Positions 1 through 64,000 of a stretch of DNA of 64,000 bases are shown here, piece after piece. The position numbers were made by a program, and so were the translations under genes. Under the pieces are notes generated by a model, which saw only the letters and a list, made by a program, of their open reading frames with translations, ran no database searches and was not told the DNA's origin. Every line of letters starts with the position of its first letter. Positions within the stretch are counted from its first letter, which is position 1. The stretch comes from Hydractinia symbiolongicarpus. Taxonomy: Eukaryota; Cnidaria; Hydrozoa; Anthoathecata; Hydractiniidae. The DNA lies in the NCBI RefSeq assembly GCF_029227915.1, contig NC_079880.1:17938001-18002000 (forward strand), in the 5' to 3' direction.

Positions 1-2
1 TT

Positions 3-311
3 TGTAAGTATTTTGCTGAGGGTAAACCAAAGGATGGCAATGCCGTCGAAATCAAAAAACATCTGCAATTAGATGATGTAAAAGTCTCCGATTACTTAAC
101 TAACAAATATGCTCTATGGTTAGATTTCAGAACCATAGATGAAAACTCCCTGCATGGGACCGGCCGACGAATTGAAAATGCAAGTGAGGGGATCACCCTA
201 CAAATTGAAAAGACAGCAGAAACCGCAGGATCCTTAAACGCCTATATATATCTAATCATGGACGCTCAATTAAACATTCAAAACGGTGAAATTATGGATG
301 TACTTTATTAA
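3..311 (+). CDS. Major capsid protein, C-terminal end (partial)
   Basis: The reading frame enters from the left edge and stops at 309-311, about 102 codons. It encodes the end of the Polinton double jelly-roll major capsid protein, the hexon-like subunit of the icosahedral shell. The motifs NKYALWLDFRT, GRRIENASEGITLQ and LIMDAQLNIQNGE are typical of this family's C-terminus. The packaging ATPase starts only 6 bp downstream, a usual capsid-ATPase pairing. A homologue with an intact N-terminus but lacking this part occurs in element 2 on the opposite strand. The identification rests on family knowledge, not on a search. Confidence 0.75.
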   Translation, partial: CKYFAEGKPKDGNAVEIKKHLQLDDVKVSDYLTNKYALWLDFRTIDENSLHGTGRRIENASEGITLQIEKTAETAGSLNAYIYLIMDAQLNIQNGEIMDVLY

Positions 312-317
312 GATAGA

Positions 318-929
318 ATGGCGAAAAACACACTTTACATGAAAGAGCCCCACACAGCATTATTCGTTGGCCCCACCGGCTGCGGAAAATCAAAACGTGT
401 TGTAAAATTATTAGAGAATGAACACTTTGATCACTTCGATTTCATCGTGATTATATGCCCAACATTAAGATGGAATAAGACATATAGGGACCGAAAATGG
501 TTTTGGAACGACAGATATGTGATTCTAATTGAGCCGGGAGGTATGTTATATGAATGGATTCGAAAGATGACGGATTTCTGTGCCGGATACAAAACCTTAT
601 TCCTGATCGACGATATCATCGCAGATGAGAAACTAGACAAAAAGAGACAGCCATTGCTAGAGTTGGCCATTAGCGGACGACATCGAAACCACACTATGTG
701 GCTACTCACACAATCATACACCGCTATACCAAAAAATTTACGAAGGCAAGCTAAAATGTTATATGTGTGGTATCCAAAAGACAGACAAGATCTCACAACT
801 ATTCATGAAGAGAATGATGTCATTGAATCACGATCGGAGATACAGACGGTTAAGGAAAGGCTAAAAGATGGTAAATACACACATTTAGTCATGAGAATGG
901 AACATCCAAGAAATTACGTGATTTGCTAG
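318..929 (+). CDS. Packaging ATPase (A32/FtsK-HerA type)
   Basis: A 203-residue P-loop ATPase that in Polintons and related viruses drives genome packaging into the capsid. The Walker A motif GPTGCGKS is at about residues 18-25. The Walker B region is LFLIDDI at about residues 95-101, followed by the conserved ELAISGRHR and WLLTQSYTAIPKNLRRQ segment (arginine finger and sensor region). The length is normal for the family and no break is visible. A decayed homologue lies in element 2 at 19375-19749. A long perfect palindrome follows the stop within 15 bp. Confidence 0.9.
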   Translation: MAKNTLYMKEPHTALFVGPTGCGKSKRVVKLLENEHFDHFDFIVIICPTLRWNKTYRDRKWFWNDRYVILIEPGGMLYEWIRKMTDFCAGYKTLFLIDDIIADEKLDKKRQPLLELAISGRHRNHTMWLLTQSYTAIPKNLRRQAKMLYVWYPKDRQDLTTIHEENDVIESRSEIQTVKERLKDGKYTHLVMRMEHPRNYVIC

Positions 930-941
930 ATTGGACGTTTT

Positions 942-968
942 TTTTGTTACAAGAGTCTTGTAACAAAA
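942..968. terminator. Perfect 27-bp palindrome after the ATPase gene
   Basis: A 13-bp perfect inverted repeat around one central base, containing GTTACAAGA and its complement flanked by T4 and A4, 13 bp after the ATPase stop and following a T run. Similar palindromes follow other genes of this element. It probably marks a transcript 3' end or polyadenylation site, as the hairpin rule does in giant viruses; that function is inferred. Confidence 0.55.
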
Positions 969-989
969 GTATAAGAAGAATCTAACAGA

Positions 990-1128
990 TCTATAGGACT
1001 CCTATAGATTTCTTGAAATCTCCTATAAGACTCCTATAGATTTCTTGAAATCTCCTATAAGACTCCTATAGATTTCTTGAAATCTCCTATAAGACTCTCC
1101 TATAAGACTCCTATAGGCATTCTATAGG
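990..1128. repeat. 32-bp tandem repeat, about three units plus partial
   Basis: Units containing CTCCTATAGATTTCTTGAAAT repeat with a period of 32 bp between the ATPase gene and the next ORF. Each unit holds CCTATAGG-like inverted elements, so the array can fold into several hairpins. It fills the only long intergenic gap of this gene cluster. Confidence 0.85.
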
Positions 1129-1139
1129 ACTGCAACAAA

Positions 1140-1781
1140 ATGATAGAATATATCAATTTCATAATAGTACTACTAGTACTACTAGTACTACTACTAGTAC
1201 TTAGTTTTTGCTATTTTTGTGTTAAAAAATACCTATTGCTATTGAAAATGGCTGAAACGGCAATTGATAACTTAATTGCTCTTCCGGGTCCTCCATCCGA
1301 GGATGGTAAGAGGCAAAAATTGCTAGAGTGTGTGTTAACCGGAAATAGCAAGCTATACCTGGGTAAAATGTATACGGACGATCAAATTCAAAAGCTCAAA
1401 GATGATGAGGTGAAGAAACTATTTAGTATATATGAAGCTAAACTATCGGGTCAAATGGTAAAGTCCTTGGGACAATTAATCATTCACATGTATTCCATGG
1501 GTGCCTGTACAGTATTAGGGATAAATTCTCAAAATGCATTGAGCAATGACCTGGAAAATGACCCCTTCCTAAATTCCGCCCTTCAAAGATTCACATGTGA
1601 CTTGTATTATAAATTCGGCTCATTGTTAGCACCACTCAGTGTTGGTCTCATTACAGGTAGGCATTATATCGCTGGAAGAAATTTAAACGCAAATAATAAT
1701 ACTACTAGTAGTAGTAGTACAACAGATAATAAAGATGTCAGAGGAACAGACTCCCATTCAGGTGACAACGAAGAACCCTAA
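1140..1781 (+). CDS. Conserved Polinton membrane protein
   Basis: A 213-residue protein with a hydrophobic N-terminal helix (about residues 5-36) encoded partly by a GTACTACTA microsatellite, then a helical soluble region and a Thr/Ser/Asn-rich tail. An internal methionine (KMAET, near residue 37) could start a shorter form. The element 2 homologue at 18649 has the same layout, an N-terminal membrane helix followed by KMSEL, which supports the longer start. Shared signatures include NDLENDP/HDLENDP and FG.LLAPL/FG.FLAPL. It is a recurrent gene next to the ATPase in these elements, but its function is unknown. Its end overlaps the next gene by 47 bp in another frame. Confidence 0.75.
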   Translation: MIEYINFIIVLLVLLVLLLVLSFCYFCVKKYLLLLKMAETAIDNLIALPGPPSEDGKRQKLLECVLTGNSKLYLGKMYTDDQIQKLKDDEVKKLFSIYEAKLSGQMVKSLGQLIIHMYSMGACTVLGINSQNALSNDLENDPFLNSALQRFTCDLYYKFGSLLAPLSVGLITGRHYIAGRNLNANNNTTSSSSTTDNKDVRGTDSHSGDNEEP

Positions 1782-2112
1782 AAAGGTTGAAGCGGGTAAG
1801 GGGTTGGCGGAATACAACCGTAAAATGCGGGAAGAATATAAAAAAGCGGCCATGGCACAAACACAGCCGACTCCTCAGACACAGCCATCTCAAGAAGACA
1901 ATGCTGGAGAGGCAGAACCTACCATCGTCCCAAATGAAAAGCCTATGAACTACGCTATAGGGGGAATAATAGCCATCGGTTTGGTTGGTGGATTTGCTTA
2001 TTTTGTGTATAAACAGAAAGACAATGTACTATTTGCTATAACTGGGCCGAAGGGTACCCCACCACAAAAATCCAAAACACCTGTGAGAATAAGTAAACTT
2101 GAAATGGAATAA
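1735..2112 (+). CDS. Small single-pass membrane protein
   Basis: A 125-residue protein with a hydrophilic, Gln/Pro/Thr-rich N-terminal half and one clear transmembrane helix (NYAIGGIIAIGLVGGFAYFV, about residues 69-88), followed by a basic tail. It overlaps the preceding gene and ends next to the following one, so they probably share a transcript. No enzymatic motif is visible. It is probably a virion or assembly membrane protein, but that is inference. Confidence 0.65.
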   Translation: MSEEQTPIQVTTKNPKKVEAGKGLAEYNRKMREEYKKAAMAQTQPTPQTQPSQEDNAGEAEPTIVPNEKPMNYAIGGIIAIGLVGGFAYFVYKQKDNVLFAITGPKGTPPQKSKTPVRISKLEME

Positions 2113-2155
2113 AGGGATAATATCGCGATATAATAATCTCACAGTATATAATAAC

Positions 2156-2383
2156 ATGGACAAGAAAAGTATCGTCAACGATTTATATCACGCATCGGTC
2201 GTCTGCGTTTTCGCTGTCGGCTATTCGATGCTAGGAAAAAAGGTGTTAAAAATGTCACCACCATCAATTCAAAAGTTTGACTTGGAAGATACCGGAAAGC
2301 TAGTCGCCATCGTAGCCGCTAGTGTAATGTCAAGGGAATACTTAATTAAGCAAAAGATTATACCTGAAACTATCAATATCTAA
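2156..2383 (+). CDS. Small hydrophobic Polinton protein
   Basis: A 75-residue protein. The start at 2156 (MDKKSIVND) is chosen over an upstream in-frame ATG at 2099 that would overlap the previous gene and add unlike sequence. Two moderately hydrophobic stretches (VCVFAVGYSMLG and GKLVAIVAASVM) flank KFDLEDTG, and it ends with a KQKIIPE-type motif typical of a small conserved gene of these elements. Its function is unknown. The next gene begins 2 bp after its stop. Confidence 0.65.
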   Translation: MDKKSIVNDLYHASVVCVFAVGYSMLGKKVLKMSPPSIQKFDLEDTGKLVAIVAASVMSREYLIKQKIIPETINI

Positions 2384-2385
2384 AT

Positions 2386-2808
2386 ATGGCTTCAATTGCA
2401 ATGATGCTGGGAGGGGCCTTAGCCAATGCTTTGGCTTTTACAGGCTCAAGCTATCTATTTTCAAGCTTATCAAAAGACAGAATTGATAAGGAAAGAAAGC
2501 GTCATGATCTGGCTATAGAACAATTACAAAAAGCCCAGGTTTTGTGGCAACGTAAAAGACAAGAGAGAGTAGACTTTATCAATAAGCAGCTCAGACTTGA
2601 AAAGAAGGCCGAAGGAAAATTTATAGAGCTAAATGATGCAATGCGCGAATATAAAAAAGTGTTTGGAGATAAACTTGAACCTTTACCGCGGGAACCTGTA
2701 TTGAGCGACTTTTATATACCGAGTCAGGATCAACATGAAAGGGAATTGGCCTTTATCGCGCTAACTATGATCGGTGTCGGTGGTGCTGTGTGGTATTTTA
2801 AAAGATAG
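2386..2808 (+). CDS. Membrane-anchored coiled-coil protein
   Basis: A 140-residue protein. It has a hydrophobic N-terminus (residues 1-28, ALANALAFTGSSYLF), a highly charged coiled coil (about residues 30-90, rich in K/R/E/Q), and a C-terminal transmembrane helix (LAFIALTMIGVGGAVWYF) with a basic end. This topology recurs in these elements beside the ATPase cluster. A structural or membrane role is inferred and no catalytic motif is visible. Confidence 0.65.
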   Translation: MASIAMMLGGALANALAFTGSSYLFSSLSKDRIDKERKRHDLAIEQLQKAQVLWQRKRQERVDFINKQLRLEKKAEGKFIELNDAMREYKKVFGDKLEPLPREPVLSDFYIPSQDQHERELAFIALTMIGVGGAVWYFKR

Positions 2809-2835
2809 CAAACTATTGCTAGGTAGCACAAAAAG

Positions 2836-2860
2836 TATGTTACATGATACGTGTAACATA
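2836..2860. terminator. Hairpin between convergent genes
   Basis: A 9-bp stem (TATGTTACA and its complement) with a 7-base loop lies midway between the stop of the plus-strand coiled-coil gene (2808) and the stop of the minus-strand gene (2879). Being symmetrical, it could serve both transcripts. It belongs to the series of gene-end palindromes in this element. Confidence 0.5.
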
Positions 2861-2878
2861 TAAGCTGTAGTAGTATCC

Positions 2879-3946
2879 CTAACGCTTTGTCACGAGATAG
2901 GTGTATATCAGACCTCCGATTCCAACTATCAAAGCCCACAAGTTTTGACTCAACCAACCTACCGCTTCTTTCGCTCGATTGAGTATCCATGATACTATGG
3001 ATCCTAATATACCTGGTAGAGCTGCAGCGGCCGTCCCCGCCAACCTTCCCAAGAGAGATCCCAACGCATTCAACTTGTTTTTTATCCAGGACCGGAGGTC
3101 CTTTGCACCTTCATCACCACCTTTGTCGGGATTGTGTGTGTTACCGGTGGATGACCCCCCACCCCCAGGTGACAAAGCTTCTACGAGAAGGCCTATAACC
3201 ATACCAAATGCCGTTAGCACGCTGACAACAGTGATACCGTGCTCACGGAATAGGGTTCGTATCTTTTCAGACAGTGTGGTATCTTTGTCAAGGACTTTGG
3301 TAATCGTCTCCTTGATGCTTTTTATTTGACTGTTAAGTTTACCTTTGAGAATATCGATAATCTCTTGCCGACCTTTCAACTCATTTTGCAAACCTTTCAA
3401 CCTTTCTTTCGCTTCATTTTGTTGTTCCTCGGTCATATTTGGTGTATTTTCCATCTCTTCCAACTTGTTTTTTTCTCTGTCAATATGCTGTTCGAGCTAA
3501 ACCTTTTTTGCAACTTCATCCTGAAGACTTCCTCTTATGTTTCTCAATGATCTATCCAATCCTAGCAATTCACGCATAGGATATTCAAATAGATCACCGG
3601 TCTGGGTTGCTTCATGGTCTACAGATTGTTGTTTGACCAATGAAATTAAATCTTCCGTACTGTTTACCACATCCCCAGATATAGCTTCTAATTCTACATC
3701 ACTTGCTGTTGTTATTTTAGATGATGAGGGTAGTTCTTCTTGTATTTTGTTTAGCTTAGCTGCCTGTCGGGCTGTAATCTTACCTTTTGGTATGTCAAAG
3801 CCTAAATTACGCAGCCTTCTCTTGCCTAATATATCTGATATAGTACCGGTGGCCCTTAGTCTTCCATTGTTTGTCAAAGGTTCGTTTTTTTTTTCGGTAC
3901 CTTCATCTGGTCTACCATGGTCTTCAAAAGGGTCAATGTCTGCCAT
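2879..3946 (-). pseudogene. Polinton membrane/virion protein split by one amber codon
   Basis: A single minus-strand frame of about 355 codons interrupted by one TAG at 3494-3496. The first part (149 codons) has an acidic N-terminus and an ILGKRRLRNLGF motif. After the stop the frame continues at once into a charged coiled-coil region, then LSEKIRTLFREHG, a hydrophobic segment, a Gly-rich linker, and a strongly hydrophobic Ala/Gly/Leu C-terminus (about 90 residues) ending near a YTYLVTKR tail. Related elements carry this as one protein with several membrane-active helices, perhaps a cement or membrane-lytic virion protein (inferred). The break is either a nonsense mutation or a leaky stop. 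Confidence 0.7.
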
Positions 3947-3996
3947 TTTTTATTATTTAGAGGATAGTTTTTCTTTTTAATAAGATAATAACTAAA

Positions 3997-4596
3997 ATGG
4001 CCGAGCTTAAGATTTATCCAAAGTTACCCACTGCTCCTGAGTATTCGAGTGAGCAAGACAAGTTTAACACAAATATACTGAATTCCCAACTTGATGAGTT
4101 GATAAAATTAAAAAGGAAATTCCAGGACAAGGAGTATAAATACAGCAAAGCACTAGACAGATTAGTGATTTCATGTGCCATCTCGGAAACCTTAGCCATT
4201 GCCTCTGGTATTGGTACGATAGCAACCAGCGCTACCCTTGTTGGAATTCCCGTTTCTATAGGATTATGTGGTGCATCCCTATCCAGCTCTGTTTCCTGTA
4301 GCATTATCGTAGCATCGATTAAGAAATATCGAAAGAAACTCGACAAAGTAGTGAAATTATATGATATTGTAACATCTGCGCTTTCTGTGTTTGAAAACTC
4401 TTTCTCACGAGCATTGAATGATGATAATATTAGCCGCAAGGAATTTCAAACTTTGTGTGGTATATACTACGAAGCTCTGGAAAAGATGACCAAAACAGAT
4501 AGAAAGATGGAGAGTGAAACACGCAATCAGTTTGAAAAAAGTTTAATGGCGGAAGTTCAAAGTCTAAAAAAGACGTTAAATCAGGAACAAAGTTAG
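3997..4596 (+). CDS. Conserved helical membrane protein of Polintons
   Basis: A 199-residue protein starting MAELKIYPKLPTAPE, with a charged helix, two adjacent hydrophobic segments (about residues 55-105), and a long charged helical C-terminus. It is homologous in layout and motifs to the element 2 gene at 23123 (TKLYPSLPSAP start, hydrophobic Gly-rich middle, LKEQIR-type C-terminal helix). Its position next to the membrane/virion gene is conserved in both elements. Function unknown. Confidence 0.7.
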   Translation: MAELKIYPKLPTAPEYSSEQDKFNTNILNSQLDELIKLKRKFQDKEYKYSKALDRLVISCAISETLAIASGIGTIATSATLVGIPVSIGLCGASLSSSVSCSIIVASIKKYRKKLDKVVKLYDIVTSALSVFENSFSRALNDDNISRKEFQTLCGIYYEALEKMTKTDRKMESETRNQFEKSLMAEVQSLKKTLNQEQS

Positions 4597-4724
4597 TAAT
4601 GTGTGCCTGTATACCACTCACATATTTCATGTGCTATTTGAAAAATTAATTATGTGGCGCGATCGTCCGACTGAGCCATAGCGGCCCTACCTGCCGACCG
4701 CCCCGCGCGATCCTAGGCATAATC

Positions 4725-4749
4725 ATCTTTACCGGAAACAGGTAAAGAT
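4725..4749. terminator. Hairpin between convergent genes, in a GC-rich gap
   Basis: A 9-bp stem (ATCTTTACC with its complement) and a 7-base loop, located between the plus-strand gene ending at 4596 and the integrase gene ending at 4785 on the minus strand. The 188-bp gap is locally GC-rich (GCGCGATC and CCCGCGCG near 4657 and 4701) and otherwise empty. Confidence 0.5.
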
Positions 4750-4784
4750 ACTTTTTGTCATTGTCATGACTTCGTCCCCCTTTT

Positions 4785-5767
4785 TCACCAACCTTGCACA
4801 TAATCAGGAGGTAAATCTGTATCTTCAGGTATTAACATCAATTCCTCTTTTACAAAAGCCCGTCTGGGTCCGTCTTGAACATAGTACATTACACGGTTAC
4901 TGGGTTGCGCTATTACCTCACGCAATCTATATGTGTTTTTCGACCATATTCTATCGGTTGCCCGTCTCCGCCCATCATCATGCTCTTCACCGGGTTGCAA
5001 TAGATATCTATACAAGCCATCTTTAGGTAATTCTACTTCATAAGGATAACTCTCTTGATTAACCAAAGGCACCTCTTTCATTATAATAGCATCTTTTGGT
5101 TTCATACCAATCATCTGCGTCTTTGTATCGTTTAGCCTATCAATCAGTTTATACAGATGCTTAACCCATGTAGATGATACCTTTTCCGAATCATTCAGTT
5201 CTTGGGCATCTTGTATTTTGAATAAATTTTCGGCAAGTATCTTGTTCAACGCCTCAACAAAAGCTGTGTGCGTATGCTTATATTTTGTAGTCGCTCTTTT
5301 AATTTCAACCTTATGCTTCTCCAACAATTTTGATACATCTGCCTTGAATTCTGAACCGTTATCACATTGGAAAGTTTTCGGATAAGTTAATGGTCCTGCC
5401 TTGTAGATGTCCTCAATCATAGCGGCAACCTCTTTGGCTTTCTTACTCCTCAAAGGTCGGGCTACTTTGTATCTGGAGGCAGCATCGATTCCCGACAAAA
5501 TGTACTTATATTTATTACCATACAGTATGTCACCGGCATGTACAATAAATCGAATTGATGTAAATCATTAGGGGTGGTAACTTCATAATGTGGTCTTTCA
5601 ACATGTTTTGGAGCGGGTAAATGTACTTGCCAAAATGCTTGTTTTGATAGCCACTTCTTAATCTCCTTTGGCCTGAAGCCGAATCCTCTTAAATTCTGAA
5701 CAGCCTTTTGTCCTTTCCATAAATTTTGAGGTTGATAGTAATTCTCTTGAAGTTTAGAGTTTGACAT
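4785..5767 (-). pseudogene. Retrovirus-type integrase with one frameshift
   Basis: A DDE integrase that in Polintons joins the element to host DNA. The first part (5767 down to about 5536) contains the N-terminal region and the first catalytic Asp in LHQFDLLYMP. The frame then shifts by one base near 5534-5537, and the rest continues with SGIDAASRYKVARPL, the second Asp in FQCDNGSEF and the Glu in TAFVEALNK, then a C-terminal chromo-like region (RAFVKEELMLIPEDTDLPP). All three catalytic residues are present but in two frames. Full length would be about 325 residues, normal for the family. It starts with the A/T-rich ATAAATAAAAC leader. Confidence 0.85.
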
Positions 5768-5861
5768 GTTTTATTTATGCACACCTTTATTTATCTTCCT
5801 TTTGTTATGATGTAGCACGAAAAAAAGTTCTTAAAAGTATTTTTACTGATTATATATAAAG

Positions 5862-6173
5862 ATGTCCGACATAACAAATCAAACGGATCTACATTGTGAT
5901 ACCACCGATGGTGGTGTATCCGACTACAAATTAATGAAACTCAAAGAGTTGAAAGAATTGGCTAAATCCCGTGGGGTGAAGTATATTTGTGGAATGAATA
6001 AAGCTAAATTGATTGAGGTGATTGAGAGGAATGATATGGATCCATCCTACACCATCGACCTAGATACCAAACAAGAATGGTATGGATACTGTTCCAACTG
6101 GAGGGTAAACAACAGAGAAGCATATCTAAGATCTCAAAAACGTTATAACGATAAGAGATCTTCCAAAAGGTGA
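5862..6173 (+). CDS. SAP-domain protein
   Basis: A 103-residue protein with a SAP motif (helix-turn-helix that binds AT-rich DNA) at about residues 25-57: LKELKELAKSRGVKY, then NKAKLIEVIE. The C-terminus is basic and aromatic (WYGYCSNWRVNNREAYLRSQKRY), suggesting nucleic-acid binding. Upstream lies a TATA-like ATTATATATAAAG just before the ATG. It is one of three SAP modules in element 1. The role, perhaps genome organisation or targeting of chromatin, is inferred. Confidence 0.7.
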   Translation: MSDITNQTDLHCDTTDGGVSDYKLMKLKELKELAKSRGVKYICGMNKAKLIEVIERNDMDPSYTIDLDTKQEWYGYCSNWRVNNREAYLRSQKRYNDKRSSKR

Positions 6174-6191
6174 TTGGACCTAGATTGTTTT

Positions 6192-6215
6192 TTTGTTACT
6201 CGCGCGAGTAACAAA
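6192..6215. terminator. Perfect 24-bp palindrome after the SAP gene
   Basis: The core GTTACTCGCGCGAGTAAC plus flanking T3/A3 follows the SAP gene stop by 19 bp, after a T run. The identical core recurs at 7085 after the next gene. It has the same TGTTAC...GTAACA outer arms as the palindrome at 942 but a different centre. Confidence 0.6.
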
Positions 6216-6289
6216 TGTTAAGAATCTTTTTTAGTTTCACGATTATAAAACTATCTTAAAGGTTCATAAATCGTATACCACAAACCAAT

Positions 6290-7018
6290 ATGACTTCACG
6301 AAATACAGTTGCTGAATTGAGAGCTCTCGCTAGAGAACGCGGCCTACGTGGCTACTCAAGACTCAGAAAGGCTGAGTTGATCGAATTATTGAGACCCACC
6401 AGACCGGTACCAGCACCGGTTGAGAATGATGCGAGTGATGACGAGGACTCGGGATTGGCCGATCTGATTGAATTTTTGAGACTCGTACCGAGACTCGTAC
6501 CGAGACCAGTACCAGCGCCAGTTGAGATTGATGCAAGTGATGACGAGGACTCGGGATTCATCCCTCCGAGACCCCCCAGACCAGTACCAGCGCCGGTTGA
6601 GATTGATGCAAGTGATGACGAGGACTCGGGATTCATCCCTCCGAGACCCCCCAGACCAGTACCAGCGCCGGTTGAGAATGATGCGAGTGATGACGAGGAC
6701 TCGGGATTCTTCCATCCGATGGGCAATGGATCAATAGTACCGGTGCCTAGACCAGTACCAGCGCCTAGACCCACTAGACTCGTACCGGATCCAATCGAGC
6801 CGCATCAGCCGGCTATCCCAGACTATGACATTGATACCTTGGATGAAAAAGACATATGTATAATTTGTTATTCGAAACGAAAGGAAGCGACCATTGTTCA
6901 TGGGACCACCGGGCATTTTTGCTGCTGTTTATCGTGCGCATCTATATTGAAATCGGGGGGAGATAAATGCCCCATATGTCGAGCATCCATCGATCTTGTC
7001 ATTAAACAATATAATTGA
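6290..7018 (+). CDS. SAP - acidic/proline repeat - MDM2-type RING protein
   Basis: A 242-residue protein. Residues 5-35 form a SAP DNA-binding motif (TVAELRALARERGLRGY). Residues 36-150 are four PRPVPAPVE(N/I)DASDDEDSG repeats, acidic and with possible casein kinase sites, followed by more proline-rich linker. Residues 190-242 form a RING finger with C190, C193, H204, H209, C213, C216, C227 and C230. This is a C2H2C4 ligand set with the spacing and VHG.TGH signature of MDM2/MDMX RINGs, not the C3HC4 of IAPs, and it ends in a short tail with an aromatic residue next to the end, as those E3 ligases do. The likely role is a ubiquitin ligase delivered to chromatin; substrates are unknown. The start is supported by a duplicated leader shared with the polymerase gene. 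Confidence 0.85.
   Translation: MTSRNTVAELRALARERGLRGYSRLRKAELIELLRPTRPVPAPVENDASDDEDSGLADLIEFLRLVPRLVPRPVPAPVEIDASDDEDSGFIPPRPPRPVPAPVEIDASDDEDSGFIPPRPPRPVPAPVENDASDDEDSGFFHPMGNGSIVPVPRPVPAPRPTRLVPDPIEPHQPAIPDYDIDTLDEKDICIICYSKRKEATIVHGTTGHFCCCLSCASILKSGGDKCPICRASIDLVIKQYN
6500..6720. repeat. 75-bp tandem repeat within the RING gene
   Basis: Near-identical 75-bp units encode the PRPVPAPVE.DASDDEDSG linker, with a more diverged unit upstream from about 6407. The period is a multiple of three, so the frame is kept when units are gained or lost. Confidence 0.85.
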
Positions 7019-7065
7019 GGGGTCAGATTGCAAACTAAAAAATTGATTTGTCTGGAGCCAAGGTA

Positions 7066-7330
7066 CCTAGATTGTTTTTTTTTTGTTACTCGCGCGAGTA
7101 ACAAAACCTGACGGTGGGGGGTTATCCGAGCTCGGGCTCGGATCTCGGAAGATCTCGAAAAATTGAATAAAAAGATCTTAAAGATTCATAAATCGTATAT
7201 CACAAACCAATATGACTTCGAGAAATACCGTTGTTGAATTGAGAGCTCTCGCTAGAGAACGCGGCCTACTCAAGGCTCAGAAAGGTCGATCTGATCGAAT
7301 TATTGACACCCACTACCGTGTCAGCACCGG
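7066..7330 (+). repeat. Duplicated gene-start module (hairpin, leader, SAP start)
   Basis: This block repeats 6178-6420. Both contain CCTAGATTG, a T run, the GTTACTCGCGCGAGTAAC palindrome, then TTCATAAATCGTAT(A)CCACAAACCAAT directly before ATGACTTC and the same SAP coding start. The first copy drives the SAP-RING gene, the second the polymerase gene. In the second copy the SAP coding sequence has small deletions that break the frame. Confidence 0.8.
7081..7106. terminator. Perfect 26-bp palindrome after the RING gene
   Basis: T4-GTTACTCGCGCGAGTAAC-A4 lies 62 bp after the RING gene stop, following a long T run. The core is identical to the palindrome at 6195. It is a likely transcript-end signal (inferred). 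Confidence 0.6.
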
Positions 7331-10300
7331 TACCTGTGCCGAGACCCACCAGACCAGTACCGGCGCCGAGACCCACTAGACCCGTACCGGTGCTTAGACC
7401 CGTACCAGCGCCGAGACCCACTAGACCCGTGCCAACTCTTAGAAACGCACTTCTCCAAGGTCTTATTAATAGTGGAAAAGTTGTTCAAAATACGGTAACC
7501 AACACTTTCCAGCGTGTGGTAAGCTCTTCTAAGACGGGAAAGAGAATGGTTTCTAATTTTATCGACTCAGGGAAAAAGTTTACAAAAGCTGTACCTAAAA
7601 ATATTCCTGATGGACTTCAATCTGTGAAAAAAGGTGTCAATAAAATTATAAACTTGTTCCAATCAAACAAAAAAGAACTAGAAGGTGTATTCGATGAAGA
7701 ACAGAAAAGACGCTATAATAATGTTTTGAAGGAACTAAATGAAACTGAAGAACAGAAGAAGAGTGATGAGGAAAACCCATATACCCCTATTGAGGAAGCG
7801 TTTGTAGGTTCATACAAACGCTTCCAGATAAACTCGGATGGTAAGAAGAATGTCAGGGTATTTTTGAAAAAGGTTCATCCTATCGTCAAGAGGTTGATGA
7901 GTGACGTGCTCGGGCAGAAAAAGTAATTGAAGACTCAGGCGACCTTGTGGGTGAGGTGGGTAAGGGATGATTTATCCAATGAGGATTTATCTAATCATGA
8001 ATCCATAGTAATGTATGTCGATAAAGCGTTCAATAGCTATATGGAGATACTGCACGCCCACGATGACATTTCTGATGTTTTCGATCGGATGTGTAATAAG
8101 ATAATCGAGCAGATTGAAAACCCTGCTCTACCCGCCAGCGGGTTCACAATCGAAAGGATCCTACATATGCATGTGGACTTTCATAAACTGAAATTAACCA
8201 GAGGTAGTTCTTACTTGCCGCTACCCTAGAATTTCAGTGGAAAGCGATCTGTGATTAACCCTCATAACGAGGATGATGATGAATGTTTCAGATGGGCTAT
8301 TATCGCTGCGCTTAACCACAATCTGATCAATAATCATCCTGAGCGTATCTCAATTCTTAAGAAGTTTGAAGGCAAGTATAATTGGGATGGTCTAAATTTC
8401 CCAATGGCGATAAATAAAATAGATTTTTTTGAGAGAAGGAACCCCGATGTCGCTGTGCATGTTTTGACAAAGGATGGGAGAGAAGGTATCTACATGTGTC
8501 GCAAGTCGAAGCATCTGGATCGTAAGGAGACGGTTGTTTTGTTTTTACTGTGTGAGGGGGATAAGAGACATTATATCGCTGTTAAGAACTTGAGCGGTGT
8601 CCTGAGCAAGGCCAACTCAAAGCATGAACATAAGGAGTATTATTGCTTGAATTGTCTAAATGGATTCTTAAGCGAACAGAAAAGGGATGAGCACTTTGAA
8701 TATTGTAAAGATAACGATGCTGCTAAGATTCAACTCCCTGAAGAGGTTAGCACCGTTAAATTTCACAATGGTCAGTACCAGCTCAAAGTCCCATTTATCA
8801 TGTATGCTGATTTCGAAGCCTTCACAAAAGATTTGCCTGAGGAAGAGAGAAAATGCGGATCATCCACGGAGAAAGTTGGTAAGCATTTCCCTACAGGTTT
8901 CTGTTGTTATAGCAAATTTGCTCATGGTGAAGTTTCGAACCCTCTGACGCTTTACCGCGGCGAGGACTGTGTTTCACGATTTGTTGATCATGTAGTTTCT
9001 GAGTCTAAAAGGTTATATAACATGTTTCCTCAGAAAGCAATGGATCCACTGACGGAGGAGGAGCGTGACAGTTTCAAGAGAGCCAGGGTGTGCCACATTT
9101 GCATGGAAGAATTTGATGACAAGGATGACATCAAGGTTAGGGATCACTGCCATTTCACCGGTAAGTTTCGTGGATCTGCCCATAGAGAATATAATCTCCG
9201 ATATAAGGTACCCAACTATATTCCAGTTGTCTTCCATAATCTTAGCGGATATGATGCACAGCTATTTATCAAAGAGCTTGCGAAGCAGCATGGAGAAGAA
9301 GATATGAGCGTTATCGCTGAAAATAAAGAGAAATATATCTCTTTCTCGACTGATGTTAAGGTTGGTGAATACATTGACAAAAATGGGGAGACCAAAGACA
9401 AAAAGATACAGCTGAGATTCATAGACTCATTCAGATTTATGGCAAGCGGCTTGAATTCGTTGGTAAACAATCTATCTGATGATCAGTGTAAAAATCTTCG
9501 AAAATTCTTCAATGATGATGAGCAATTCAAAATAATAAGAAGAAAGGGTGTATACCCATATGAATATGTTGATTCATTCGATAGGTTTAATGAAACTAAG
9601 CTTCCGTTGAAAGATGACTTTTATAGCAAGTTGAACATGAATGGTATCAGTGATACCGATTATGCGCATGCCCAGAAGGTGTGGAAGGACATGGAAGTTG
9701 AAAATATGGGTGCTTATCATGATATCTATCTCAAGACAGACGTTATATTACTTGCTGATGTTTTTGAGACTTTTAGGGAAACATGTTTGACAAACTATAA
9801 ACTGGATCCTTCACATTTTTACACGGCTCCGGGATTAGCCTGGCAGGCCTGTCTGAAAAAGACAGATGTTGAGCTAGATTTGTTGTCCGATATGGATATG
9901 TTACTGTTTGTGGAGAGGGGTATTAGAGGCGGTCTCTGTCAGGCTGTTTATAGACACGCCAAGGCCAATAACCCATATATGTGTGAGATGTATAATACTT
10001 CTGAAGAGACCACCTATCTACAATACCTAGATGCTAACAATCTGTATGGATGGGCTATGATACAGAAGCTGCCGACTGGAGGGTTTGAGTGGGATGATGC
10101 TAGTAAATTTATCGCTAAAGTCATTTCAAAGTTGGCTGCGGAAAATGGTGAATATGGTTACTTACTTGAGGTTGATGCAAGATATCCGCGAGAGCTTCAT
10201 GATACTCATAACGATCTTCCTTTCATGCCTGAGAGGAAGGTGATTAATGGCGTCGAAAAGCTGACACCGTGTCTTTCAGACAAGAAGAACTATGTCATTC

Positions 10301-10953
10301 ACATCCGTGCACTTGATCAAGCGTTGAAGCACGGTCTCATTCTTGAGAAGGTTCATAGGGTACTGAGGTTTAAGCAAAGCGGATGGTTGAAACCTTATAT
10401 CGATTTTAATACCGATCTGCGTACCAAATCAACGAATGACTTCGAAAAGGACTTTTTCAAGCTGATGAACAATTCAGTCTTTGGTAAAACTATGGAGAAT
10501 CAACGTAGACACAAAGACATACGCTTGGCTACCAAGAAAGAACAATATGAGAAGGTGATGAAGCCCAACTTCAAGGGTGCTATCTGTTTCTCGGAAACAC
10601 TGATGGGCATAGAGATGTCCAAGATCAAGATCAAACTGAACAAGCCAATCTACCTAGGCCCGGCGATCCTCCATCTATCGAAGATGGTTATTTATGAGTT
10701 TCACTATAATTACATGAGACCGAAATATGGTGGGGATGTAAAGCTTTGCTACGTGGATACAGATTCATTCGTTTATCATATCAAAACCAACGACTTTTAC
10801 AAAGATATCGCCGACGATGTAGCTTTGAGATTTGACACATCAGGGTACGATAGGAGAGATTGTAGACCTCTACCATTAGGTTTGAATAAAAAGGTCATTG
10901 GGCTGATGAAGGATGAGTTAGGTGGTAAGGTAATGAAATTCTTCTATCGTTGA
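7211..10953 (+). pseudogene. Protein-primed family B DNA polymerase (Polinton), broken and 3'-truncated
   Basis: Replicates the element by protein priming. The gene starts with a SAP module at 7211 that is out of frame, followed by PRPVPAPR repeats (from 7303). One frame then runs to 10953, interrupted by TAA 7924 (between two compensating one-base shifts near 7920 and 7965) and TAG 8227. In the 900-codon main part (from 8251) the exonuclease residues are D187/E189 (YADFEAF), D335 (SGYDAQ) and D497 (YLKTDV). The polymerase motifs are A (D594 in DANNLYG), B (K737...NS..G745) and C (D836-T-D838). The zinc-like CLNC...H..YC is near residue 130. After GGKVMKF the family's thumb and C-terminus are absent: the gene ends at a junction with host repeat. 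Confidence 0.9.
7794..7825. other. 13-bp-stem hairpin inside the polymerase gene
   Basis: GGAAGCGTTTGTA pairs perfectly with TACAAACGCTTCC across a 6-base loop. It lies in the N-terminal part of the polymerase frame, about 100 bp before the first in-frame stop. Its stem is stronger than several of the gene-end hairpins, so it might shorten transcripts, but this may also be chance. Confidence 0.4.
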
Positions 10954-12116
10954 TTTAACGGGTATGATCTATTCTTCTGACGTAAAATGGTAAAGTGCTA
11001 AGGGATTTTGTCCTAACATCGGCATATTCCTATCTCTGTTTAAGACGTTCTGCTGACGCCAGCATTGTAAATCCAAAAAATAGCCCGTTAAAACGCGAAA
11101 AATTTTTTTCAGAAATTTGTATCCCTGTTACCTTCCTCGTATAGAAGCGATGATCAAGAAAATGTATAGGATCATGTACTTTTGAGAAACAGTTGCAGAG
11201 ATATTAGGGTGTGAAAGGTTTTTGATGACGTTTTGATCCCGTCTATTCCGAAACAGATTTGGGAACCCAGGTTTGTGAAAATAACCCAAATTGGTCCTAG
11301 GTGGTCCCTAGTTACCTACGCGGTGAATAATCATTGACGTCACCACCTCGTTTCCAAGTTATTTGGCCTCAAAGTTTCAAGTGCACTGCAATGGCTTCAG
11401 TAATTTAATATACTTTCCTTTGACGTTAATATTGTTTTAACGTTAAAAGTTTAGTAAGTTACAGAACAATTTTATGGGCGATGTTTTACAGACTTTATCA
11501 AAGAAAATGGTGTAGAATATAATCCACTTTGCAAAAGTCACAGACAGACAGAACTGGCGTATTATTATAGACTAGTCGATAAGGCCCGTGGAAAAATCCA
11601 CTTAGGCAGAAGGACAATGGAAAAAAGGTTGTTTTACATTTTTTACTGACGTCAGCAGTGCAATTACAAAAATTTTTGGAGAAATTTAGTTTATTCGTTG
11701 CCTGTACTCTGCAGAGGTTTAAACGGTGACTAAGAAAATGTATATGATCATGTCTTTTTGATAAGCGGTTAATGAGATATAAAAGGGTTTTAAAATTTTG
11801 CTGACGTCAGCAATGGCCAGTCAAACCCCCAAAAGTTTTTTTTTAGAAATTTATATACCTGCTGCCTTCATTGCATAGGTCTTGAAACGCTGATCAAGAA
11901 AATGTATAGGATTTTTGACAAACGGTTGCAGAGATATTAGGGTTTAAAGGTTTTTGGTGACGTCATCAACCCGTCCATTCCGAAACGGATTCGGGAACCC
12001 AGGTTTGGGAAACTTACCCAAACTGGTCCCAGGTGGTCCCTAGTTACCTACGCAGGAGATGAAGTCAGTTATTTCCACCCGTTTCCAAGTTATTTAGCCT
12101 TAAATTTAAAAGTGCG
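10954..12116. repeat. Dispersed repeat with TGACGTCA motifs (two copies, one cut by element 2)
   Basis: No gene. After the truncated polymerase come two consecutive copies of a dispersed repeat (here called the CRE-like repeat). Each has CCCGTGGAAAAATCCAC near its start, stretches reading GCTGATCAAGAAAATGTATA, several TGACGTCA/TGACGTCAGC palindromes, a TTTCCAAGTTATTTGGCC segment, and an end with CAATGGCTTCA and an ACAGACAGACAGA run. The second copy (from about 11571) breaks at 12116 where Polinton element 2 is inserted and resumes at 25381. Other copies lie near 25.6-26.0, 48.4-49.1, 51.4 and 60.1-60.7 kb. Confidence 0.8.
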
Positions 12117-12286
12117 AAGTAGTAGTAGGGAGTGATTATAGGTACTTTTCTTTCCTCCTACACCTTTACCCCCCAAAACCTCGCTTCCACCATTTCCACC
12201 ACCACCTCCATCCAAAATCGGTAAACCCGACGTCATCCGAAAATAAAATCCGAGAAATACCGATTCCGATAATACGCATGCGCAAT
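12117..12286 (+). repeat. Left terminal inverted repeat of element 2
   Basis: Starts AAGTAGTAGTAGGGAGTG and ends GCATGCGCAAT. It matches the reverse complement of 25211-25380 with only a few differences. It is purine/pyrimidine-biased (CACCACCACCTCC) and contains GACGTCATCC. Confidence 0.92.
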
Positions 12287-12321
12287 TTCTGGTTGGAATA
12301 AAATGTACCTATAATAAAGGG

Positions 12322-15300
12322 ATGAATTTTTTCAAAAAGGCAATCAGTAAACTATATGATACAGTATCAGCACCAGTAGCGCCAACTCGCGAAGCTCTCG
12401 CTAACCAAATAAGGAGCGTGAAGGATACCGTTAGTTACTATTATAACAGGGTCAGGGATAAATTTTCAGGAACACCAACTCTCCACGATGAGGTTCAACG
12501 GGTCACCATCGAAGATGAATACAAGGAATTGAGGACCTCAAACATATGTTCGGGAAAGAATCTAAGCATGCCACCAATACTGATGTAATTGAGGATATCC
12601 ATAATATTTTTGATGATGACGCGGAAATGATAGAAGACGGAAACCAAATCAAAATATGGCGATTTAATAATAACCTTAACCAGCCATTGACGGAGGCCAA
12701 AAAAAAATCACACCACACGTAGACATGCGTGTGAAGGTGGTATACAGCTTTAGCTGCGAAATTTACCGAGGCGGTGGAGATGTGGGCAATTACCACAAAA
12801 CAGAAAGCTCCGGGTCACACTCAAGCATGGCTGAAATCGAGGCTTTTATGGATGAATGGGAGATGAAGCGCCTGGATCTGGAAGATGCCGAATTTTGGAC
12901 GAAAGCCTACTTGCCACCAGATAGAACATACCAGGAGCATATGAAGGTAAAATAATATTCAAGCACGTTCAGATCAAGATAATTTCTACAAGGGAAACCC
13001 TACTTGGATGTGGACCTTTGCCAGGCTGGTTGCGCATCAAGAGGTGCATTTATAGTTTTGACAAGACAGACGAAAGAACGGACAGCCTATGCTTTTGGAG
13101 ATGCTTGGCCGTTCATTCCCGCGAGAATCGAAAGCAACGTGAAAAACATATTACGCAAGAGGCCCTCAAATTAGCCCGGGAGTACTACGAGGACCATAAT
13201 CTAAAGAGGGAGGATGTACGTGCTACGAGGCTCGTGGATTTGGAAGGCATCGCTAAAAGATTTGAAATTAATATCAGAGTCTTTGATCCAAAAACAAGCA
13301 ACGACAAGGCCCCATGGCGTCTCGTCTATGGCCACAATCAATACAAAAAAGACTTAGACACGATCAATATTGGTATGCTGCAGGGTCATTGTTTCTATAT
13401 CAAGAAGATGGATGTATTGACGCAGCATTGGGAATGCGAGGTTTGTACACAAAGATTTACCAGATCCGAAAATCTCACACGACACAAGAATAACGAATGC
13501 GAAGGCATCAAGACAAAGATCATTTGCAAAGGTGAAAAAATCGAGCGCATGCAGAGTAGCTCTGAAAAGGTATTCTATCCCGATAAGGGTTTCAGTTAAG
13601 CGGCATGCTAATGGATTGAGGCCATGTCAGAGCAAACAGGCCGACACATCCACCACGCGCTTTGTGGACATGGAGGAGAAAAAAAAACAACGAAATAAGT
13701 GTGTTGGCCTCAGAAAGAAAGCCATAAAAATGTATTTTATAGATTCTGGGATTGTAGAAAATAAAACTTTTTGGAAAACTATTAAGCCGTTTATAACCAA
13801 AAGAAGTGGTTTGAACAATGATAACATTATGATTATCAAAGATGGTGCTCAGATAACCAATGACAGTGAGCTTGCTGAATTATTTAATGATCACTATATA
13901 AACATTGTAGAAAAAAGCAGTGGAACCAACCCAATATCAATTTGTTATCGAAATTCCTTAGACAAATAGAGACTAATTAATGAGATAATTAAAACATACG
14001 AGAGTCATCCGAGTATTGTCAAAATTAAAGCCTGCAATGAAAATATAATTTTTTTTAACTCTGAGGAGGTAGATGACAACACAATCAAAAATCTTTTTAC
14101 TAATTTAAACATAAATTCCTCTCCAGGTAGAGACAAAATACCCCCAAAGCTTGTGAAGTTAGCCAGTGAATATCTGATTGGCCCATCGAAAAATGCTATA
14201 AACGTCAGTATACGAATATCACGGCTGTAAATGGCATGGATGACCATGTCAACCACAGCGAACCAACGTAGATAAAAATAATTTCAATCGTACCAAATTT
14301 AAAAAAGACCACATTCAGAATTTAGGCTACAATCTTGTCACTTCATGGGAGTGTGAAAATCCGCCCAAAATTAAGAGGGTATTCAAGAAAAAATTTCGAC
14401 CATATCCCCATTTTATAACATTTGATTTCGAGGCCCTCCTGGCACTATTGAATCAGCAGCAAACGCCTGATATAACATATATCTCCAAGCATATACCTGT
14501 AAGTGTAGCCATTCACGATAGTCTGCAAGAACATCCAACATTCATCATGAATGAAGACCCAAAGGTGCTTGTGCAAAAATTCGTTGAGAAACTGGAGCAA
14601 AGACAAATGAGGATTGTCCAAGAAGTCCCAAGCCAGATGATTTCGATATGCTCCCGGAACAATCTCAAAATGCTTGGCATGAATGGATAAATGGACAGTG
14701 ATAGGCTTTAACAGTGGCAAGTACGATATCAACATGATAAAGCGGTATATTGTCGAACGAATTGCGGATGATGATAATATCAAAGTAGCGAAAAAGGATA
14801 ATGATTACATGTTTCTAACCACCTCGAGGTTCAAATTCATCGATATAAAAAATTTCCTCGCGCCAGGTCTGAGTTATGAAAAATGGTGCAAGTCATTGGA
14901 TTGTGATCTCAAAAAATTAGTGTTTCCGTACGAGTGGTTGTCCTGCTACGAAAAGTTGAACCATGTGGGCCCAGTCAATCATGAGGCGTTTTATAGCACA
15001 CTCAGTGGTAAAAACACCCTCTCACCCGAAGATTACCAGACGTTCAGAAATGAGTTTTTAAAAGAGAATGCGTCACGATGCTGGATTGGTTAGCCGAATA
15101 CAATATGGCGGACGTAATACCATTTATCGAGGCCGTCGACAAGACCCGCAATACATACTACGAGGATTAGATTGACATTCTAAAAGATGCAGTGAGCATT
15201 CCGGGTGTTTCGATGCGGTATGTACTGAATAAATCCTTGCAGTTGAACCATGATATACAGCTTTATGCCCCAGGTGATCCCTGTAAGCATAAATGTGAGG

Positions 15301-16749
15301 CTCGTTGCACCAAAGCCCGATGCGAGGATTGTAAACAGGTTCAAAAAGATTGTACATCTTGTACAAAGAACGAGGCATATGAGCTCCTGCAAACTGGCAT
15401 GGTAGGTGGCCCCGCGATCGTATTCTGCCGATACCATGAGAGTGATGTGACGGGTATTCGCTCACATATTTATACTGAGCCAAACAAGTGCAAGACCATA
15501 CTGGGCTATAATGCGAACATGCTCTACCCAAGCACCCTGCTGCAGGACTTCCCTTGTGGGAAAGAAAAGCTTATAAAAATGGCAGATCCTGCTGGAGAAT
15601 TAGATAATCTGGCGCAGAGCATTATAGACGGAGATCTCTTCGGGTTTGCCCAAGTTGATAGAGAAGTCCCTACTGAGTTGTACGACAAGTTCAGTGAGAT
15701 GTCACCGTTATTTGTAGTCAGGGAGATCGCTGACAATCAAATTCCGCAGCATATGCACGAGTATTTGACAAAAACCAAACGAAAACGTATCCCTGGCACT
15801 AGGAAGCTCCTAGGGGTTATGAAGCTGAGAAGATCCTGCTTTGTACGGACCTGCTTAAATGGTATATTAATCATGGGTTAAAGATTACGGCTTGCTATAA
15901 AATACTTAAATACTCACGGGGTAAACCATTCGCATGGTTCCCGGAAAATATCGCGGATGCGCGTCGTCAAGCTGATAAGGACCCTGATAAACGTATTGCG
16001 GGCGATACAGCAAAATTGAAAGGGAACTCGTTCTACGGGAAGATGATAGAGGATTTGGCGAGACATAACAATACCACTTTTACACAGGATGAAAAGGTAG
16101 TAGATGCAGCAATGAGAAACCCATATTTGGAGGATTTAGAATAAATTGGAGAGGCATACGAAGTAAGACGGAGTAAACAAGGCGTTTCCATTAATAGGGC
16201 GTACCAATGCGGGATATATGTATATCAATTGGCCAAGCTGCGGATGCTCGAATTTTACTATGACTTCCTGGATAAGTACGTAGATCGACAAAATTACGAG
16301 TACATTTATATGGATACGGACTCCGTGTATTTTGCAATCTCTGGCGATAATCCACGTGATGTTGTTCGCTCGGAGTTACTCAAGCAGTATGATGAGGATG
16401 TTAAAAACTGGCTCGTTACCGACAAGCATTCAAGCCGCACCGGAGGGTATTCAAAGAAGAATTCATAGGGTGCAGAATGATTGCATTGACCGCCAAGTGC
16501 TATTTTGTCGAAGAGTTAGAAGGCACTAAACTCTCCTGTAAAGGAATGTCGAAAAGGCAGAACGAAGTAACATGGTCAAGGTACATGGGAGCACTGAAAG
16601 GCGAGCTAGATACCGCTAAAAATGTAGGCTTCCGGGTGCATAACCAGGGGATGATCACGTATGAGCAAAACAAGCTGGGGCTATCGGCGTTCTATGATAA
16701 GAGAGTTGTACATGAGGATAACATGCACACCTCCCCGCTGACGCTGTAA
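12322..16749 (+). pseudogene. Protein-primed family B DNA polymerase of element 2, decayed
   Basis: A different and larger polymerase than in element 1. Pieces in several frames follow the family's order: N-terminal extension (12322-12960), a C2H2 finger (CEVCTQRF...H..NEC, about 13435-13500), a region ending CGHGGEK (13683), an inserted reverse-transcriptase fragment, then CKWHG (from 14208), exonuclease I (TFDFEAL, 14423), exonuclease II (GFNSGKYDINM, 14703), a Cys-rich insert (15285-15365), motif A-like GYNANMLYPSTL (15508), motif B (KLKGNSFYGKM, 16015), motif C (MDTDSVYFA, 16312) and the native-looking C-terminus ending at 16749. Frameshifts occur near 12540, 12705, 15075, 15830 and 16465, with stops at 13597, 15168 and 16142. 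Confidence 0.88.
13684..14208 (+). mobile_element. Reverse-transcriptase (non-LTR) fragment inside the polymerase gene
   Basis: The polymerase frame stops after CGHGGEK and resumes with EYHGCKWHG. Between them is about 525 bp encoding a LINE-type segment: FWKTIKPFITKRSG, then ITNDSELAELFNDHYINIVE, a stop, and NSSPGRDKIPPKLVKLAS at the start of the reverse-transcriptase domain. It ends abruptly within the domain without a poly-A or 3' tail, so it is an internal fragment rather than a normal 5'-truncated insertion. Confidence 0.75.
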
Positions 16750-16774
16750 ATAGTGAGGTTTCCATGTCCAGAAG

Positions 16775-16799
16775 TTTTGTGAAGCACTACTACACAAAA
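16775..16799. terminator. Small hairpin after the element 2 polymerase
   Basis: TTTTGTG pairs with CACAAAA across an 11-base loop, 26 bp after the polymerase stop and 18 bp before the next start. It is a weak member of the gene-end hairpin series. Confidence 0.35.
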
Positions 16800-16816
16800 T
16801 GTAACAAAAAAACAAA

Positions 16817-17309
16817 ATGGAGAAAACCAAGAAATGCACACAATGCAAAAAGTCTTTATCTTTTGATAATTTCAAGATCAACAAGCGTAATGGGCAACGG
16901 ACAAAACAATGTATCAAATGTATCGATAGTAGGAGGGCGTCAGTGGAGCGGAACAAATGCCCGCATCAAAAACAGAGGGGTCGTTGTAAGGAATGTGATT
17001 TCCCGGGATATATGCATGACCTTATCATGACCAGGATTCACAGTGCCCTAAACCGTGACAGAGAGATTTATTCCACCGAGTATCTGGGGTGCGGTATTTG
17101 CACTTTCATTGGTCATATCCAAGCCCAATTCAAAGACGGTATGAACTGGGGCAACCGAGGGTCCTGGCCACAGAATCCCTATTAAATATAGAGATAATGG
17201 TGAATATCCAAGCGAAGAAGTTCAACTCGCACGACTCCATTACACCAACATGCAACCAATGTGGATCGCGGAGAATCAAAAGAAAGGTTATCGATATATA
17301 TATGCTTAA
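16817..17309 (+). pseudogene. Zinc-rich HNH-nuclease-like protein, core motif lost
   Basis: The first 122 codons give an N-terminal zinc ribbon (CTQCKKSLSFDNF...CIKC), a second Cys/His cluster (CPHQKQRGRCKECDF), then IHSALNRDREIYSTEYLGC and FKDGMNWGNRGSWP, features of HNH-type proteins found in large DNA viruses. Just where the Asp-His of the metal site is expected the sequence lacks a few residues and shifts frame. The typical C-terminus follows in another frame (QLARLHYTNMQPMWIAENQK) and stops at 17307-17309. The nuclease is therefore presumed dead. It lies 67 bp after the polymerase on the same strand. Confidence 0.65.
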
Positions 17310-17427
17310 AGTCGGTCGCGTTGAATAGGTTTTTTTTCTTCATAACTTCAAGTAACTCCTCTTCAGTATGAGTCGGTAAAAACAAGAACAAACTCATTTG
17401 CCTCATCCATTCAGAAATGTTTATCAT
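17310..17427 (-). pseudogene. N-terminal fragment of an unknown minus-strand gene
   Basis: About 38 codons beginning MINISEWMRQMSLFLFLP and continuing HTEEELLEVMKKKNLF look protein-like. Beyond them the frame only reads the antisense of the HNH gene. It appears to be the start of a gene whose remainder was lost where it now abuts the HNH pseudogene. Not recognised. Confidence 0.35.
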
Positions 17428-17435
17428 TTCTGAAT
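17409..17435. terminator. 11-bp-stem hairpin downstream of the HNH gene
   Basis: ATTCAGAAATG pairs perfectly with CATTTCTGAAT across a 5-base loop. It overlaps the start of the minus-strand fragment and lies about 100 bp after the HNH gene. Beyond it, 17436-17572 shows nothing. Confidence 0.4.
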
Positions 17436-17572
17436 AATCAAGAGATTTTATGTATGATGAGCAAAAGACCTAACCGGTGATGCGTGAATTTTTAACACAG
17501 GTAATAATCAAGGTGATACTGAATAGCTATATACAAAGCTTGATATATAGTAAAATTGTGGTAGCAGGCTTG

Positions 17573-18260
17573 AGGCCGTTTTCCACTCAGCGGAAATTCC
17601 CGAGCGGGCAGGAAATTTGCAGCAAATGTGCCGAAAAAAAATCAATTCCGGCGGAAAAATTGTCTACGAGAAGGCGAAAATGAAAGTTCAAAATGTTGAA
17701 CTTTTTCCGCCCGCCAAAAGAGACATTTGTTTTTTAACCAATCAGAATTCACCTCTGAGGAGAAGAAACTTCAAAATGGCGTCTGGATCTCTACCAAATG
17801 CTGTGACACGTTTCTACGAACAGCAGAAGCAGCAACAACAACAACAGCAAGATCGTCAACAACTGAGACGAGAAGAGGGGAATGCTTTTATTCCCAGAGC
17901 AGCTACAGCTAGCAGCTTACAACAAACTTGGTTGCTGCAGCAACAACAACAACAACTTCAGCAACAACAACTTCAGCAACAACAACAGCAACTTGATGAG
18001 CAACAAGAAGATGGCAACAATAATGCAGCTTTTCAGGAAGAAAGCTCCTACAACAGCGTCGAAACCGACCACTTGATAGAGAGCAACTTGAGATATGTTG
18101 AGCAATTACGCAGAGAGGCCCAAAATGTATAGCAGCCATATTTGTTCATATTCATTGCCGTGCTCAAAATTTCCCGCTCAATGGAAATTGAAACTGAGAA
18201 TCGCGCGGGCGGAAATTTCCTGCCCGCCCTCGGGAATTTTCGCCGAGTGGAAAACGGCCT
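17573..18260. mobile_element. Small inverted-repeat DNA transposon with a polyglutamine ORF
   Basis: About 690 bp with terminal inverted repeats of about 45 bp, AGGCCGTTTTCCACTC..CG at the left and its complement at the right, both containing AATTCCCGAG and GGGCAGGAAATTT. It lies within element 2, between the HNH region and the membrane-protein gene. No transposase is present. Target duplication is unclear (TTG and TTA next to the ends). The GC-rich, C+G-dense ends contrast with the surroundings. Confidence 0.75.
17776..18132 (+). CDS. Polyglutamine ORF inside the small transposon
   Basis: A 118-residue ORF starting MASGSLPNAVTRFYEQQ in a good context (CAAAATGG). It has two long Gln tracts (about residues 16-30 and 54-80) and an acidic, non-repetitive C-terminus (SYNSVETDHLIESNLRYVEQ) that suggests real coding rather than a CAA/CAG microsatellite alone. 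Function not recognised. It could be a captured exon or the second protein of an autonomous relative. Confidence 0.5.
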   Translation: MASGSLPNAVTRFYEQQKQQQQQQQDRQQLRREEGNAFIPRAATASSLQQTWLLQQQQQQLQQQQLQQQQQQLDEQQEDGNNNAAFQEESSYNSVETDHLIESNLRYVEQLRREAQNV

Positions 18261-18648
18261 TTAGACCTGGCTGAAGGGTACGGATAGGCGGGCGAGACCA
18301 TGCCTTACCTGGAGGCGGCCTTCTCGCCCCGGTTTCCACCACACACTGTGCCAGTCGGGAAAAATTGTGCCAGTCGGGAAAGAATTGTGCCAAAATGCCG
18401 GTTAAATGTCAGTGCTAGGAACGTCCTCTGAAAGTGCTCATTTAAAAGGTGGGTTTCGTTAATGCGTAGTACAAGCACGACATTCTGTATAGAGTATAAA
18501 GAGCAAGTACGCTAAGCCTGCAAAGCAGGACAGCACTGAAAAACACCTCGGATATGGAAAACCAAAGGCTCTGAGTGGTATACTCGCAGAATCAAAAGTC
18601 CTCTGGGTTCAAACAACAAAACACCCAGAGGGTTCCCTTACGAGGGTT
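18261..18648. other. Gap with a possible gene-end hairpin
   Basis: No gene seen. It contains a short duplicated phrase (TGTGCCAGTCGGGAAA twice, 18347-18380) and, at 18600-18631, a 9-bp stem CCTCTGGGT/ACCCAGAGG followed by a CCCTTACGAGGG element and T runs just before the next ORF. The last resembles the other gene-end hairpins. Confidence 0.4.
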
Positions 18649-19266
18649 TTGTTTTTATGCCTACTATGTTTTGCAATAATTCTTCCATACATCTTAATCA
18701 TCCTCGGTTATTTGAAATATAGACGAGTACTAATAAAGATGTCTGAATTAGCTGATATTTTTGATGTTGTAGATACTCCAGCTGACGCGCTTGAAAAACC
18801 TGATAAGCGTCAGTTTTTAAAAGATGCTCGCAAATCCAAGCCCCATCATTTACCGAAAAAATATACCGATGCGTTTTTAGACAAAGCATCACCCGAGATT
18901 ATCGAAAAAATATACAATGATTTTACTGAAAGAGAGCTTGTGGAAAAAGTGCAGAAGACTGCTAGAGCCCTACAAAGTCACGCGATAAACCTATATACGA
19001 AAGTAATAAGTAATGTTGTACCGCTCGATAGTCCCGAGGCTCCCCGTCATGACTTAGAAAACGACCCCGTTATTAAGGAAAACATGGTTGACTTGGGTAT
19101 TCTCGTTTATACAGCCTTTGGTCGATTCCTCGCGCCTCTTTTAGTTGCTGCGCACACGATAAATCATACTCAGATCTCAAAGTCCAAGATGAATGAAGAT
19201 AAGGTTGATGAAGAGCAAGAAAACAATGAGAAACAGTCTATCAAAGATACATATGGACAATCGTGA
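18649..19266 (+). CDS. Conserved Polinton membrane protein (element 2 copy)
   Basis: A 205-residue counterpart of the element 1 gene at 1140. It has an N-terminal hydrophobic helix (residues 1-22), a basic stretch, an internal Met (KMSELADIF, preceded by TAATAAAG) that could be an alternative start, a charged helical middle, the shared HDLENDPVI and AFGRFLAPLLVAAH motifs, and an acidic tail. As in element 1 it neighbours the ATPase gene, but here it lies upstream of it. The frame is intact although its neighbours are broken. Function unknown. Confidence 0.7.
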   Translation: MFLCLLCFAIILPYILIILGYLKYRRVLIKMSELADIFDVVDTPADALEKPDKRQFLKDARKSKPHHLPKKYTDAFLDKASPEIIEKIYNDFTERELVEKVQKTARALQSHAINLYTKVISNVVPLDSPEAPRHDLENDPVIKENMVDLGILVYTAFGRFLAPLLVAAHTINHTQISKSKMNEDKVDEEQENNEKQSIKDTYGQS

Positions 19267-19374
19267 AGTGTTTGAAATGGGAAGTATCATAGCAGATTCA
19301 TTAAATAATAGCAGAATAAAATCGCGGTACACGGATTGGTGTGGTATATATGGTGACTGTTTCGCACACGGTCT

Positions 19375-19749
19375 AAGGAATGGATTGAACGATTATCAAA
19401 TATCCTCGCCGGTGAGAGCACACTCTTCATAGTTGATGACATGATCACGGATGAATCCATGGATAAAAAACGCCAGAGCCTGCTTGAATTAGCCATTAGC
19501 GGGAGGCACAGGAAGCATTCGTTATGGCTGTTGACTTAGAGTTATACCGCAATTCCCAAAAACCTGAGGAGACAGAAAAAGCAGTTGTTCATGTGGTACC
19601 CGCACGAAAGGAGTGACATGAAATTGGTGGATGAAGAGACAAACATAATTAACGACTGGGAAGCGATCAAGAATCAGTTAAAAAAATCCAAACATGCCTG
19701 TTTGTATATTAGGCTGGACCATCCCAGAGCCTGGAGTATATTAGAATAA
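19375..19749 (+). pseudogene. Packaging ATPase remnant, Walker A missing
   Basis: About 125 codons align with residues 75-203 of the element 1 ATPase: Walker B TLFIVDDMITDE, LELAISGRHRKHSLWLLT, then an in-frame TAG (19537-19539), followed by SYTAIPKNLRRQKKQL and the C-terminus. The P-loop half is deleted: only a short stretch of unclear frame (19193-19374) separates it from the membrane-protein gene. Confidence 0.85.
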
Positions 19750-19755
19750 ATAAAT

Positions 19756-19959
19756 ATGTCATACATACATCAATTAGAAAAGCAACTGGATGCCTGCCAC
19801 CAAGAAATGGATAGGATACCACATTTGGAGCGGAGCCTGGAGGCTCTTGATGAAGATCTTCGTGATGTACTGGAAAGGGTAAGGTATCAGAGGAACACCA
19901 TGTATTTCTTCATATTAATGTCAACTGTTCTAATGACATACATCCTGGTTGGAATATAA
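19756..19959 (+). CDS. Small coiled-coil tail-anchored protein
   Basis: 67 residues with a charged coiled coil (about residues 5-47, heptads of Leu) followed by a C-terminal transmembrane helix (YFFILMSTVLMTYILVGI). It starts 7 bp after the ATPase remnant with a TAAATAAAT leader directly before ATG. Not recognised. A membrane-assembly role is possible. Confidence 0.55.
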   Translation: MSYIHQLEKQLDACHQEMDRIPHLERSLEALDEDLRDVLERVRYQRNTMYFFILMSTVLMTYILVGI

Positions 19960-20022
19960 TTGGGAAAGTTAGATATTGACCGTTTCAAAATATTTCAATA
20001 TATAATTAAGCGATAAAGAAAA

Positions 20023-20449
20023 ATGGAAAAGTACGTACAGAGTCAGCAATTTACAAAGTATTACGATGTGACGGTACCGGTTTTGCGATGCTGTATCAAT
20101 GCAGGTTCCACTACCGGTTATTGTTCACAGCGTTTGGAGAATTTTAGATTTAGAGATGACGAGTACTATGAAGGTTTTGTATATCCGGATGATGACGAGC
20201 TTTTAGACAGAATATATAGATGAGGATCTCGAGGTCGATATTGAGGACCGGGGTATGCATATTGTTTCAGCTGATGTGAACAAGTGGGGCATGCTCTGCT
20301 ACGAGATCATCAAGGATAAGGACCTAAGGCTCTCGGATCTAGCAGACCTAATGAAAATTGGCGACATACTCAACATTCAAATCGAAGATAGGGCATTGGT
20401 TGACATCATTGACCTTGATAGCGAGTCAAATGTTATCAAGGGAAAGTCT
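20023..20449 (+). pseudogene. Unrecognised element 2 gene with a frameshift
   Basis: The first 66 codons (MEKYVQSQQFTKYYDVTVP..., with acidic FVYPDDDELLD) shift frame near 20210. The second frame continues with acidic DEDLEVDIEDRG and KWGMLCYEIIKDKDLRLSDL, up to about 20449, where homology to the integrase on the opposite strand begins. The end is therefore a rearrangement junction. No domain recognised. It is acidic overall. Confidence 0.45.
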
Positions 20450-20820
20450 ATACGTCTTTTTGCTCCACCAAGCATCGGTCGCGCGTGTTTTAGCATCACC
20501 ATGCTCCTCGCCGGGTTGCAGCAAGTACAAGTATAGGCCATCATCAGGTAGAGGCTTTTCTTCAAGATGGCCATCGCTTTTCAAAAGCGGGACTTCATCG
20601 AGCTTAATGGCTTTCGAAGATTTCATGTCGATCATGACTGTCTTGGTATTATTTATGCTTTTGACGATAGTGTACAAGTGTTTGACCCATGTGGTACTAG
20701 TTTCGTTAGAGGCAACTCTTGCGCATCTTGGGGTTTAAAGAGTCTCTCGGCGAGTACTTTGTTGCAGCTTTCGACAAATGCCGTGAAGGTATGATGGTAC
20801 CGGGTGGTAGCCCGTTTATG
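20450..20820 (-). pseudogene. Integrase fragment (catalytic Glu to pre-C-terminal region)
   Basis: The minus strand encodes RATTRYHHTFTAFVESCNK (with the third catalytic residue), then after a frameshift near 20730 TWVKHLYTIVKSINNTKT and LPDDGLYLYLLQPGEEHGDA, ending near SKKTYRL. These match the element 1 integrase in order. The catalytic aspartates and the C-terminus are missing on both sides: the fragment is directly fused to the truncated capsid gene at 20820-20823. Confidence 0.8.
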
Positions 20821-20822
20821 CC

Positions 20823-21813
20823 TTATGTTTTAGCCTGTGAATACAGCTCATTGGGCTCACCCTCCACCGTGACAGAAATCTTCTTGATTTTGGGATTGTA
20901 GAATTGCTCATTGACACTCGTATAAGCCTTGGATACTCCGGGATCGACGAATAATAGTAATATACCCACCAAGGATTTAGCAGGGGTATCGACTTGGAGA
21001 TTGTAGGATGTATCACTTTTCTTTATAGCCACCACTTTACTCTTCAATACTCGTTCGTATGGTAGGCCGAGGCGGCTGTATCGCGACATCATAGCGCTCG
21101 CCAGATCCTCATTTACTAATTTTTCCAACTCGAGCGAAATGTTAGAGATTTTGTATGTAGCGTCAGCTGCTTTGGCTGCGGTTGAGCCCGCGGCTGGTGT
21201 ACCGGCATCCTTGATGACTTAATCGTATGAAGCGAAATGTAGAACGAACTGTAGCCTATCGTGGAATCCATGTTGATAAAACGGGAGATCTCTCGTCAAC
21301 TCGAACATTTTCCCCAACGGAATACAAAAGGTGTTTCCATACGCCGCGGTTATAGCACGCTCCTCATTTGTTCCTACATGGTCAGACGCTTTTTACCTGT
21401 AAAGCGCGAATTGTCCCGTCATTTGGATTGATTCCCTCCAAAATCAGATTGTTCTCCCTATTAAATTTCGATATCCAGAGATTACGGTAGACACTGAATA
21501 CATTATAATCCGCAATATGCTGGACCTCATTCCCATTCAAAGTAATACGTAGGTCACGCACCAGGGTCTTCCCAATATTGTTAACGATCGTTCTTTTCGT
21601 GTTGGTGCCGGTCAATTCCATATCAAATGGTAGTCTGATACTCCCAGGAAATATAACATCATCCCGACCCATGTTCGGTATTTTCACGTAGAGATCCTCA
21701 TTTTGGCCAATCGTGGACGGTACATGACTCACTTTAACCCGTTGCCTCTTGCTTTTGACAGCGAGCATAGCCTTGACTTCCTGATAAGGGTTTAGTCTTC
21801 CAAAAACACTCAT
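20823..21813 (-). pseudogene. Major capsid protein, C-terminally truncated and frameshifted
   Basis: The N-terminus (MSVFGRLNPYQEVKA; 143 codons to 21382) carries PNMGRDDVIFPGSIRLPFDM and RDLRITLNGNEVQ, typical of the first jelly-roll of the Polinton capsid protein. After a shift near 21378 the frame continues with SDHVGTNEERAITAAYGN and LGKMFELTRDLPFYQHG, a TAA near 21220, then ISLEFEKLVNEDLASAMMSR and KSLVGILLLFVDP, ending at EGEPNELYSQAK. The last third, the part present at 3-311 in element 1, has been lost at the junction with the integrase fragment. The ATG follows CCTAAATAA. Confidence 0.82.
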
Positions 21814-21842
21814 TTATTTAGGTAGGCTGATGGTTGAAATAA

Positions 21843-23120
21843 ATGGCTGATAATCCGGGATATGAAGATGACTTTACGCCAGAACGAGATATAGAAGACG
21901 AACCCGAAGAACTTAGTAGCGAGAACGAGATCCTTAGACCTGAGGATATTCCCACTACACCTTCACGAGGTGACACCACGACGGCAAGGCATGCGTTGAT
22001 GATGTCTAGAATTGATGACTTATATGAAGCCCTTGATGAGGAGCTAGGGCAACCGAATGCCAGGCATTACGATAGATTTAAAATAGAAGATAATCAGCTT
22101 ACCTACGATGGTGTAGAGCTCACGAAACAAAATGGTGAAATTAGGAAAACTTCCGCGATAGTGAGGGATCTAGGCGTGGGACGATTGCGAGCCATTGGAT
22201 TCCCCGACTATGTTACACCCAACAAAACCAGTAAAAATATGGCACAGGGACTTCTTAACGAGATTGTTCACGTTGAAGAAAAGGCTGATGACATCGAAAT
22301 GTTGCCGCTACTCGAGAATGTTCTAGATGAAACGAAGAGCCGAATGAAGGAGGATACTTCATTTACTGAAGCCTTAGATGAACGTGAAAGAAAGGGGTTT
22401 AAACGCGAGCTTCAGACTCCCAGCGGGAAACTGAAGAGGTTAAAGACAAAGAAAGCTACACCAGGTGTATCCGAGGAGCAACAAAAAATTTGGGATAAGG
22501 ATATACACAATCAGCTTAAAGCGATTAAGGAGTGCCTCATGAAAATAGCTGGAGATGACACATCGCTAAGGGAGAAGCTGACTATTCTCTTCAAAGAGCA
22601 AGGACCCGATCAGACGGTTACTCGAATTGAAATAATGAATGGGTTGTACAAGATCGAGGATTTAGCGAGTATCGTCAACAGTCAAGCACAGGGCAAGGTA
22701 CAACTTTTTGTTCTGAAAAATGGACTCTGCATGTTACGTGTTAATGACGGGTACACGGTGGTGATTCATCGACAACTGCAAGAGCTCTTGGTCCTACCCT
22801 ATGATCCCAGTAAAAAATACTATATGAAGGGTGACTACGATTCATTTTATGGGACTGATGTATACCAGCGACTGAGGCTTGTTTGCCCTCAGTTAGATGA
22901 GGATGATTGCTTGCTGGGTGGTAAAAAATCATAAATTCTAGCCGTACTTCCAACAAAAGAAAATGCATGGGGAGACATCTTTACGTGGACTTTTAATACA
23001 CCGATATATCTTCCTTTGAATGGCTGCACCGATCGCCTTGAGTTCATGTTGACGGCTGAATATCATCACGATAAGAACATTTCGTTCATGGGTATAACGA
23101 TGCATTTACTTATAGAATAA
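21843..23120 (+). pseudogene. Chimera: membrane/virion protein fused in frame to minor-capsid (penton) C-terminus
   Basis: Residues 1 to about 255 match in layout the element 1 gene at 2879-3946: acidic N-terminus, a RDLGVGRLRAIGF motif, coiled coil, and EKLTILFKEQG. Exactly after that motif the expected hydrophobic part is missing and the frame continues with GLYKIEDLASIVNSQAQGKV and VHRQ-type, Gly/Tyr-rich sequence resembling the Polinton minor capsid protein, up to TAA at 22932. The same frame then resumes with ILAVLPTKENAWGD and RLEFMLTAEY and ends at 23120. A deletion joined two adjacent genes. It diverges from the capsid gene across a 29-bp gap. Confidence 0.65.
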
Positions 23121-23122
23121 AC

Positions 23123-23767
23123 ATGACTGACATTACAAAGCTTTACCCGAGCCTACCTTCTGCACCTATGGAGGGGGAGGCTGATGAAAGTCAAGTGTAT
23201 AGACTCAAAAAAATCGAAGAAGTGGATCAATATCTACGTAATGAGATTAAAGAGCGGGAGAAGCTCGCCAAAAAGTTCAAAATGCACGGTATGTGGGTTA
23301 GATACACCGATCATGGTCTGCTGGCCGTAAGTGTCATTATTTCGGGGGTCGGGATTGGTAGCATGCTATCCGGAATTGGTGTCCCATTGGCCGTAGCCAT
23401 GGGTGGCATCACCTTAGCCGTGGGATTGGGCCAAGCAGGTCTGAAAAATGCTGGTAAGAGGTTAGATGTCAAAAGCAAGAAGCACGAGGGTATAAGATTG
23501 CTGGCGGAGACCAAACTCAACTCCGTTATCGACCTTATCAGTAGAGCTGTGGAAAATGGGGTTATTAGTGATTATGAATTTAGCTTAATTATGCAGGAAA
23601 AGCAACGCTATATGCTGCTCAAGGAGCAAATACGTCAGACAACCAGAAAAATCGTAGAATCGCTTAATGAACGAGAGAGACAACAGCTAGTTGAGAAAGG
23701 GCGTGAGGAGGGCAAACAAGAGTTTATGAAAAAACTTCAATCTGTTCAACATGTAAGCGGTATCTAG
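23123..23767 (+). CDS. Conserved helical membrane protein (element 2 copy)
   Basis: 214 residues homologous to the element 1 gene at 3997: TKLYPSLPSAP start, charged helix, hydrophobic Gly-rich segment at about residues 66-110 (SGVGIGSMLSGIGVPLAVAM), then long charged helices. It starts 2 bp after the preceding stop, with GAATAAAC before ATG. The open frame is one of the few intact ones in element 2. Confidence 0.7.
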   Translation: MTDITKLYPSLPSAPMEGEADESQVYRLKKIEEVDQYLRNEIKEREKLAKKFKMHGMWVRYTDHGLLAVSVIISGVGIGSMLSGIGVPLAVAMGGITLAVGLGQAGLKNAGKRLDVKSKKHEGIRLLAETKLNSVIDLISRAVENGVISDYEFSLIMQEKQRYMLLKEQIRQTTRKIVESLNERERQQLVEKGREEGKQEFMKKLQSVQHVSGI

Positions 23768-23790
23768 ATGAGCCGCCGACTTATTCATAA

Positions 23791-23816
23791 TTTAATGTTT
23801 TGTACAAAACACTAAA
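23791..23816. terminator. Palindrome between convergent genes of element 2
   Basis: TGTTTTGTACAAAACA (23796-23811) is perfect; the arms extend to 23791 and 23816 with one mismatch. It lies between the plus-strand gene ending at 23767 and the stop of the minus-strand SAP gene (23812), the same arrangement as the hairpins at 2836 and 4725 in element 1. Confidence 0.55.
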
Positions 23817-24087
23817 TGACACCAAGTAATTCACCAGTAGTTGCATCAATCATAAAATCACCGTCGTATATTACAGTTCGTTTTTGTTTCGCTTCCAAGC
23901 CTCTGATGTACTCCTCTAGGATCTTCATTGATGCAATATCGACACATAGCTTGCAATAAGGACCATCGGTCTGCATTGCAGTATCTATATATTTTACTTT
24001 GTGAATAGCAGCGATAAGATCAGATTTCTTAAGGGTTGAATACCCACTTATCCCTAATTCTCTCGCTTCTCTTTTCAAATCGTTCAT
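23812..24087 (-). CDS. SAP-domain protein (element 2)
   Basis: 91 residues from the ATG at 24087 (a longer frame upstream to 24111 lacks support). A SAP motif is at residues 1-30: MNDLKREARELGISGYSTLK, then KSDLIAAIHK. Then come a CKLC pair and a short C-terminal region (YDGDFMIDATTGELLGVI). It probably binds DNA like its element 1 relatives. It is the first of four minus-strand genes read from the right end. Confidence 0.65.
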   Translation of the reverse strand: MNDLKREARELGISGYSTLKKSDLIAAIHKVKYIDTAMQTDGPYCKLCVDIASMKILEEYIRGLEAKQKRTVIYDGDFMIDATTGELLGVI

Positions 24088-24092
24088 GTCTA

Positions 24093-24700
24093 TTACACTA
24101 CAGTGAACCATTCCTCATCATCTGAATCAAGGTGTCGCGTCCTGGATTGTTGAACCAGTTTATACTTACACTCTTCTAGCATAACCTACAGATGGTTCCT
24201 ATTCCCTTGACGATAGATACTTGATAGCTTTAAAATGCAGATGCAGTCGCAGGCCTGCTTCAGCGGAACTGCTTGATCATGAAAATCAGTATTAATCTCC
24301 CTATTCCATTCCTTTACTTTGGTACTAACATAGCCTTTCTTAACTGGAGGGGTAGTGAATTCATTACCGTACAGTTTCTCTATCCATGTCAATATACTCT
24401 GATACCTTTTAAGCCATTCAGGATGATTGTGTAAGTTAAATGACATCGTAAATGAGGAACTATCATCATAGCGGGATGCTTCATTGCTATATAGCCCCCC
24501 CCCCCTGGTGTTCTGATTAGTAGGGCGGTAATTCTATTATCATTTTTATAACCAATCACAAATCTAGCATCCTTGCCTTTATTGGCTTGCATTGGATCGC
24601 TAAGTACAATGTTTTCGATCTTTATATCAAAGATGTTAAATGCAGCTAGGTTGCTATAAAAAGCCGTTGTTTCAATATCATTTCCATAAAATTTAAACAT
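24093..24700 (-). pseudogene. Conserved Polinton protein of unknown function, frameshifted
   Basis: Starts MFKFYGNDIETTAFYSNLAA, with DARFVIGYKNDNRITALLI. The frame shifts at a C9-10 run (about 24498-24508) and continues with TMSFNLHNHPEWLKRYQSIL and WNREINTDFHDQAVPL, through a TAG at about 24187, to an acidic end at 24093. The same gene recurs in cnidarian-type Polintons. I do not know its function. The homopolymer location suggests slippage, or a sequencing error. Confidence 0.6.
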
Positions 24701-24725
24701 CCCGTTTATTTATGAAAATTAGACT

Positions 24726-24887
24726 CTAACTAGGGTTTTTACAAGGACAGCACCCACCATTGTACGCGATAAACATCATGTAATGCTGCCAACACAGGGT
24801 TTCCCCGCATATAATTAACCTCCGTCCACACTTGCATCTATCATAGTTATCGAGATCAATCCCACATTCATCACAATACTCAGTCAT
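24726..24887 (-). CDS. Cysteine-rich mini-protein (zinc-ribbon-like)
   Basis: 53 residues, too short for most gene finders, with CDEC, CKCG, ICG, LCWQH and CCPCK, that is, three CxxC-like pairs plus a His. It starts 0 bp after the stop of the next gene upstream with the AAATAA leader, and sits 25 bp before the start of the 24700 gene, so it fits the gene row. It is probably a zinc-binding protein. Confidence 0.55.
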   Translation of the reverse strand: MTEYCDECGIDLDNYDRCKCGRRLIICGETLCWQHYMMFIAYNGGCCPCKNPS

Positions 24888-25141
24888 TTATTTGTAAAGG
24901 CTTCGGGTAACCATGGCTCTGAAACGATCTGGAACATACTCGAACATCAAGGGATTGCGTTCAACGGCTCTGATACACATTTCTAATGTCTTGAAATGGT
25001 TGGGGACATACTTGAGCAGCCATGAATCCTTCCTAGTAGCCTTGATACACATGTCTTTGTTTTGCAGTGATCTGGAATAGAACAGAGATACCAGGGGTAG
25101 CGCTCAATGTCTCTGATATTGAGCTCTTGATAAATATCCAT
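24888..25141 (-). pseudogene. DUF4116-type repeat protein, frameshifted
   Basis: Begins MDIYQELNIRDIERYPWYLC at the ATG 25141 (leader AAAATAAAT) and shifts frame after about 24 codons. The second frame reads MCIKATRKDSWLLKYVP and then CIRAVERNPLMFEYVPDRFR, two copies of the 'CI.AV..N...L.YVP..F' repeat known as DUF4116 in giant viruses. It stops immediately before the next ATG. It is the outermost gene beside the right terminal repeat. Confidence 0.6.
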
Positions 25142-25210
25142 ATTTATTTTAGAATAATTCAGGGGACATGATAATTTTTACTCATGTTCTGTATAATATG
25201 AGTATATGCT

Positions 25211-25380
25211 ATTGCGCATGCGTATTATCGGAATCGGTATTTCTCGGATTTTATTTTCGGATGACGTCGGGTTTACCGATTTTGGATGGAGGTGGTGGTG
25301 GAAGTGGTGGAAGCGAGGTTTTTGGGGGTAAAGGTGTAGGAGGAAAGAAAAGTACCTATAAGCACTCCCTACTACTACTT
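25211..25380 (-). repeat. Right terminal inverted repeat of element 2
   Basis: The reverse complement of the left repeat, ending CTCCCTACTACTACTT at 25380. Differences from the left copy are few (for example TTATAG preceded by GC instead of GA). Confidence 0.92.
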
Positions 25381-26000
25381 GCAATGCAATGGCTTCACTA
25401 ATCTTAATATACTTTCCTTTGACGTCAATATTGAACGTCAAAGTTTGGTAATTTACAGAACAAATTTATAGACGATGTTTTATAGACTTCATCAAAGAAG
25501 TTTTATTCACTTTGCAAAAGTCACAGACAGACAGACAGAACTGGCGTATTATTATATAGATAGTCGTTGCCCGTGGAAAAATCCACGGAGTCGCCCGTCC
25601 TTTATATTTACCCGTCGCAACAAAGTGGATAAAAATATATCGCATTTGATATTCGTGTTTCCGTAACATCATTTTCTAACTCAGCGGGGGTCCGCGCAGA
25701 GACAGACAGACGATGGCTATTATTATAGAGACACTAGTCGATAAAGCCCGTGGAAAAATCCACTGAGGCAGGATAAAAATGGAAAAGAAGAGTCAATTGA
25801 ATTTTGATGACGTCAGCAACCCATCTACAAAAAAATAAATAAGAACCATGTTTTCACGTTGCCTCTATTGTGTAGAGCTTAAACTGCTTATCAAAAAAAT
25901 GTAAATGATCATGTGCTTTTGATGAGCGGTTAATGAGATATCAGGGTTTAAAAATTTTGCTGACGTCAGCAACGGTCCGTTAAAGCCCCAAATTTTTTTT
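25381..26000. repeat. CRE-like repeat: resumed copy plus further copies
   Basis: No gene. 25381-25560 is the missing end of the copy split by element 2 (CAATGGCTTCA...ACAGACAGACAGA). Two more partial copies start at the CCCGTGGAAAAATCCAC motifs near 25571 and 25747. The last contains TGACGTCAGC twice and ends at AGAAATTTTT, where family X begins. Confidence 0.75.
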
Positions 26001-26004
26001 AGAA

Positions 26005-28060
26005 ATTTTTGCGGAGCGATTAAGCTTCGCAGGCGAAGCGAAATTGTGAAGCGCGTTTGCTACCCGCGAGGTATACTAAGAGAATTATTGAGATTCTCAA
26101 TATTTCGATAGAAAAAAAATCATATAAAATCAGGGCAAAGAAATAGGACTGATATTTTTTCACGAAAAGGTAGGTTATTTTTTTGTCTACTAGAACAAAT
26201 AAGTTTGGACCGAGCAGCTCTAATAAAAGTTAGCTAAAAATGCCAATATATTGGCTTTGTACCCCCTGCCTCCGTCTTTCGTACCCCTTTCCCCGTTATT
26301 TCCCGATTTTCCGTTTGCCGGGAGCGAAAGACTGGGAAGTACACTCAAGCAATCAGAAAACGACTATTGGCTAATTTTAATACATGGAATCTTTATTATT
26401 TACTTGCGCGCGCATCTAAGTGATTATGTAATGGCCAATGCGCGCGCAGAAACGGAGGTAAAAATGTAAACAAACCAAGCAATCGCGGAGGAAAACGTTC
26501 AAAACAAACAAAATTCACAATAAAAACGCAAAAAGGCAGAATTTCAGATTTCAACATTTATTCACTATATGTTTAAACCAGGCTATACTGGCACAATTTT
26601 ATTTTAACATTCACACAAATAAAAATGCATTCAAAGCTTGACTTCTTTGGCGTACCGCTCCGAGCACAGCATCTATGCGCAATCTTTGATGTCACTTTTA
26701 TGCTTGTTTAGCAAAGTAATTTTCAGAAAGGGATTATACAAGGTAGACATCTAATCTATGCTTTGAGAAAGCGATCGTTTAACTATAATTTGTTAAGTTT
26801 AACTAAATTAACGAATAAGTTTAACTAAATTAACGAATGGTGCTTTGCACGAGCACGAATGATGACATAAACCCTCGAGAATTGAGCATTCGTCTCTTTC
26901 CATTTTTCCATTTTAGTAACTATGATTTTTTCAAGGAGTATTGGCTATTCATGAATCCTACAACACAGCAGCTAGTCGATCTTTTTCCTTTTTTTCGCTT
27001 TGCTAGGCTTGTGTTTTTCTGCACTAATGTTTCGTTACTTCCATTTCTGCGCACGCACCTTTTTTGGATAGCATTACGTAATGTTATTTGATGCGCGCGC
27101 AGGAAAAACACGGCACTATGACTGAGTGTATTATCGTGTGTTTTACAGACCCAACACAAACACATAGTTTATACCAAGTCCTGATAATAACTGGCATAGC
27201 TGGCATGCTTTTTCTCTTAATATTTCGAGTTGGAAAGCTTGTACCTTTTCTTCGAATGCGCAAAAACGTATTATATTTATCGCTTCATTAAAAAGAAGAT
27301 TTTAAAGTACCAAATGATCAGCTTGAATTGGCATGTTTGTGGTATCCTTTTCATGCAGCAGAAGAAAAGTGAGTTGCAAAGGTAGCTATGGATGATTTTA
27401 AAGTTAATTTACGTTTTTCCTTGGTTTGATGTAGCTAGCTAACTAAATTACTTTATAGTTCCTGAGGCCACCATGGAAAATATTTTTTGCTGTCATCCTT
27501 TAATCAAATCATTAGTTAGCTATCTCTAGCTACAGTCAGAAAAAGAAAATTCAATCCACAAGTATTAACAAAACTCTTTCTTTTTAAATTTTATTATATT
27601 TTTAAATATTTCCTAAAACTCACGTTGCTTCTTTTTTTTATTGCATCATGGAAATAAATTCAAGTCACCAATCTAAAACTAACAGGAAAATACACCTTTT
27701 TTTCTTTAAGGTATTTGCTCATTTCTGGTTAAAAACTTTTGTACTGTTGCTACTAGCGTCTTTTTACTGATATGTTCTTAATCTGAACTATTTTATCAAA
27801 CAGTGCGTTTACCTGGAAATTATACTTTGTTTACCTATTTTTGCATGTTGTTAAATTCTTCAACAGTCGAACCTCGCAATAAATTTTTCAAGAAGTGAGC
27901 TATGTATAACGTGTGAAGTCACAAATTACCCAGTGGACTTTTGTTTGATAATGGTGGTGACCGTTAATGTAATTATTGTTTTCGGAGATTAAGTTTGGAC
28001 ATATATAAAAATATTTTAAAAGAAAAAAATTTAGGGCTTCATCATTTTCTTTACACATCT
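26005..28060 (-). repeat. Family X repeat, inverted copy
   Basis: No credible gene. The sequence is the reverse complement of 41300-42640 along most of its length: shared marks are GAGCGATTAAGCTTCGC-type ends, TCCCGATTTTCCGTTTGCCG, the TTTATACCAAGTCCTGATAATA segment and a TATATAAAAATATTT end. Relative to that copy it carries about 720 extra bases (roughly 26405-27125) with GCGCGCGC stretches. Confidence 0.75.
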
Positions 28061-28068
28061 AAAAGTGG

Positions 28069-28420
28069 TTAGATAGATAGATAGATGTGCATATTTTACA
28101 TGGCTAGCCTCACAAATATCGAGGGATATACCCTGTCTATTATTTCCAGGAGGGGCCATGGCTTAGATGAAGAGTCCTAGAGAATTTAATGCTCATTTTG
28201 AGCGACGCAGACCCAATTAGGGCCCGCGCTCTACTAGACAACTCCCGGCAACATCCAACGGCCCACACAGTGTGCCATCTTCCCAATTTCCCTCACATGG
28301 CTTGGGTTAACCCGGGGCTATGGTAACATTCACTCGCCCATGTGGAATCGCCGTCAAGAGGAATCGAACCACGGTCTCCCGCACAGAGTACGAGAGCTAT
28401 AACCACTAATCTACGGCGCC
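28069..28420 (-). mobile_element. tRNA-derived SINE, copy 1
   Basis: On the minus strand the head reads GGCGCCGTAGATTAGTGGTT...GGTTCGATTCC, a tRNA-like sequence with pol III A and B boxes. A 250-bp body and a (TAGA)n-type tail at the 28069 end follow. About 95% alike by eye to the copies at 38406 and 43585. Confidence 0.85.
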
Positions 28421-28424
28421 ACGG

Positions 28425-28936
28425 TGATACACGATCCGATTAATTTAATTCGATTTGTCGAAATTATATTTAGCGTTAAAATAAAATTGAAACTTCAACT
28501 AAAAATTTAAGAAAACGTTAGAAACGGAGTGTGTTATTTGTTACTAAACGAATTTTGGCTACGGCAAAAAGATTATTTTAATGCCTTCTGTTAATATGCT
28601 CCACAGAGCGCTTCTTCCAACATCCATTCACTGATAAAAATCTCGTTAAATTCTTTTTATCTTTTTTTGAAGACTTGATTTTTTTAAACGTCCTCTAGTA
28701 CTGTTTATTTTTCCTATAGAAACTCACATTTTTCTGAACGCACATTTGATGTACATATTTAAAGCATTTTGATTGTTAAAAACCTTTCGAATAATTGAAA
28801 AATTTGAACCGGTCCGACTTTTTAAAAATTGAATTCGACAAGTCTGAACATGCCGAAAGCATACGATTTTTACATGATACACGATCCAATTTGTCGAATT
28901 CGACTAATCGAATTCGATTAATTGGATCGTGTATCA
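28425..28936. mobile_element. Small inverted-repeat transposon (about 512 bp)
   Basis: The left end TGATACACGATCCGATTAA and the right end (as complement) TGATACACGATCCAATTAA agree over about 36 bp. A second internal copy of the terminus at 28874 faces the right end, making a palindrome with 18-bp perfect arms (28874-28891 and 28920-28937). There is no ORF. It directly abuts SINE copy 1. Confidence 0.65.
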
Positions 28937-30581
28937 TTGCCTTAACCTTATTTAGTATGGGCTTTTTTGACCCTTGTAAGTATGGGGGGAGGTGCATAAA
29001 GTGCCCGCGGGCTGTAACTTTTGTTCGGCAGGAGGCGGATCTAGGATTTTTTTCTGGTTATATTTTTTGGCAGAGTAATGTCAAGGGTTGTGGTGTTGTA
29101 CGAGGTAAATCGGCCGTTTTGTGTTTTTGCTGTAAAAGGAGCTAATATTTTCCCAAAAGTAAGGTTTTTAGGTATTAAAAATCCTTCCTAGATTAGAAAC
29201 TAAAATTTCTTTACAGCCAAATAAAAAACAGTAATCTCCGTAGTTTTAACACTTTATCCTTGTTAAAACATGCGGATGGAAAATGCGTCCGTTTAGCAAA
29301 TTAGATTCGAAACAGGGTTAGCGTTTACATAGTTTCTTTGAATGACATACTGGTAATAAGTATCATCATCTAAGCATCTTTTTACGTTTTACGCACATAA
29401 TACGAGTACAAGTAATAAGTAGGCTTTATTTCAAAATATGCAAGAAGTCTAATAACTAACAATACAACGAAAATTACATTACAAGACAATTTTAGGAATA
29501 GATAGTCGACAGTAGTGCAACATAGAAATATTGTTTGGAATACTATAGTCTGTGTTAACAACCTGCAAATGCAAAAAGAAAACAGCATATAAAAGTATGA
29601 AAACTTTCCAGTTGGACTGTGTAAGATAGCAACATAAAGAGTATATAGTAATCACCTCTTTATGAAGTTAAACAGTTCAATATTAAGGTTACTGGTGTAG
29701 TTTTGCACCAATTTCTATTAAGCAATAATTTTAATGTTATGAAATTCCCACAACAGTAAGGCAGTTTATTAAGCCAGAAAAGAGTTACAAATTAGAAAAA
29801 TAACATCAAAACATTTACCATGTCTGTATATTATTTACCCTCGCAAGTCCCTGTCAACTATGTTTGAAAAATATCTTAATACTGGAAAATCTTTAGGAAA
29901 GTTTTAGTAACTATAGGCCAATTCTGAAGATTCTCATATAAAAAGCAACATAACAAATCCTACTCATAATCATATGTAAACATGACATTTTCATTAGTTT
30001 ACAGTCTGTAACAGAGCGTTCTTTAACATGCAATTCTTGTTTCGATCTGTACTGTTTTATGTGAAAATTATTTCTATGATTTACTTGAATATTCACAAGT
30101 CATTTTGATTGATTTTTTCACCAATTTTGTTGATTATACCACATATATATCCATTGTTTACAGTTTTCCAATATATATTATAAGGATTCAGAACAAATCT
30201 TCTGTGTTCTTTAATTGATAGTGATTTTCGTTGTCAGAAGAATATTCATCATAGGTACTAGGGTGACATCAAAATATCTTATCCTAAAACAAAATTATAT
30301 ATGTTGTATTGCTCAACAAGATGAGAATAAGAAATATTATAAAACAAACTTTGACTATTCTTAGATTAGGTATTGCTTCATTCTTTTGTTTTTAGCAATT
30401 TTATTACAATTCAAAGTAACATGGAAATGTTAAAGAGATCTTCTCATGTTCTTAAATGTTTTGAAATAAGCATATGCTGTATATAAAATGCACTGTTTAA
30501 AAGTTCCCACAAAGTCAAAGTTCTTAGGGACAATCACAATAAAAAGTATATGCTAAACGTATAAATTTGGCGGTGGGACGA
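28937..30581. other. AT-rich intergenic DNA
   Basis: About 1.6 kb with no gene, tRNA or convincing repeat seen. Short ORFs on both strands have no recognisable content. Confidence 0.6.
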
Positions 30582-31115
30582 TGTTGAGGCGTCACACGAG
30601 AGGGAAGTGTTTGTAACAACAAAAATTTTGATTTGAATTGATATCTTGATATACGTTCAAACTAAATAAATACAAAATTACGGTAAATATCCAGTTCAAA
30701 TTTAAATAAAATATTTGACATAGAATAGCTAATACTTACCAGCTGCCCAGTGTAAAGTACTATGAAAATGTGTGACAAGTGTAAACTTATGTGAAATTGA
30801 AGAACAAGCTATATCACTCATAGAAATATTGTGTAAGTAAGATCATCATCATTGTTGTGCATTGAAATATTGTGCATTGAAACTCAAAAACTTGATGTTG
30901 ACTAATCAAGAGCTGACTGAAGAATGACAAAAAAGGAGTGGCAAAACTTATATATACATCACACCAGGTAGGCATGGCAACCAAAAACAAATATGGTAGC
31001 CTGGATGCTGATGATTACCATGGTGTGTCACTCAAACTAAAATATCACTAAATAATTATAAATATAAATATAAACTTTTTTATAAATTTTGTACTTTTTG
31101 AATTTTAACTTTACA
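30582..31115 (-). repeat. BEL/Pao 3' LTR
   Basis: 534 bp, starting TGTTGAGGCGTCACACGAG on the plus strand and ending TTTAACTTTACA. On the coding strand it is preceded by a purine run GGCGGGGAA, a likely polypurine primer site. Confidence 0.92.
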
Positions 31116-31138
31116 TTCCCCGCCAAAAAGGGAAAAAT

Positions 31139-31807
31139 TTATATTATTAATTTCATATCGATTTCATTCGCCATGGCTCCAAGTTCAGCAATAAAATCAC
31201 ACTCCTCGATCGAATGAATAACCACAAGGCCACGAACTGACCTATACGTCTCACGTAACATATTTTCGTTATCGTTTCTGTATTGAATCTTTGCTTTTCG
31301 AGGTAAGCCGTCCGATCCATATTTCAGATGCTTGATAATACTATACGTGTATCGATTTGATAAGGCTGAATCGTGTTTCGTGAATAATATAATGTCACCT
31401 ACGTTGATCGAATCACTTTGAAACCATATAGATTGCTTCATTAACTTAGGTACATGCACTAGAAGCCATACTTCAAACCATGCGTTGAATATTTTTTCAT
31501 TTTCCTTGATGATCTTCGTTGGGTTATCACAGAAAATTATTCCATCTGGACATTGCTCGTTGTTACGTCCCAGTAGTAATCTGTTAGGTGTAATGAGATC
31601 TATGCATTCAAAGTCTCCTGTGATATCTCCTACAGCAAAGGGTAAATTATTGATCTGATTAGCAATACTTGAAGCTAAAGTTTCCCACTGTAGTATCGAC
31701 AATCTGTGATTTTGTAGATTCTTCTCAATTGATAAATTTATCTCTCTAATTTTCCGTTCCACCTTGCCATGCATATTGTGCCCTTGTACCAGACACATCA
31801 AATTCAA
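31139..31807 (-). CDS. Integrase C-terminal part of BEL/Pao (second frame)
   Basis: 222 codons overlapping the end of the main ORF in another frame. It contains NMHGKVERKIREINLSIEK, carrying the third catalytic (Glu) residue of the integrase core, then the core's end and a C-terminal domain (VGDIILFTK, VVIHSIEE) usual for Pao-type integrases. The one-base shift near 31785-31790 separates it from the two Asp residues. In a near-perfect young copy this is the only break seen, so it may be a recent mutation or a sequencing error. Confidence 0.8.
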   Translation of the reverse strand: MNLMCLVQGHNMHGKVERKIREINLSIEKNLQNHRLSILQWETLASSIANQINNLPFAVGDITGDFECIDLITPNRLLLGRNNEQCPDGIIFCDNPTKIIKENEKIFNAWFEVWLLVHVPKLMKQSIWFQSDSINVGDIILFTKHDSALSNRYTYSIIKHLKYGSDGLPRKAKIQYRNDNENMLRETYRSVRGLVVIHSIEECDFIAELGAMANEIDMKLII

Positions 31808-34800
31808 CCCGAGCTTTTTTCATTAATTTTGATTTGAGGTTGATCCAATCCAGATGCATCTCTTTGCAGCCTTTTACAAGTTGGCTGCCTTCATCACAAA
31901 GCACACGTTTTGGGTACCCGTGGTCACAGGAAAATCTTGTGAATGCTTGAATGAAGGATGTCGTTGAATAATCATCCATAACTTTGATTTTCACAGCGGA
32001 TGTGGCACAACAACAAAAGACAATTAACCATATCTTTGTGGTTGTACGCTTATGTTGTGGCGTATAAGACTGATATGGACCAGATAAATCTAATTGGGTA
32101 AAATAAAAGGCTAGAGCAATGGTCATGTTACACGAAGATATCGGTCCCATTGCCATTTCAACCGTTCGTTTGGCAAGATATCTGCAGCGAAGGCATGATC
32201 GTTTGATATGTTTGATGAGGATTCTTCCTTCAATGATATGTACCTTCTTGAGGACATATCGATGTGTTGTCTCAACACCAGAATGTTTTACTGTTGTGTT
32301 ATTCCAGTGCACGTCTAACGATATACTGAACGCTATTGGTGAAAATCTTTCAAGTAAGGGAACGCAAAACGTAACTGAAGACAAATCTTTCATCACATCT
32401 GTAAATGTACCAGCAATTTTCACTTCTTTATCTGGTAGAATTCGCCCTGTATATAGCAGGATGTTATCCTTTTCTGTCGAGATTTTTTCATACTTTGATT
32501 TGCTTAAGAAATGGTAGACTTCTTTTGTCCCCTTTTCAAAGAAATATCTTTCGGCGGCTTTGATTTCTTCATCACGAAGCACAATTGAATGAGGCTTGGC
32601 TTTTTTGTTGACTTTGATATGATTAATGAGGATCTTGCAGAATCTGATCACGTATGCCATGATATTGATGACCATGGTGAATTTGTGCCTGAGGGGATCT
32701 AGTAGGTATTGTGAATACCGATAACGCCTTCTCATCTCTTCCAGCAGGGTCGCTGAAATGTTAGAGGCAGTCATGTGATGAACCCAAATGATCCTTTCCT
32801 TCTTCACCTCCGACATTTGATGCTCCGACAACCTCAATTCGGCCGTAGATTGCGCAGGAAACTTATCTGCTGGTAGATGCATCCAATTGAGACCATTTAT
32901 CCATGTTGATGACTGATTTACATTTTCAATGGTGGCACCACGTCTTGTACCTATATCAGCTACCATATTCTTGGATTGTACGTAGCTCCATTGATCTTTC
33001 GATGTAAAACGATGTATCTCCAAAACACGGTTCCTCACCCACTGTTTTAACGGCTTCTCATCGTTACTGATCCAATGAAGAGTGATCTGACTGTCAGTAA
33101 ACTTCTTAGTAGATTTGACAAGATTCTTGAATGAGCGTTTGACAATCTCTCCGGTATGAGTGTTCAGAAGTGCAGCATAAAGTTCTGCCCTGGGAAGTGA
33201 TATATCCTTGGGTACAGTTCTTGTCCTTGATAACACTAACTGACATGAATAATTGCCATTCTTTCGTAAAATACGGGCATAAGTGCATACACAAACAAGA
33301 TGTTGACTGGCATCTCCAAAGTCGAGTAATTCTATATCCATACTTACAGCATCTTGAGGAATAATTGTGCGTTTGAATCGAATGTTTCCAATTTCCTTCA
33401 TCATTTCAAAATTTGACAACCAAATCTGACGAAGGTCATCAGGTAGAACATCATCCCAATGAAATTGCCGAAGACATAATTCACGTAAGTCTAACTTCAG
33501 TGAGGCTACGAGTGGAGCGATTTTTCCAGTTAGGTCATAGATTTCTGCAACCTTCAATATACAGTGTCTTCTGGTTAACTTTTTAGGGATGATATCAGTG
33601 GCACCTTCTGGCTTCTTTCCCCTTAACTTCTTTGCAAAATTGAGTTGAGATATATTCAATGATAGCTCATCAGTTTCCGGAAACCATTTCATTCCTCCAA
33701 CCATGATTGATTCACCATCATCTGTAAGATTGGGAAGTGGTTTATCTCCAGAAAAGGTAACTCCTTTCAAGACAAAACCACCAGGTTGAATAACGTATTC
33801 CAATTGATCTGCTCGCGAATGTGCTGTATTGACCTCATCTTCCCCAGTAATACAGTCATCGACGTAGACGTCTTCATGAACAATTCTGTGTACTTCTGGG
33901 AATTTTTCCTTGAACGTATTTGCGATTTCTCTGAGTCCCTGCTCAGCTTGGTTACCGCTTGATCTTATCCCATAAATGAGCGTTTTGATAACTTTTTCAC
34001 ATGGTATTCTGTTTACATCGAGATTTTCCTGCCAAACATACCTTTGGTAGCACCAATGTTTCTCGTGAAGTCGTATCGTATTGTACATTTTACGAATGTC
34101 TGTGTGAATACCGATCTTGTGGGTTGACCAGCGAACGAGAATCTCTTGAAGTTTGTTCAGATTGTTACTACCTTTTGCAAGTATGTCATTGAGGCTGAAA
34201 CCAGAGGCTGTAGGGAATGATCCATCAAAAACTATACGACATGGTGTGGTTACTGATGTCATCTTCCAGACAACTCTCCATGGTATAAAATTTTGAATAA
34301 TGTTATTATTGAGAGCAAACTGCGATTCTTCAGAAAGATTATGAACATATTCCACAAATCCAAGCTGTTGCAGTTTTGACTCTGAATCTATGATGTCAGC
34401 TTTATCTGTGGGATTCTTTTCCAACTTTCTTAACTGTTGATAGTAAGTCTTGACTGCGATATCCTTATTTGGAGCCAATTTGAGCTCGGGATTGTCGATG
34501 AATGGTAAAGTAGCTGTAATCATTTGACTTTTCAGATCGATGTCAATGGACTCGTTGATGATACTCTGCTCCATTTCTTCTCTAATGCTGATGGTTTGTT
34601 GATGTGATGAATTCTTGCATTCTTTACAGTTTCGACAGTTAATGCATCTATAGGTTATCTCTGAGCCAGTGGTCTCAACGTCCTCGAAATGTTTCTGTAT
34701 CTTGGATGGAAGAGTTGGAAAAGATAGATCAGGATTGACTTGAACACCCATCCTAAATAGCTTGTACTGATTGCTGAAGAAGGAAGATACTTCAGACTCC

Positions 34801-37304
34801 GTGAAGAAACTTTGATGAATGCAAGTAAAAACAGAGTGCGGTCCACCAATGATTCCACGTCCTCCACTTGCATTGAAAAATGGTGACTCATAAATTGCTA
34901 GACCAGAGTGGAGCTGATAGACCAACTTTGGATGGTAGCGTAGGTATTTGATGCCTATCATAAAATGAACGTCACCACCTACAGTTGATGATGGTTTAGG
35001 AAGTAATGATGGATCTCTACCAGACGTCTTGTATGAGGAGCAGATATCGTTGTATGGTTCTTCTAACGGATATTGTGGAAAGGTACCAGCGATATTATCC
35101 AAGCAAGTACCAGATAATGAAGCCATTTGACCTTTAAACAAAGGAATTTTGACATTATATATTCCATGTGTGGATTGAGTTGTTGCAGTACCAATGCCAC
35201 TGATTTTTATTGACTGAGATGATTCCTGCTGGACATTTGAAGAACCAAGTGACTTGACTGCCGAGTACTTTACAATAAAATCACTACATCCATTATCGAA
35301 GAATATAGTATATTGTTGGTTATTGATGATGATTGATTGCAGAAGAAATATGCCATGATTTAGTGCTTTCTCTTCACCAGATACACCATTTGATTTGAAA
35401 CACTGATTTATGAAGGACAAACTGATATTTCGAGCAAATGTTGGAAGACTTGAATTTCGTACACATCGGCTTTTGAATTTCTCTAGGAGATCTTTGTTGG
35501 CTTGGTTATCCTTGTGCTCGTCACATACAAGAACATGTTTTCGTACAGTATACTTCTCATGTGAGTCGTGCTTACAAACGAAATCGTGTTGGCAGCGCCT
35601 TTCCTTGTGTTTTCCTGATGAGACATCTGCTCCGGGATAAAGACACTGATAACAGTATCCCTTTTCCCTGAGCAATGCAAATCGATTAGCAGGAGTGAGC
35701 TCAGCAAATTTCTTGCATGTGTAGTATTGAATAATACGACTACCATTTGGACCTGAAGTTGATACATGATCGAATTCACCATCATGAGCTTCACAAATCG
35801 AACAGGTGACTACAGATGAAGATGAGTTGAAAGCTTTCTTCCTGTCTTTTTGATGATCTTGTGTCCTTGAAGCTTTGGATGATGAATTGCTGTTAGGTCC
35901 AATAAGATTGATCTTCTGTTGTTGAATTCGTTGTTCTTTCTCGAGGAATTCTACCAGTTTGCACCATGTGTCTTTTGGAGGTACATCTTCATTGATTGCT
36001 AACCATCGCGACAAACGAGAGTCACCAAGAAGTGAAGAGATCTGTTGAATTCCATTACCATAATAGAGATATTCCTCGACGTGATGTTCTTCAGCCAATG
36101 ACATGAGCTCTTTCATAAGATTAACAATGTTGCTTAACGCAAGTGCAAGATTGTCTGCATTTTTTGAACGGGAGAGATGTTCCATGTAAGTAAGTTGATT
36201 CAATTTTTTTGATAGCATGTGTTTAACGTTACCATATGCAAATTGAAGTCTCTTCCAAATCTCGTTAATGTCTGCAAGGCTTTTGACCATGCTGTATGCT
36301 GGATCCTTGAGATAATTATTTTTCAGCAGATCAGGTAACAGATGTTTTGGTGTGGATTCTTGATGCAGCTTATTAAAGTTGGGTTTAAAAGTGTAAAAAT
36401 CTGATGAGTCTGATGTGCCAGAAAATTTTTCCAAGTGTATATTTAATTTTGATGCAGTGAACAATTTTTGCTTGTACACATCACGACTTTGCAGTAATGA
36501 ATGTAACTTTCTTGCATAATTTGATTTGATTTGAATCAACTTTTCGTAACTATGACCAATATTTTGAACATCGAGCAATACTTCAGCTGTGTTGAATGAT
36601 GTCTGAAGTATCAGTTCATATTTTTGTGCAATTTTATTGACAAGTTCATTTTTAGATGACAAATCTGTTTTCATTTGTAACAATTCAGGATCAGTTAAGT
36701 CACCAAGGTTAATAGAAAAATCAGTGATGAGTTCAGATAAAATTCTTTGTAGATCAGCAATGACAAACAGCTTTGAACATTCTTTACGAGAAGCTTCATC
36801 GTTTTTTTTCTTTATTTGCTGAAGGTCGAGTTTGGATTTGCAGTCCTTTGAGTTCTTTATGTACTCCTTGACGTTGATAAGTGTACAGGCAATTTGACGG
36901 ACTAGATCTTGGGTCTGATTTTCAGCTTTGAGAAGAATATCATATCGCCTAAGTGATGTTCGTAATTCCTGTAACTTGACAACTGCAGCATTAACATCTA
37001 CTGTACTATCAGGTGTTATGGGATTCTCGTCAATTATGTCTTCAATCTCCTGAATCAAAATATTAGCTTCAACTTCGTTGTTGGAAGGCATTTCTATAAT
37101 TGAGAGTTGGTCAAGTTGTAGTGAAATATTGGCTTTCTCGAGCGCAGATAACTGAGAATTGTAAGTTTCTGGGATGTGAGTTTCTGGAACGTAAACTTCT
37201 TCTTCGCGACGAATAACACGTCCAGTTGAATTGAGTTCACGATAATCAATTCGATTAAGGTTACGTCTTGTAGATTGATTTCTTGAGTTGTCCAGTTTGA
37301 ACAA
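31746..37304 (-). CDS. BEL/Pao gag-pol polyprotein
   Basis: 1852 residues. In order: coiled-coil gag region (1-250), a gag domain with LEKFSGTSDSSDFYTF (about 290-400), a Cys/His-rich region (CSICEAHDGEFDH and CYQCLYPG, about 505-600), an aspartic protease-like segment with FFDNGCSDF (about 667, Asn in place of the usual Ser/Thr after Asp), reverse transcriptase (HTDIRKMYN and YVDD near 1146), RNase H (DFGDASQH near 1325 and TDSQITLHW), an HHCC zinc-binding integrase N-terminus (CLRCRY near 1710), and the integrase core with two catalytic Asp (TQLDLSGPY; VLCDEGSQL). The order protease-RT-RNase H-integrase is that of BEL/Pao. It stops early in the core because of a frameshift. Confidence 0.93.
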   Translation of the reverse strand: MFKLDNSRNQSTRRNLNRIDYRELNSTGRVIRREEEVYVPETHIPETYNSQLSALEKANISLQLDQLSIIEMPSNNEVEANILIQEIEDIIDENPITPDSTVDVNAAVVKLQELRTSLRRYDILLKAENQTQDLVRQIACTLINVKEYIKNSKDCKSKLDLQQIKKKNDEASRKECSKLFVIADLQRILSELITDFSINLGDLTDPELLQMKTDLSSKNELVNKIAQKYELILQTSFNTAEVLLDVQNIGHSYEKLIQIKSNYARKLHSLLQSRDVYKQKLFTASKLNIHLEKFSGTSDSSDFYTFKPNFNKLHQESTPKHLLPDLLKNNYLKDPAYSMVKSLADINEIWKRLQFAYGNVKHMLSKKLNQLTYMEHLSRSKNADNLALALSNIVNLMKELMSLAEEHHVEEYLYYGNGIQQISSLLGDSRLSRWLAINEDVPPKDTWCKLVEFLEKEQRIQQQKINLIGPNSNSSSKASRTQDHQKDRKKAFNSSSSVVTCSICEAHDGEFDHVSTSGPNGSRIIQYYTCKKFAELTPANRFALLREKGYCYQCLYPGADVSSGKHKERRCQHDFVCKHDSHEKYTVRKHVLVCDEHKDNQANKDLLEKFKSRCVRNSSLPTFARNISLSFINQCFKSNGVSGEEKALNHGIFLLQSIIINNQQYTIFFDNGCSDFIVKYSAVKSLGSSNVQQESSQSIKISGIGTATTQSTHGIYNVKIPLFKGQMASLSGTCLDNIAGTFPQYPLEEPYNDICSSYKTSGRDPSLLPKPSSTVGGDVHFMIGIKYLRYHPKLVYQLHSGLAIYESPFFNASGGRGIIGGPHSVFTCIHQSFFTESEVSSFFSNQYKLFRMGVQVNPDLSFPTLPSKIQKHFEDVETTGSEITYRCINCRNCKECKNSSHQQTISIREEMEQSIINESIDIDLKSQMITATLPFIDNPELKLAPNKDIAVKTYYQQLRKLEKNPTDKADIIDSESKLQQLGFVEYVHNLSEESQFALNNNIIQNFIPWRVVWKMTSVTTPCRIVFDGSFPTASGFSLNDILAKGSNNLNKLQEILVRWSTHKIGIHTDIRKMYNTIRLHEKHWCYQRYVWQENLDVNRIPCEKVIKTLIYGIRSSGNQAEQGLREIANTFKEKFPEVHRIVHEDVYVDDCITGEDEVNTAHSRADQLEYVIQPGGFVLKGVTFSGDKPLPNLTDDGESIMVGGMKWFPETDELSLNISQLNFAKKLRGKKPEGATDIIPKKLTRRHCILKVAEIYDLTGKIAPLVASLKLDLRELCLRQFHWDDVLPDDLRQIWLSNFEMMKEIGNIRFKRTIIPQDAVSMDIELLDFGDASQHLVCVCTYARILRKNGNYSCQLVLSRTRTVPKDISLPRAELYAALLNTHTGEIVKRSFKNLVKSTKKFTDSQITLHWISNDEKPLKQWVRNRVLEIHRFTSKDQWSYVQSKNMVADIGTRRGATIENVNQSSTWINGLNWMHLPADKFPAQSTAELRLSEHQMSEVKKERIIWVHHMTASNISATLLEEMRRRYRYSQYLLDPLRHKFTMVINIMAYVIRFCKILINHIKVNKKAKPHSIVLRDEEIKAAERYFFEKGTKEVYHFLSKSKYEKISTEKDNILLYTGRILPDKEVKIAGTFTDVMKDLSSVTFCVPLLERFSPIAFSISLDVHWNNTTVKHSGVETTHRYVLKKVHIIEGRILIKHIKRSCLRCRYLAKRTVEMAMGPISSCNMTIALAFYFTQLDLSGPYQSYTPQHKRTTTKIWLIVFCCCATSAVKIKVMDDYSTTSFIQAFTRFSCDHGYPKRVLCDEGSQLVKGCKEMHLDWINLKSKLMKKARVEFDVSGTRAQYAWQGGTEN

Positions 37305-37459
37305 TTACATCAATGACAACTTTAATTGATAAATAATGAATATTGATGATTACACAGAATGATTGACAACTATCTCAAACGATGATTGAAGAAGTGATTA
37401 ATAATTATGTTGAATATGAAATTGTACATAGTAACTTCAGCTTTTAAAATCTGTTTGAA

Positions 37460-37993
37460 TGTTGAGGCGTCACACGAGAGGGAAGTGTTTGTAACAACAA
37501 AAATTTTGATTTGAATTGATATCTTGATATACGTTCAAACTAAATAAATACAAAATTACGGTAAATATCCAGTTCAAATTTAAATAAAATATTTGACATA
37601 GAATAGCTAATACTTACCAGCTGCCCAGTGTAAAGTACTATGAAAATGTGTGACAAGTGTAAACTTATGTGAAATTGAAGAACAAGCTATATCACTCATA
37701 GAAATATTGTGTAAGTAAGATCATCATCATTGTTGTGCATTGAAATATTGTGCATTGAAACTCAAAAACTTGATGTTGACTAATCAAGAGCTGACTGAAG
37801 AATGACAAAAAAGGAGTGGCAAAACTTATATATACATCACACCAGGTAGGCATGGCAACCAAAAACAAATATGGTAGCCTGGATGCTGATGATTACCCTG
37901 GTGTTTCACTCAAACTAAAATATCACTAAATAATTATAAATATAAATATAAACTTTTTTATAAATTTTGTACTTTTTGAATTTTAACTTTACA
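37460..37993 (-). repeat. BEL/Pao 5' LTR
   Basis: 534 bp, practically identical to the other LTR; differences were seen only near 37898 and 37906 (equivalent to 31019 and 31027). The main ORF starts 155 bp inside the element from this LTR. Confidence 0.92.
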
Positions 37994-38405
37994 AACGAAA
38001 TAGAATCCTTTGACGTTTAAGTATATCTCATACAATGAGAAAATGAGTAGGTCGGATTTTTCCTAGGGATTTTCAGATAGGAGCAATTAAATTTGTTCCC
38101 TGGACTAAAAAACAGTATAACGCTACTCAACATTGTTTGCAGACCCTTTTATACCACATAAGCCAACTGATGGCTTGTTCTCTTTTTTTTTAATTTCCAA
38201 TCAATTATAAAGCACATCAATTAAATATGATTGGATAGATAAAAAGATATCACGGCATCCAAAGGAAAGGAAAAAAAAATCCCGTTTTTTTTTCTTCGAC
38301 TTGTCGACTCGGGTTTTTATCACCGCAAGCAAGTCAGTCGGAGGACGCAAACATAACGTATTTTAATGGCAGCCTTACTGTACTGTGCGTGGCTACCATG
38401 TGATG
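37994..38405. other. Intergenic DNA
   Basis: About 410 bp with no gene seen. There are A/T runs (AAAAAAAATCCCGTTTTTTTT near 38275) and a GTCGACTCGGG stretch. Confidence 0.5.
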
Positions 38406-38752
38406 TTAGATAGATAGATGTGCATATTTTACATGGCTAGCCTCACAAATATCGAGGGATATATCCTGTCTATTATTTCCAGGAGGGGCCATGGGGTAGA
38501 TGGAGAGTCCTAGAGTATTAATGCTCATTTTGAGCTACGCAAACCCAATTAGAGCCCGCGCTCTACTAGACAACTCCCAGCAACATCCAACGGCCCACAC
38601 AGTGTGCCATCTTCCCAATTTCCCTCACATGGCTTGGGTTAACCCGGGGCTATGGTAACATTCACTCGCCCATGTTAAATCGCCGTCAAGAGGAATCGAA
38701 CCCCGGTCTCCCGCACAGAGTACGAGAGCTATAACCACTAATCTACGGCGCC
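38406..38752 (-). mobile_element. tRNA-derived SINE, copy 2
   Basis: The same SINE as at 28069. Its tRNA-like head ends at 38752 and its (TAGA)n tail lies at 38406. A short echo of the head (ATAACCACTAATCTA) follows at 38756-38770. Confidence 0.85.
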
Positions 38753-39779
38753 ACATAACCACTAATCTAATTTCTAAAATTTATTATAATGGAATTAGAT
38801 GATAGCAAATATGGCTACTTCGGGTATTTCAAAATTTTTTGGCTACCTTTGAGCTATAATAGTGCTCACAAAAAAAAGTACACCAACATCACTCCAATCA
38901 AAATAAGTTCTCCAAACAATACTCTATCAAAAAAAATTTACCTGATATTCCTAGTTTGGGTAGAACTTGAAATATCGTGTTCGATTTCCTTGCAACCACA
39001 TTTCCAAGACGAATCCAGGTTGTCTTTTTCAGCCATGTGTCACCGCAGCTTATCGCCAAAGGAACTTGCTATTTTGGGCTTTCGTTCATCCGGCATGGTT
39101 TATTTCTCTAAAAAAAACTGACCAAGCTCCCTCTCTTTTCCACGGGGCCTAAAATTTCATGTTTTTTAAAGATATTCTTCGCCGCGTCCGCATCCCTTGA
39201 GCGCAGGAAGCCATTATGGAATTCGGAAACCACGCGTGATTTTTAAAAAACCCGGCGCATGCGCACACTTTCCTTCCATCGACAGATGGCCGTGCATCAC
39301 AGGAAGTGATGACGTCAAAACGAGACAATGGTAGAAGAAAATATATCTTTCTTGGAAATTCTCTTTTTTTATCTTTTTTAAAACTATTTACAGTACTAGT
39401 CATTAAGGTGGTGCTCCTAAAAAATTGTGGTTTTAATATTTTGGGCGTATTTTATGCAGAATTTCCTGTTCTTTCAGATGGTGTATGCATTAATTGCCTT
39501 TTTTAACGGAAAACGCTGCAAAAACTTTTTTACCTTAGCAACGTCCCTAGCAACCATATTTTAGACAGAAATTGACCTTTTTAAGTCTCTTTCTCTGTAC
39601 CTTTTTGGGCGCTTTTATTAGGGTTTATCTTATTTGCTTTTCGGATAGTTTAGCAATACTCTGTAACCACATTTCGGCTGTTTCTGATGACACGAGCAGT
39701 TCTAGCGTTGTTACTAGCTAGCTGACTGTTTGGTTGTGAAAATATTTACTTGTCCAGAAAGTTGTATAGTTTTTATCAC
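38753..39779. other. Intergenic DNA
   Basis: About 1 kb without a recognisable gene. A CG-containing stretch (39180-39320) includes GATGACGTCA. ORFs here lack any family signature. Confidence 0.5.
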
Positions 39780-42640
39780 TAGAAATTAAAAAAAGGTTGC
39801 GAAGCATTACGCAAGTTGCAAGCAAAATCGAAACTAGCCAATAGTTGACCCTAGTGCTTTTGTTTCTCTTTGATATAATACGACGAGGTGCTTACATCTT
39901 ACTGCAGCTGATATCTGGGAAATACACCAAAACTGAATATCATAGACGTAGAAAACCCTGGCGACGAGGTTGTAAAATAAACTCTCCGCGGAACAACAAC
40001 AACTCGTTGTGCAAAAGTAGTGATTTTTTGGCAAAAATACAATATATATATGCGGAATATTTCTTTTAAGAAGGTACGAGAAATTTAGATCGCGCGAAAC
40101 TAAACATAAACGATAACTAAGAAATTTCGTAAAACCTCTTTTTCACAGAATTATAAGATTAAATATTGACAATAATCACAATATTGTCAGTGGTGGCCGA
40201 CGTAAATCCAACATTGATGAAGCTTTTAGCACTAAAAATCCATGCAAAGTTATACTTTTATAAAGTTAAAACCCTTATTTTGAAAGAAATGCAATACATC
40301 GAGTTGTACAATCCGTAGTGTGCAAAAATGTCACGAATTAAGGGGATGCGCATCGTAAGGTACTCTTTTAACCGGAAAATAATACTCGGAACACAGATAA
40401 TAATAGAGACTTTCAGAGACAAGAAGGCGCACGAAGCAGCATGTGTTTTTTTTCACTTAAAAATAACGGCACTAGTTATGAAAACCGATTTCTTGAAGCC
40501 AATGAATCTGTTGCAATAAATTTTGTAAACTCACGAGAAACAATAAACAAAAACAAACATCTATAGAAACGAAAACAATTTATTAACTTTATCAAGATTT
40601 ATAAAACAGCTTCAAGTTTTTGACAGAAAAACAATAACAACGCGGGATGAGGTTTCGCTTTCTTCTTTTTATCTCACATATTGAAAGATAACATCTCTCG
40701 CTCATTGTACGCAATCTAAAAAGAAACAGAAAACATTCTTATATAGTATATTATATTATATATATAGTAAAGTCTTTAAATACATTAAAATCCAGTGCCT
40801 TTGAGAGACGATATTTAGAGCTAAATTTCTAAACTACAAATATATATCTTTTTTTGGGAAAGAGTGCTCAAATATTATTTACTAAATACAATATGATTGA
40901 TACATGCTTGATAGAATTAATAAAGTCATGCAACTCTGTTTACTTTGGGGGTTGTCTTCTTTTGGGGATTGGTAGTTCAGTCGGTAGAGTGTTCACTTCA
41001 TATTCATATGGGTTCAATCCCATATAACAGCTGTTCCTTAATGAACAGAAATTTAAAGGGTTTTTGTAGCTCAAATGGAAGCTTTTTAGCATTCTAGAAT
41101 CGTCATGTTGTCCCTCCTGGAACAATTGACAGGGTAAATTTATTGCAATTAACGAGGCTAACCACATAAAATATAGATCACTACTTTTTGTGGCCAAGAC
41201 AACAGAATTGAAGGCACTGTTTTCCATTTGGAAAGTACAAATTGTACTTAACAATTTGCTCAAGGTTGCCCTCACACTTATGGCTTTTTTGGCCAGTTTT
41301 TTTTTTTATCTTTTTTAAATATTTTATATATGTCCAAACTAAATCTCACAAAAACAATAATTACATTAACGGTTGCCACCATTATCGAACAAAAGTCCAA
41401 CTGGTCATTTGTGACTTCACACATCGTACATAAGCTAACTTCTTGAAAAATTTATTGCTATAGGTTTGACTGTTGAAGAATTTAACAAGATGTGAAAGTA
41501 GGTAAACAAAGTAGAATTTCCAGGTAAGGGCACCATTTGATAAAATAGTTCAGATTTAGAACATATATCAGTAAAAAGACCCTAGTAGCAAAAGTACAAA
41601 AGTTTTTAACCACAAATGAGCAAATACCTTAAAGAATAAAGAGGTATTTTCCCGTTAGTTTTGGATTGGTGACTTAAATTTATTTCCACAATGCAACAAA
41701 AAAAAGAAGCAACTTGAGTTTTAGGAAATATTTAAAAATCGTGTAATAAAATTTAAAAAAAAAGAGTTTTGTTAATCATTATGAATTGAATTTTCTTCTT
41801 CTGACTGTAGCTAGAGGTAGCTATCTAGCTAGCTAGCTAATGATTCGATTGAAGGATGACAGCAAAAATAATTTTCCATGGTGGCCATACGCACCAAAAA
41901 GTAATTTAGTTAGCTAGCTACATCAAACCAAGGAACGTAAATATAACTTTCAAATCATCCATACCTTCGCAACTCACTTTTCTTCTGCTGTATGAAAAGA
42001 ATACCACAAACATGCCAATTCAAGCTGATAATTTGGTACTTTAAAATCTTCTTTTTAATGAAGCCATAAATATAACACGTTTTTGCGCATTAAACGTTCA
42101 AATTAATATAATGTGCCTTCAAAAGGTAAATACAAGCTTTCCAAGTGCAAATATTAAGAGAAATAGCATGCCAGCTAAGCCAATTATTATCAGGACTTGG
42201 TATAAACTATGTATTTGTCTTAGGTCTGTAAAATACACGATAATTCAATTTAGCCGATAGCCGTTTTCTGATTGCTTGAGTTTACTTCCCAGCCTTTCGC
42301 TTCCGGCAAACGGAAAATCGGGAAATAACGGGGGGGGGGGGGGGGTTACGAAAGACGGGGGGTAGGGGGGTACAAAGCCTATTTACTGGCATTTTTAGCT
42401 AACATTTATAAGATCTGCTTGGTCCAAACTTATTTGTTCTATTAGACAAAAAAATAACCTACCTTTTCGAGAAAAAATATCAGTCATATCTCCTTAAGCT
42501 GATTTTATATGATTTTTTTTCTATCAAAATTTTGAGAATCTCAATAATTCTCTTGGTATACTTCGCGTAGCAAACGTGCTCCGCAATTTCGCTTCGCTTG
42601 CGAAGCTCAATTGCTTCGCAAAAACTTCACACTCTTAGCA
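39780..42640 (+). repeat. Family X repeat, copy B (with tRNA-like insert)
   Basis: About 2.9 kb that recurs in direct orientation at 49150-51360 and, for its right half, inverted at 26005-28060. The ends GGTTGCGAAGCATTACGC and the complement of GCGAAGCTCAATTGCTTCGCAA resemble short terminal inverted repeats. It includes a TA-rich ATATATAGT segment, a tRNA-like sequence near 40970, and a long G run (42331). No ORF with recognisable content. Confidence 0.75.
40965..41031 (+). repeat. tRNA-like sequence inside family X
   Basis: GGTAGTTCAGTCGGTAGAG and GGGTTCAATCCC match pol III A and B boxes with tRNA spacing, but the acceptor stems do not pair well. The same sequence is present in the other direct copy near 50264-50331, so it is part of the repeat, not an independent tRNA gene. 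Confidence 0.65.
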
Positions 42641-42694
42641 GTTCTTCTTAGATACTTTCAAAGTATATATATTTCGTAACAAATTGCTGGGGAG

Positions 42695-44176
42695 ATGTCT
42701 TGTAATAAACAAAATTCTCAAAGAAAGAGGCAAAGAAAGCCCCCTCAAAATAGACACTCAAAAAATGTATGTGCAATGGAAATTGTTACAGAAGTTACTC
42801 CAGAGTTAGAATGTTCTAGTTCTAAGAAACTAAATACAAATGATAAGAGCATGGATGTACCTGATGATAATATACAAAACACAGACTATTTCATCCTTTT
42901 TAATTACTCAATTAATTACTCAAGTTTTATTACGCCACTGTTAGTTTGTCCCGAATGTAAACGTCATCAACAGTTATATTTGATAACTCTGAAAAGCGAA
43001 TGGGACTGGTTCATCACTTGGAGTTTATGTGTATGACATGTGAATGGAAGGGCTCGTTATATTCTTCACCTCAATGTAAAAGGCAAACTCGCACTCAAGG
43101 TCGTCAAATATATGAGGCTAACGCAAGAGCGGTTATTGCGTTTCGAGAAATTGGACGCGGCCACCATGGAATGCAAACTTTCGCACATTGTATGAACATG
43201 CATAGCATTGGAAATGCATCATTCCATAGCTTAAACAATGGAGAAATTTATCATGCTTATGATAAGGCAGCTAAAGCTAGCATGAAAAGAGCAGCAAATG
43301 AACTTCAAGGTGAAAACATTAATGGTCCAGCGAGAAAGCGAGTAAAAATTGACGGCGCTTGGCAAAAACGGGGGCATGCCTCTCTAAACGGGGTTGTAAC
43401 CGCTTTTGTAGATGACAAAGTTGTAAATGTGGAAGCATTTTCGAAATATTGTCAAGGTTGTAGGATGTGGGAAAACAAAAAGGATACACCAGAATACAAC
43501 CGGTGGAAAGCCGATCATGTGTGTCACATAAACCATACCAAATCATCCCGTGCTATGGAGGCAGCTGGTGCAACAAATATGTTTTAGATAGATAGATAGA
43601 TGTGCATATTTTACATGGCTAGCCTCACAAATATCGAGGGATATACCCTGTCTATTATTTCCAGGAGGGGCCATGGCGTAGATGGAGAGTCCTAGAGTAT
43701 TTAATGCTCATTTTGAGCTACGCAGGCCCAATTAAAGCCCGCGCTCTACTAGACAACTCCCGGCAACATCCAACGGCCCACACAGTGTGCCATCTTCCCA
43801 ATTTCCCTCACATGGCTTGGGTTAACCCGGGGCTATGGTAACATTCACTCGCCCATGTTGAATCGCCGTCAAGAGGAATCGAACCCCGGTCTCCCGCACA
43901 GAGTACAAGAGCTATAACCACTAAACTACGGCGCCCCCGTTTTTTAATCGTTCTGTGGAGAAAAATAATTTAATCTACTCAGAATATTTAGGAGATGGAG
44001 ATACATCTTCTTTTAAAGAAGTTATAGATCAGGATCCTTATCAAAATTACAACGTTCAACCAATAAAACTTGAATGCATTGGACATGTCCAAAAAAGACT
44101 CGGAACTCGGCTGCGGAATATGGTGAAGTCGCACAAAGGGACAAAAAAAATAGTGTTAGTACCTGTTATGGAATAA
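42695..44176 (+). pseudogene. Mutator-like transposase, frameshifted and split by a SINE
   Basis: Starts MSCNKQNSQRKRQRKPPQ. A CPEC pair precedes a shift near 43000; the next frame has CMTCEWKGSLYSS, then RKRVKIDGAWQKRGHASLNG with the first catalytic-type Asp, and CQGCRMWENKKDTPEY, matching the Mutator-like domain common in cnidarian genomes. It stops where a SINE is inserted at 43585. Coding resumes at about 43945 (EYLGDGDTSSFKEV, ECIGHVQKRLGTRLRN) and ends in an out-of-frame tail. It encodes the cut-and-paste enzyme of a DNA transposon; this copy is dead. Confidence 0.8.
43585..43935 (-). mobile_element. tRNA-derived SINE, copy 3, inside the transposase gene
   Basis: Flanked by GTTTT (43581) and GTTTTT (43939), a target-site duplication. 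The tail (TAGA)n is at 43585 and the tRNA-like head ends at 43935. It interrupts the transposase between two codons of a continuous frame. Confidence 0.88.
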
Positions 44177-45680
44177 AACTTTGTATATCTATTAGCACTT
44201 ACGTTAGTAGCTACTCAATAAAGACAATTTGGATTGACATTGGACAAAATGACCTATGACGTTATCATATGACAATAGAAATAAAGAAATAGGAAATTAC
44301 AAATATTCTGGTCTGTAAATTACCAATATTTTGGTCTGCAAATTACACAGTATGCATGTCAATATTGTATGATGACTTTTTGTCACTATCACATACATAA
44401 TCCCATATTCACACAACTGGTTAGTTTAGAAAGCATTTATTTTTAGCACTACCATAAAAAAGTTGATACCACCTGTCAAAAAGGACAAAGTGACATTGAC
44501 AGGACAATTTTTGGAAATATTTTTTTTTATTTTCCAAAAGTCCAATAAAATTTAGGAAAAGTCACAAAATTTCAGGTAATTTCATAATCCAATATTTTAT
44601 ACCCCCCCCCCTCCCCCATACCAAATAGGGTTAACCCTATGTTTTTGCATTGTGTTTTTGGGAGATTAAGTTTGGACATATATAAAAATATTTAAAAAGA
44701 AAAAAAATTAGGGCTTCATCATTTTTTTACACATCTAACCCTATGTTTTTGCATTGTGTTTCATGAGCTTACAATAATATGGTATAGCTAAGTTATGATA
44801 CGTAAAAACTACTCTTGAATGACCCTTTAAGGATGTGAAAAGACATAATAGACATTAACCAAATTTCGTGTTGTTTCGTAACTTTTGTGTTCAGTATGGT
44901 ACATTAGTATGCGTGTGAGTTTTACAGTCTCAGGAAATCTTTTTGTGGTGCATTATTATTACTGTCAAATGTTGAATATTTTGAGTTTTTTTTATATTGT
45001 GGCAGGGGTTAATTTAAAAATTTCGAATTTTCGGAACAAAATAAATAAATGAACTTGGGAAGAGTTCATTTATTATTTTTTGCAATAAAATAAACATACT
45101 AGACTTATTAATAAATTTATAAAAAGAATGGCACTTGCCACCTATACTACTCAGTAAATAAACTTATAGACAAATTTTCCTCCTCTAAAAGGAATAGACC
45201 TATTTCAATATCCATTTCCATTCCGCAAAATACATAGCCGGAATAGACATACTAACATAAAAACGAGGTTAGTTTAGAGACAATTTTAATTTTCAAGCGA
45301 ACATCACACATATAGTCTGTTTACCTTTATTATTTCTCAAATTAACTTGTCAAATGGTCAAATTATAAACTTTTAGTAAAAAATAGAACATGGCACTTAT
45401 TTTATACCCCTTGGGCTTATTAAAATTACTGGTTTATATTTTTTTCTAGTGTTTACCTAGCTAGCTATTGTTTTTCTTATGACTGTGGTTTGGATTTTTT
45501 GAAAAATCTGTAAATAACGTTATTACTTGGCTATCCCTTTCCTCCAAAGTCTATTCTAAGCATGTTGGGTATTAGACTAAATATTGGGCAATACAATAAC
45601 CCAAGATAGTACTTATAAGTATCCTTGAGCTTTGATTATTTAAAAATCATGGTCTGTGAGAATGTTACGGTTGCAGCTAC
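44177..45680. other. Intergenic DNA with a family X end
   Basis: No gene seen. 44640-44920 is an inverted copy of the end of family X that also occurs at 50595-50870 (CATATATAAAAATATTT, GGGCTTCATCAT, ACTACTCTTGAATGACCC). A C run lies near 44605. Confidence 0.55.
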
Positions 45681-45681
45681 A

Positions 45682-46230
45682 GGTAATTGTTGTAGTTTTT
45701 TAAATTCACAAAATGTTCTGTCAATAGGTAGTATTGCCAGTATTATTATATTTATAAGTTTTGCCAGATTGTTATTCCACGTCAAGTATAACTATGGGTA
45801 TTGTAATTTATTTGTATGTAAAAGCAAAGATAAAAAATTTATGTATATAAAAATAATTTTCTTAAGGGGTGCTCTTCTTAGACAAATCTGATAGAATTAA
45901 CATAAAAACTTTTCTGTATTAACTTGTTGAGTTTCTGAATTTAATAATAATAGATAATTGTTGTAGTTTTTTAAATTCACAAAATGTTCTGTCAATAGGT
46001 AGTATTTCTATAAGTATTGCCAGTATTATTATATTTATAAGTTTTGCCAGATTGTTATTCCACGTCAAGTATAACTATGGGTATTGTAATTTATTTGTAC
46101 GTAAAAGCAAAGATAAAAAACTTATGTATATAAAAATAATTTTCTTAAGGGGTGCTCTTCTTAGACAAATCTGATAGAATTAACATAAAAACTTTTCTGT
46201 ATTATACTTGTTGAGTTTCTGAATTTAAGG
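45682..46230. repeat. Tandem duplication of about 273 bp
   Basis: 45682-45950 and 45955-46230 are near-identical (TAATTGTTGTAGTTTTTTAAAT...GTTGAGTTTCTGAATTTA); the second copy has a 12-bp insertion (TCTATAAGTATT-like). A short ORF spanning part of the first copy has no recognisable product. Confidence 0.8.
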
Positions 46231-48369
46231 TACTGTAAGGGGGCAATAGATTTTTTATACAGAAAACTATGTATTTTAATGAAATGATAATCAATAGGCA
46301 TTTTTGGGGGGAGAGGGTGATTCCTTCAAAAGCTAAGAGAATTGTAGATGAACAAACCGCTCACGGTTTGTTTCAAGTCACATCTTGTGTCAGTGCAATA
46401 ATGTTTAGCCAGGTAAGCTGGGCAGCTCTACCTTAGATATGTTTAGTACTTGATCGATTTACCACAATAACTTATAACCTATAAGTTATATGGCCTAAGA
46501 AAGTTAAGAAATTTTTAAATAAAATAAACAGCCTTACATGTTCAAGAAATGATAAACCTACAATACTAATATGAATCTGAACAGACAAACCAAAACAATA
46601 AACAATTTGTGATTACTGAGTACACTGGGTTGAGCCAAAATATGTTTATTATAAATGTATATTAAATGGAAAGGTTAAAGTGTATTAGCAGGGGAGTGTG
46701 ACAATAATAACGATACATAGCTGGGCAGCACATCATTTGAGTACAAGCTAGCTATAACATTCAACCTATAATATCTAGCTATGAAAAGCTGGGTAACTTT
46801 TTTAGGAAAATAATTATAACCTATACAATTATAATATATATAAATTATAATTATATAAGTTATATGAAGTTTGAGTAAACTAGGTAAACATTTTATAATT
46901 TACAGTATAGAATATATAAGCTTTTTGTAGGAGTAAGAAACAAGAAGTTTGTTGGCTAGCTAGCTATAGCTAGCCAACATTAAAGTTGCCATAAATACAC
47001 ACTTAACATCAATAAATATTCATAATTTTTGTCACACTACCACTACTAATACCCTCAATATACTTTTATCCACTACGATCCTTTCAATATGGCAGTTGAA
47101 AATTATAAAACCAACATTTGTTTATAGCTAAGGTCAGGACAGCTAGTAAACAACTTGGCGTCCTTAACTTTATCTAAACTAACCTCGTTTTCATGCAATG
47201 TTTTGATTTTTTGTCACCACGGCTAATCATGAAAATGCGATATTGAAATAGGTCTATTGTGAAAACGATTGATAATTTTGTCAGAGGAACATTGGATTGT
47301 AAACCTTAAAATACTTTTCAGCCAAAACCAGTGTATTTATTAATTTGTTTTTTATTAAGTTACAGTTAAAAGTTCTCGTAATATCAGCCTGTTGTTTCTT
47401 ATGATCATGTTTCTTATTATAAAAACACGTTTTTTTGTTTACAATAAGTCAGACAAACTGATATTTATTAGAATGAAACTAGGCCTTGTGTGTGCACTTC
47501 TATGTAAAAAGGCGATTGTTGTAACATGTAAAATTTCGGTGTGATTATGCCTGTAACATTAATGATGTTTTGAAATAATTTTTGTCATTTTCTTATGGGT
47601 TCTTATGGTTTTTTTTTGTTTTTTAGGTCATCTAGCTACACCTCGGAAGGCTGGAAGTTTAATGTATAGACAAGAATGTAATCTAACTACGTGCAAGACG
47701 TGATTAAACAAACAAATTAAACCCTATATGATGTTGCCATTATTATTTTGTAAATTTTTAGATTTTTAGATTGGATTCAAAATCACATTTTTTATTTACA
47801 AAAAGTGGAAGTTAATTTTAAATGTTTTGTATTGTTAGATTGCTTTCAGAAATGTTCAAAATCCACGCAATTAAAATTTCCAAAAGATATATTTTGTTTT
47901 ATTGCACCCGTTTTCGTCTGATTTGTTCTTGCGTTGTTTTAGTGCCTACACAACTTCCGAATTAAGTCCTACTTTGTTCTCACTCATGAAACTTTACGGT
48001 AGTGTAAAAAGAAGTGCAAAAAAATTCAGATTCTGGTTTGTCCTTTTTTTCTAACAAAATTCTGACTTAGGTTGTTAGTTGTAAAAACAGTTTTGTTCCT
48101 ATTCATCGAGAAATATTTGAGTTCTGTCCTTATAGAGTTGTTCTTACAAAAAGAGCGCGTAGTCCTGTCACATTCCCTAAAAAATTCTAAAAAATATACC
48201 AGAACAGGTTATTTAAATTGCTCAATTAGTTCTTGCAATTTTCCCGAATGTGGATGGCTCCCGAAATTAAATTCATCCTGGCTACAGCAGGGAGGGGGAG
48301 GGTGCTACTAGCTTCAAGGCCCATATCCCCGCGAACATTGCCGCCTCTGGTTCTTGATGAACAAATTTT
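46231..48369. other. AT-rich intergenic DNA
   Basis: No gene clearly supported. GTTGGCTAGCT pairs with AGCTAGCCAAC at 46951-46978 (11-bp stem). A pyrimidine tract and AG at 47626 precede a 25-codon open stretch ending at TGA 47703, a possible but unproven terminal exon. Confidence 0.45.
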
Positions 48370-49149
48370 GCTTGCAACTTGCGAGAATGCTTCGCAACCT
48401 ATTTTTAATTTCTAGGTATAACTGCTGCCTTCATTGTATAGATCTTGAAACGCTGATCAAGAATGTATAGGATCATGTAGTTTTAACAAACGGTTGCCAG
48501 AGATATTAAGGTTTAAAAGTTTTTTGATGACGTCATCAACCCGTATATTTCGAAACAGATTTAGGCACCCGGGTTTGGGATTACCCAAATTAGTCCTAGG
48601 TAGTCCCTAGTTACCCACGCGGTGAAAAATCATTGACGTTATCACCTTGTTTCCAAGTTATTTGGCCTTAAAGCTTTAAGTCCACTGTAATGGCTTCATT
48701 AATTTAATATAGGATATGGACGTTAAAGTAGTGTTATTGACGTGTTATTAAAATTTAACATTTGAGACATACTTTTTTCGGCGACATCAAAGGAAAACGA
48801 CGATATCCACTATGACCGTCACATACACTCCGTATTATTATATAAGATAAAAAATAAAAAAATTTACACTGCACTTAAAACTTTGAGGGTAAATAACTTG
48901 GAAAAGAGAGGTGGTGACGTCAGTTATTTTTCACCGCATGTGTAACTAGGACCTACCTGGGACCAACTTAAGTTTCCAAAGCCTGGGTTCCTGAATCCCA
49001 CTCGGATGAACGGGTTGATGACGTCACCAAAAAACCTTTTAACCACAATATTTTTGTAATCGTTTGCCAAAAGTATATGATCCTATACATTTTCTTGATC
49101 GGTGTTTCAAGATCTATACGATAAAGGCGACAGCTATACGAATTTCAAA
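48370..49149. repeat. CRE-like repeats facing each other between family X ends
   Basis: 48370-48413 is an inverted family X terminus (GCTTGCAACTTGCGAGAATG). 48414-48740 is a forward CRE-like copy with GATGACGTCATCAAC. 48860-49149 is an inverted CRE-like copy that ends where the direct family X copy begins (AGAAATTAAAAA). Confidence 0.7.
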
Positions 49150-51360
49150 AGAAACTAGAAATTAAAAAAGGGTTGCGAAGCATTACGCAAGTTGCAAGCA
49201 AAATTGAAACTAGCCAATAGTTGACCCTAGTGCTTTTTGTTTTTCTTTTATATAATACGGCGAGGTGCTAACATCTTACTGCAGCTGATATCTGGGAAAT
49301 ACACCAAAACTGAATATCATAGACGTAAAAACCCTGGGGACGAGGTTGCAGAACAAACTCACCGCGGAACAACAACAACTCGTTGTGCAAAAGTAGTGAT
49401 TTTTTGGCAAAAACACAATGTATATATATATATATATGCGGAATATTTCTTTTCAGAAGGTACGACAAATTTAGATCGCGCAAAAATAAACAAAAACGAT
49501 AACTAAGAAATTTCATAAAACCTCTTTTTCACAGAATTATAAAATTAAATATTCATAATAATCATAATATTATCAGTGTTGGACGACGTAAATCCAACAT
49601 TGATGAAGCTTTTAGCGCCAAAAACCCATGCAAAGTTATACTTTTATAAAGTTATTTTGAAAGAAATGCAATACATCGAGTTGTACAATCCGTAGTGTGC
49701 GAAAATGTCACGAATTAAGGGGATGACCGTCGTAAGGTACACTCTTTCAACCGGAAAATAATACTCGGAACGCAGATAATAATAGAGACTTTCGCGTTAA
49801 CGATTTCGGAGATAAGAAGGCGAACAAAGCAGCTTGTGGCTTTTTTTTCACGTAAAAATAACGGCACTAGTTATGAAAACCGATTTCTGCTGCAATGAAT
49901 TTCGAAAACTCACGGGAAACAATAAACAAAAACAAACAATCTACAGAAACGAAAACAATTTATTAACTTTATCAAGATTTATAAAACAACTTCAAATTTT
50001 TGACAGAAAACATCTCTCGCTCTCATTATACGCAATCTAAAAAGAAACAGAAAACATTTTTATATAGTATATTATATTATATATATAGTAAAGTCTCTAA
50101 ATACATTAAATTCCAGTACCTTTGAGGGACGATATTTAGAGCTAAATTTCTAAACTACAAATATATATCATTTTTTGGGACAGAGTGCTAAAAAAGTGTT
50201 TACTAAATACAATATGCTTGATATAATTAATAAACTTTGTTTACTTTGAGGGTTGTCTTCTTTTGGGGATTGGTAGTTCAGTCGGTAGAGCGTTCACTTC
50301 ATATTCATATGGGTTCAATCCCACATAACAGTTGTTCCTTATTGAACAGAACTTTAAATGGTTTCTGTAGCTCAAATAGAAGCTTTTTAACACTCAAGAA
50401 CCGTCTATGTTGTCCCTCCTGGAAAAAAATTGCCAGGCTAAATTTATTGGAATTAATGAGGCTTACCACATAAAATATAGATCACTACTTTTTGTAGCCA
50501 AGACAACAGAATTGAAAGCACTGTTTTCCATTTGGAAAGTTGTATTTAACAATTTGTTCAAAGTTGCCCTCATACTTATAGCTTTTTTGGCCAGTTGACA
50601 CGCATACTAATCTACCATACTGAACACAAAAGTTACGAAAAACATGAAATTTGATTAAGGTGTATTATGTGGTTTTACATTCTTAAAGGGTCATTCAAGA
50701 GTAGTTTTTACGTATCATAACTTAGCTATACCACATTATTGTAAGCTCATTAAACACAATGCAAAAACATAGGGTCGTAAAGAAAATGATGAAGCCCTAA
50801 ATTCTTTTTATCTTTTTTAAATATTATATATATATGTCCAAACTTAATCTCCCAAAAAAAAACAATTACATTAACGGTCGCCACCATTATCGAATGGATT
50901 GGTGACTTAAATTTATTTCCACGATGCAACAAAAAAAGAAGCAACTTGAGTTTTAGGAAATATTTAAAAATTGTATAATAAAATTTAAAAAGAAAGAGTT
51001 TTGTTAATACTTTATGAATTGAATTTTCTTCTAGACAGGACTTGGTATAAACTATGTATTTGTGTTCGGTCTGTAAAATACACGATAATTCAAATTAGCC
51101 GATAGCCGTTCTCCGATTGCTTGAGTGTACTTCCCAGTCTTTCACTTCCGGCAAACGGAAAATCGGGAAATATCGGGGGGGGGGGGGGTACGAAAGACGG
51201 GGGGTAGGGGGTACAAAGCCTATTTATTGGCATTTTTAGCTAACATTTATAACAACTGCTCGGTCCAATATCAGTCACATCTCCTTAAGCTGATTTTATA
51301 TGATTTTTTTTCTATCGAAATTTTGAGAATCTCAATAATTCTCTTGGTATACTTCGCGTA
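49150..51360 (+). repeat. Family X repeat, copy C
   Basis: Repeats 39780-42640 in the same orientation with internal deletions; it shares the start GTTGCGAAGCATTACGC, the TA-rich segment, the tRNA-like piece (50264-50331), the G run (51177) and the end AATTCTCTTGGTATACTTCGC. No gene. Confidence 0.75.
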
Positions 51361-51560
51361 GTAAATTATAGTAAATCTTCGCGTAGTAAATAATTTTCTC
51401 TTCGCTCGCAAAAATTTTTGTAGTTTAAAAAAAATTTGCTGACGTCAACAAAAATTTTAAACCTTTGCATCTCCTTAACCGTTCGTCAAAAGTACATGAT
51501 CCGATACATTTTGTTAATCAGCCTTTTGAGCTGTGCATAACAGAGGCAATTTGTAAACAA
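51361..51560 (-). repeat. CRE-like repeat fragment
   Basis: An inverted fragment with GCTGACGTCAACAAAAATTT and TACATGATCCGATACATTTTG, directly following family X copy C, the same juxtaposition seen at 26000. Confidence 0.6.
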
Positions 51561-54540
51561 ATTTTCGAAAAAATGTTTTTGTGTATTGACAGGTTTTCTT
51601 AGGAATTGTAAACATTTCTTATACCAAATAAACAATAACACAGTTTTTACGTGCGTAATGTTTTCCTGACACCCTTTCTAAACTGTACTAACAATACAAA
51701 ACTTTTGCCGTAGTATTACATCAAAACGTGTGTTTTTGGTATCTCAACATTACTAATTTTGCAGCAACTACAGTAACATTGTCCAACAGAGCAACTTTGA
51801 ATTTTATATTCCTATCAAATCCATTGTCCTTCAATGCTTTTTTGATGCCATATTTTGTACGCTTTTAATTCAGGATCGGTGGTATTTTATATTCCCAGAG
51901 GAGTCTAAAATACGGTTTACAAACTTTAAAACTTAATCTTTATTTGAGAAAATTTGGATGATTGGTTTTCAGACGAATGTGATAACAAACTTATAACAGA
52001 ATAAATACAGTATAGGAGAGCTCAAGGCATTCCTTTCTTCCAAAAGAAAGTTTATCAACGTTCCAACCCTTTATTTATACTTGCTACTCTTTTAATTCTA
52101 AAAGTCGGAGCCCATTCTTCTGAAAAAAAAAGGTTTTCAACTACGCACAGTATAAAAGGCCTGGTGCCTAAATATCCACCTTTCCTCGTCAGAAATGTGT
52201 AACAAAAGGTAACAAGGTGAAGTAAGATTTACCTAAAAGGACCAACTGGTCACAAGATATTTGCATTGATGTCCAGTTTCCTTCGCTCTCTTTGTACAGT
52301 ATAAAGGTCTGGTGGTCACGTCGGCAAGTATTTTTCAACGTGGCTTTTTTTAAAGCTAGATGTAACTTGAACTTACACGGGGGTTTGTTTTCATATTCTC
52401 CCTTAATTTTACTGTTATTCGTTTATGGGAGCTTGCGATCGCAAACAACATATATATTGCCCACATAAGACACAAGTTTGTCAACGTAAGACAGGTAAAT
52501 TGCATTTCACGTGAGCAATTTTTTGCTTGTGAAGTTAATTACAAAAGCTAAAGGAGACGTTTTTTTTGTGGTGCATTCAGCCTCGTGTAAACAACTTTTG
52601 AATTTCTTGAGAATTCTTTAACTTGTCCAAACTAAGAGTAATAAAATATTTTCCGTACTTGAACAATTCCATTAGACCAGAATATATATTGCACTTTTGA
52701 ATCTCACCAAATGGGCTTGAGAAAGTGCAACCATGTCTGCTACAATAAGGTGAATTTGATTTTTTCTCTCATTTTAAAACAGGGGATACGCAATCCATTT
52801 TGTTGAATTGAATTTATATAAATTCAAAAAATGTGATAGCTTTTTCCTTTCTTTTTTGTTTCAACTTGCTGAATCCAATTATTCGAATTCGATTTTTCAA
52901 AAGTTAGACATTTGGACGCCTAACAACTTTTTGGATTTGTCAAATCAGTTTCTTCACAATACATCTAAAAATTGCAACTTTAACTTTCAAAATCACACTT
53001 TTCAAAATGAAATTCAAGTTTGAGGAATTTACTCAAAAGTAAATAATTAAATAATCAACAACAGATTAATTCAGTTTGTGCTAAAATTGTTTTCCTAGTA
53101 CAAGAGCTCCCAATGGATCACACTTAACAATAAGGAACAACAATTTCTTGACCGAAATTGATATGCATGCTACATCATTTTAAGCTTGGTCAACTAGTCT
53201 GCTTCCGTGGCTATAAGAAACAAATGAACCAACCAAGTAGCCTGAAATAGCCCTTAAATTCACCCATGGAGAACAAGTTAGAAAATTTGAGGCAAAACAA
53301 ATAAATGTATTAACAACCAAAAAGGAGAGAACTAACTGAAATTTACGGAGACTTCGCTGAGTCAGCTAAACCCTAAATGTTCCCAAATTGACTCACAAAC
53401 TTACCCATGGAGAACAAAATTAAAATTTTGCAGGGCAGTCTTATAACATTTGAGGAGTCAAACCACGCAAAAACTTACATTAAAAATCAGGGCTCACCCA
53501 TGGTCAGCCGACCTCTTTGGTCCTGATCTCAGAAGCTCTAGAGTGGGTCACAAAATCACTCATTAGGACCATGGCTAAAATTTGTCACACGTGTCCCTAC
53601 AGCTGTTGTGAATTAGAATACGCAAAATGTACCTTAAAAATCGAGGCTTTCCCCTAGTCAGCTGCCTTTTTTGGTCCTGGTCTTTAAAGCGCTATAGTGA
53701 ATCGCTAAACCTTGGCCGGAAAATTATTGCATTAAACCTTACAATTTTATTATTTATAATCATATTTTCTATAACAGGGGCGACGGGTGCATTAGAAACA
53801 GTCAGTTTTCATTTCCGTTAAAAAAAAAATTCAAAAAGACATTAATTGGAGTTAGCAGGATTTATGTGAATATTTTCGTTTTATAAACACAATTCTGATG
53901 TTAGTTATGATTACAAATTCTGGATATGGAACCATTATTTGTATGGCATAATGGTTTTATTTATTTGTTGATGGTGAGATTGTTTAGTTTTATCTAATCT
54001 TTGTTGATGTTATCTCATTTAAATTTGGAACCGTGGAAATTTGGAAATTTAAAATTGAAATTGAGATTTCAATATTTTGATTTATATATTTCGCTATATT
54101 TAGCAACGTGAACAATTGTTAGAGGCGGAAAAAAGCATCAGCAAGAAAAGAAATCAAGGTGGAGACGACAATAAGATGAACGTGTTTTTTCTTTTAGAAA
54201 TTTTTCAAGCTAATTTTAAATTCAAATTTTGCAATAACACTTATTTATGTAGATAACGAGGAGACAAGCAACGTGGAAATAAAGAAAGTCGTCAATACTG
54301 TGTCTGTAGGTTGGTTAACTTTTTTTGCATTCCATTTCAGGGTATTTACAAGGAAATAAACGTCGTAGGAAGGAGATAAAAGGTTCATTCCTAAATAGTT
54401 TGCATTGTCTTTAGATGTAATCTTCGAAGTTAATTTCTTTAATCGGTGTTTACAAGACAGACTTTAGTGAAAGTCGATAGCATAATCTAAGATTTTACGT
54501 TACAACTTTTGAGAGAGAAAATGCTGCCTGCAATTTTAAA
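51561..54540. other. Intergenic DNA
   Basis: About 3 kb without a recognised gene. 53210-53430 contains a repeat (CACCCATGGAGAACAA twice) that recurs inverted at about 55870-56040. Confidence 0.5.
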
Positions 54541-54599
54541 CCGTTGAACCAATCATTTCATTTAGCAAAAAAAGTCTTGTGAGATGCCGTAATGCTTTA

Positions 54600-55860
54600 G
54601 AAAAAGGATGCGAATCTAAAACATGGAGACAAAATATTGAAAAGCGTAGTCCACAACAAAAGTAGTTATCATATGAACTGCTATCGAAAATTTGTTTCTC
54701 TACCAAAAAACACAGATGTGAGGAAGAAGAAGAAGAGCACGTCACCACGAAGCCGGTATCAATGTCAAGAAGAAGTTGTCAAAGAAGCTCTATTATATCA
54801 TCCTCAAACGGTGTCTTTAAGCCTGTATGTATTTTTCGTAACCAATCCAGAAAGAGATCAGGTGGTAAGACGCTCGATTTAAAAACTGCAGCATCCAATG
54901 AGATAGAAAACAATATCGAGAAATTTACACAATGGAAAATAATGAGGCGATACTGAGGAAAATAACTTACGTGCACTTTGTTTTAAAAGAAGTTAGGCAT
55001 CAAGACCCTTGCAGAGTCAAATACCAAAAAGAGGCCGAATGCATCAGATTGGCTGATAAGAAGTGCAGGGAGTACTAAAGAACGAGAAAGATAGATCTTG
55101 ATAGTCACACAAACGAGGCAATCATAATTAGCAAGCAAGTATATATTTTAAAAGATATACTACAAATGTATCAGTTTCTTATCCGAGATGGAGAAGAGGA
55201 GTTTAAGTATTCTACTTCAACGGCGACTAACTTACAAGAGAAACTGATAAAGCATTTTGGAAAAACGCCTAAAATGGATAAGATCAACAATGTGCAAAAA
55301 ACACTTGTTTTTCATTTGTGCTTTCCGTGTTAGAGGAATTAAAAAAAAAAAAAAATCGTCATACAAGACATTGTTTTTAATGCAACATCTGGAAAAAAGA
55401 AAGCAAGGAAGCATCTAGAGCTTGAAAACTCCTTAAAAATGTCTTACAGGTAGTCGATAAAATCGTTGAAATCATGAACAGACTTGGTTACTGCGCAAGT
55501 TACCATACGATAGCGGAGGTTTAAACAGCGTTAATAATTGGAGCAAAGAGAAAAGGCAAAATATTGCAATATGGGTTGAAACCATTTAGAGGATCAGGAC
55601 TTGGTGCAGCGTGGAATAATTTCGATAGGTTTGTTAAAACGTTGAATAGGAAAGACACCCTCCACGATACAGTTGGTATTATTTTTCAAAGAAAACCTAA
55701 AGATCCTTCGTTTTTACATACAGAAAAAGAAATTTCTTTTTACATTCTACCGAATCTTAAGCGTAAACGGGCATATGACTCAATTGGAATTCGAGTCGAG
55801 CCTTATCGAAAAAAGGTTATAGAACTGCCCAGCAAAATTTTAATTTTGTTCTCCGTAGGT
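54600..55860 (+). pseudogene. Decayed copy of a multicopy uncharacterised gene
   Basis: Protein-like stretches in several frames follow one another: KSVVHNKSSYHMNCYRKFVS, SNGVFKPVCIF..N with a zinc-like Cys, KTAASNEIENNIEKFTQWK, LKEVRHQDPCRVKYQKEAEC, and near the end GSGLGAAWNNFDRFVKTLN with KDTLHDTVGIIFQ. The last is a motif I know from large families of uncharacterised cnidarian proteins. Many stops and shifts separate the pieces. It may be of transposon origin. Function unknown. Confidence 0.55.
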
Positions 55861-57984
55861 AAGTTTGTAAGCCCATTTGGGGACATTTAGGGTATAGCTG
55901 ACTTGTGAAGTCTCTGCAAATTTCAGTAGGTTCATTTTGTTTTGTCTTAAATGTTCTATCTTGTTATCCATGGGTGAATATGAGGGCCATTTTGATGTAC
56001 CTAGCTTGGTCATTTGTTCCTTATAACCCCAGGGGGCAGAGCAGCTGACCAAACTAAAAATAATGTAGCAAGTATATACAAATCAAATTTATGGGTAAGT
56101 GTAATCCGTTGAGAGCTCCTGTACATTTTTTAAATGTTATTTTTTTCAGGTCGGCCGTTATACATAACACAAAGTTTTATGAAAAAGCCAAAAATGGGCA
56201 AAAACTAATCACATTAGTTTCAGTGCCTATATTCGGTATTCCTGAAAAAATACGAAATAAGGTAATATATAGGTAGCAAATGTTTTCTTAATCTTCTTTT
56301 TGTTTAAGCTGCTTTTGCTGGCTGTACGTAAAACAAACTTTTGTATTATACGCCAGTATAAATAGGGTTAGAAAAAGGGGTTTTTTCAATCAAGAGAAGG
56401 ACTAATTTCAGTTGGCTAACCATTACATAGAAAGAACCATCTGTCTGTTGAATGTTCTGATAGTTATAACTCCTCACTAAAATATTGAGACAATGGCACT
56501 CGGTCATTTTACATAAAAACATTAACTCACGCCATGGGTAAGCAGCGCTTAAATATCTTTTTAAGGAAATTCTCCACGTCAGAGTCCACAGAGGATCGGA
56601 AGTTGAACAAATGGTCATACTTTTGTAAGCAATAGTTAGCGAACTCTGAGAGTTTGGACAAAAAAACATCTATTGACAGGTCAACTTTGACACGTTTAAA
56701 TTACGGGAACCTGGCACCATATTTATTGTAGCGTTGAACTGGAAATTTGCCACCCTATCTCAACGTATTCTATGGAGGATTGTAGCTGCTAGCTTTTCTA
56801 TAACTAGCTAGTAAGTAACAGCTCAACACAACATAATTTTTCACTATTATCAATCTGACTGGTTAAAGGTATCAAAAAAGCTATTTCTTACCTTATATTT
56901 TTTTGCTGTAGTTTATTGATTACTTTCAAAGATTTAACACGTAGAGCAGGACTTTTTTTACCGACCACCGTTTTCATCGACTCTAATTTTTGTCAAGATT
57001 TTAAGTTTTGATATTTCGGTTCATGTTGAAAGTGTTATACATAGCAGAACTTTTGGTGCTATCAATTTTTGTGCACAAATAAAAGTGTCCGCTATTTTGA
57101 GGTCCTCGTTTTCTCGCTTTAGTTTGGCCCACGGTCCATTTATCTGAGAACATGGGGAAAAATGATGCCATAAATATAACTGTGTATATATAATTTTATT
57201 TATAAAAATCTTTTTTTCCTATTCGCTAATTTGAGAGAATTCCCGGTAGCAAAGTTCGTTTCGTGTAACAAGACTGACCACTATTTGCTGTCTGTTATTT
57301 AGAGTGTCTTTTATCAGAATTTGAATACGTCCGCTTTTTGAAGTGTCTTTTTATTACAAAGTCGACTGTGCACACAAACAAGAATTGTTAATTCCTTTAC
57401 ATATATATTTTTTATACAGTTGACAAGTATTTTCGAAAAAAGCCGCAAAAAATGTCAGTGAATGTTAGTGACTTTAAAATTTGTATCAAACTTTTTTGTC
57501 AATTTTTTACCAACAAGGTAAGCCTCCGCCCGATGATGTATTAATGGTAAGAGGAATAATACTGACTTATAATGTATACACAAATGGCTGCAACAAAAGT
57601 GATCCTTTTTTTTCTGAGGTAACACAAACGTTTTTTTAGGACCCGGTAAGACCCTAAAGGTGATTCCTAAATATCAATTACTAAAAATATTAGCACTTAA
57701 AAAATTTCCTTCGGAAATTAAACAGGCATGAAAATTTTGACTTATTCAATGTTCTTAATTTTAGACATTTTAAAACACTTGAATAAATATAAAATATATT
57801 CTACAAATCTTTATCAGTATAAATAATAACGTTTAGTTCAATGTGCGTCGAAATATCAATTTAAAGCTTCCACTTCTTTGTCGGGTAAAAAAATCACAAA
57901 TTGTCCATAAGAAAATGATAAACAAAAAGTCGAACATAGGTAAAATTTCTAATCATAGGTTTCCAGTTTCTCATGAATGATAAT
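55861..57984. other. Intergenic DNA
   Basis: About 2.1 kb without a recognised gene. 55870-56040 is an inverted relative of the repeat at 53210-53430. Confidence 0.5.
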
Positions 57985-59756
57985 CTACAGCTCTACTTTT
58001 CCATCCTTCTTTTTCTCGTTGCTGATATCGTAGGGATCGATAGCAAATTTCACCAGCGGTGTTACTGCTAGATTGCCTTCGTATAACAGGAAATCCTTTT
58101 CATCTTGCATGATGTACATAATGGAAGGAAATGATGTAATCTAAATATATAAAACAACTGTGGATCATTTTATGATATCACCTTTTATAAAGGTAACATC
58201 TTAAATATTTTCGTTAACGCGGTAGAGCAAGCCGGACCTTAAAGCTTTTACACAAAAAATCCTAAAAAATCAGCACTTTTTTTGGATATTAACTCCTAAG
58301 TCAGCCGTGAACATTATCAAGTTTGGAGACAGAAACTGCGTTCTTAATCGCTTGCGGTTAATATCTTTAAAATTCCGCCGTCTTTTTCAATCTATTATGC
58401 CCGAGGTTAAAGCTAATACTTAATTTTACCACCGATAAACAAATACATTATTATCGCTACAGCAACTATTACATCTGGATTACATATTTTCAAAAATTAC
58501 CTTATACTTTGAACAGAATTCGGAATCTAATACGCAATCAACCTAAAACAAAAGGACGATGAACAAACACTTCAAATCAAGTTATTCAATTCACAACCAT
58601 CACGTTCTTCAACTTTTGTCTTGTTTTTGATTTTTTTGTGTAACTAAAATTTGTAAGCCTGCATTGTGGAGCTCAAATACAGAATTAAAGTAATTTTTTA
58701 CTCATTAAGTTTAAATAAACAAAATTTACCCTATTTATGTGAATATTTCTTTATAGCTCCTAAAAATCCATTTCAACATCTATCAAAATTTATCAACTTT
58801 CCACATGTTCTACTTACAACATCTATCAAAATTCATCAACTTTCCACATGTTCTACTTACAACATCTATCAAAATTCATCAACTTTCAACATGTTCTACT
58901 TACAACATCTATCAAAATTCATCAACTTTCAACATGTTCTACTTACAACATCTATCAAAATTCATCAACTTTCCACATGTTCTACTTACAACATCTATCA
59001 AAATTCATCAACTTTCAACATGTTCTACTTACAACATCTATCAAAATTCATCAACTTTCAACATTTCTACTTACAACATCTATCAAAATTCATCAACTTT
59101 CAACATGTTCTACTTACAACATCTATCAAAATTATTCAACTTTCAACATGTTCTACTTACAACTGTTGATCAAAATTATTCAACTTTCAACATGTTCTAC
59201 TTACAACATCTATCAAAATTCACCAACTTTCCACATGTTCTACTTACAACATCTATCAAAATTCATCAACTTTCAACATGTTCTACTTACAACATCTATC
59301 AAAATTCATCAACTTTCAACATGTTCTACTTACAATATCTATCAAAATTCATCAACTTTCAACATGTTCTGCTTACAACATCTATCAAAATTCATCAACT
59401 TTCCACATGTTCTACTTACAACATCTATCAAAATTCATCAACTTTCCACATGTTCTACTTACAACATCTATCAAAATTCATCAACTTTCAACATGTTCTA
59501 CTTACAACATCTATCAAAATTCATCAACTTTCAACATGTTCTACTTACAACTGTTGATCAAAATTCATCACTTGTCAACATGTTCTACTTACAACAGCTG
59601 TGTCATCAACTGTCAACATGTTCTACTTACAACAGCTGTGTCATCAACTGTCAATATGTTCTACTTACAACAGCTGTGTTGACATTGGAATCCCATTGTT
59701 TTAATGACTTTGATACTTTACTAAACGTTTCCAAATGATCATTGGATGTTTGAAAC
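57985..59756 (-). CDS. Thioredoxin-fold protein, last three exons (partial host gene)
   Basis: Three minus-strand exons with proper splice signals: 59756-59669, 58542-58501 and 58140-57985 (stop). The acceptors are TTTTATAG, TTTTGTTTTAG and ATATATTTAG; the donors are GTAAGT and GTAATT. Phases fit, giving 94 codons. The first exon gives FSKVSKSLKQWDSNVNTAV, the next VDCVLDSEFCSKYK, the last ITSFPSIMYIMQDEKDFLLY then EGNL. This is the beta3-alpha-beta4 pattern of a thioredoxin fold with the FPS cis-proline loop. The C-terminus KVEL resembles an ER-retention signal, so an ER oxidoreductase-like protein is likely. The redox motif would lie in an upstream exon I could not locate. Confidence 0.65.
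58779..59668 (-). repeat. 43-bp minisatellite of splice-donor units in the thioredoxin-gene intron
   Basis: About 19 units of 43 bp followed by two of 38 bp next to the exon. On the minus strand every unit contains GTTGTAAGTAGAACATGTTGA, and GTAAGT is intact in all but one. The 38-bp units nearest the exon also repeat the exon's last bases (CAGCTGTT). The period is not a multiple of three and has no stops on the plus strand, so long plus-strand ORFs there are artefacts. Confidence 0.92.
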
Positions 59757-60129
59757 CTATAAAATAGAACATATTACTGAAATAAACGAATATAATACCA
59801 ATATCATTTTTTGACTCGGCAGCTTTCTTATGCATCAATGCAAACAGGTTAACTTAAAATACAGACTGTTAGCAGAGGGAGCGTATATTTGTTTTGTTTT
59901 ACTCTGGCTGATCCCAGAAAGATTTCTTCTTGTGACTCTCCAATCTTAGAGAAATAAGATGCAGATAGAAAAAGAGGATAATAAATAACATAATTTAAGA
60001 ATACTCTCTTTATTCAGAAATAAAAATCTCTTATAATAATACAGAGACTGTGTCTGTTTGTAACAGGCAAAGTGGATGTGTTCATTTTCCTTTGATGTTG
60101 CCGAAAAATGCATGTCTAATATGTTAAAT
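59757..60129. other. Intron or intergenic DNA
   Basis: Nothing firm. A short open stretch on the minus strand (about 59880-59950) after CTCTAAG could be an exon but has no recognisable content. Confidence 0.35.
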
Positions 60130-60690
60130 TACGGCGCGACGTCAATAACACTACTTTAACGCCAATATCCTATCTTAAATTAATGAAGCCATTACAGTGC
60201 ATATAAAACTTTGAGGCCAAATAACTTGGAGACGAGGTGGTGACGTCAATGATTTTTCACCGCGTGGTTAACTAGGATCACTTAGGACCAATTTGGGTAA
60301 GTTTACCAAACCTGGGTCCCCAAATCCGTTTCGAAATGGACGGATTGATGACGTCATCAAAAAACCTTCAAACCTTAATATGTCTGCAACCGTTTGTCAA
60401 AAGTACATGATCCTATACATTTTCTTGATCAGCGTTTCAAGATCAATACAATGAAGGCAAAAGGTATACAAATTTCTCAAAAAAAATTTCGGTTTTGACG
60501 GGGTTATCCATTGCTGACGTTAGCAAAATTTTCAAACCCTTATATCTTCTTAACCGTTCGTCAATAGCACATGATCATATACATTTTCTTGATCAGCGCT
60601 TTAAGCTCTACACAATATAGTCAACGTGAAAACAAGGTTCTAATTTATTTTTTGTGAATGGGTTGCTGACGTCATCAAAATTCAAATAAC
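60130..60690 (-). repeat. CRE-like repeat, inverted copy
   Basis: A nearly full inverted copy with TGACGTCA three times (near 60241, 60349 and 60667), TTTCTTGATCAGCGTTT twice and the CCAAATAACTTGGA segment. It lacks any insertion at the site used by element 2. Confidence 0.75.
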
Positions 60691-60954
60691 GCTTCTTATT
60701 ACAAGCTCGTGAGCTTGTATTAAAACGCAAATTTGTCCTACAAGAATGGAAATTTTTGCCTCTCTGAGCACCGACACGGGAGTAGTCGTGTGTTCGAATC
60801 TCATCTTGGTCACTATTTTTACTTTTTTTTTCTTTTTACTATCTTGCCTGCGAGGGTGTGTTTCCAACTCGTAACTAACTAACCAAATGGTCAATCGCAA
60901 CGTCACAGATTTAAACTTCGTAACTAAACTCTCTAAGTACTTGGAATTCATCTA

Positions 60955-61435
60955 AATGACATTTCAGGCCAAAATTGGTATTATTTTCGACAAAATTTGG
61001 CACAGTTAACAAAAAAATTATGATTGTGACATCATAATTTGGATTTTTGTCACCTAAATGTCATTTTAGGCCAAAATTTGTCTGAAAATTAAAACTACTT
61101 TATTTTCGACAAAGTTAAAAAAAAAGTATGCCGAACATGATGGTGCCATCAAAGTTTTGCTTAATGTCATTTAGGCCAAAGTTGGTCCGAAAATTAAAAC
61201 TGCTTTATTTTCGACAAAATATAGCACAGTTGACAAAAAAAGTATGCTGAACATGATGGTGACATCAAGACTTTGATTTTTATCACCTAAATGTCATTAT
61301 AGGCCAAAATTGGTCCAAAAATTAAAATTACTTTATTTTCGACAAAATTTGGCACAGTTAACAAAAAAAGTATGCTGAACATGATAGTGACATCAAAATG
61401 TTAATTTTTTGTCAACTAAATGCCGTTTAAGGCCA
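60955..61435. repeat. Imperfect tandem repeat of about 100-127 bp, four units
   Basis: Each unit reads CATTT.AGGCCAAA.TTGGTC, then TTATTTTCGACAAA, TTAACAAAAAAAGTATG and GAACATGATGGTGACATCA. Units differ by short indels. It is non-coding. Confidence 0.8.
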
Positions 61436-61626
61436 TAAACGTTTCAATCGCGCAACTTTCAGCCATGAATGATAGGCTGTATTTTTTGTTAGCAGAAATT
61501 GTAGAATTGGGTTGCATTTTCGATGTTTCATAGTTGTGCATTTTTAATAGCGAGATTGCTTAAGCACCTCCTGCATCTTGTATATTGTTTAAAAAGATAA
61601 GTGTTGAAAAGATGTATTTAACTAAC

Positions 61627-61710
61627 TGGTAAAGTAAAGGTGTTTCCAACAAAGTTTTCCAAAGTGAATGTAGGCAGAGTTGAGGTCTCCCCAAATGCCT
61701 GGAAAGTAGT
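61627..61710 (-). CDS. Possible upstream exon on the minus strand
   Basis: 84 bp between a good acceptor (TTATTTTTTGCAG) and a donor (CCA-GTTAGT). All three frames are open, so coding is not proven. One frame gives TLPTFTLENFVGNTFTLP, which would suit the start of a thioredoxin domain, and the gene at 57985-59756 lacks its upstream exons. Confidence 0.3.
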
Positions 61711-62340
61711 CTGCAAAAAATAAAATTTCCACAAAAATACGTAAGAGAAAAACGAAGACGCTACACCTTATATAATTAATGACAAGAGCGAAATTCTTTT
61801 CGCTACGCTAATGACACGCCAACATAGTGAAATATGATTTCGGAAACACTCCGGAAAACGTAAATTTTTCGATTCCCTGCCTCTTATTTGTCTCCGCGTC
61901 ATAAGCGTACAGGAGTGACAGTTCTGGTAATATATTTTTTTAACTAAAGCCATTTCTTTTTTTAAACAATTAAGATCGTATATTATTTTTCTTTATTTTT
62001 CTTTTTCTCACTGAGTGACTTTCTTATACCCGGTCCTTTTTTTTGAGGGGGGGGGGGGATTACTGAATTTCGAAAATTTTAGGTGCAGCTTGTGGTCTTT
62101 CTTCTTCCTGTCAGTCGGTTAACTCCAGGCTGACCCAACGAAAATTAAAATTTTGAGGAATTTTTCGTTCAAGAAGATCTCACAAATCAATTTTGCAAAA
62201 TAACTGCGTAGTGCGTAACAAATATTATTGCCTGTCCGAATAGCAAAATATGTCGTGTCTAACTTCGTAACAGAAATCACAATTTGATAGACAGCTTTTT
62301 ATAAACTTTCTTCGCGAGGTTGTTTACGTGTATCATACGT

Positions 62341-62400
62341 CTTGTTCATTTTTATTTTGCCTCAGTGGATTTTTCCACGGGATTTATCGACTAGTAATAA
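62341..62400 (-). repeat. CRE-like repeat terminus
   Basis: An inverted fragment with GTGGATTTTTCCACGGG and TCGACTAGTAATAATAATAA, the end motif seen near 11575 and 25735. The surrounding 61711-62500 shows no gene. Confidence 0.6.
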
Positions 62401-62673
62401 TAATAATAAAAAAATTCAAAGTTACTCATCTTAAGTAAGCTCTGAGCTAAGATTTTCTAAGTCCGTACGTAGAAATGATTTTTCGGTGGTTAAGACTAAT
62501 CAATGACAACTTATTGCTGCATGATAAAATCAAAGGCTGGCCGGCGTCAATGTGCAACAATCAATACATCCTATAAAAACGCTGTGCTATGTACGTTAGA
62601 TATGTGGTTCTTACAGAACGTACAGAAAACTAGGTTGGAATGCTACACAGGAAGACTAGTTCTTTTCACTAGA

Positions 62674-62948
62674 TTGTGCTTCACAATTGTGGTTCCAGTA
62701 AAGGTAAACCATACTTTTGGCAAAGCAACCAGCGGAATAGGTTAAGCTTGTGTAGGAGTACGCCGGGAAAAGTTTGCTCTTTCCATTTCATCCAATTTTT
62801 CACATGTGACTGTAAAATTGTGTCAAATAACAATACGTCTTTTCTTACCATTCATTGTGAAAATACACCAGATGTGGATTCAGCTGAATCTTGTTGGAGA
62901 AAATGTGACCGTCAATGTATTGCACCTAAAATTAATGTTGTGCGCTAA
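62674..62948 (+). CDS. Possible terminal exon of a cysteine-rich protein
   Basis: After the acceptor TTCTTTTCACTAG, a 91-codon frame runs to TAA. It contains LHNCGSSKGKPYFWQ, FTCDCKIVS, then IHCENTPDVDSAESCWRKC and DRQCIAPK; about nine Cys in a pattern like a secreted disulfide-rich domain. An upstream stretch (62503-62620) is also Cys-rich but the joining frame is unclear. Not assigned to a family. Confidence 0.4.
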
Positions 62949-63214
62949 GTAACTAGTTGTAAATGCGACAAGTAGAGTTGCTACCCCAACACTGATCTTA
63001 CATCTATATACACTTTTTGTAAAAACCATCTAGCAAAAGTTGTAGTCAAACATTAAGAACTATAAGAGCATTCCAGGATTCTTCAAACACATCTAGAAAC
63101 AGTTATTTGATTTTTTTGTTATTTCATCTGATGACATTTTACAAATAAGATGGGGACAAAATTAGACTTTTTTGAGAGTTGTTGCCTATTCCGCAAATGT
63201 TCGCTCAAAATTAT

Positions 63215-64000
63215 TCCACAAATCATCATTCATCATCATTCTCGGCTTAACGTCCGTTTTCCATGCTAGCATGGGTTGGACGGGGTATATTAATGACCCT
63301 CTTCCAATCTGATCTAGACTGTGTTAGATCTAAACTCAACTTCCTCTGTATCAAGTCTGTCCTTATAACCTCCTGCCAAGTCTTTCTCGGTCTGCCTCTG
63401 GGCTTTGCCCCAGGAACTATCAAGTCACTACACTTTCTTATCCAATTATCCTCCTCCATTCTTTCCAAGTGCCCCAACCAATTCAATCTTCTTATATGGA
63501 TAACATCTTTAATACTACGGAGACTTAGCCTGCTTCTTAGCTCATCTGAACTCTTTCTGTCTCTCAGACTGGCGTTACACATCCACCTAACCATTCTCAT
63601 ATCATTCCTTTTTAAACGGTCAAGATCTTCCTGCTTCACTGCCCATGTCTCACTACCGTACAACATAACACTTCTTGCACAGGCCTCATACAACCTACCT
63701 TTTACCTCAATTGACAGGACTCTTCTAGTCAACAAAGGAAGTAACTCTCTGAACTTTTTCCAAGCAGAACCTATCCTGTAAGTAACACTTCTTCCAACAC
63801 CCCCTTCACTGCCCAACATATCACCTAAGTAACAGAAGTTCTCAACTATCTCCAACGAGCCACTGTTGTACACCATTAAAGCTGGAAATACTTCATTCTC
63901 CATAATCTTACCTTTGTAACGCTTGCATACAAACTGAATGTCAGCTCTCAACCTTCCACTAATACTACTGCACTTTTTATGTACCCAATGCTTGCAAGTC
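63215..64000 (-). mobile_element. LINE (non-LTR retrotransposon), 3' end
   Basis: The minus strand from the right edge to 63247 encodes the C-terminal part of a LINE ORF2: SLEIVENFCYLGDMLGSEG, YEACARSVMLYGSETWAVK, then MVRWMCNASLRDRKSSDELR and RRLNWLGHLERMEEDNW and GAKPRGRPRKTW. The reverse-transcriptase catalytic core lies outside the window. The element ends with a short TGA-type microsatellite tail (63215-63240), a usual 3' end. No stop interrupts the 234 codons. Confidence 0.88.

Follow-up and report, generated by a model that had tools for sequence, protein, structure and literature searches.

We find that a Polinton in the genome of Hydractinia symbiolongicarpus carries a gene in which a SAP-like head, common to the element's own DNA polymerase, is joined to a RING of the MDM2 class. 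RING genes of this kind recur beside Polinton genes across the genome, and the RING is under constraint in its copies. We put at about one half (0.5) the probability that the gene encodes an E3 ligase made by the element, in which a duplicated polymerase leader and head would have been fused to a captured cnidarian RING and which would act at the site of replication or packaging. The accessory genes of animal Polintons are, to our knowledge, little understood. Within the literature searched, the SAP-RING gene has not been described before: a search for Polinton together with MDM2 matched only an algal-virus paper, further searches showed nothing on such a gene in the listed titles and starts of abstracts, and a term search of three articles finds no mention of Polinton, Maverick or Mdm2 (Hydractinia genome paper, PMC11067881, main text), of MDM2 (PMC11071296) or of RING and SAP (PMC11071308).

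The SAP-RING gene and its RING class

The window, by which we mean the whole 64,000-nucleotide stretch analysed (C6:17938001-18002000), contains the gene as a single open frame of 242 amino acids at 6290..7018 (protein P0001; features are on the forward strand unless noted). Its head (residues 1-38; 6290..6403) is near-identical to the polymerase head of related elements. The Pfam family Rho_N (PF07498) matches residues 6-32 (E-value 4e-8; 33.5 bits, above the cut-off of 24.9), whereas SAP itself (PF02037) scores 19.4 bits, below its cut-off of 23.9. Rho_N and SAP are related SAP-like folds. The first-pass annotation had described a DNA-binding SAP motif: the SAP-like nature of the head stands, a match to the SAP family proper does not, and DNA binding may be suggested from the type of sequence. 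An acidic, proline-rich linker follows (6398..6724), in which repeat analysis finds four copies of a 75-nucleotide unit, in agreement with the repeats reported earlier. The protein ends in a C2H2C4 RING with a C-terminal tail (residues 190-242; 6857..7015), and the Pfam RING family PF13920 covers residues 187-235 (E-value 9.4e-11; 41.8 bits, cut-off 27). The ligands are spaced exactly C-x2-C-x10-H-x4-H-x3-C-x2-C-x10-C-x2-C, a VHGTTGH stretch is present and the tail ends in ...QYN, which confirms the ligand spacing, VHG.TGH signature and aromatic tail residue that had been read from this open frame. PHROGs and NCBIfam gave nothing for the protein beyond SAP/Rho_N-like or weak matches. For the RING we used an AlphaFold model of the protein, in which the linker is of low confidence.

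The RING is of the MDM2 class. A phmmer search of the PDB with the protein matches MDM2 at an E-value of 1.5e-11, and both profile and fold searches rank MDM2 and MDM4 ahead of MUL1, MGRN1 and the IAPs. The first-pass annotation had proposed this class and named HMM and structure searches as the check; by their ranking we reject an IAP or generic RING identity. The PDB match and the recurrence of the gene in Polintons of the same genome together argue that the resemblance is not a chance match. Sites of the RING are named after their presumed counterparts in MDM2 (F490, P476, E2-contact and linchpin positions). The zinc ligands, the E2-contact residues and the linchpin Arg are kept in 19 of 19 pattern-matched RINGs, the ligands being demanded by the pattern itself, and the P476 position is kept in 18 of 19. 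The F490 position is N in the window RING and N, I or absent in other copies; in P0001 this N presumably stands where MDM2 and MDM4 have their penultimate F. In MDM2, aromatic residues of the tail are important for activity. P0005, an annotated protein of H. symbiolongicarpus, lacks the tail Tyr.

A perfect 24-bp palindrome (TTTGTTACTCGCGCGAGTAACAAA) lies in a T-rich setting at 6192-6215, after the small SAP gene described below, and again at 7082-7105, after the RING gene. We rejected it as a conserved signal: its 16-bp core occurs besides the window in 2 of 20 sampled loci (L009 and L017) and is absent from the other 18.

The Polinton and the head of its polymerase

The Polinton that holds the gene measures about 14.4 kb between the arms of its inverted repeat. 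The right arm (99 bp; 10935..11033) is 99% identical to the reverse complement of the left arm, which lies 3.4 kb to the left of the window (C6:17934643-17934741; positions 6643-6741 of locus L030), and 14 of 20 sampled loci have sequence similar to the right arm on their polymerase side. No 6-bp target-site duplication was seen on comparing the flanks to within 3 bp of the repeat ends; likeness to relatives extends 4 bases past the right repeat, so the true end of the element is unsure. Between the arms are a packaging ATPase (318..929; Pox_A32, E-value 3.5e-7, 30.4 bits, cut-off 22.8), a retrovirus-like integrase in two overlapping frames on the reverse strand (4785..5767; rve, E-value 4.9e-7 for the longer frame, 30.4 bits, just under the curated cut-off of 32.6), a small SAP-like gene of 103 amino acids that is a conserved neighbour in the sampled loci (5862..6173; Pfam) and a broken Polinton DNA polymerase gene (7212..10953) made up of a SAP head, a proline-rich linker, an N-terminal region and a family B type polymerase. 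With the capsid-like frame of the neighbouring Polinton, a frame at L030 8998-9999 shares 42% identity over 132 residues; the Pfam family Capsid_N reaches only 13.7 bits, against a cut-off of 24. The earlier assignment of the gene to a Polinton is upheld by the ATPase, the integrase, the inverted repeats and the polymerase motifs (DANNLYG, NNSVFGKT and YVDTDS), which lie in a 900 amino acid frame at 8251. This frame has no Pfam polymerase match and no PDB match at an E-value under 0.2. Scans of the collection viral_contigs with the window RING, with a RING profile of 14 rows, with the polymerase frame and with the integrase gave no relative, and a tblastn search with the polymerase gave none in phages; these negatives say little, as Polintons of other animals are probably not represented in either collection.

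The RING gene and the polymerase gene begin alike. The leader and head start of the RING gene (6245..6347) are 92% identical in DNA to those of the polymerase gene (7167..7269), and the identity takes in 45 bases of the leader. The polymerase gene of the window shifts frame behind its head and meets two in-frame stops before the 900 amino acid frame. In four sampled loci (L009, L019, L021, L022) the polymerase is one open frame of 1308-1412 amino acids from head to stop; all four begin MTSRNTV.ELR.LA.ERGL.GYSRLRKADLIELL and continue into a PVPAPRP-rich linker. A fifth locus (L023) has a single frame from the head to just beyond the DTDS motif. Over the first 37 residues, the window RING protein and the L009 polymerase are identical at 34 of 37 positions, and their linkers are alike. 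The polymerase-side head is present in 20 of 20 loci of a first sample and in 7 of 8 of a second, where the L042 stretch does not reach a visible polymerase. Judged by its sequence, the head of the RING gene is thus of the polymerase's kind: the Polinton/Maverick family B type polymerases of relatives have the same N-terminal SAP-like head, proline-rich linker and 5′ leader, but continue into the polymerase where P0001 has its RING. We infer that the head of the RING gene is the copy and that of the polymerase the original. The relation is not uniform, in that several SAP-headed RING genes have a head that differs from that of the polymerase. Gene conversion between the two heads within one element is unsupported, the median identity being 0.60 at the same locus versus 0.63 between different loci. 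A frame at 7303-7926, considered as a separate gene, was rejected and is part of the polymerase gene.

The window polymerase is also shortened at its 3′ end, with 66 residues from the DTDS motif on versus 160-163 in eight sampled relatives. Its frame ends inside the right inverted repeat (10935-10953); relatives have about 95 more residues and further sequence before the repeat. Two other Polintons lie nearby, and no RING or SAP gene was found in either. One, in fragments at 13018-23767 of the window, is more diverged and degraded and retains polymerase pieces, an ATPase, an integrase and capsid-like frames. The other (L029 900-9900; C6:17918900-17927900) is of a more distant family, and its polymerase frame starts without a SAP head. 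The window further contains a long retroelement-like frame of 1852 amino acids plus one of 222 amino acids on the reverse strand (31139-37304), BEL-like by eye, and a 43-bp minisatellite of 21 copies that is open in several frames (58774-59672).

Copies, constraint and origin of the RING

We searched the 480.9 Mb genome with the 242 amino acid protein and found at least 238 matches at E-values up to 1e-3 (150 of 944 candidates scored); at least one among the matches listed covers the head only. A Hydra C1-RING protein gave at least 117 matches (117 of 165 candidates scored), of which 3 belong to a single host gene on C12, as its exons, while the remaining 114 are confined to residues 251-347, at the RING end. 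From the matches listed we picked 28 loci by hand (20 and 8), spanning identity classes and odd sizes and therefore not a random sample. Polinton genes lie beside the RING in all 28, the RING match being partial or broken in two (L009 and L039). The first-pass annotation had suggested looking for the same gene in other Polintons; for the RING it is there in every hand-picked locus, and the architecture recurs in related elements. That the RING is multi-copy, and that its head is common to the downstream polymerase gene, had escaped the first-pass annotation.

Most sampled loci have the genes in the order integrase, small SAP gene, RING gene, polymerase. The exceptions are L024-L027 and L042, where the RING gene has been inverted or has moved across the integrase; there are two RINGs in L024 and three in L025. 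The L025 locus (C7:32480500-32490400) has a mirror-image layout: each side has polymerase, RING gene and integrase, and three RING genes lie within approximately 5.4 kb. The RING sits on two SAPs in L015, L018, L025 and L026. A SAP head cannot be recognised in at least four RING genes, one each in L024 (5614-6426), L025 (4527-5264), L027 (4215-5009) and L028 (4887-5750); their N-terminal heads are unrelated and approximately 200 amino acids long, and one kind of these heads has a long poly-Glu stretch. In the L027 and L028 genes no Pfam family except RING scores above cut-off. A polymerase-like head is thus not obligatory for a RING gene.

The RING is under constraint across copies. A pattern search found 19 RINGs, in the window and in 17 of the 20 loci; their median pairwise dN/dS is 0.22 and no pair exceeds 1 (dS over 0.05 in the 161 pairs used, of 171), where the pairs share ancestry and are not independent. 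Without the nine codons that the search pattern demands, dN/dS is 0.33 with a maximum of 0.72. Three loci escaped the pattern: in L014 a zinc ligand (His) is gone, the L009 RING is truncated, and L025 keeps its ligands but lacks the HG pair. The polymerase heads are less constrained (median dN/dS 0.385 in 19 copies; 11 of 151 pairs above 1).

Among named cellular proteins, the closest relatives of the window RING are cnidarian proteins in which C1_2 or ZZ fingers precede a RING (Hydra LOC100205294 and proteins of Dendronephthya, Actinia and Hydractinia C12). Their RINGs are 60-70% identical to it, those of vertebrate MDM2 and MDM4 42-44%. They differ from the element gene in having C1_2 or ZZ fingers where it has a SAP-like head. 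Only one host C1-RING gene was found in Hydractinia (C12:20932389-20942961). Its RING, 70% identical to that of the window, is encoded by the last matched exon together with an acidic lead-in preceded by an acceptor-like TAG, and the element module covers the same part; the host gene is split in exons, whereas the element gene is one open frame. Outside the elements, the highest RING identity (72%) and the same tail are found in a metagenome protein (P0007), which differs in that no SAP or C1 domain was found in it and which comes from a contig of 1433 bases.

The 19 element RINGs come together as a single group in each of three trees (40, 37 and 38 rows; 54 columns), with support of 95/92, 93/90 and 89/82, and their sister is a pair of C1-RING proteins, P0017 and P0018 (94/92, 98/93 and 92/93). 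By the AU test, grouping the element RINGs with vertebrate MDM2/4 (p = 0.052) or with the Hydractinia host gene (p = 0.068) is not formally rejected, and neither is grouping them with P0007 (p = 0.198), which the trees place apart. The RING probably came from an animal gene, and the simplest account would be a single capture from a cnidarian C1-RING gene.

Possible functions

It is tempting to propose the following series of events. The Polinton would have duplicated the 5′ leader and the N-terminal, SAP-like head of its DNA polymerase, and the duplicate would have been fused to the RING module that a cnidarian C1-zinc-finger-RING gene has in its terminal exon. The protein would dimerise through its MDM2-like RING and tail and bind a UbcH5-type E2, and the flexible acidic linker would tether the RING to a head of a nucleic-acid-binding type. 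The head would then take the ligase to whatever DNA or partner is recognised by the polymerase head, and proteins at the site of replication or packaging, for example host DNA-bound restriction factors or the polymerase complex, would be ubiquitinated there. That E2-contact and linchpin residues are kept and that the head is common to the polymerase suggest that such a ligase would act on the spot where the element has its DNA or replication complex, and the head in particular points to the element's replication as a destination. Several observations count against a ligase at the polymerase site: head types vary, some SAP heads are unlike that of the polymerase, the F490 position is not aromatic, the RINGs of L014 and L009 are degraded, the polymerase head is less constrained than the RING and the trees have 54 columns. 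A wider reading, which we hold tentatively and at somewhat less than even odds, is that the Polinton built its own replication-site E3 by setting a polymerase docking head on a captured animal RING, and that related copies, about 100 or more in this one genome, swap heads for new targets.

Other roles can be weighed against the same observations. The first-pass annotation had seen a p53-regulator-type ligase aimed at chromatin and interfering with host damage or death responses; the protein would then mimic MDM2 and bring down host p53, or dampen those responses at chromatin. An MDM2-class RING and a SAP-like head that suggests nucleic-acid binding fit such a role, but the RING type alone does not give the substrate, the head is that of the element polymerase, and neither the p53-binding SWIB domain nor the RanBP2-type zinc finger has a Pfam match in P0001 at E-values up to 1. 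Nor was SWIB found in the C1-RING relatives scanned (P0009-P0011), and the nearest named relatives have C1 or ZZ fingers. We therefore regard the claim as unsupported and this role as improbable. (A RanBP2-type zinc finger is seen by Pfam in two metagenome proteins, P0025 and P0026.) RINGs of the MDM2 type pair among themselves, so the element RING might instead pair with the host C1-RING ligase and redirect or poison it. One such host gene was found, its RING lies on the last matched exon and is 70% identical to that of the window, and RING heterodimers of MDM2 and MDMX exist in the PDB; yet, with the residues of an active RING in place, the element RING needs no partner, and we think pairing unlikely.

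The near-identical heads and leaders of the two genes would also suit a brake on copy number or superinfection, in which the protein competes with the polymerase, or ubiquitinates it, by way of the shared head. Some copies keep the RING without a polymerase-like head, however, and self-limitation is presumably hard to maintain in a mobile element, which makes a brake about as doubtful as the pairing with the host ligase. Least probable, in our judgement, is a functionless fragment that hitchhikes and is kept because the copies are young. The broken polymerase gene of the window copy and the degraded RINGs would agree with it, but dN/dS stays well below 1 over copies up to a dS of 0.9 from the window copy, and the RING recurs beside the polymerase across divergent copies.

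If the proposed replication-site ligase is real, it would be an E3 specific to a mobile element, delivering ubiquitination where the element's DNA is copied. Here a virus-like element has probably captured a host gene: a cellular relative of the RING is still present in the host, the head is common to the element polymerase and constraint extends over many copies. Hydractinia is a laboratory model animal, and with this gene one could test directly whether Polintons manage host factors or their own replication by way of ubiquitin.

Among known systems, the RING itself is closest in kind to MDM2 and MDM4, with the same C2H2C4 order and spacing, VHG.TGH stretch, predicted fold, and E2-contact and linchpin positions; in P0001, too, the RING stands at the extreme C-terminus with a tail of matching length. 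P0001 differs from them in having neither SWIB nor the RanBP2 zinc finger and in a RING identity of 42-44%. RAD18 and PIAS, in which a DNA-directed SAP motif is joined to a RING-type ligase, are a possible working analogue, although the order of domains and the RING type differ from those of P0001. Another working analogue is ICP0 of herpesvirus, a virus-encoded RING E3 that acts on nuclear proteins and whose RING class and origin differ from those of P0001.
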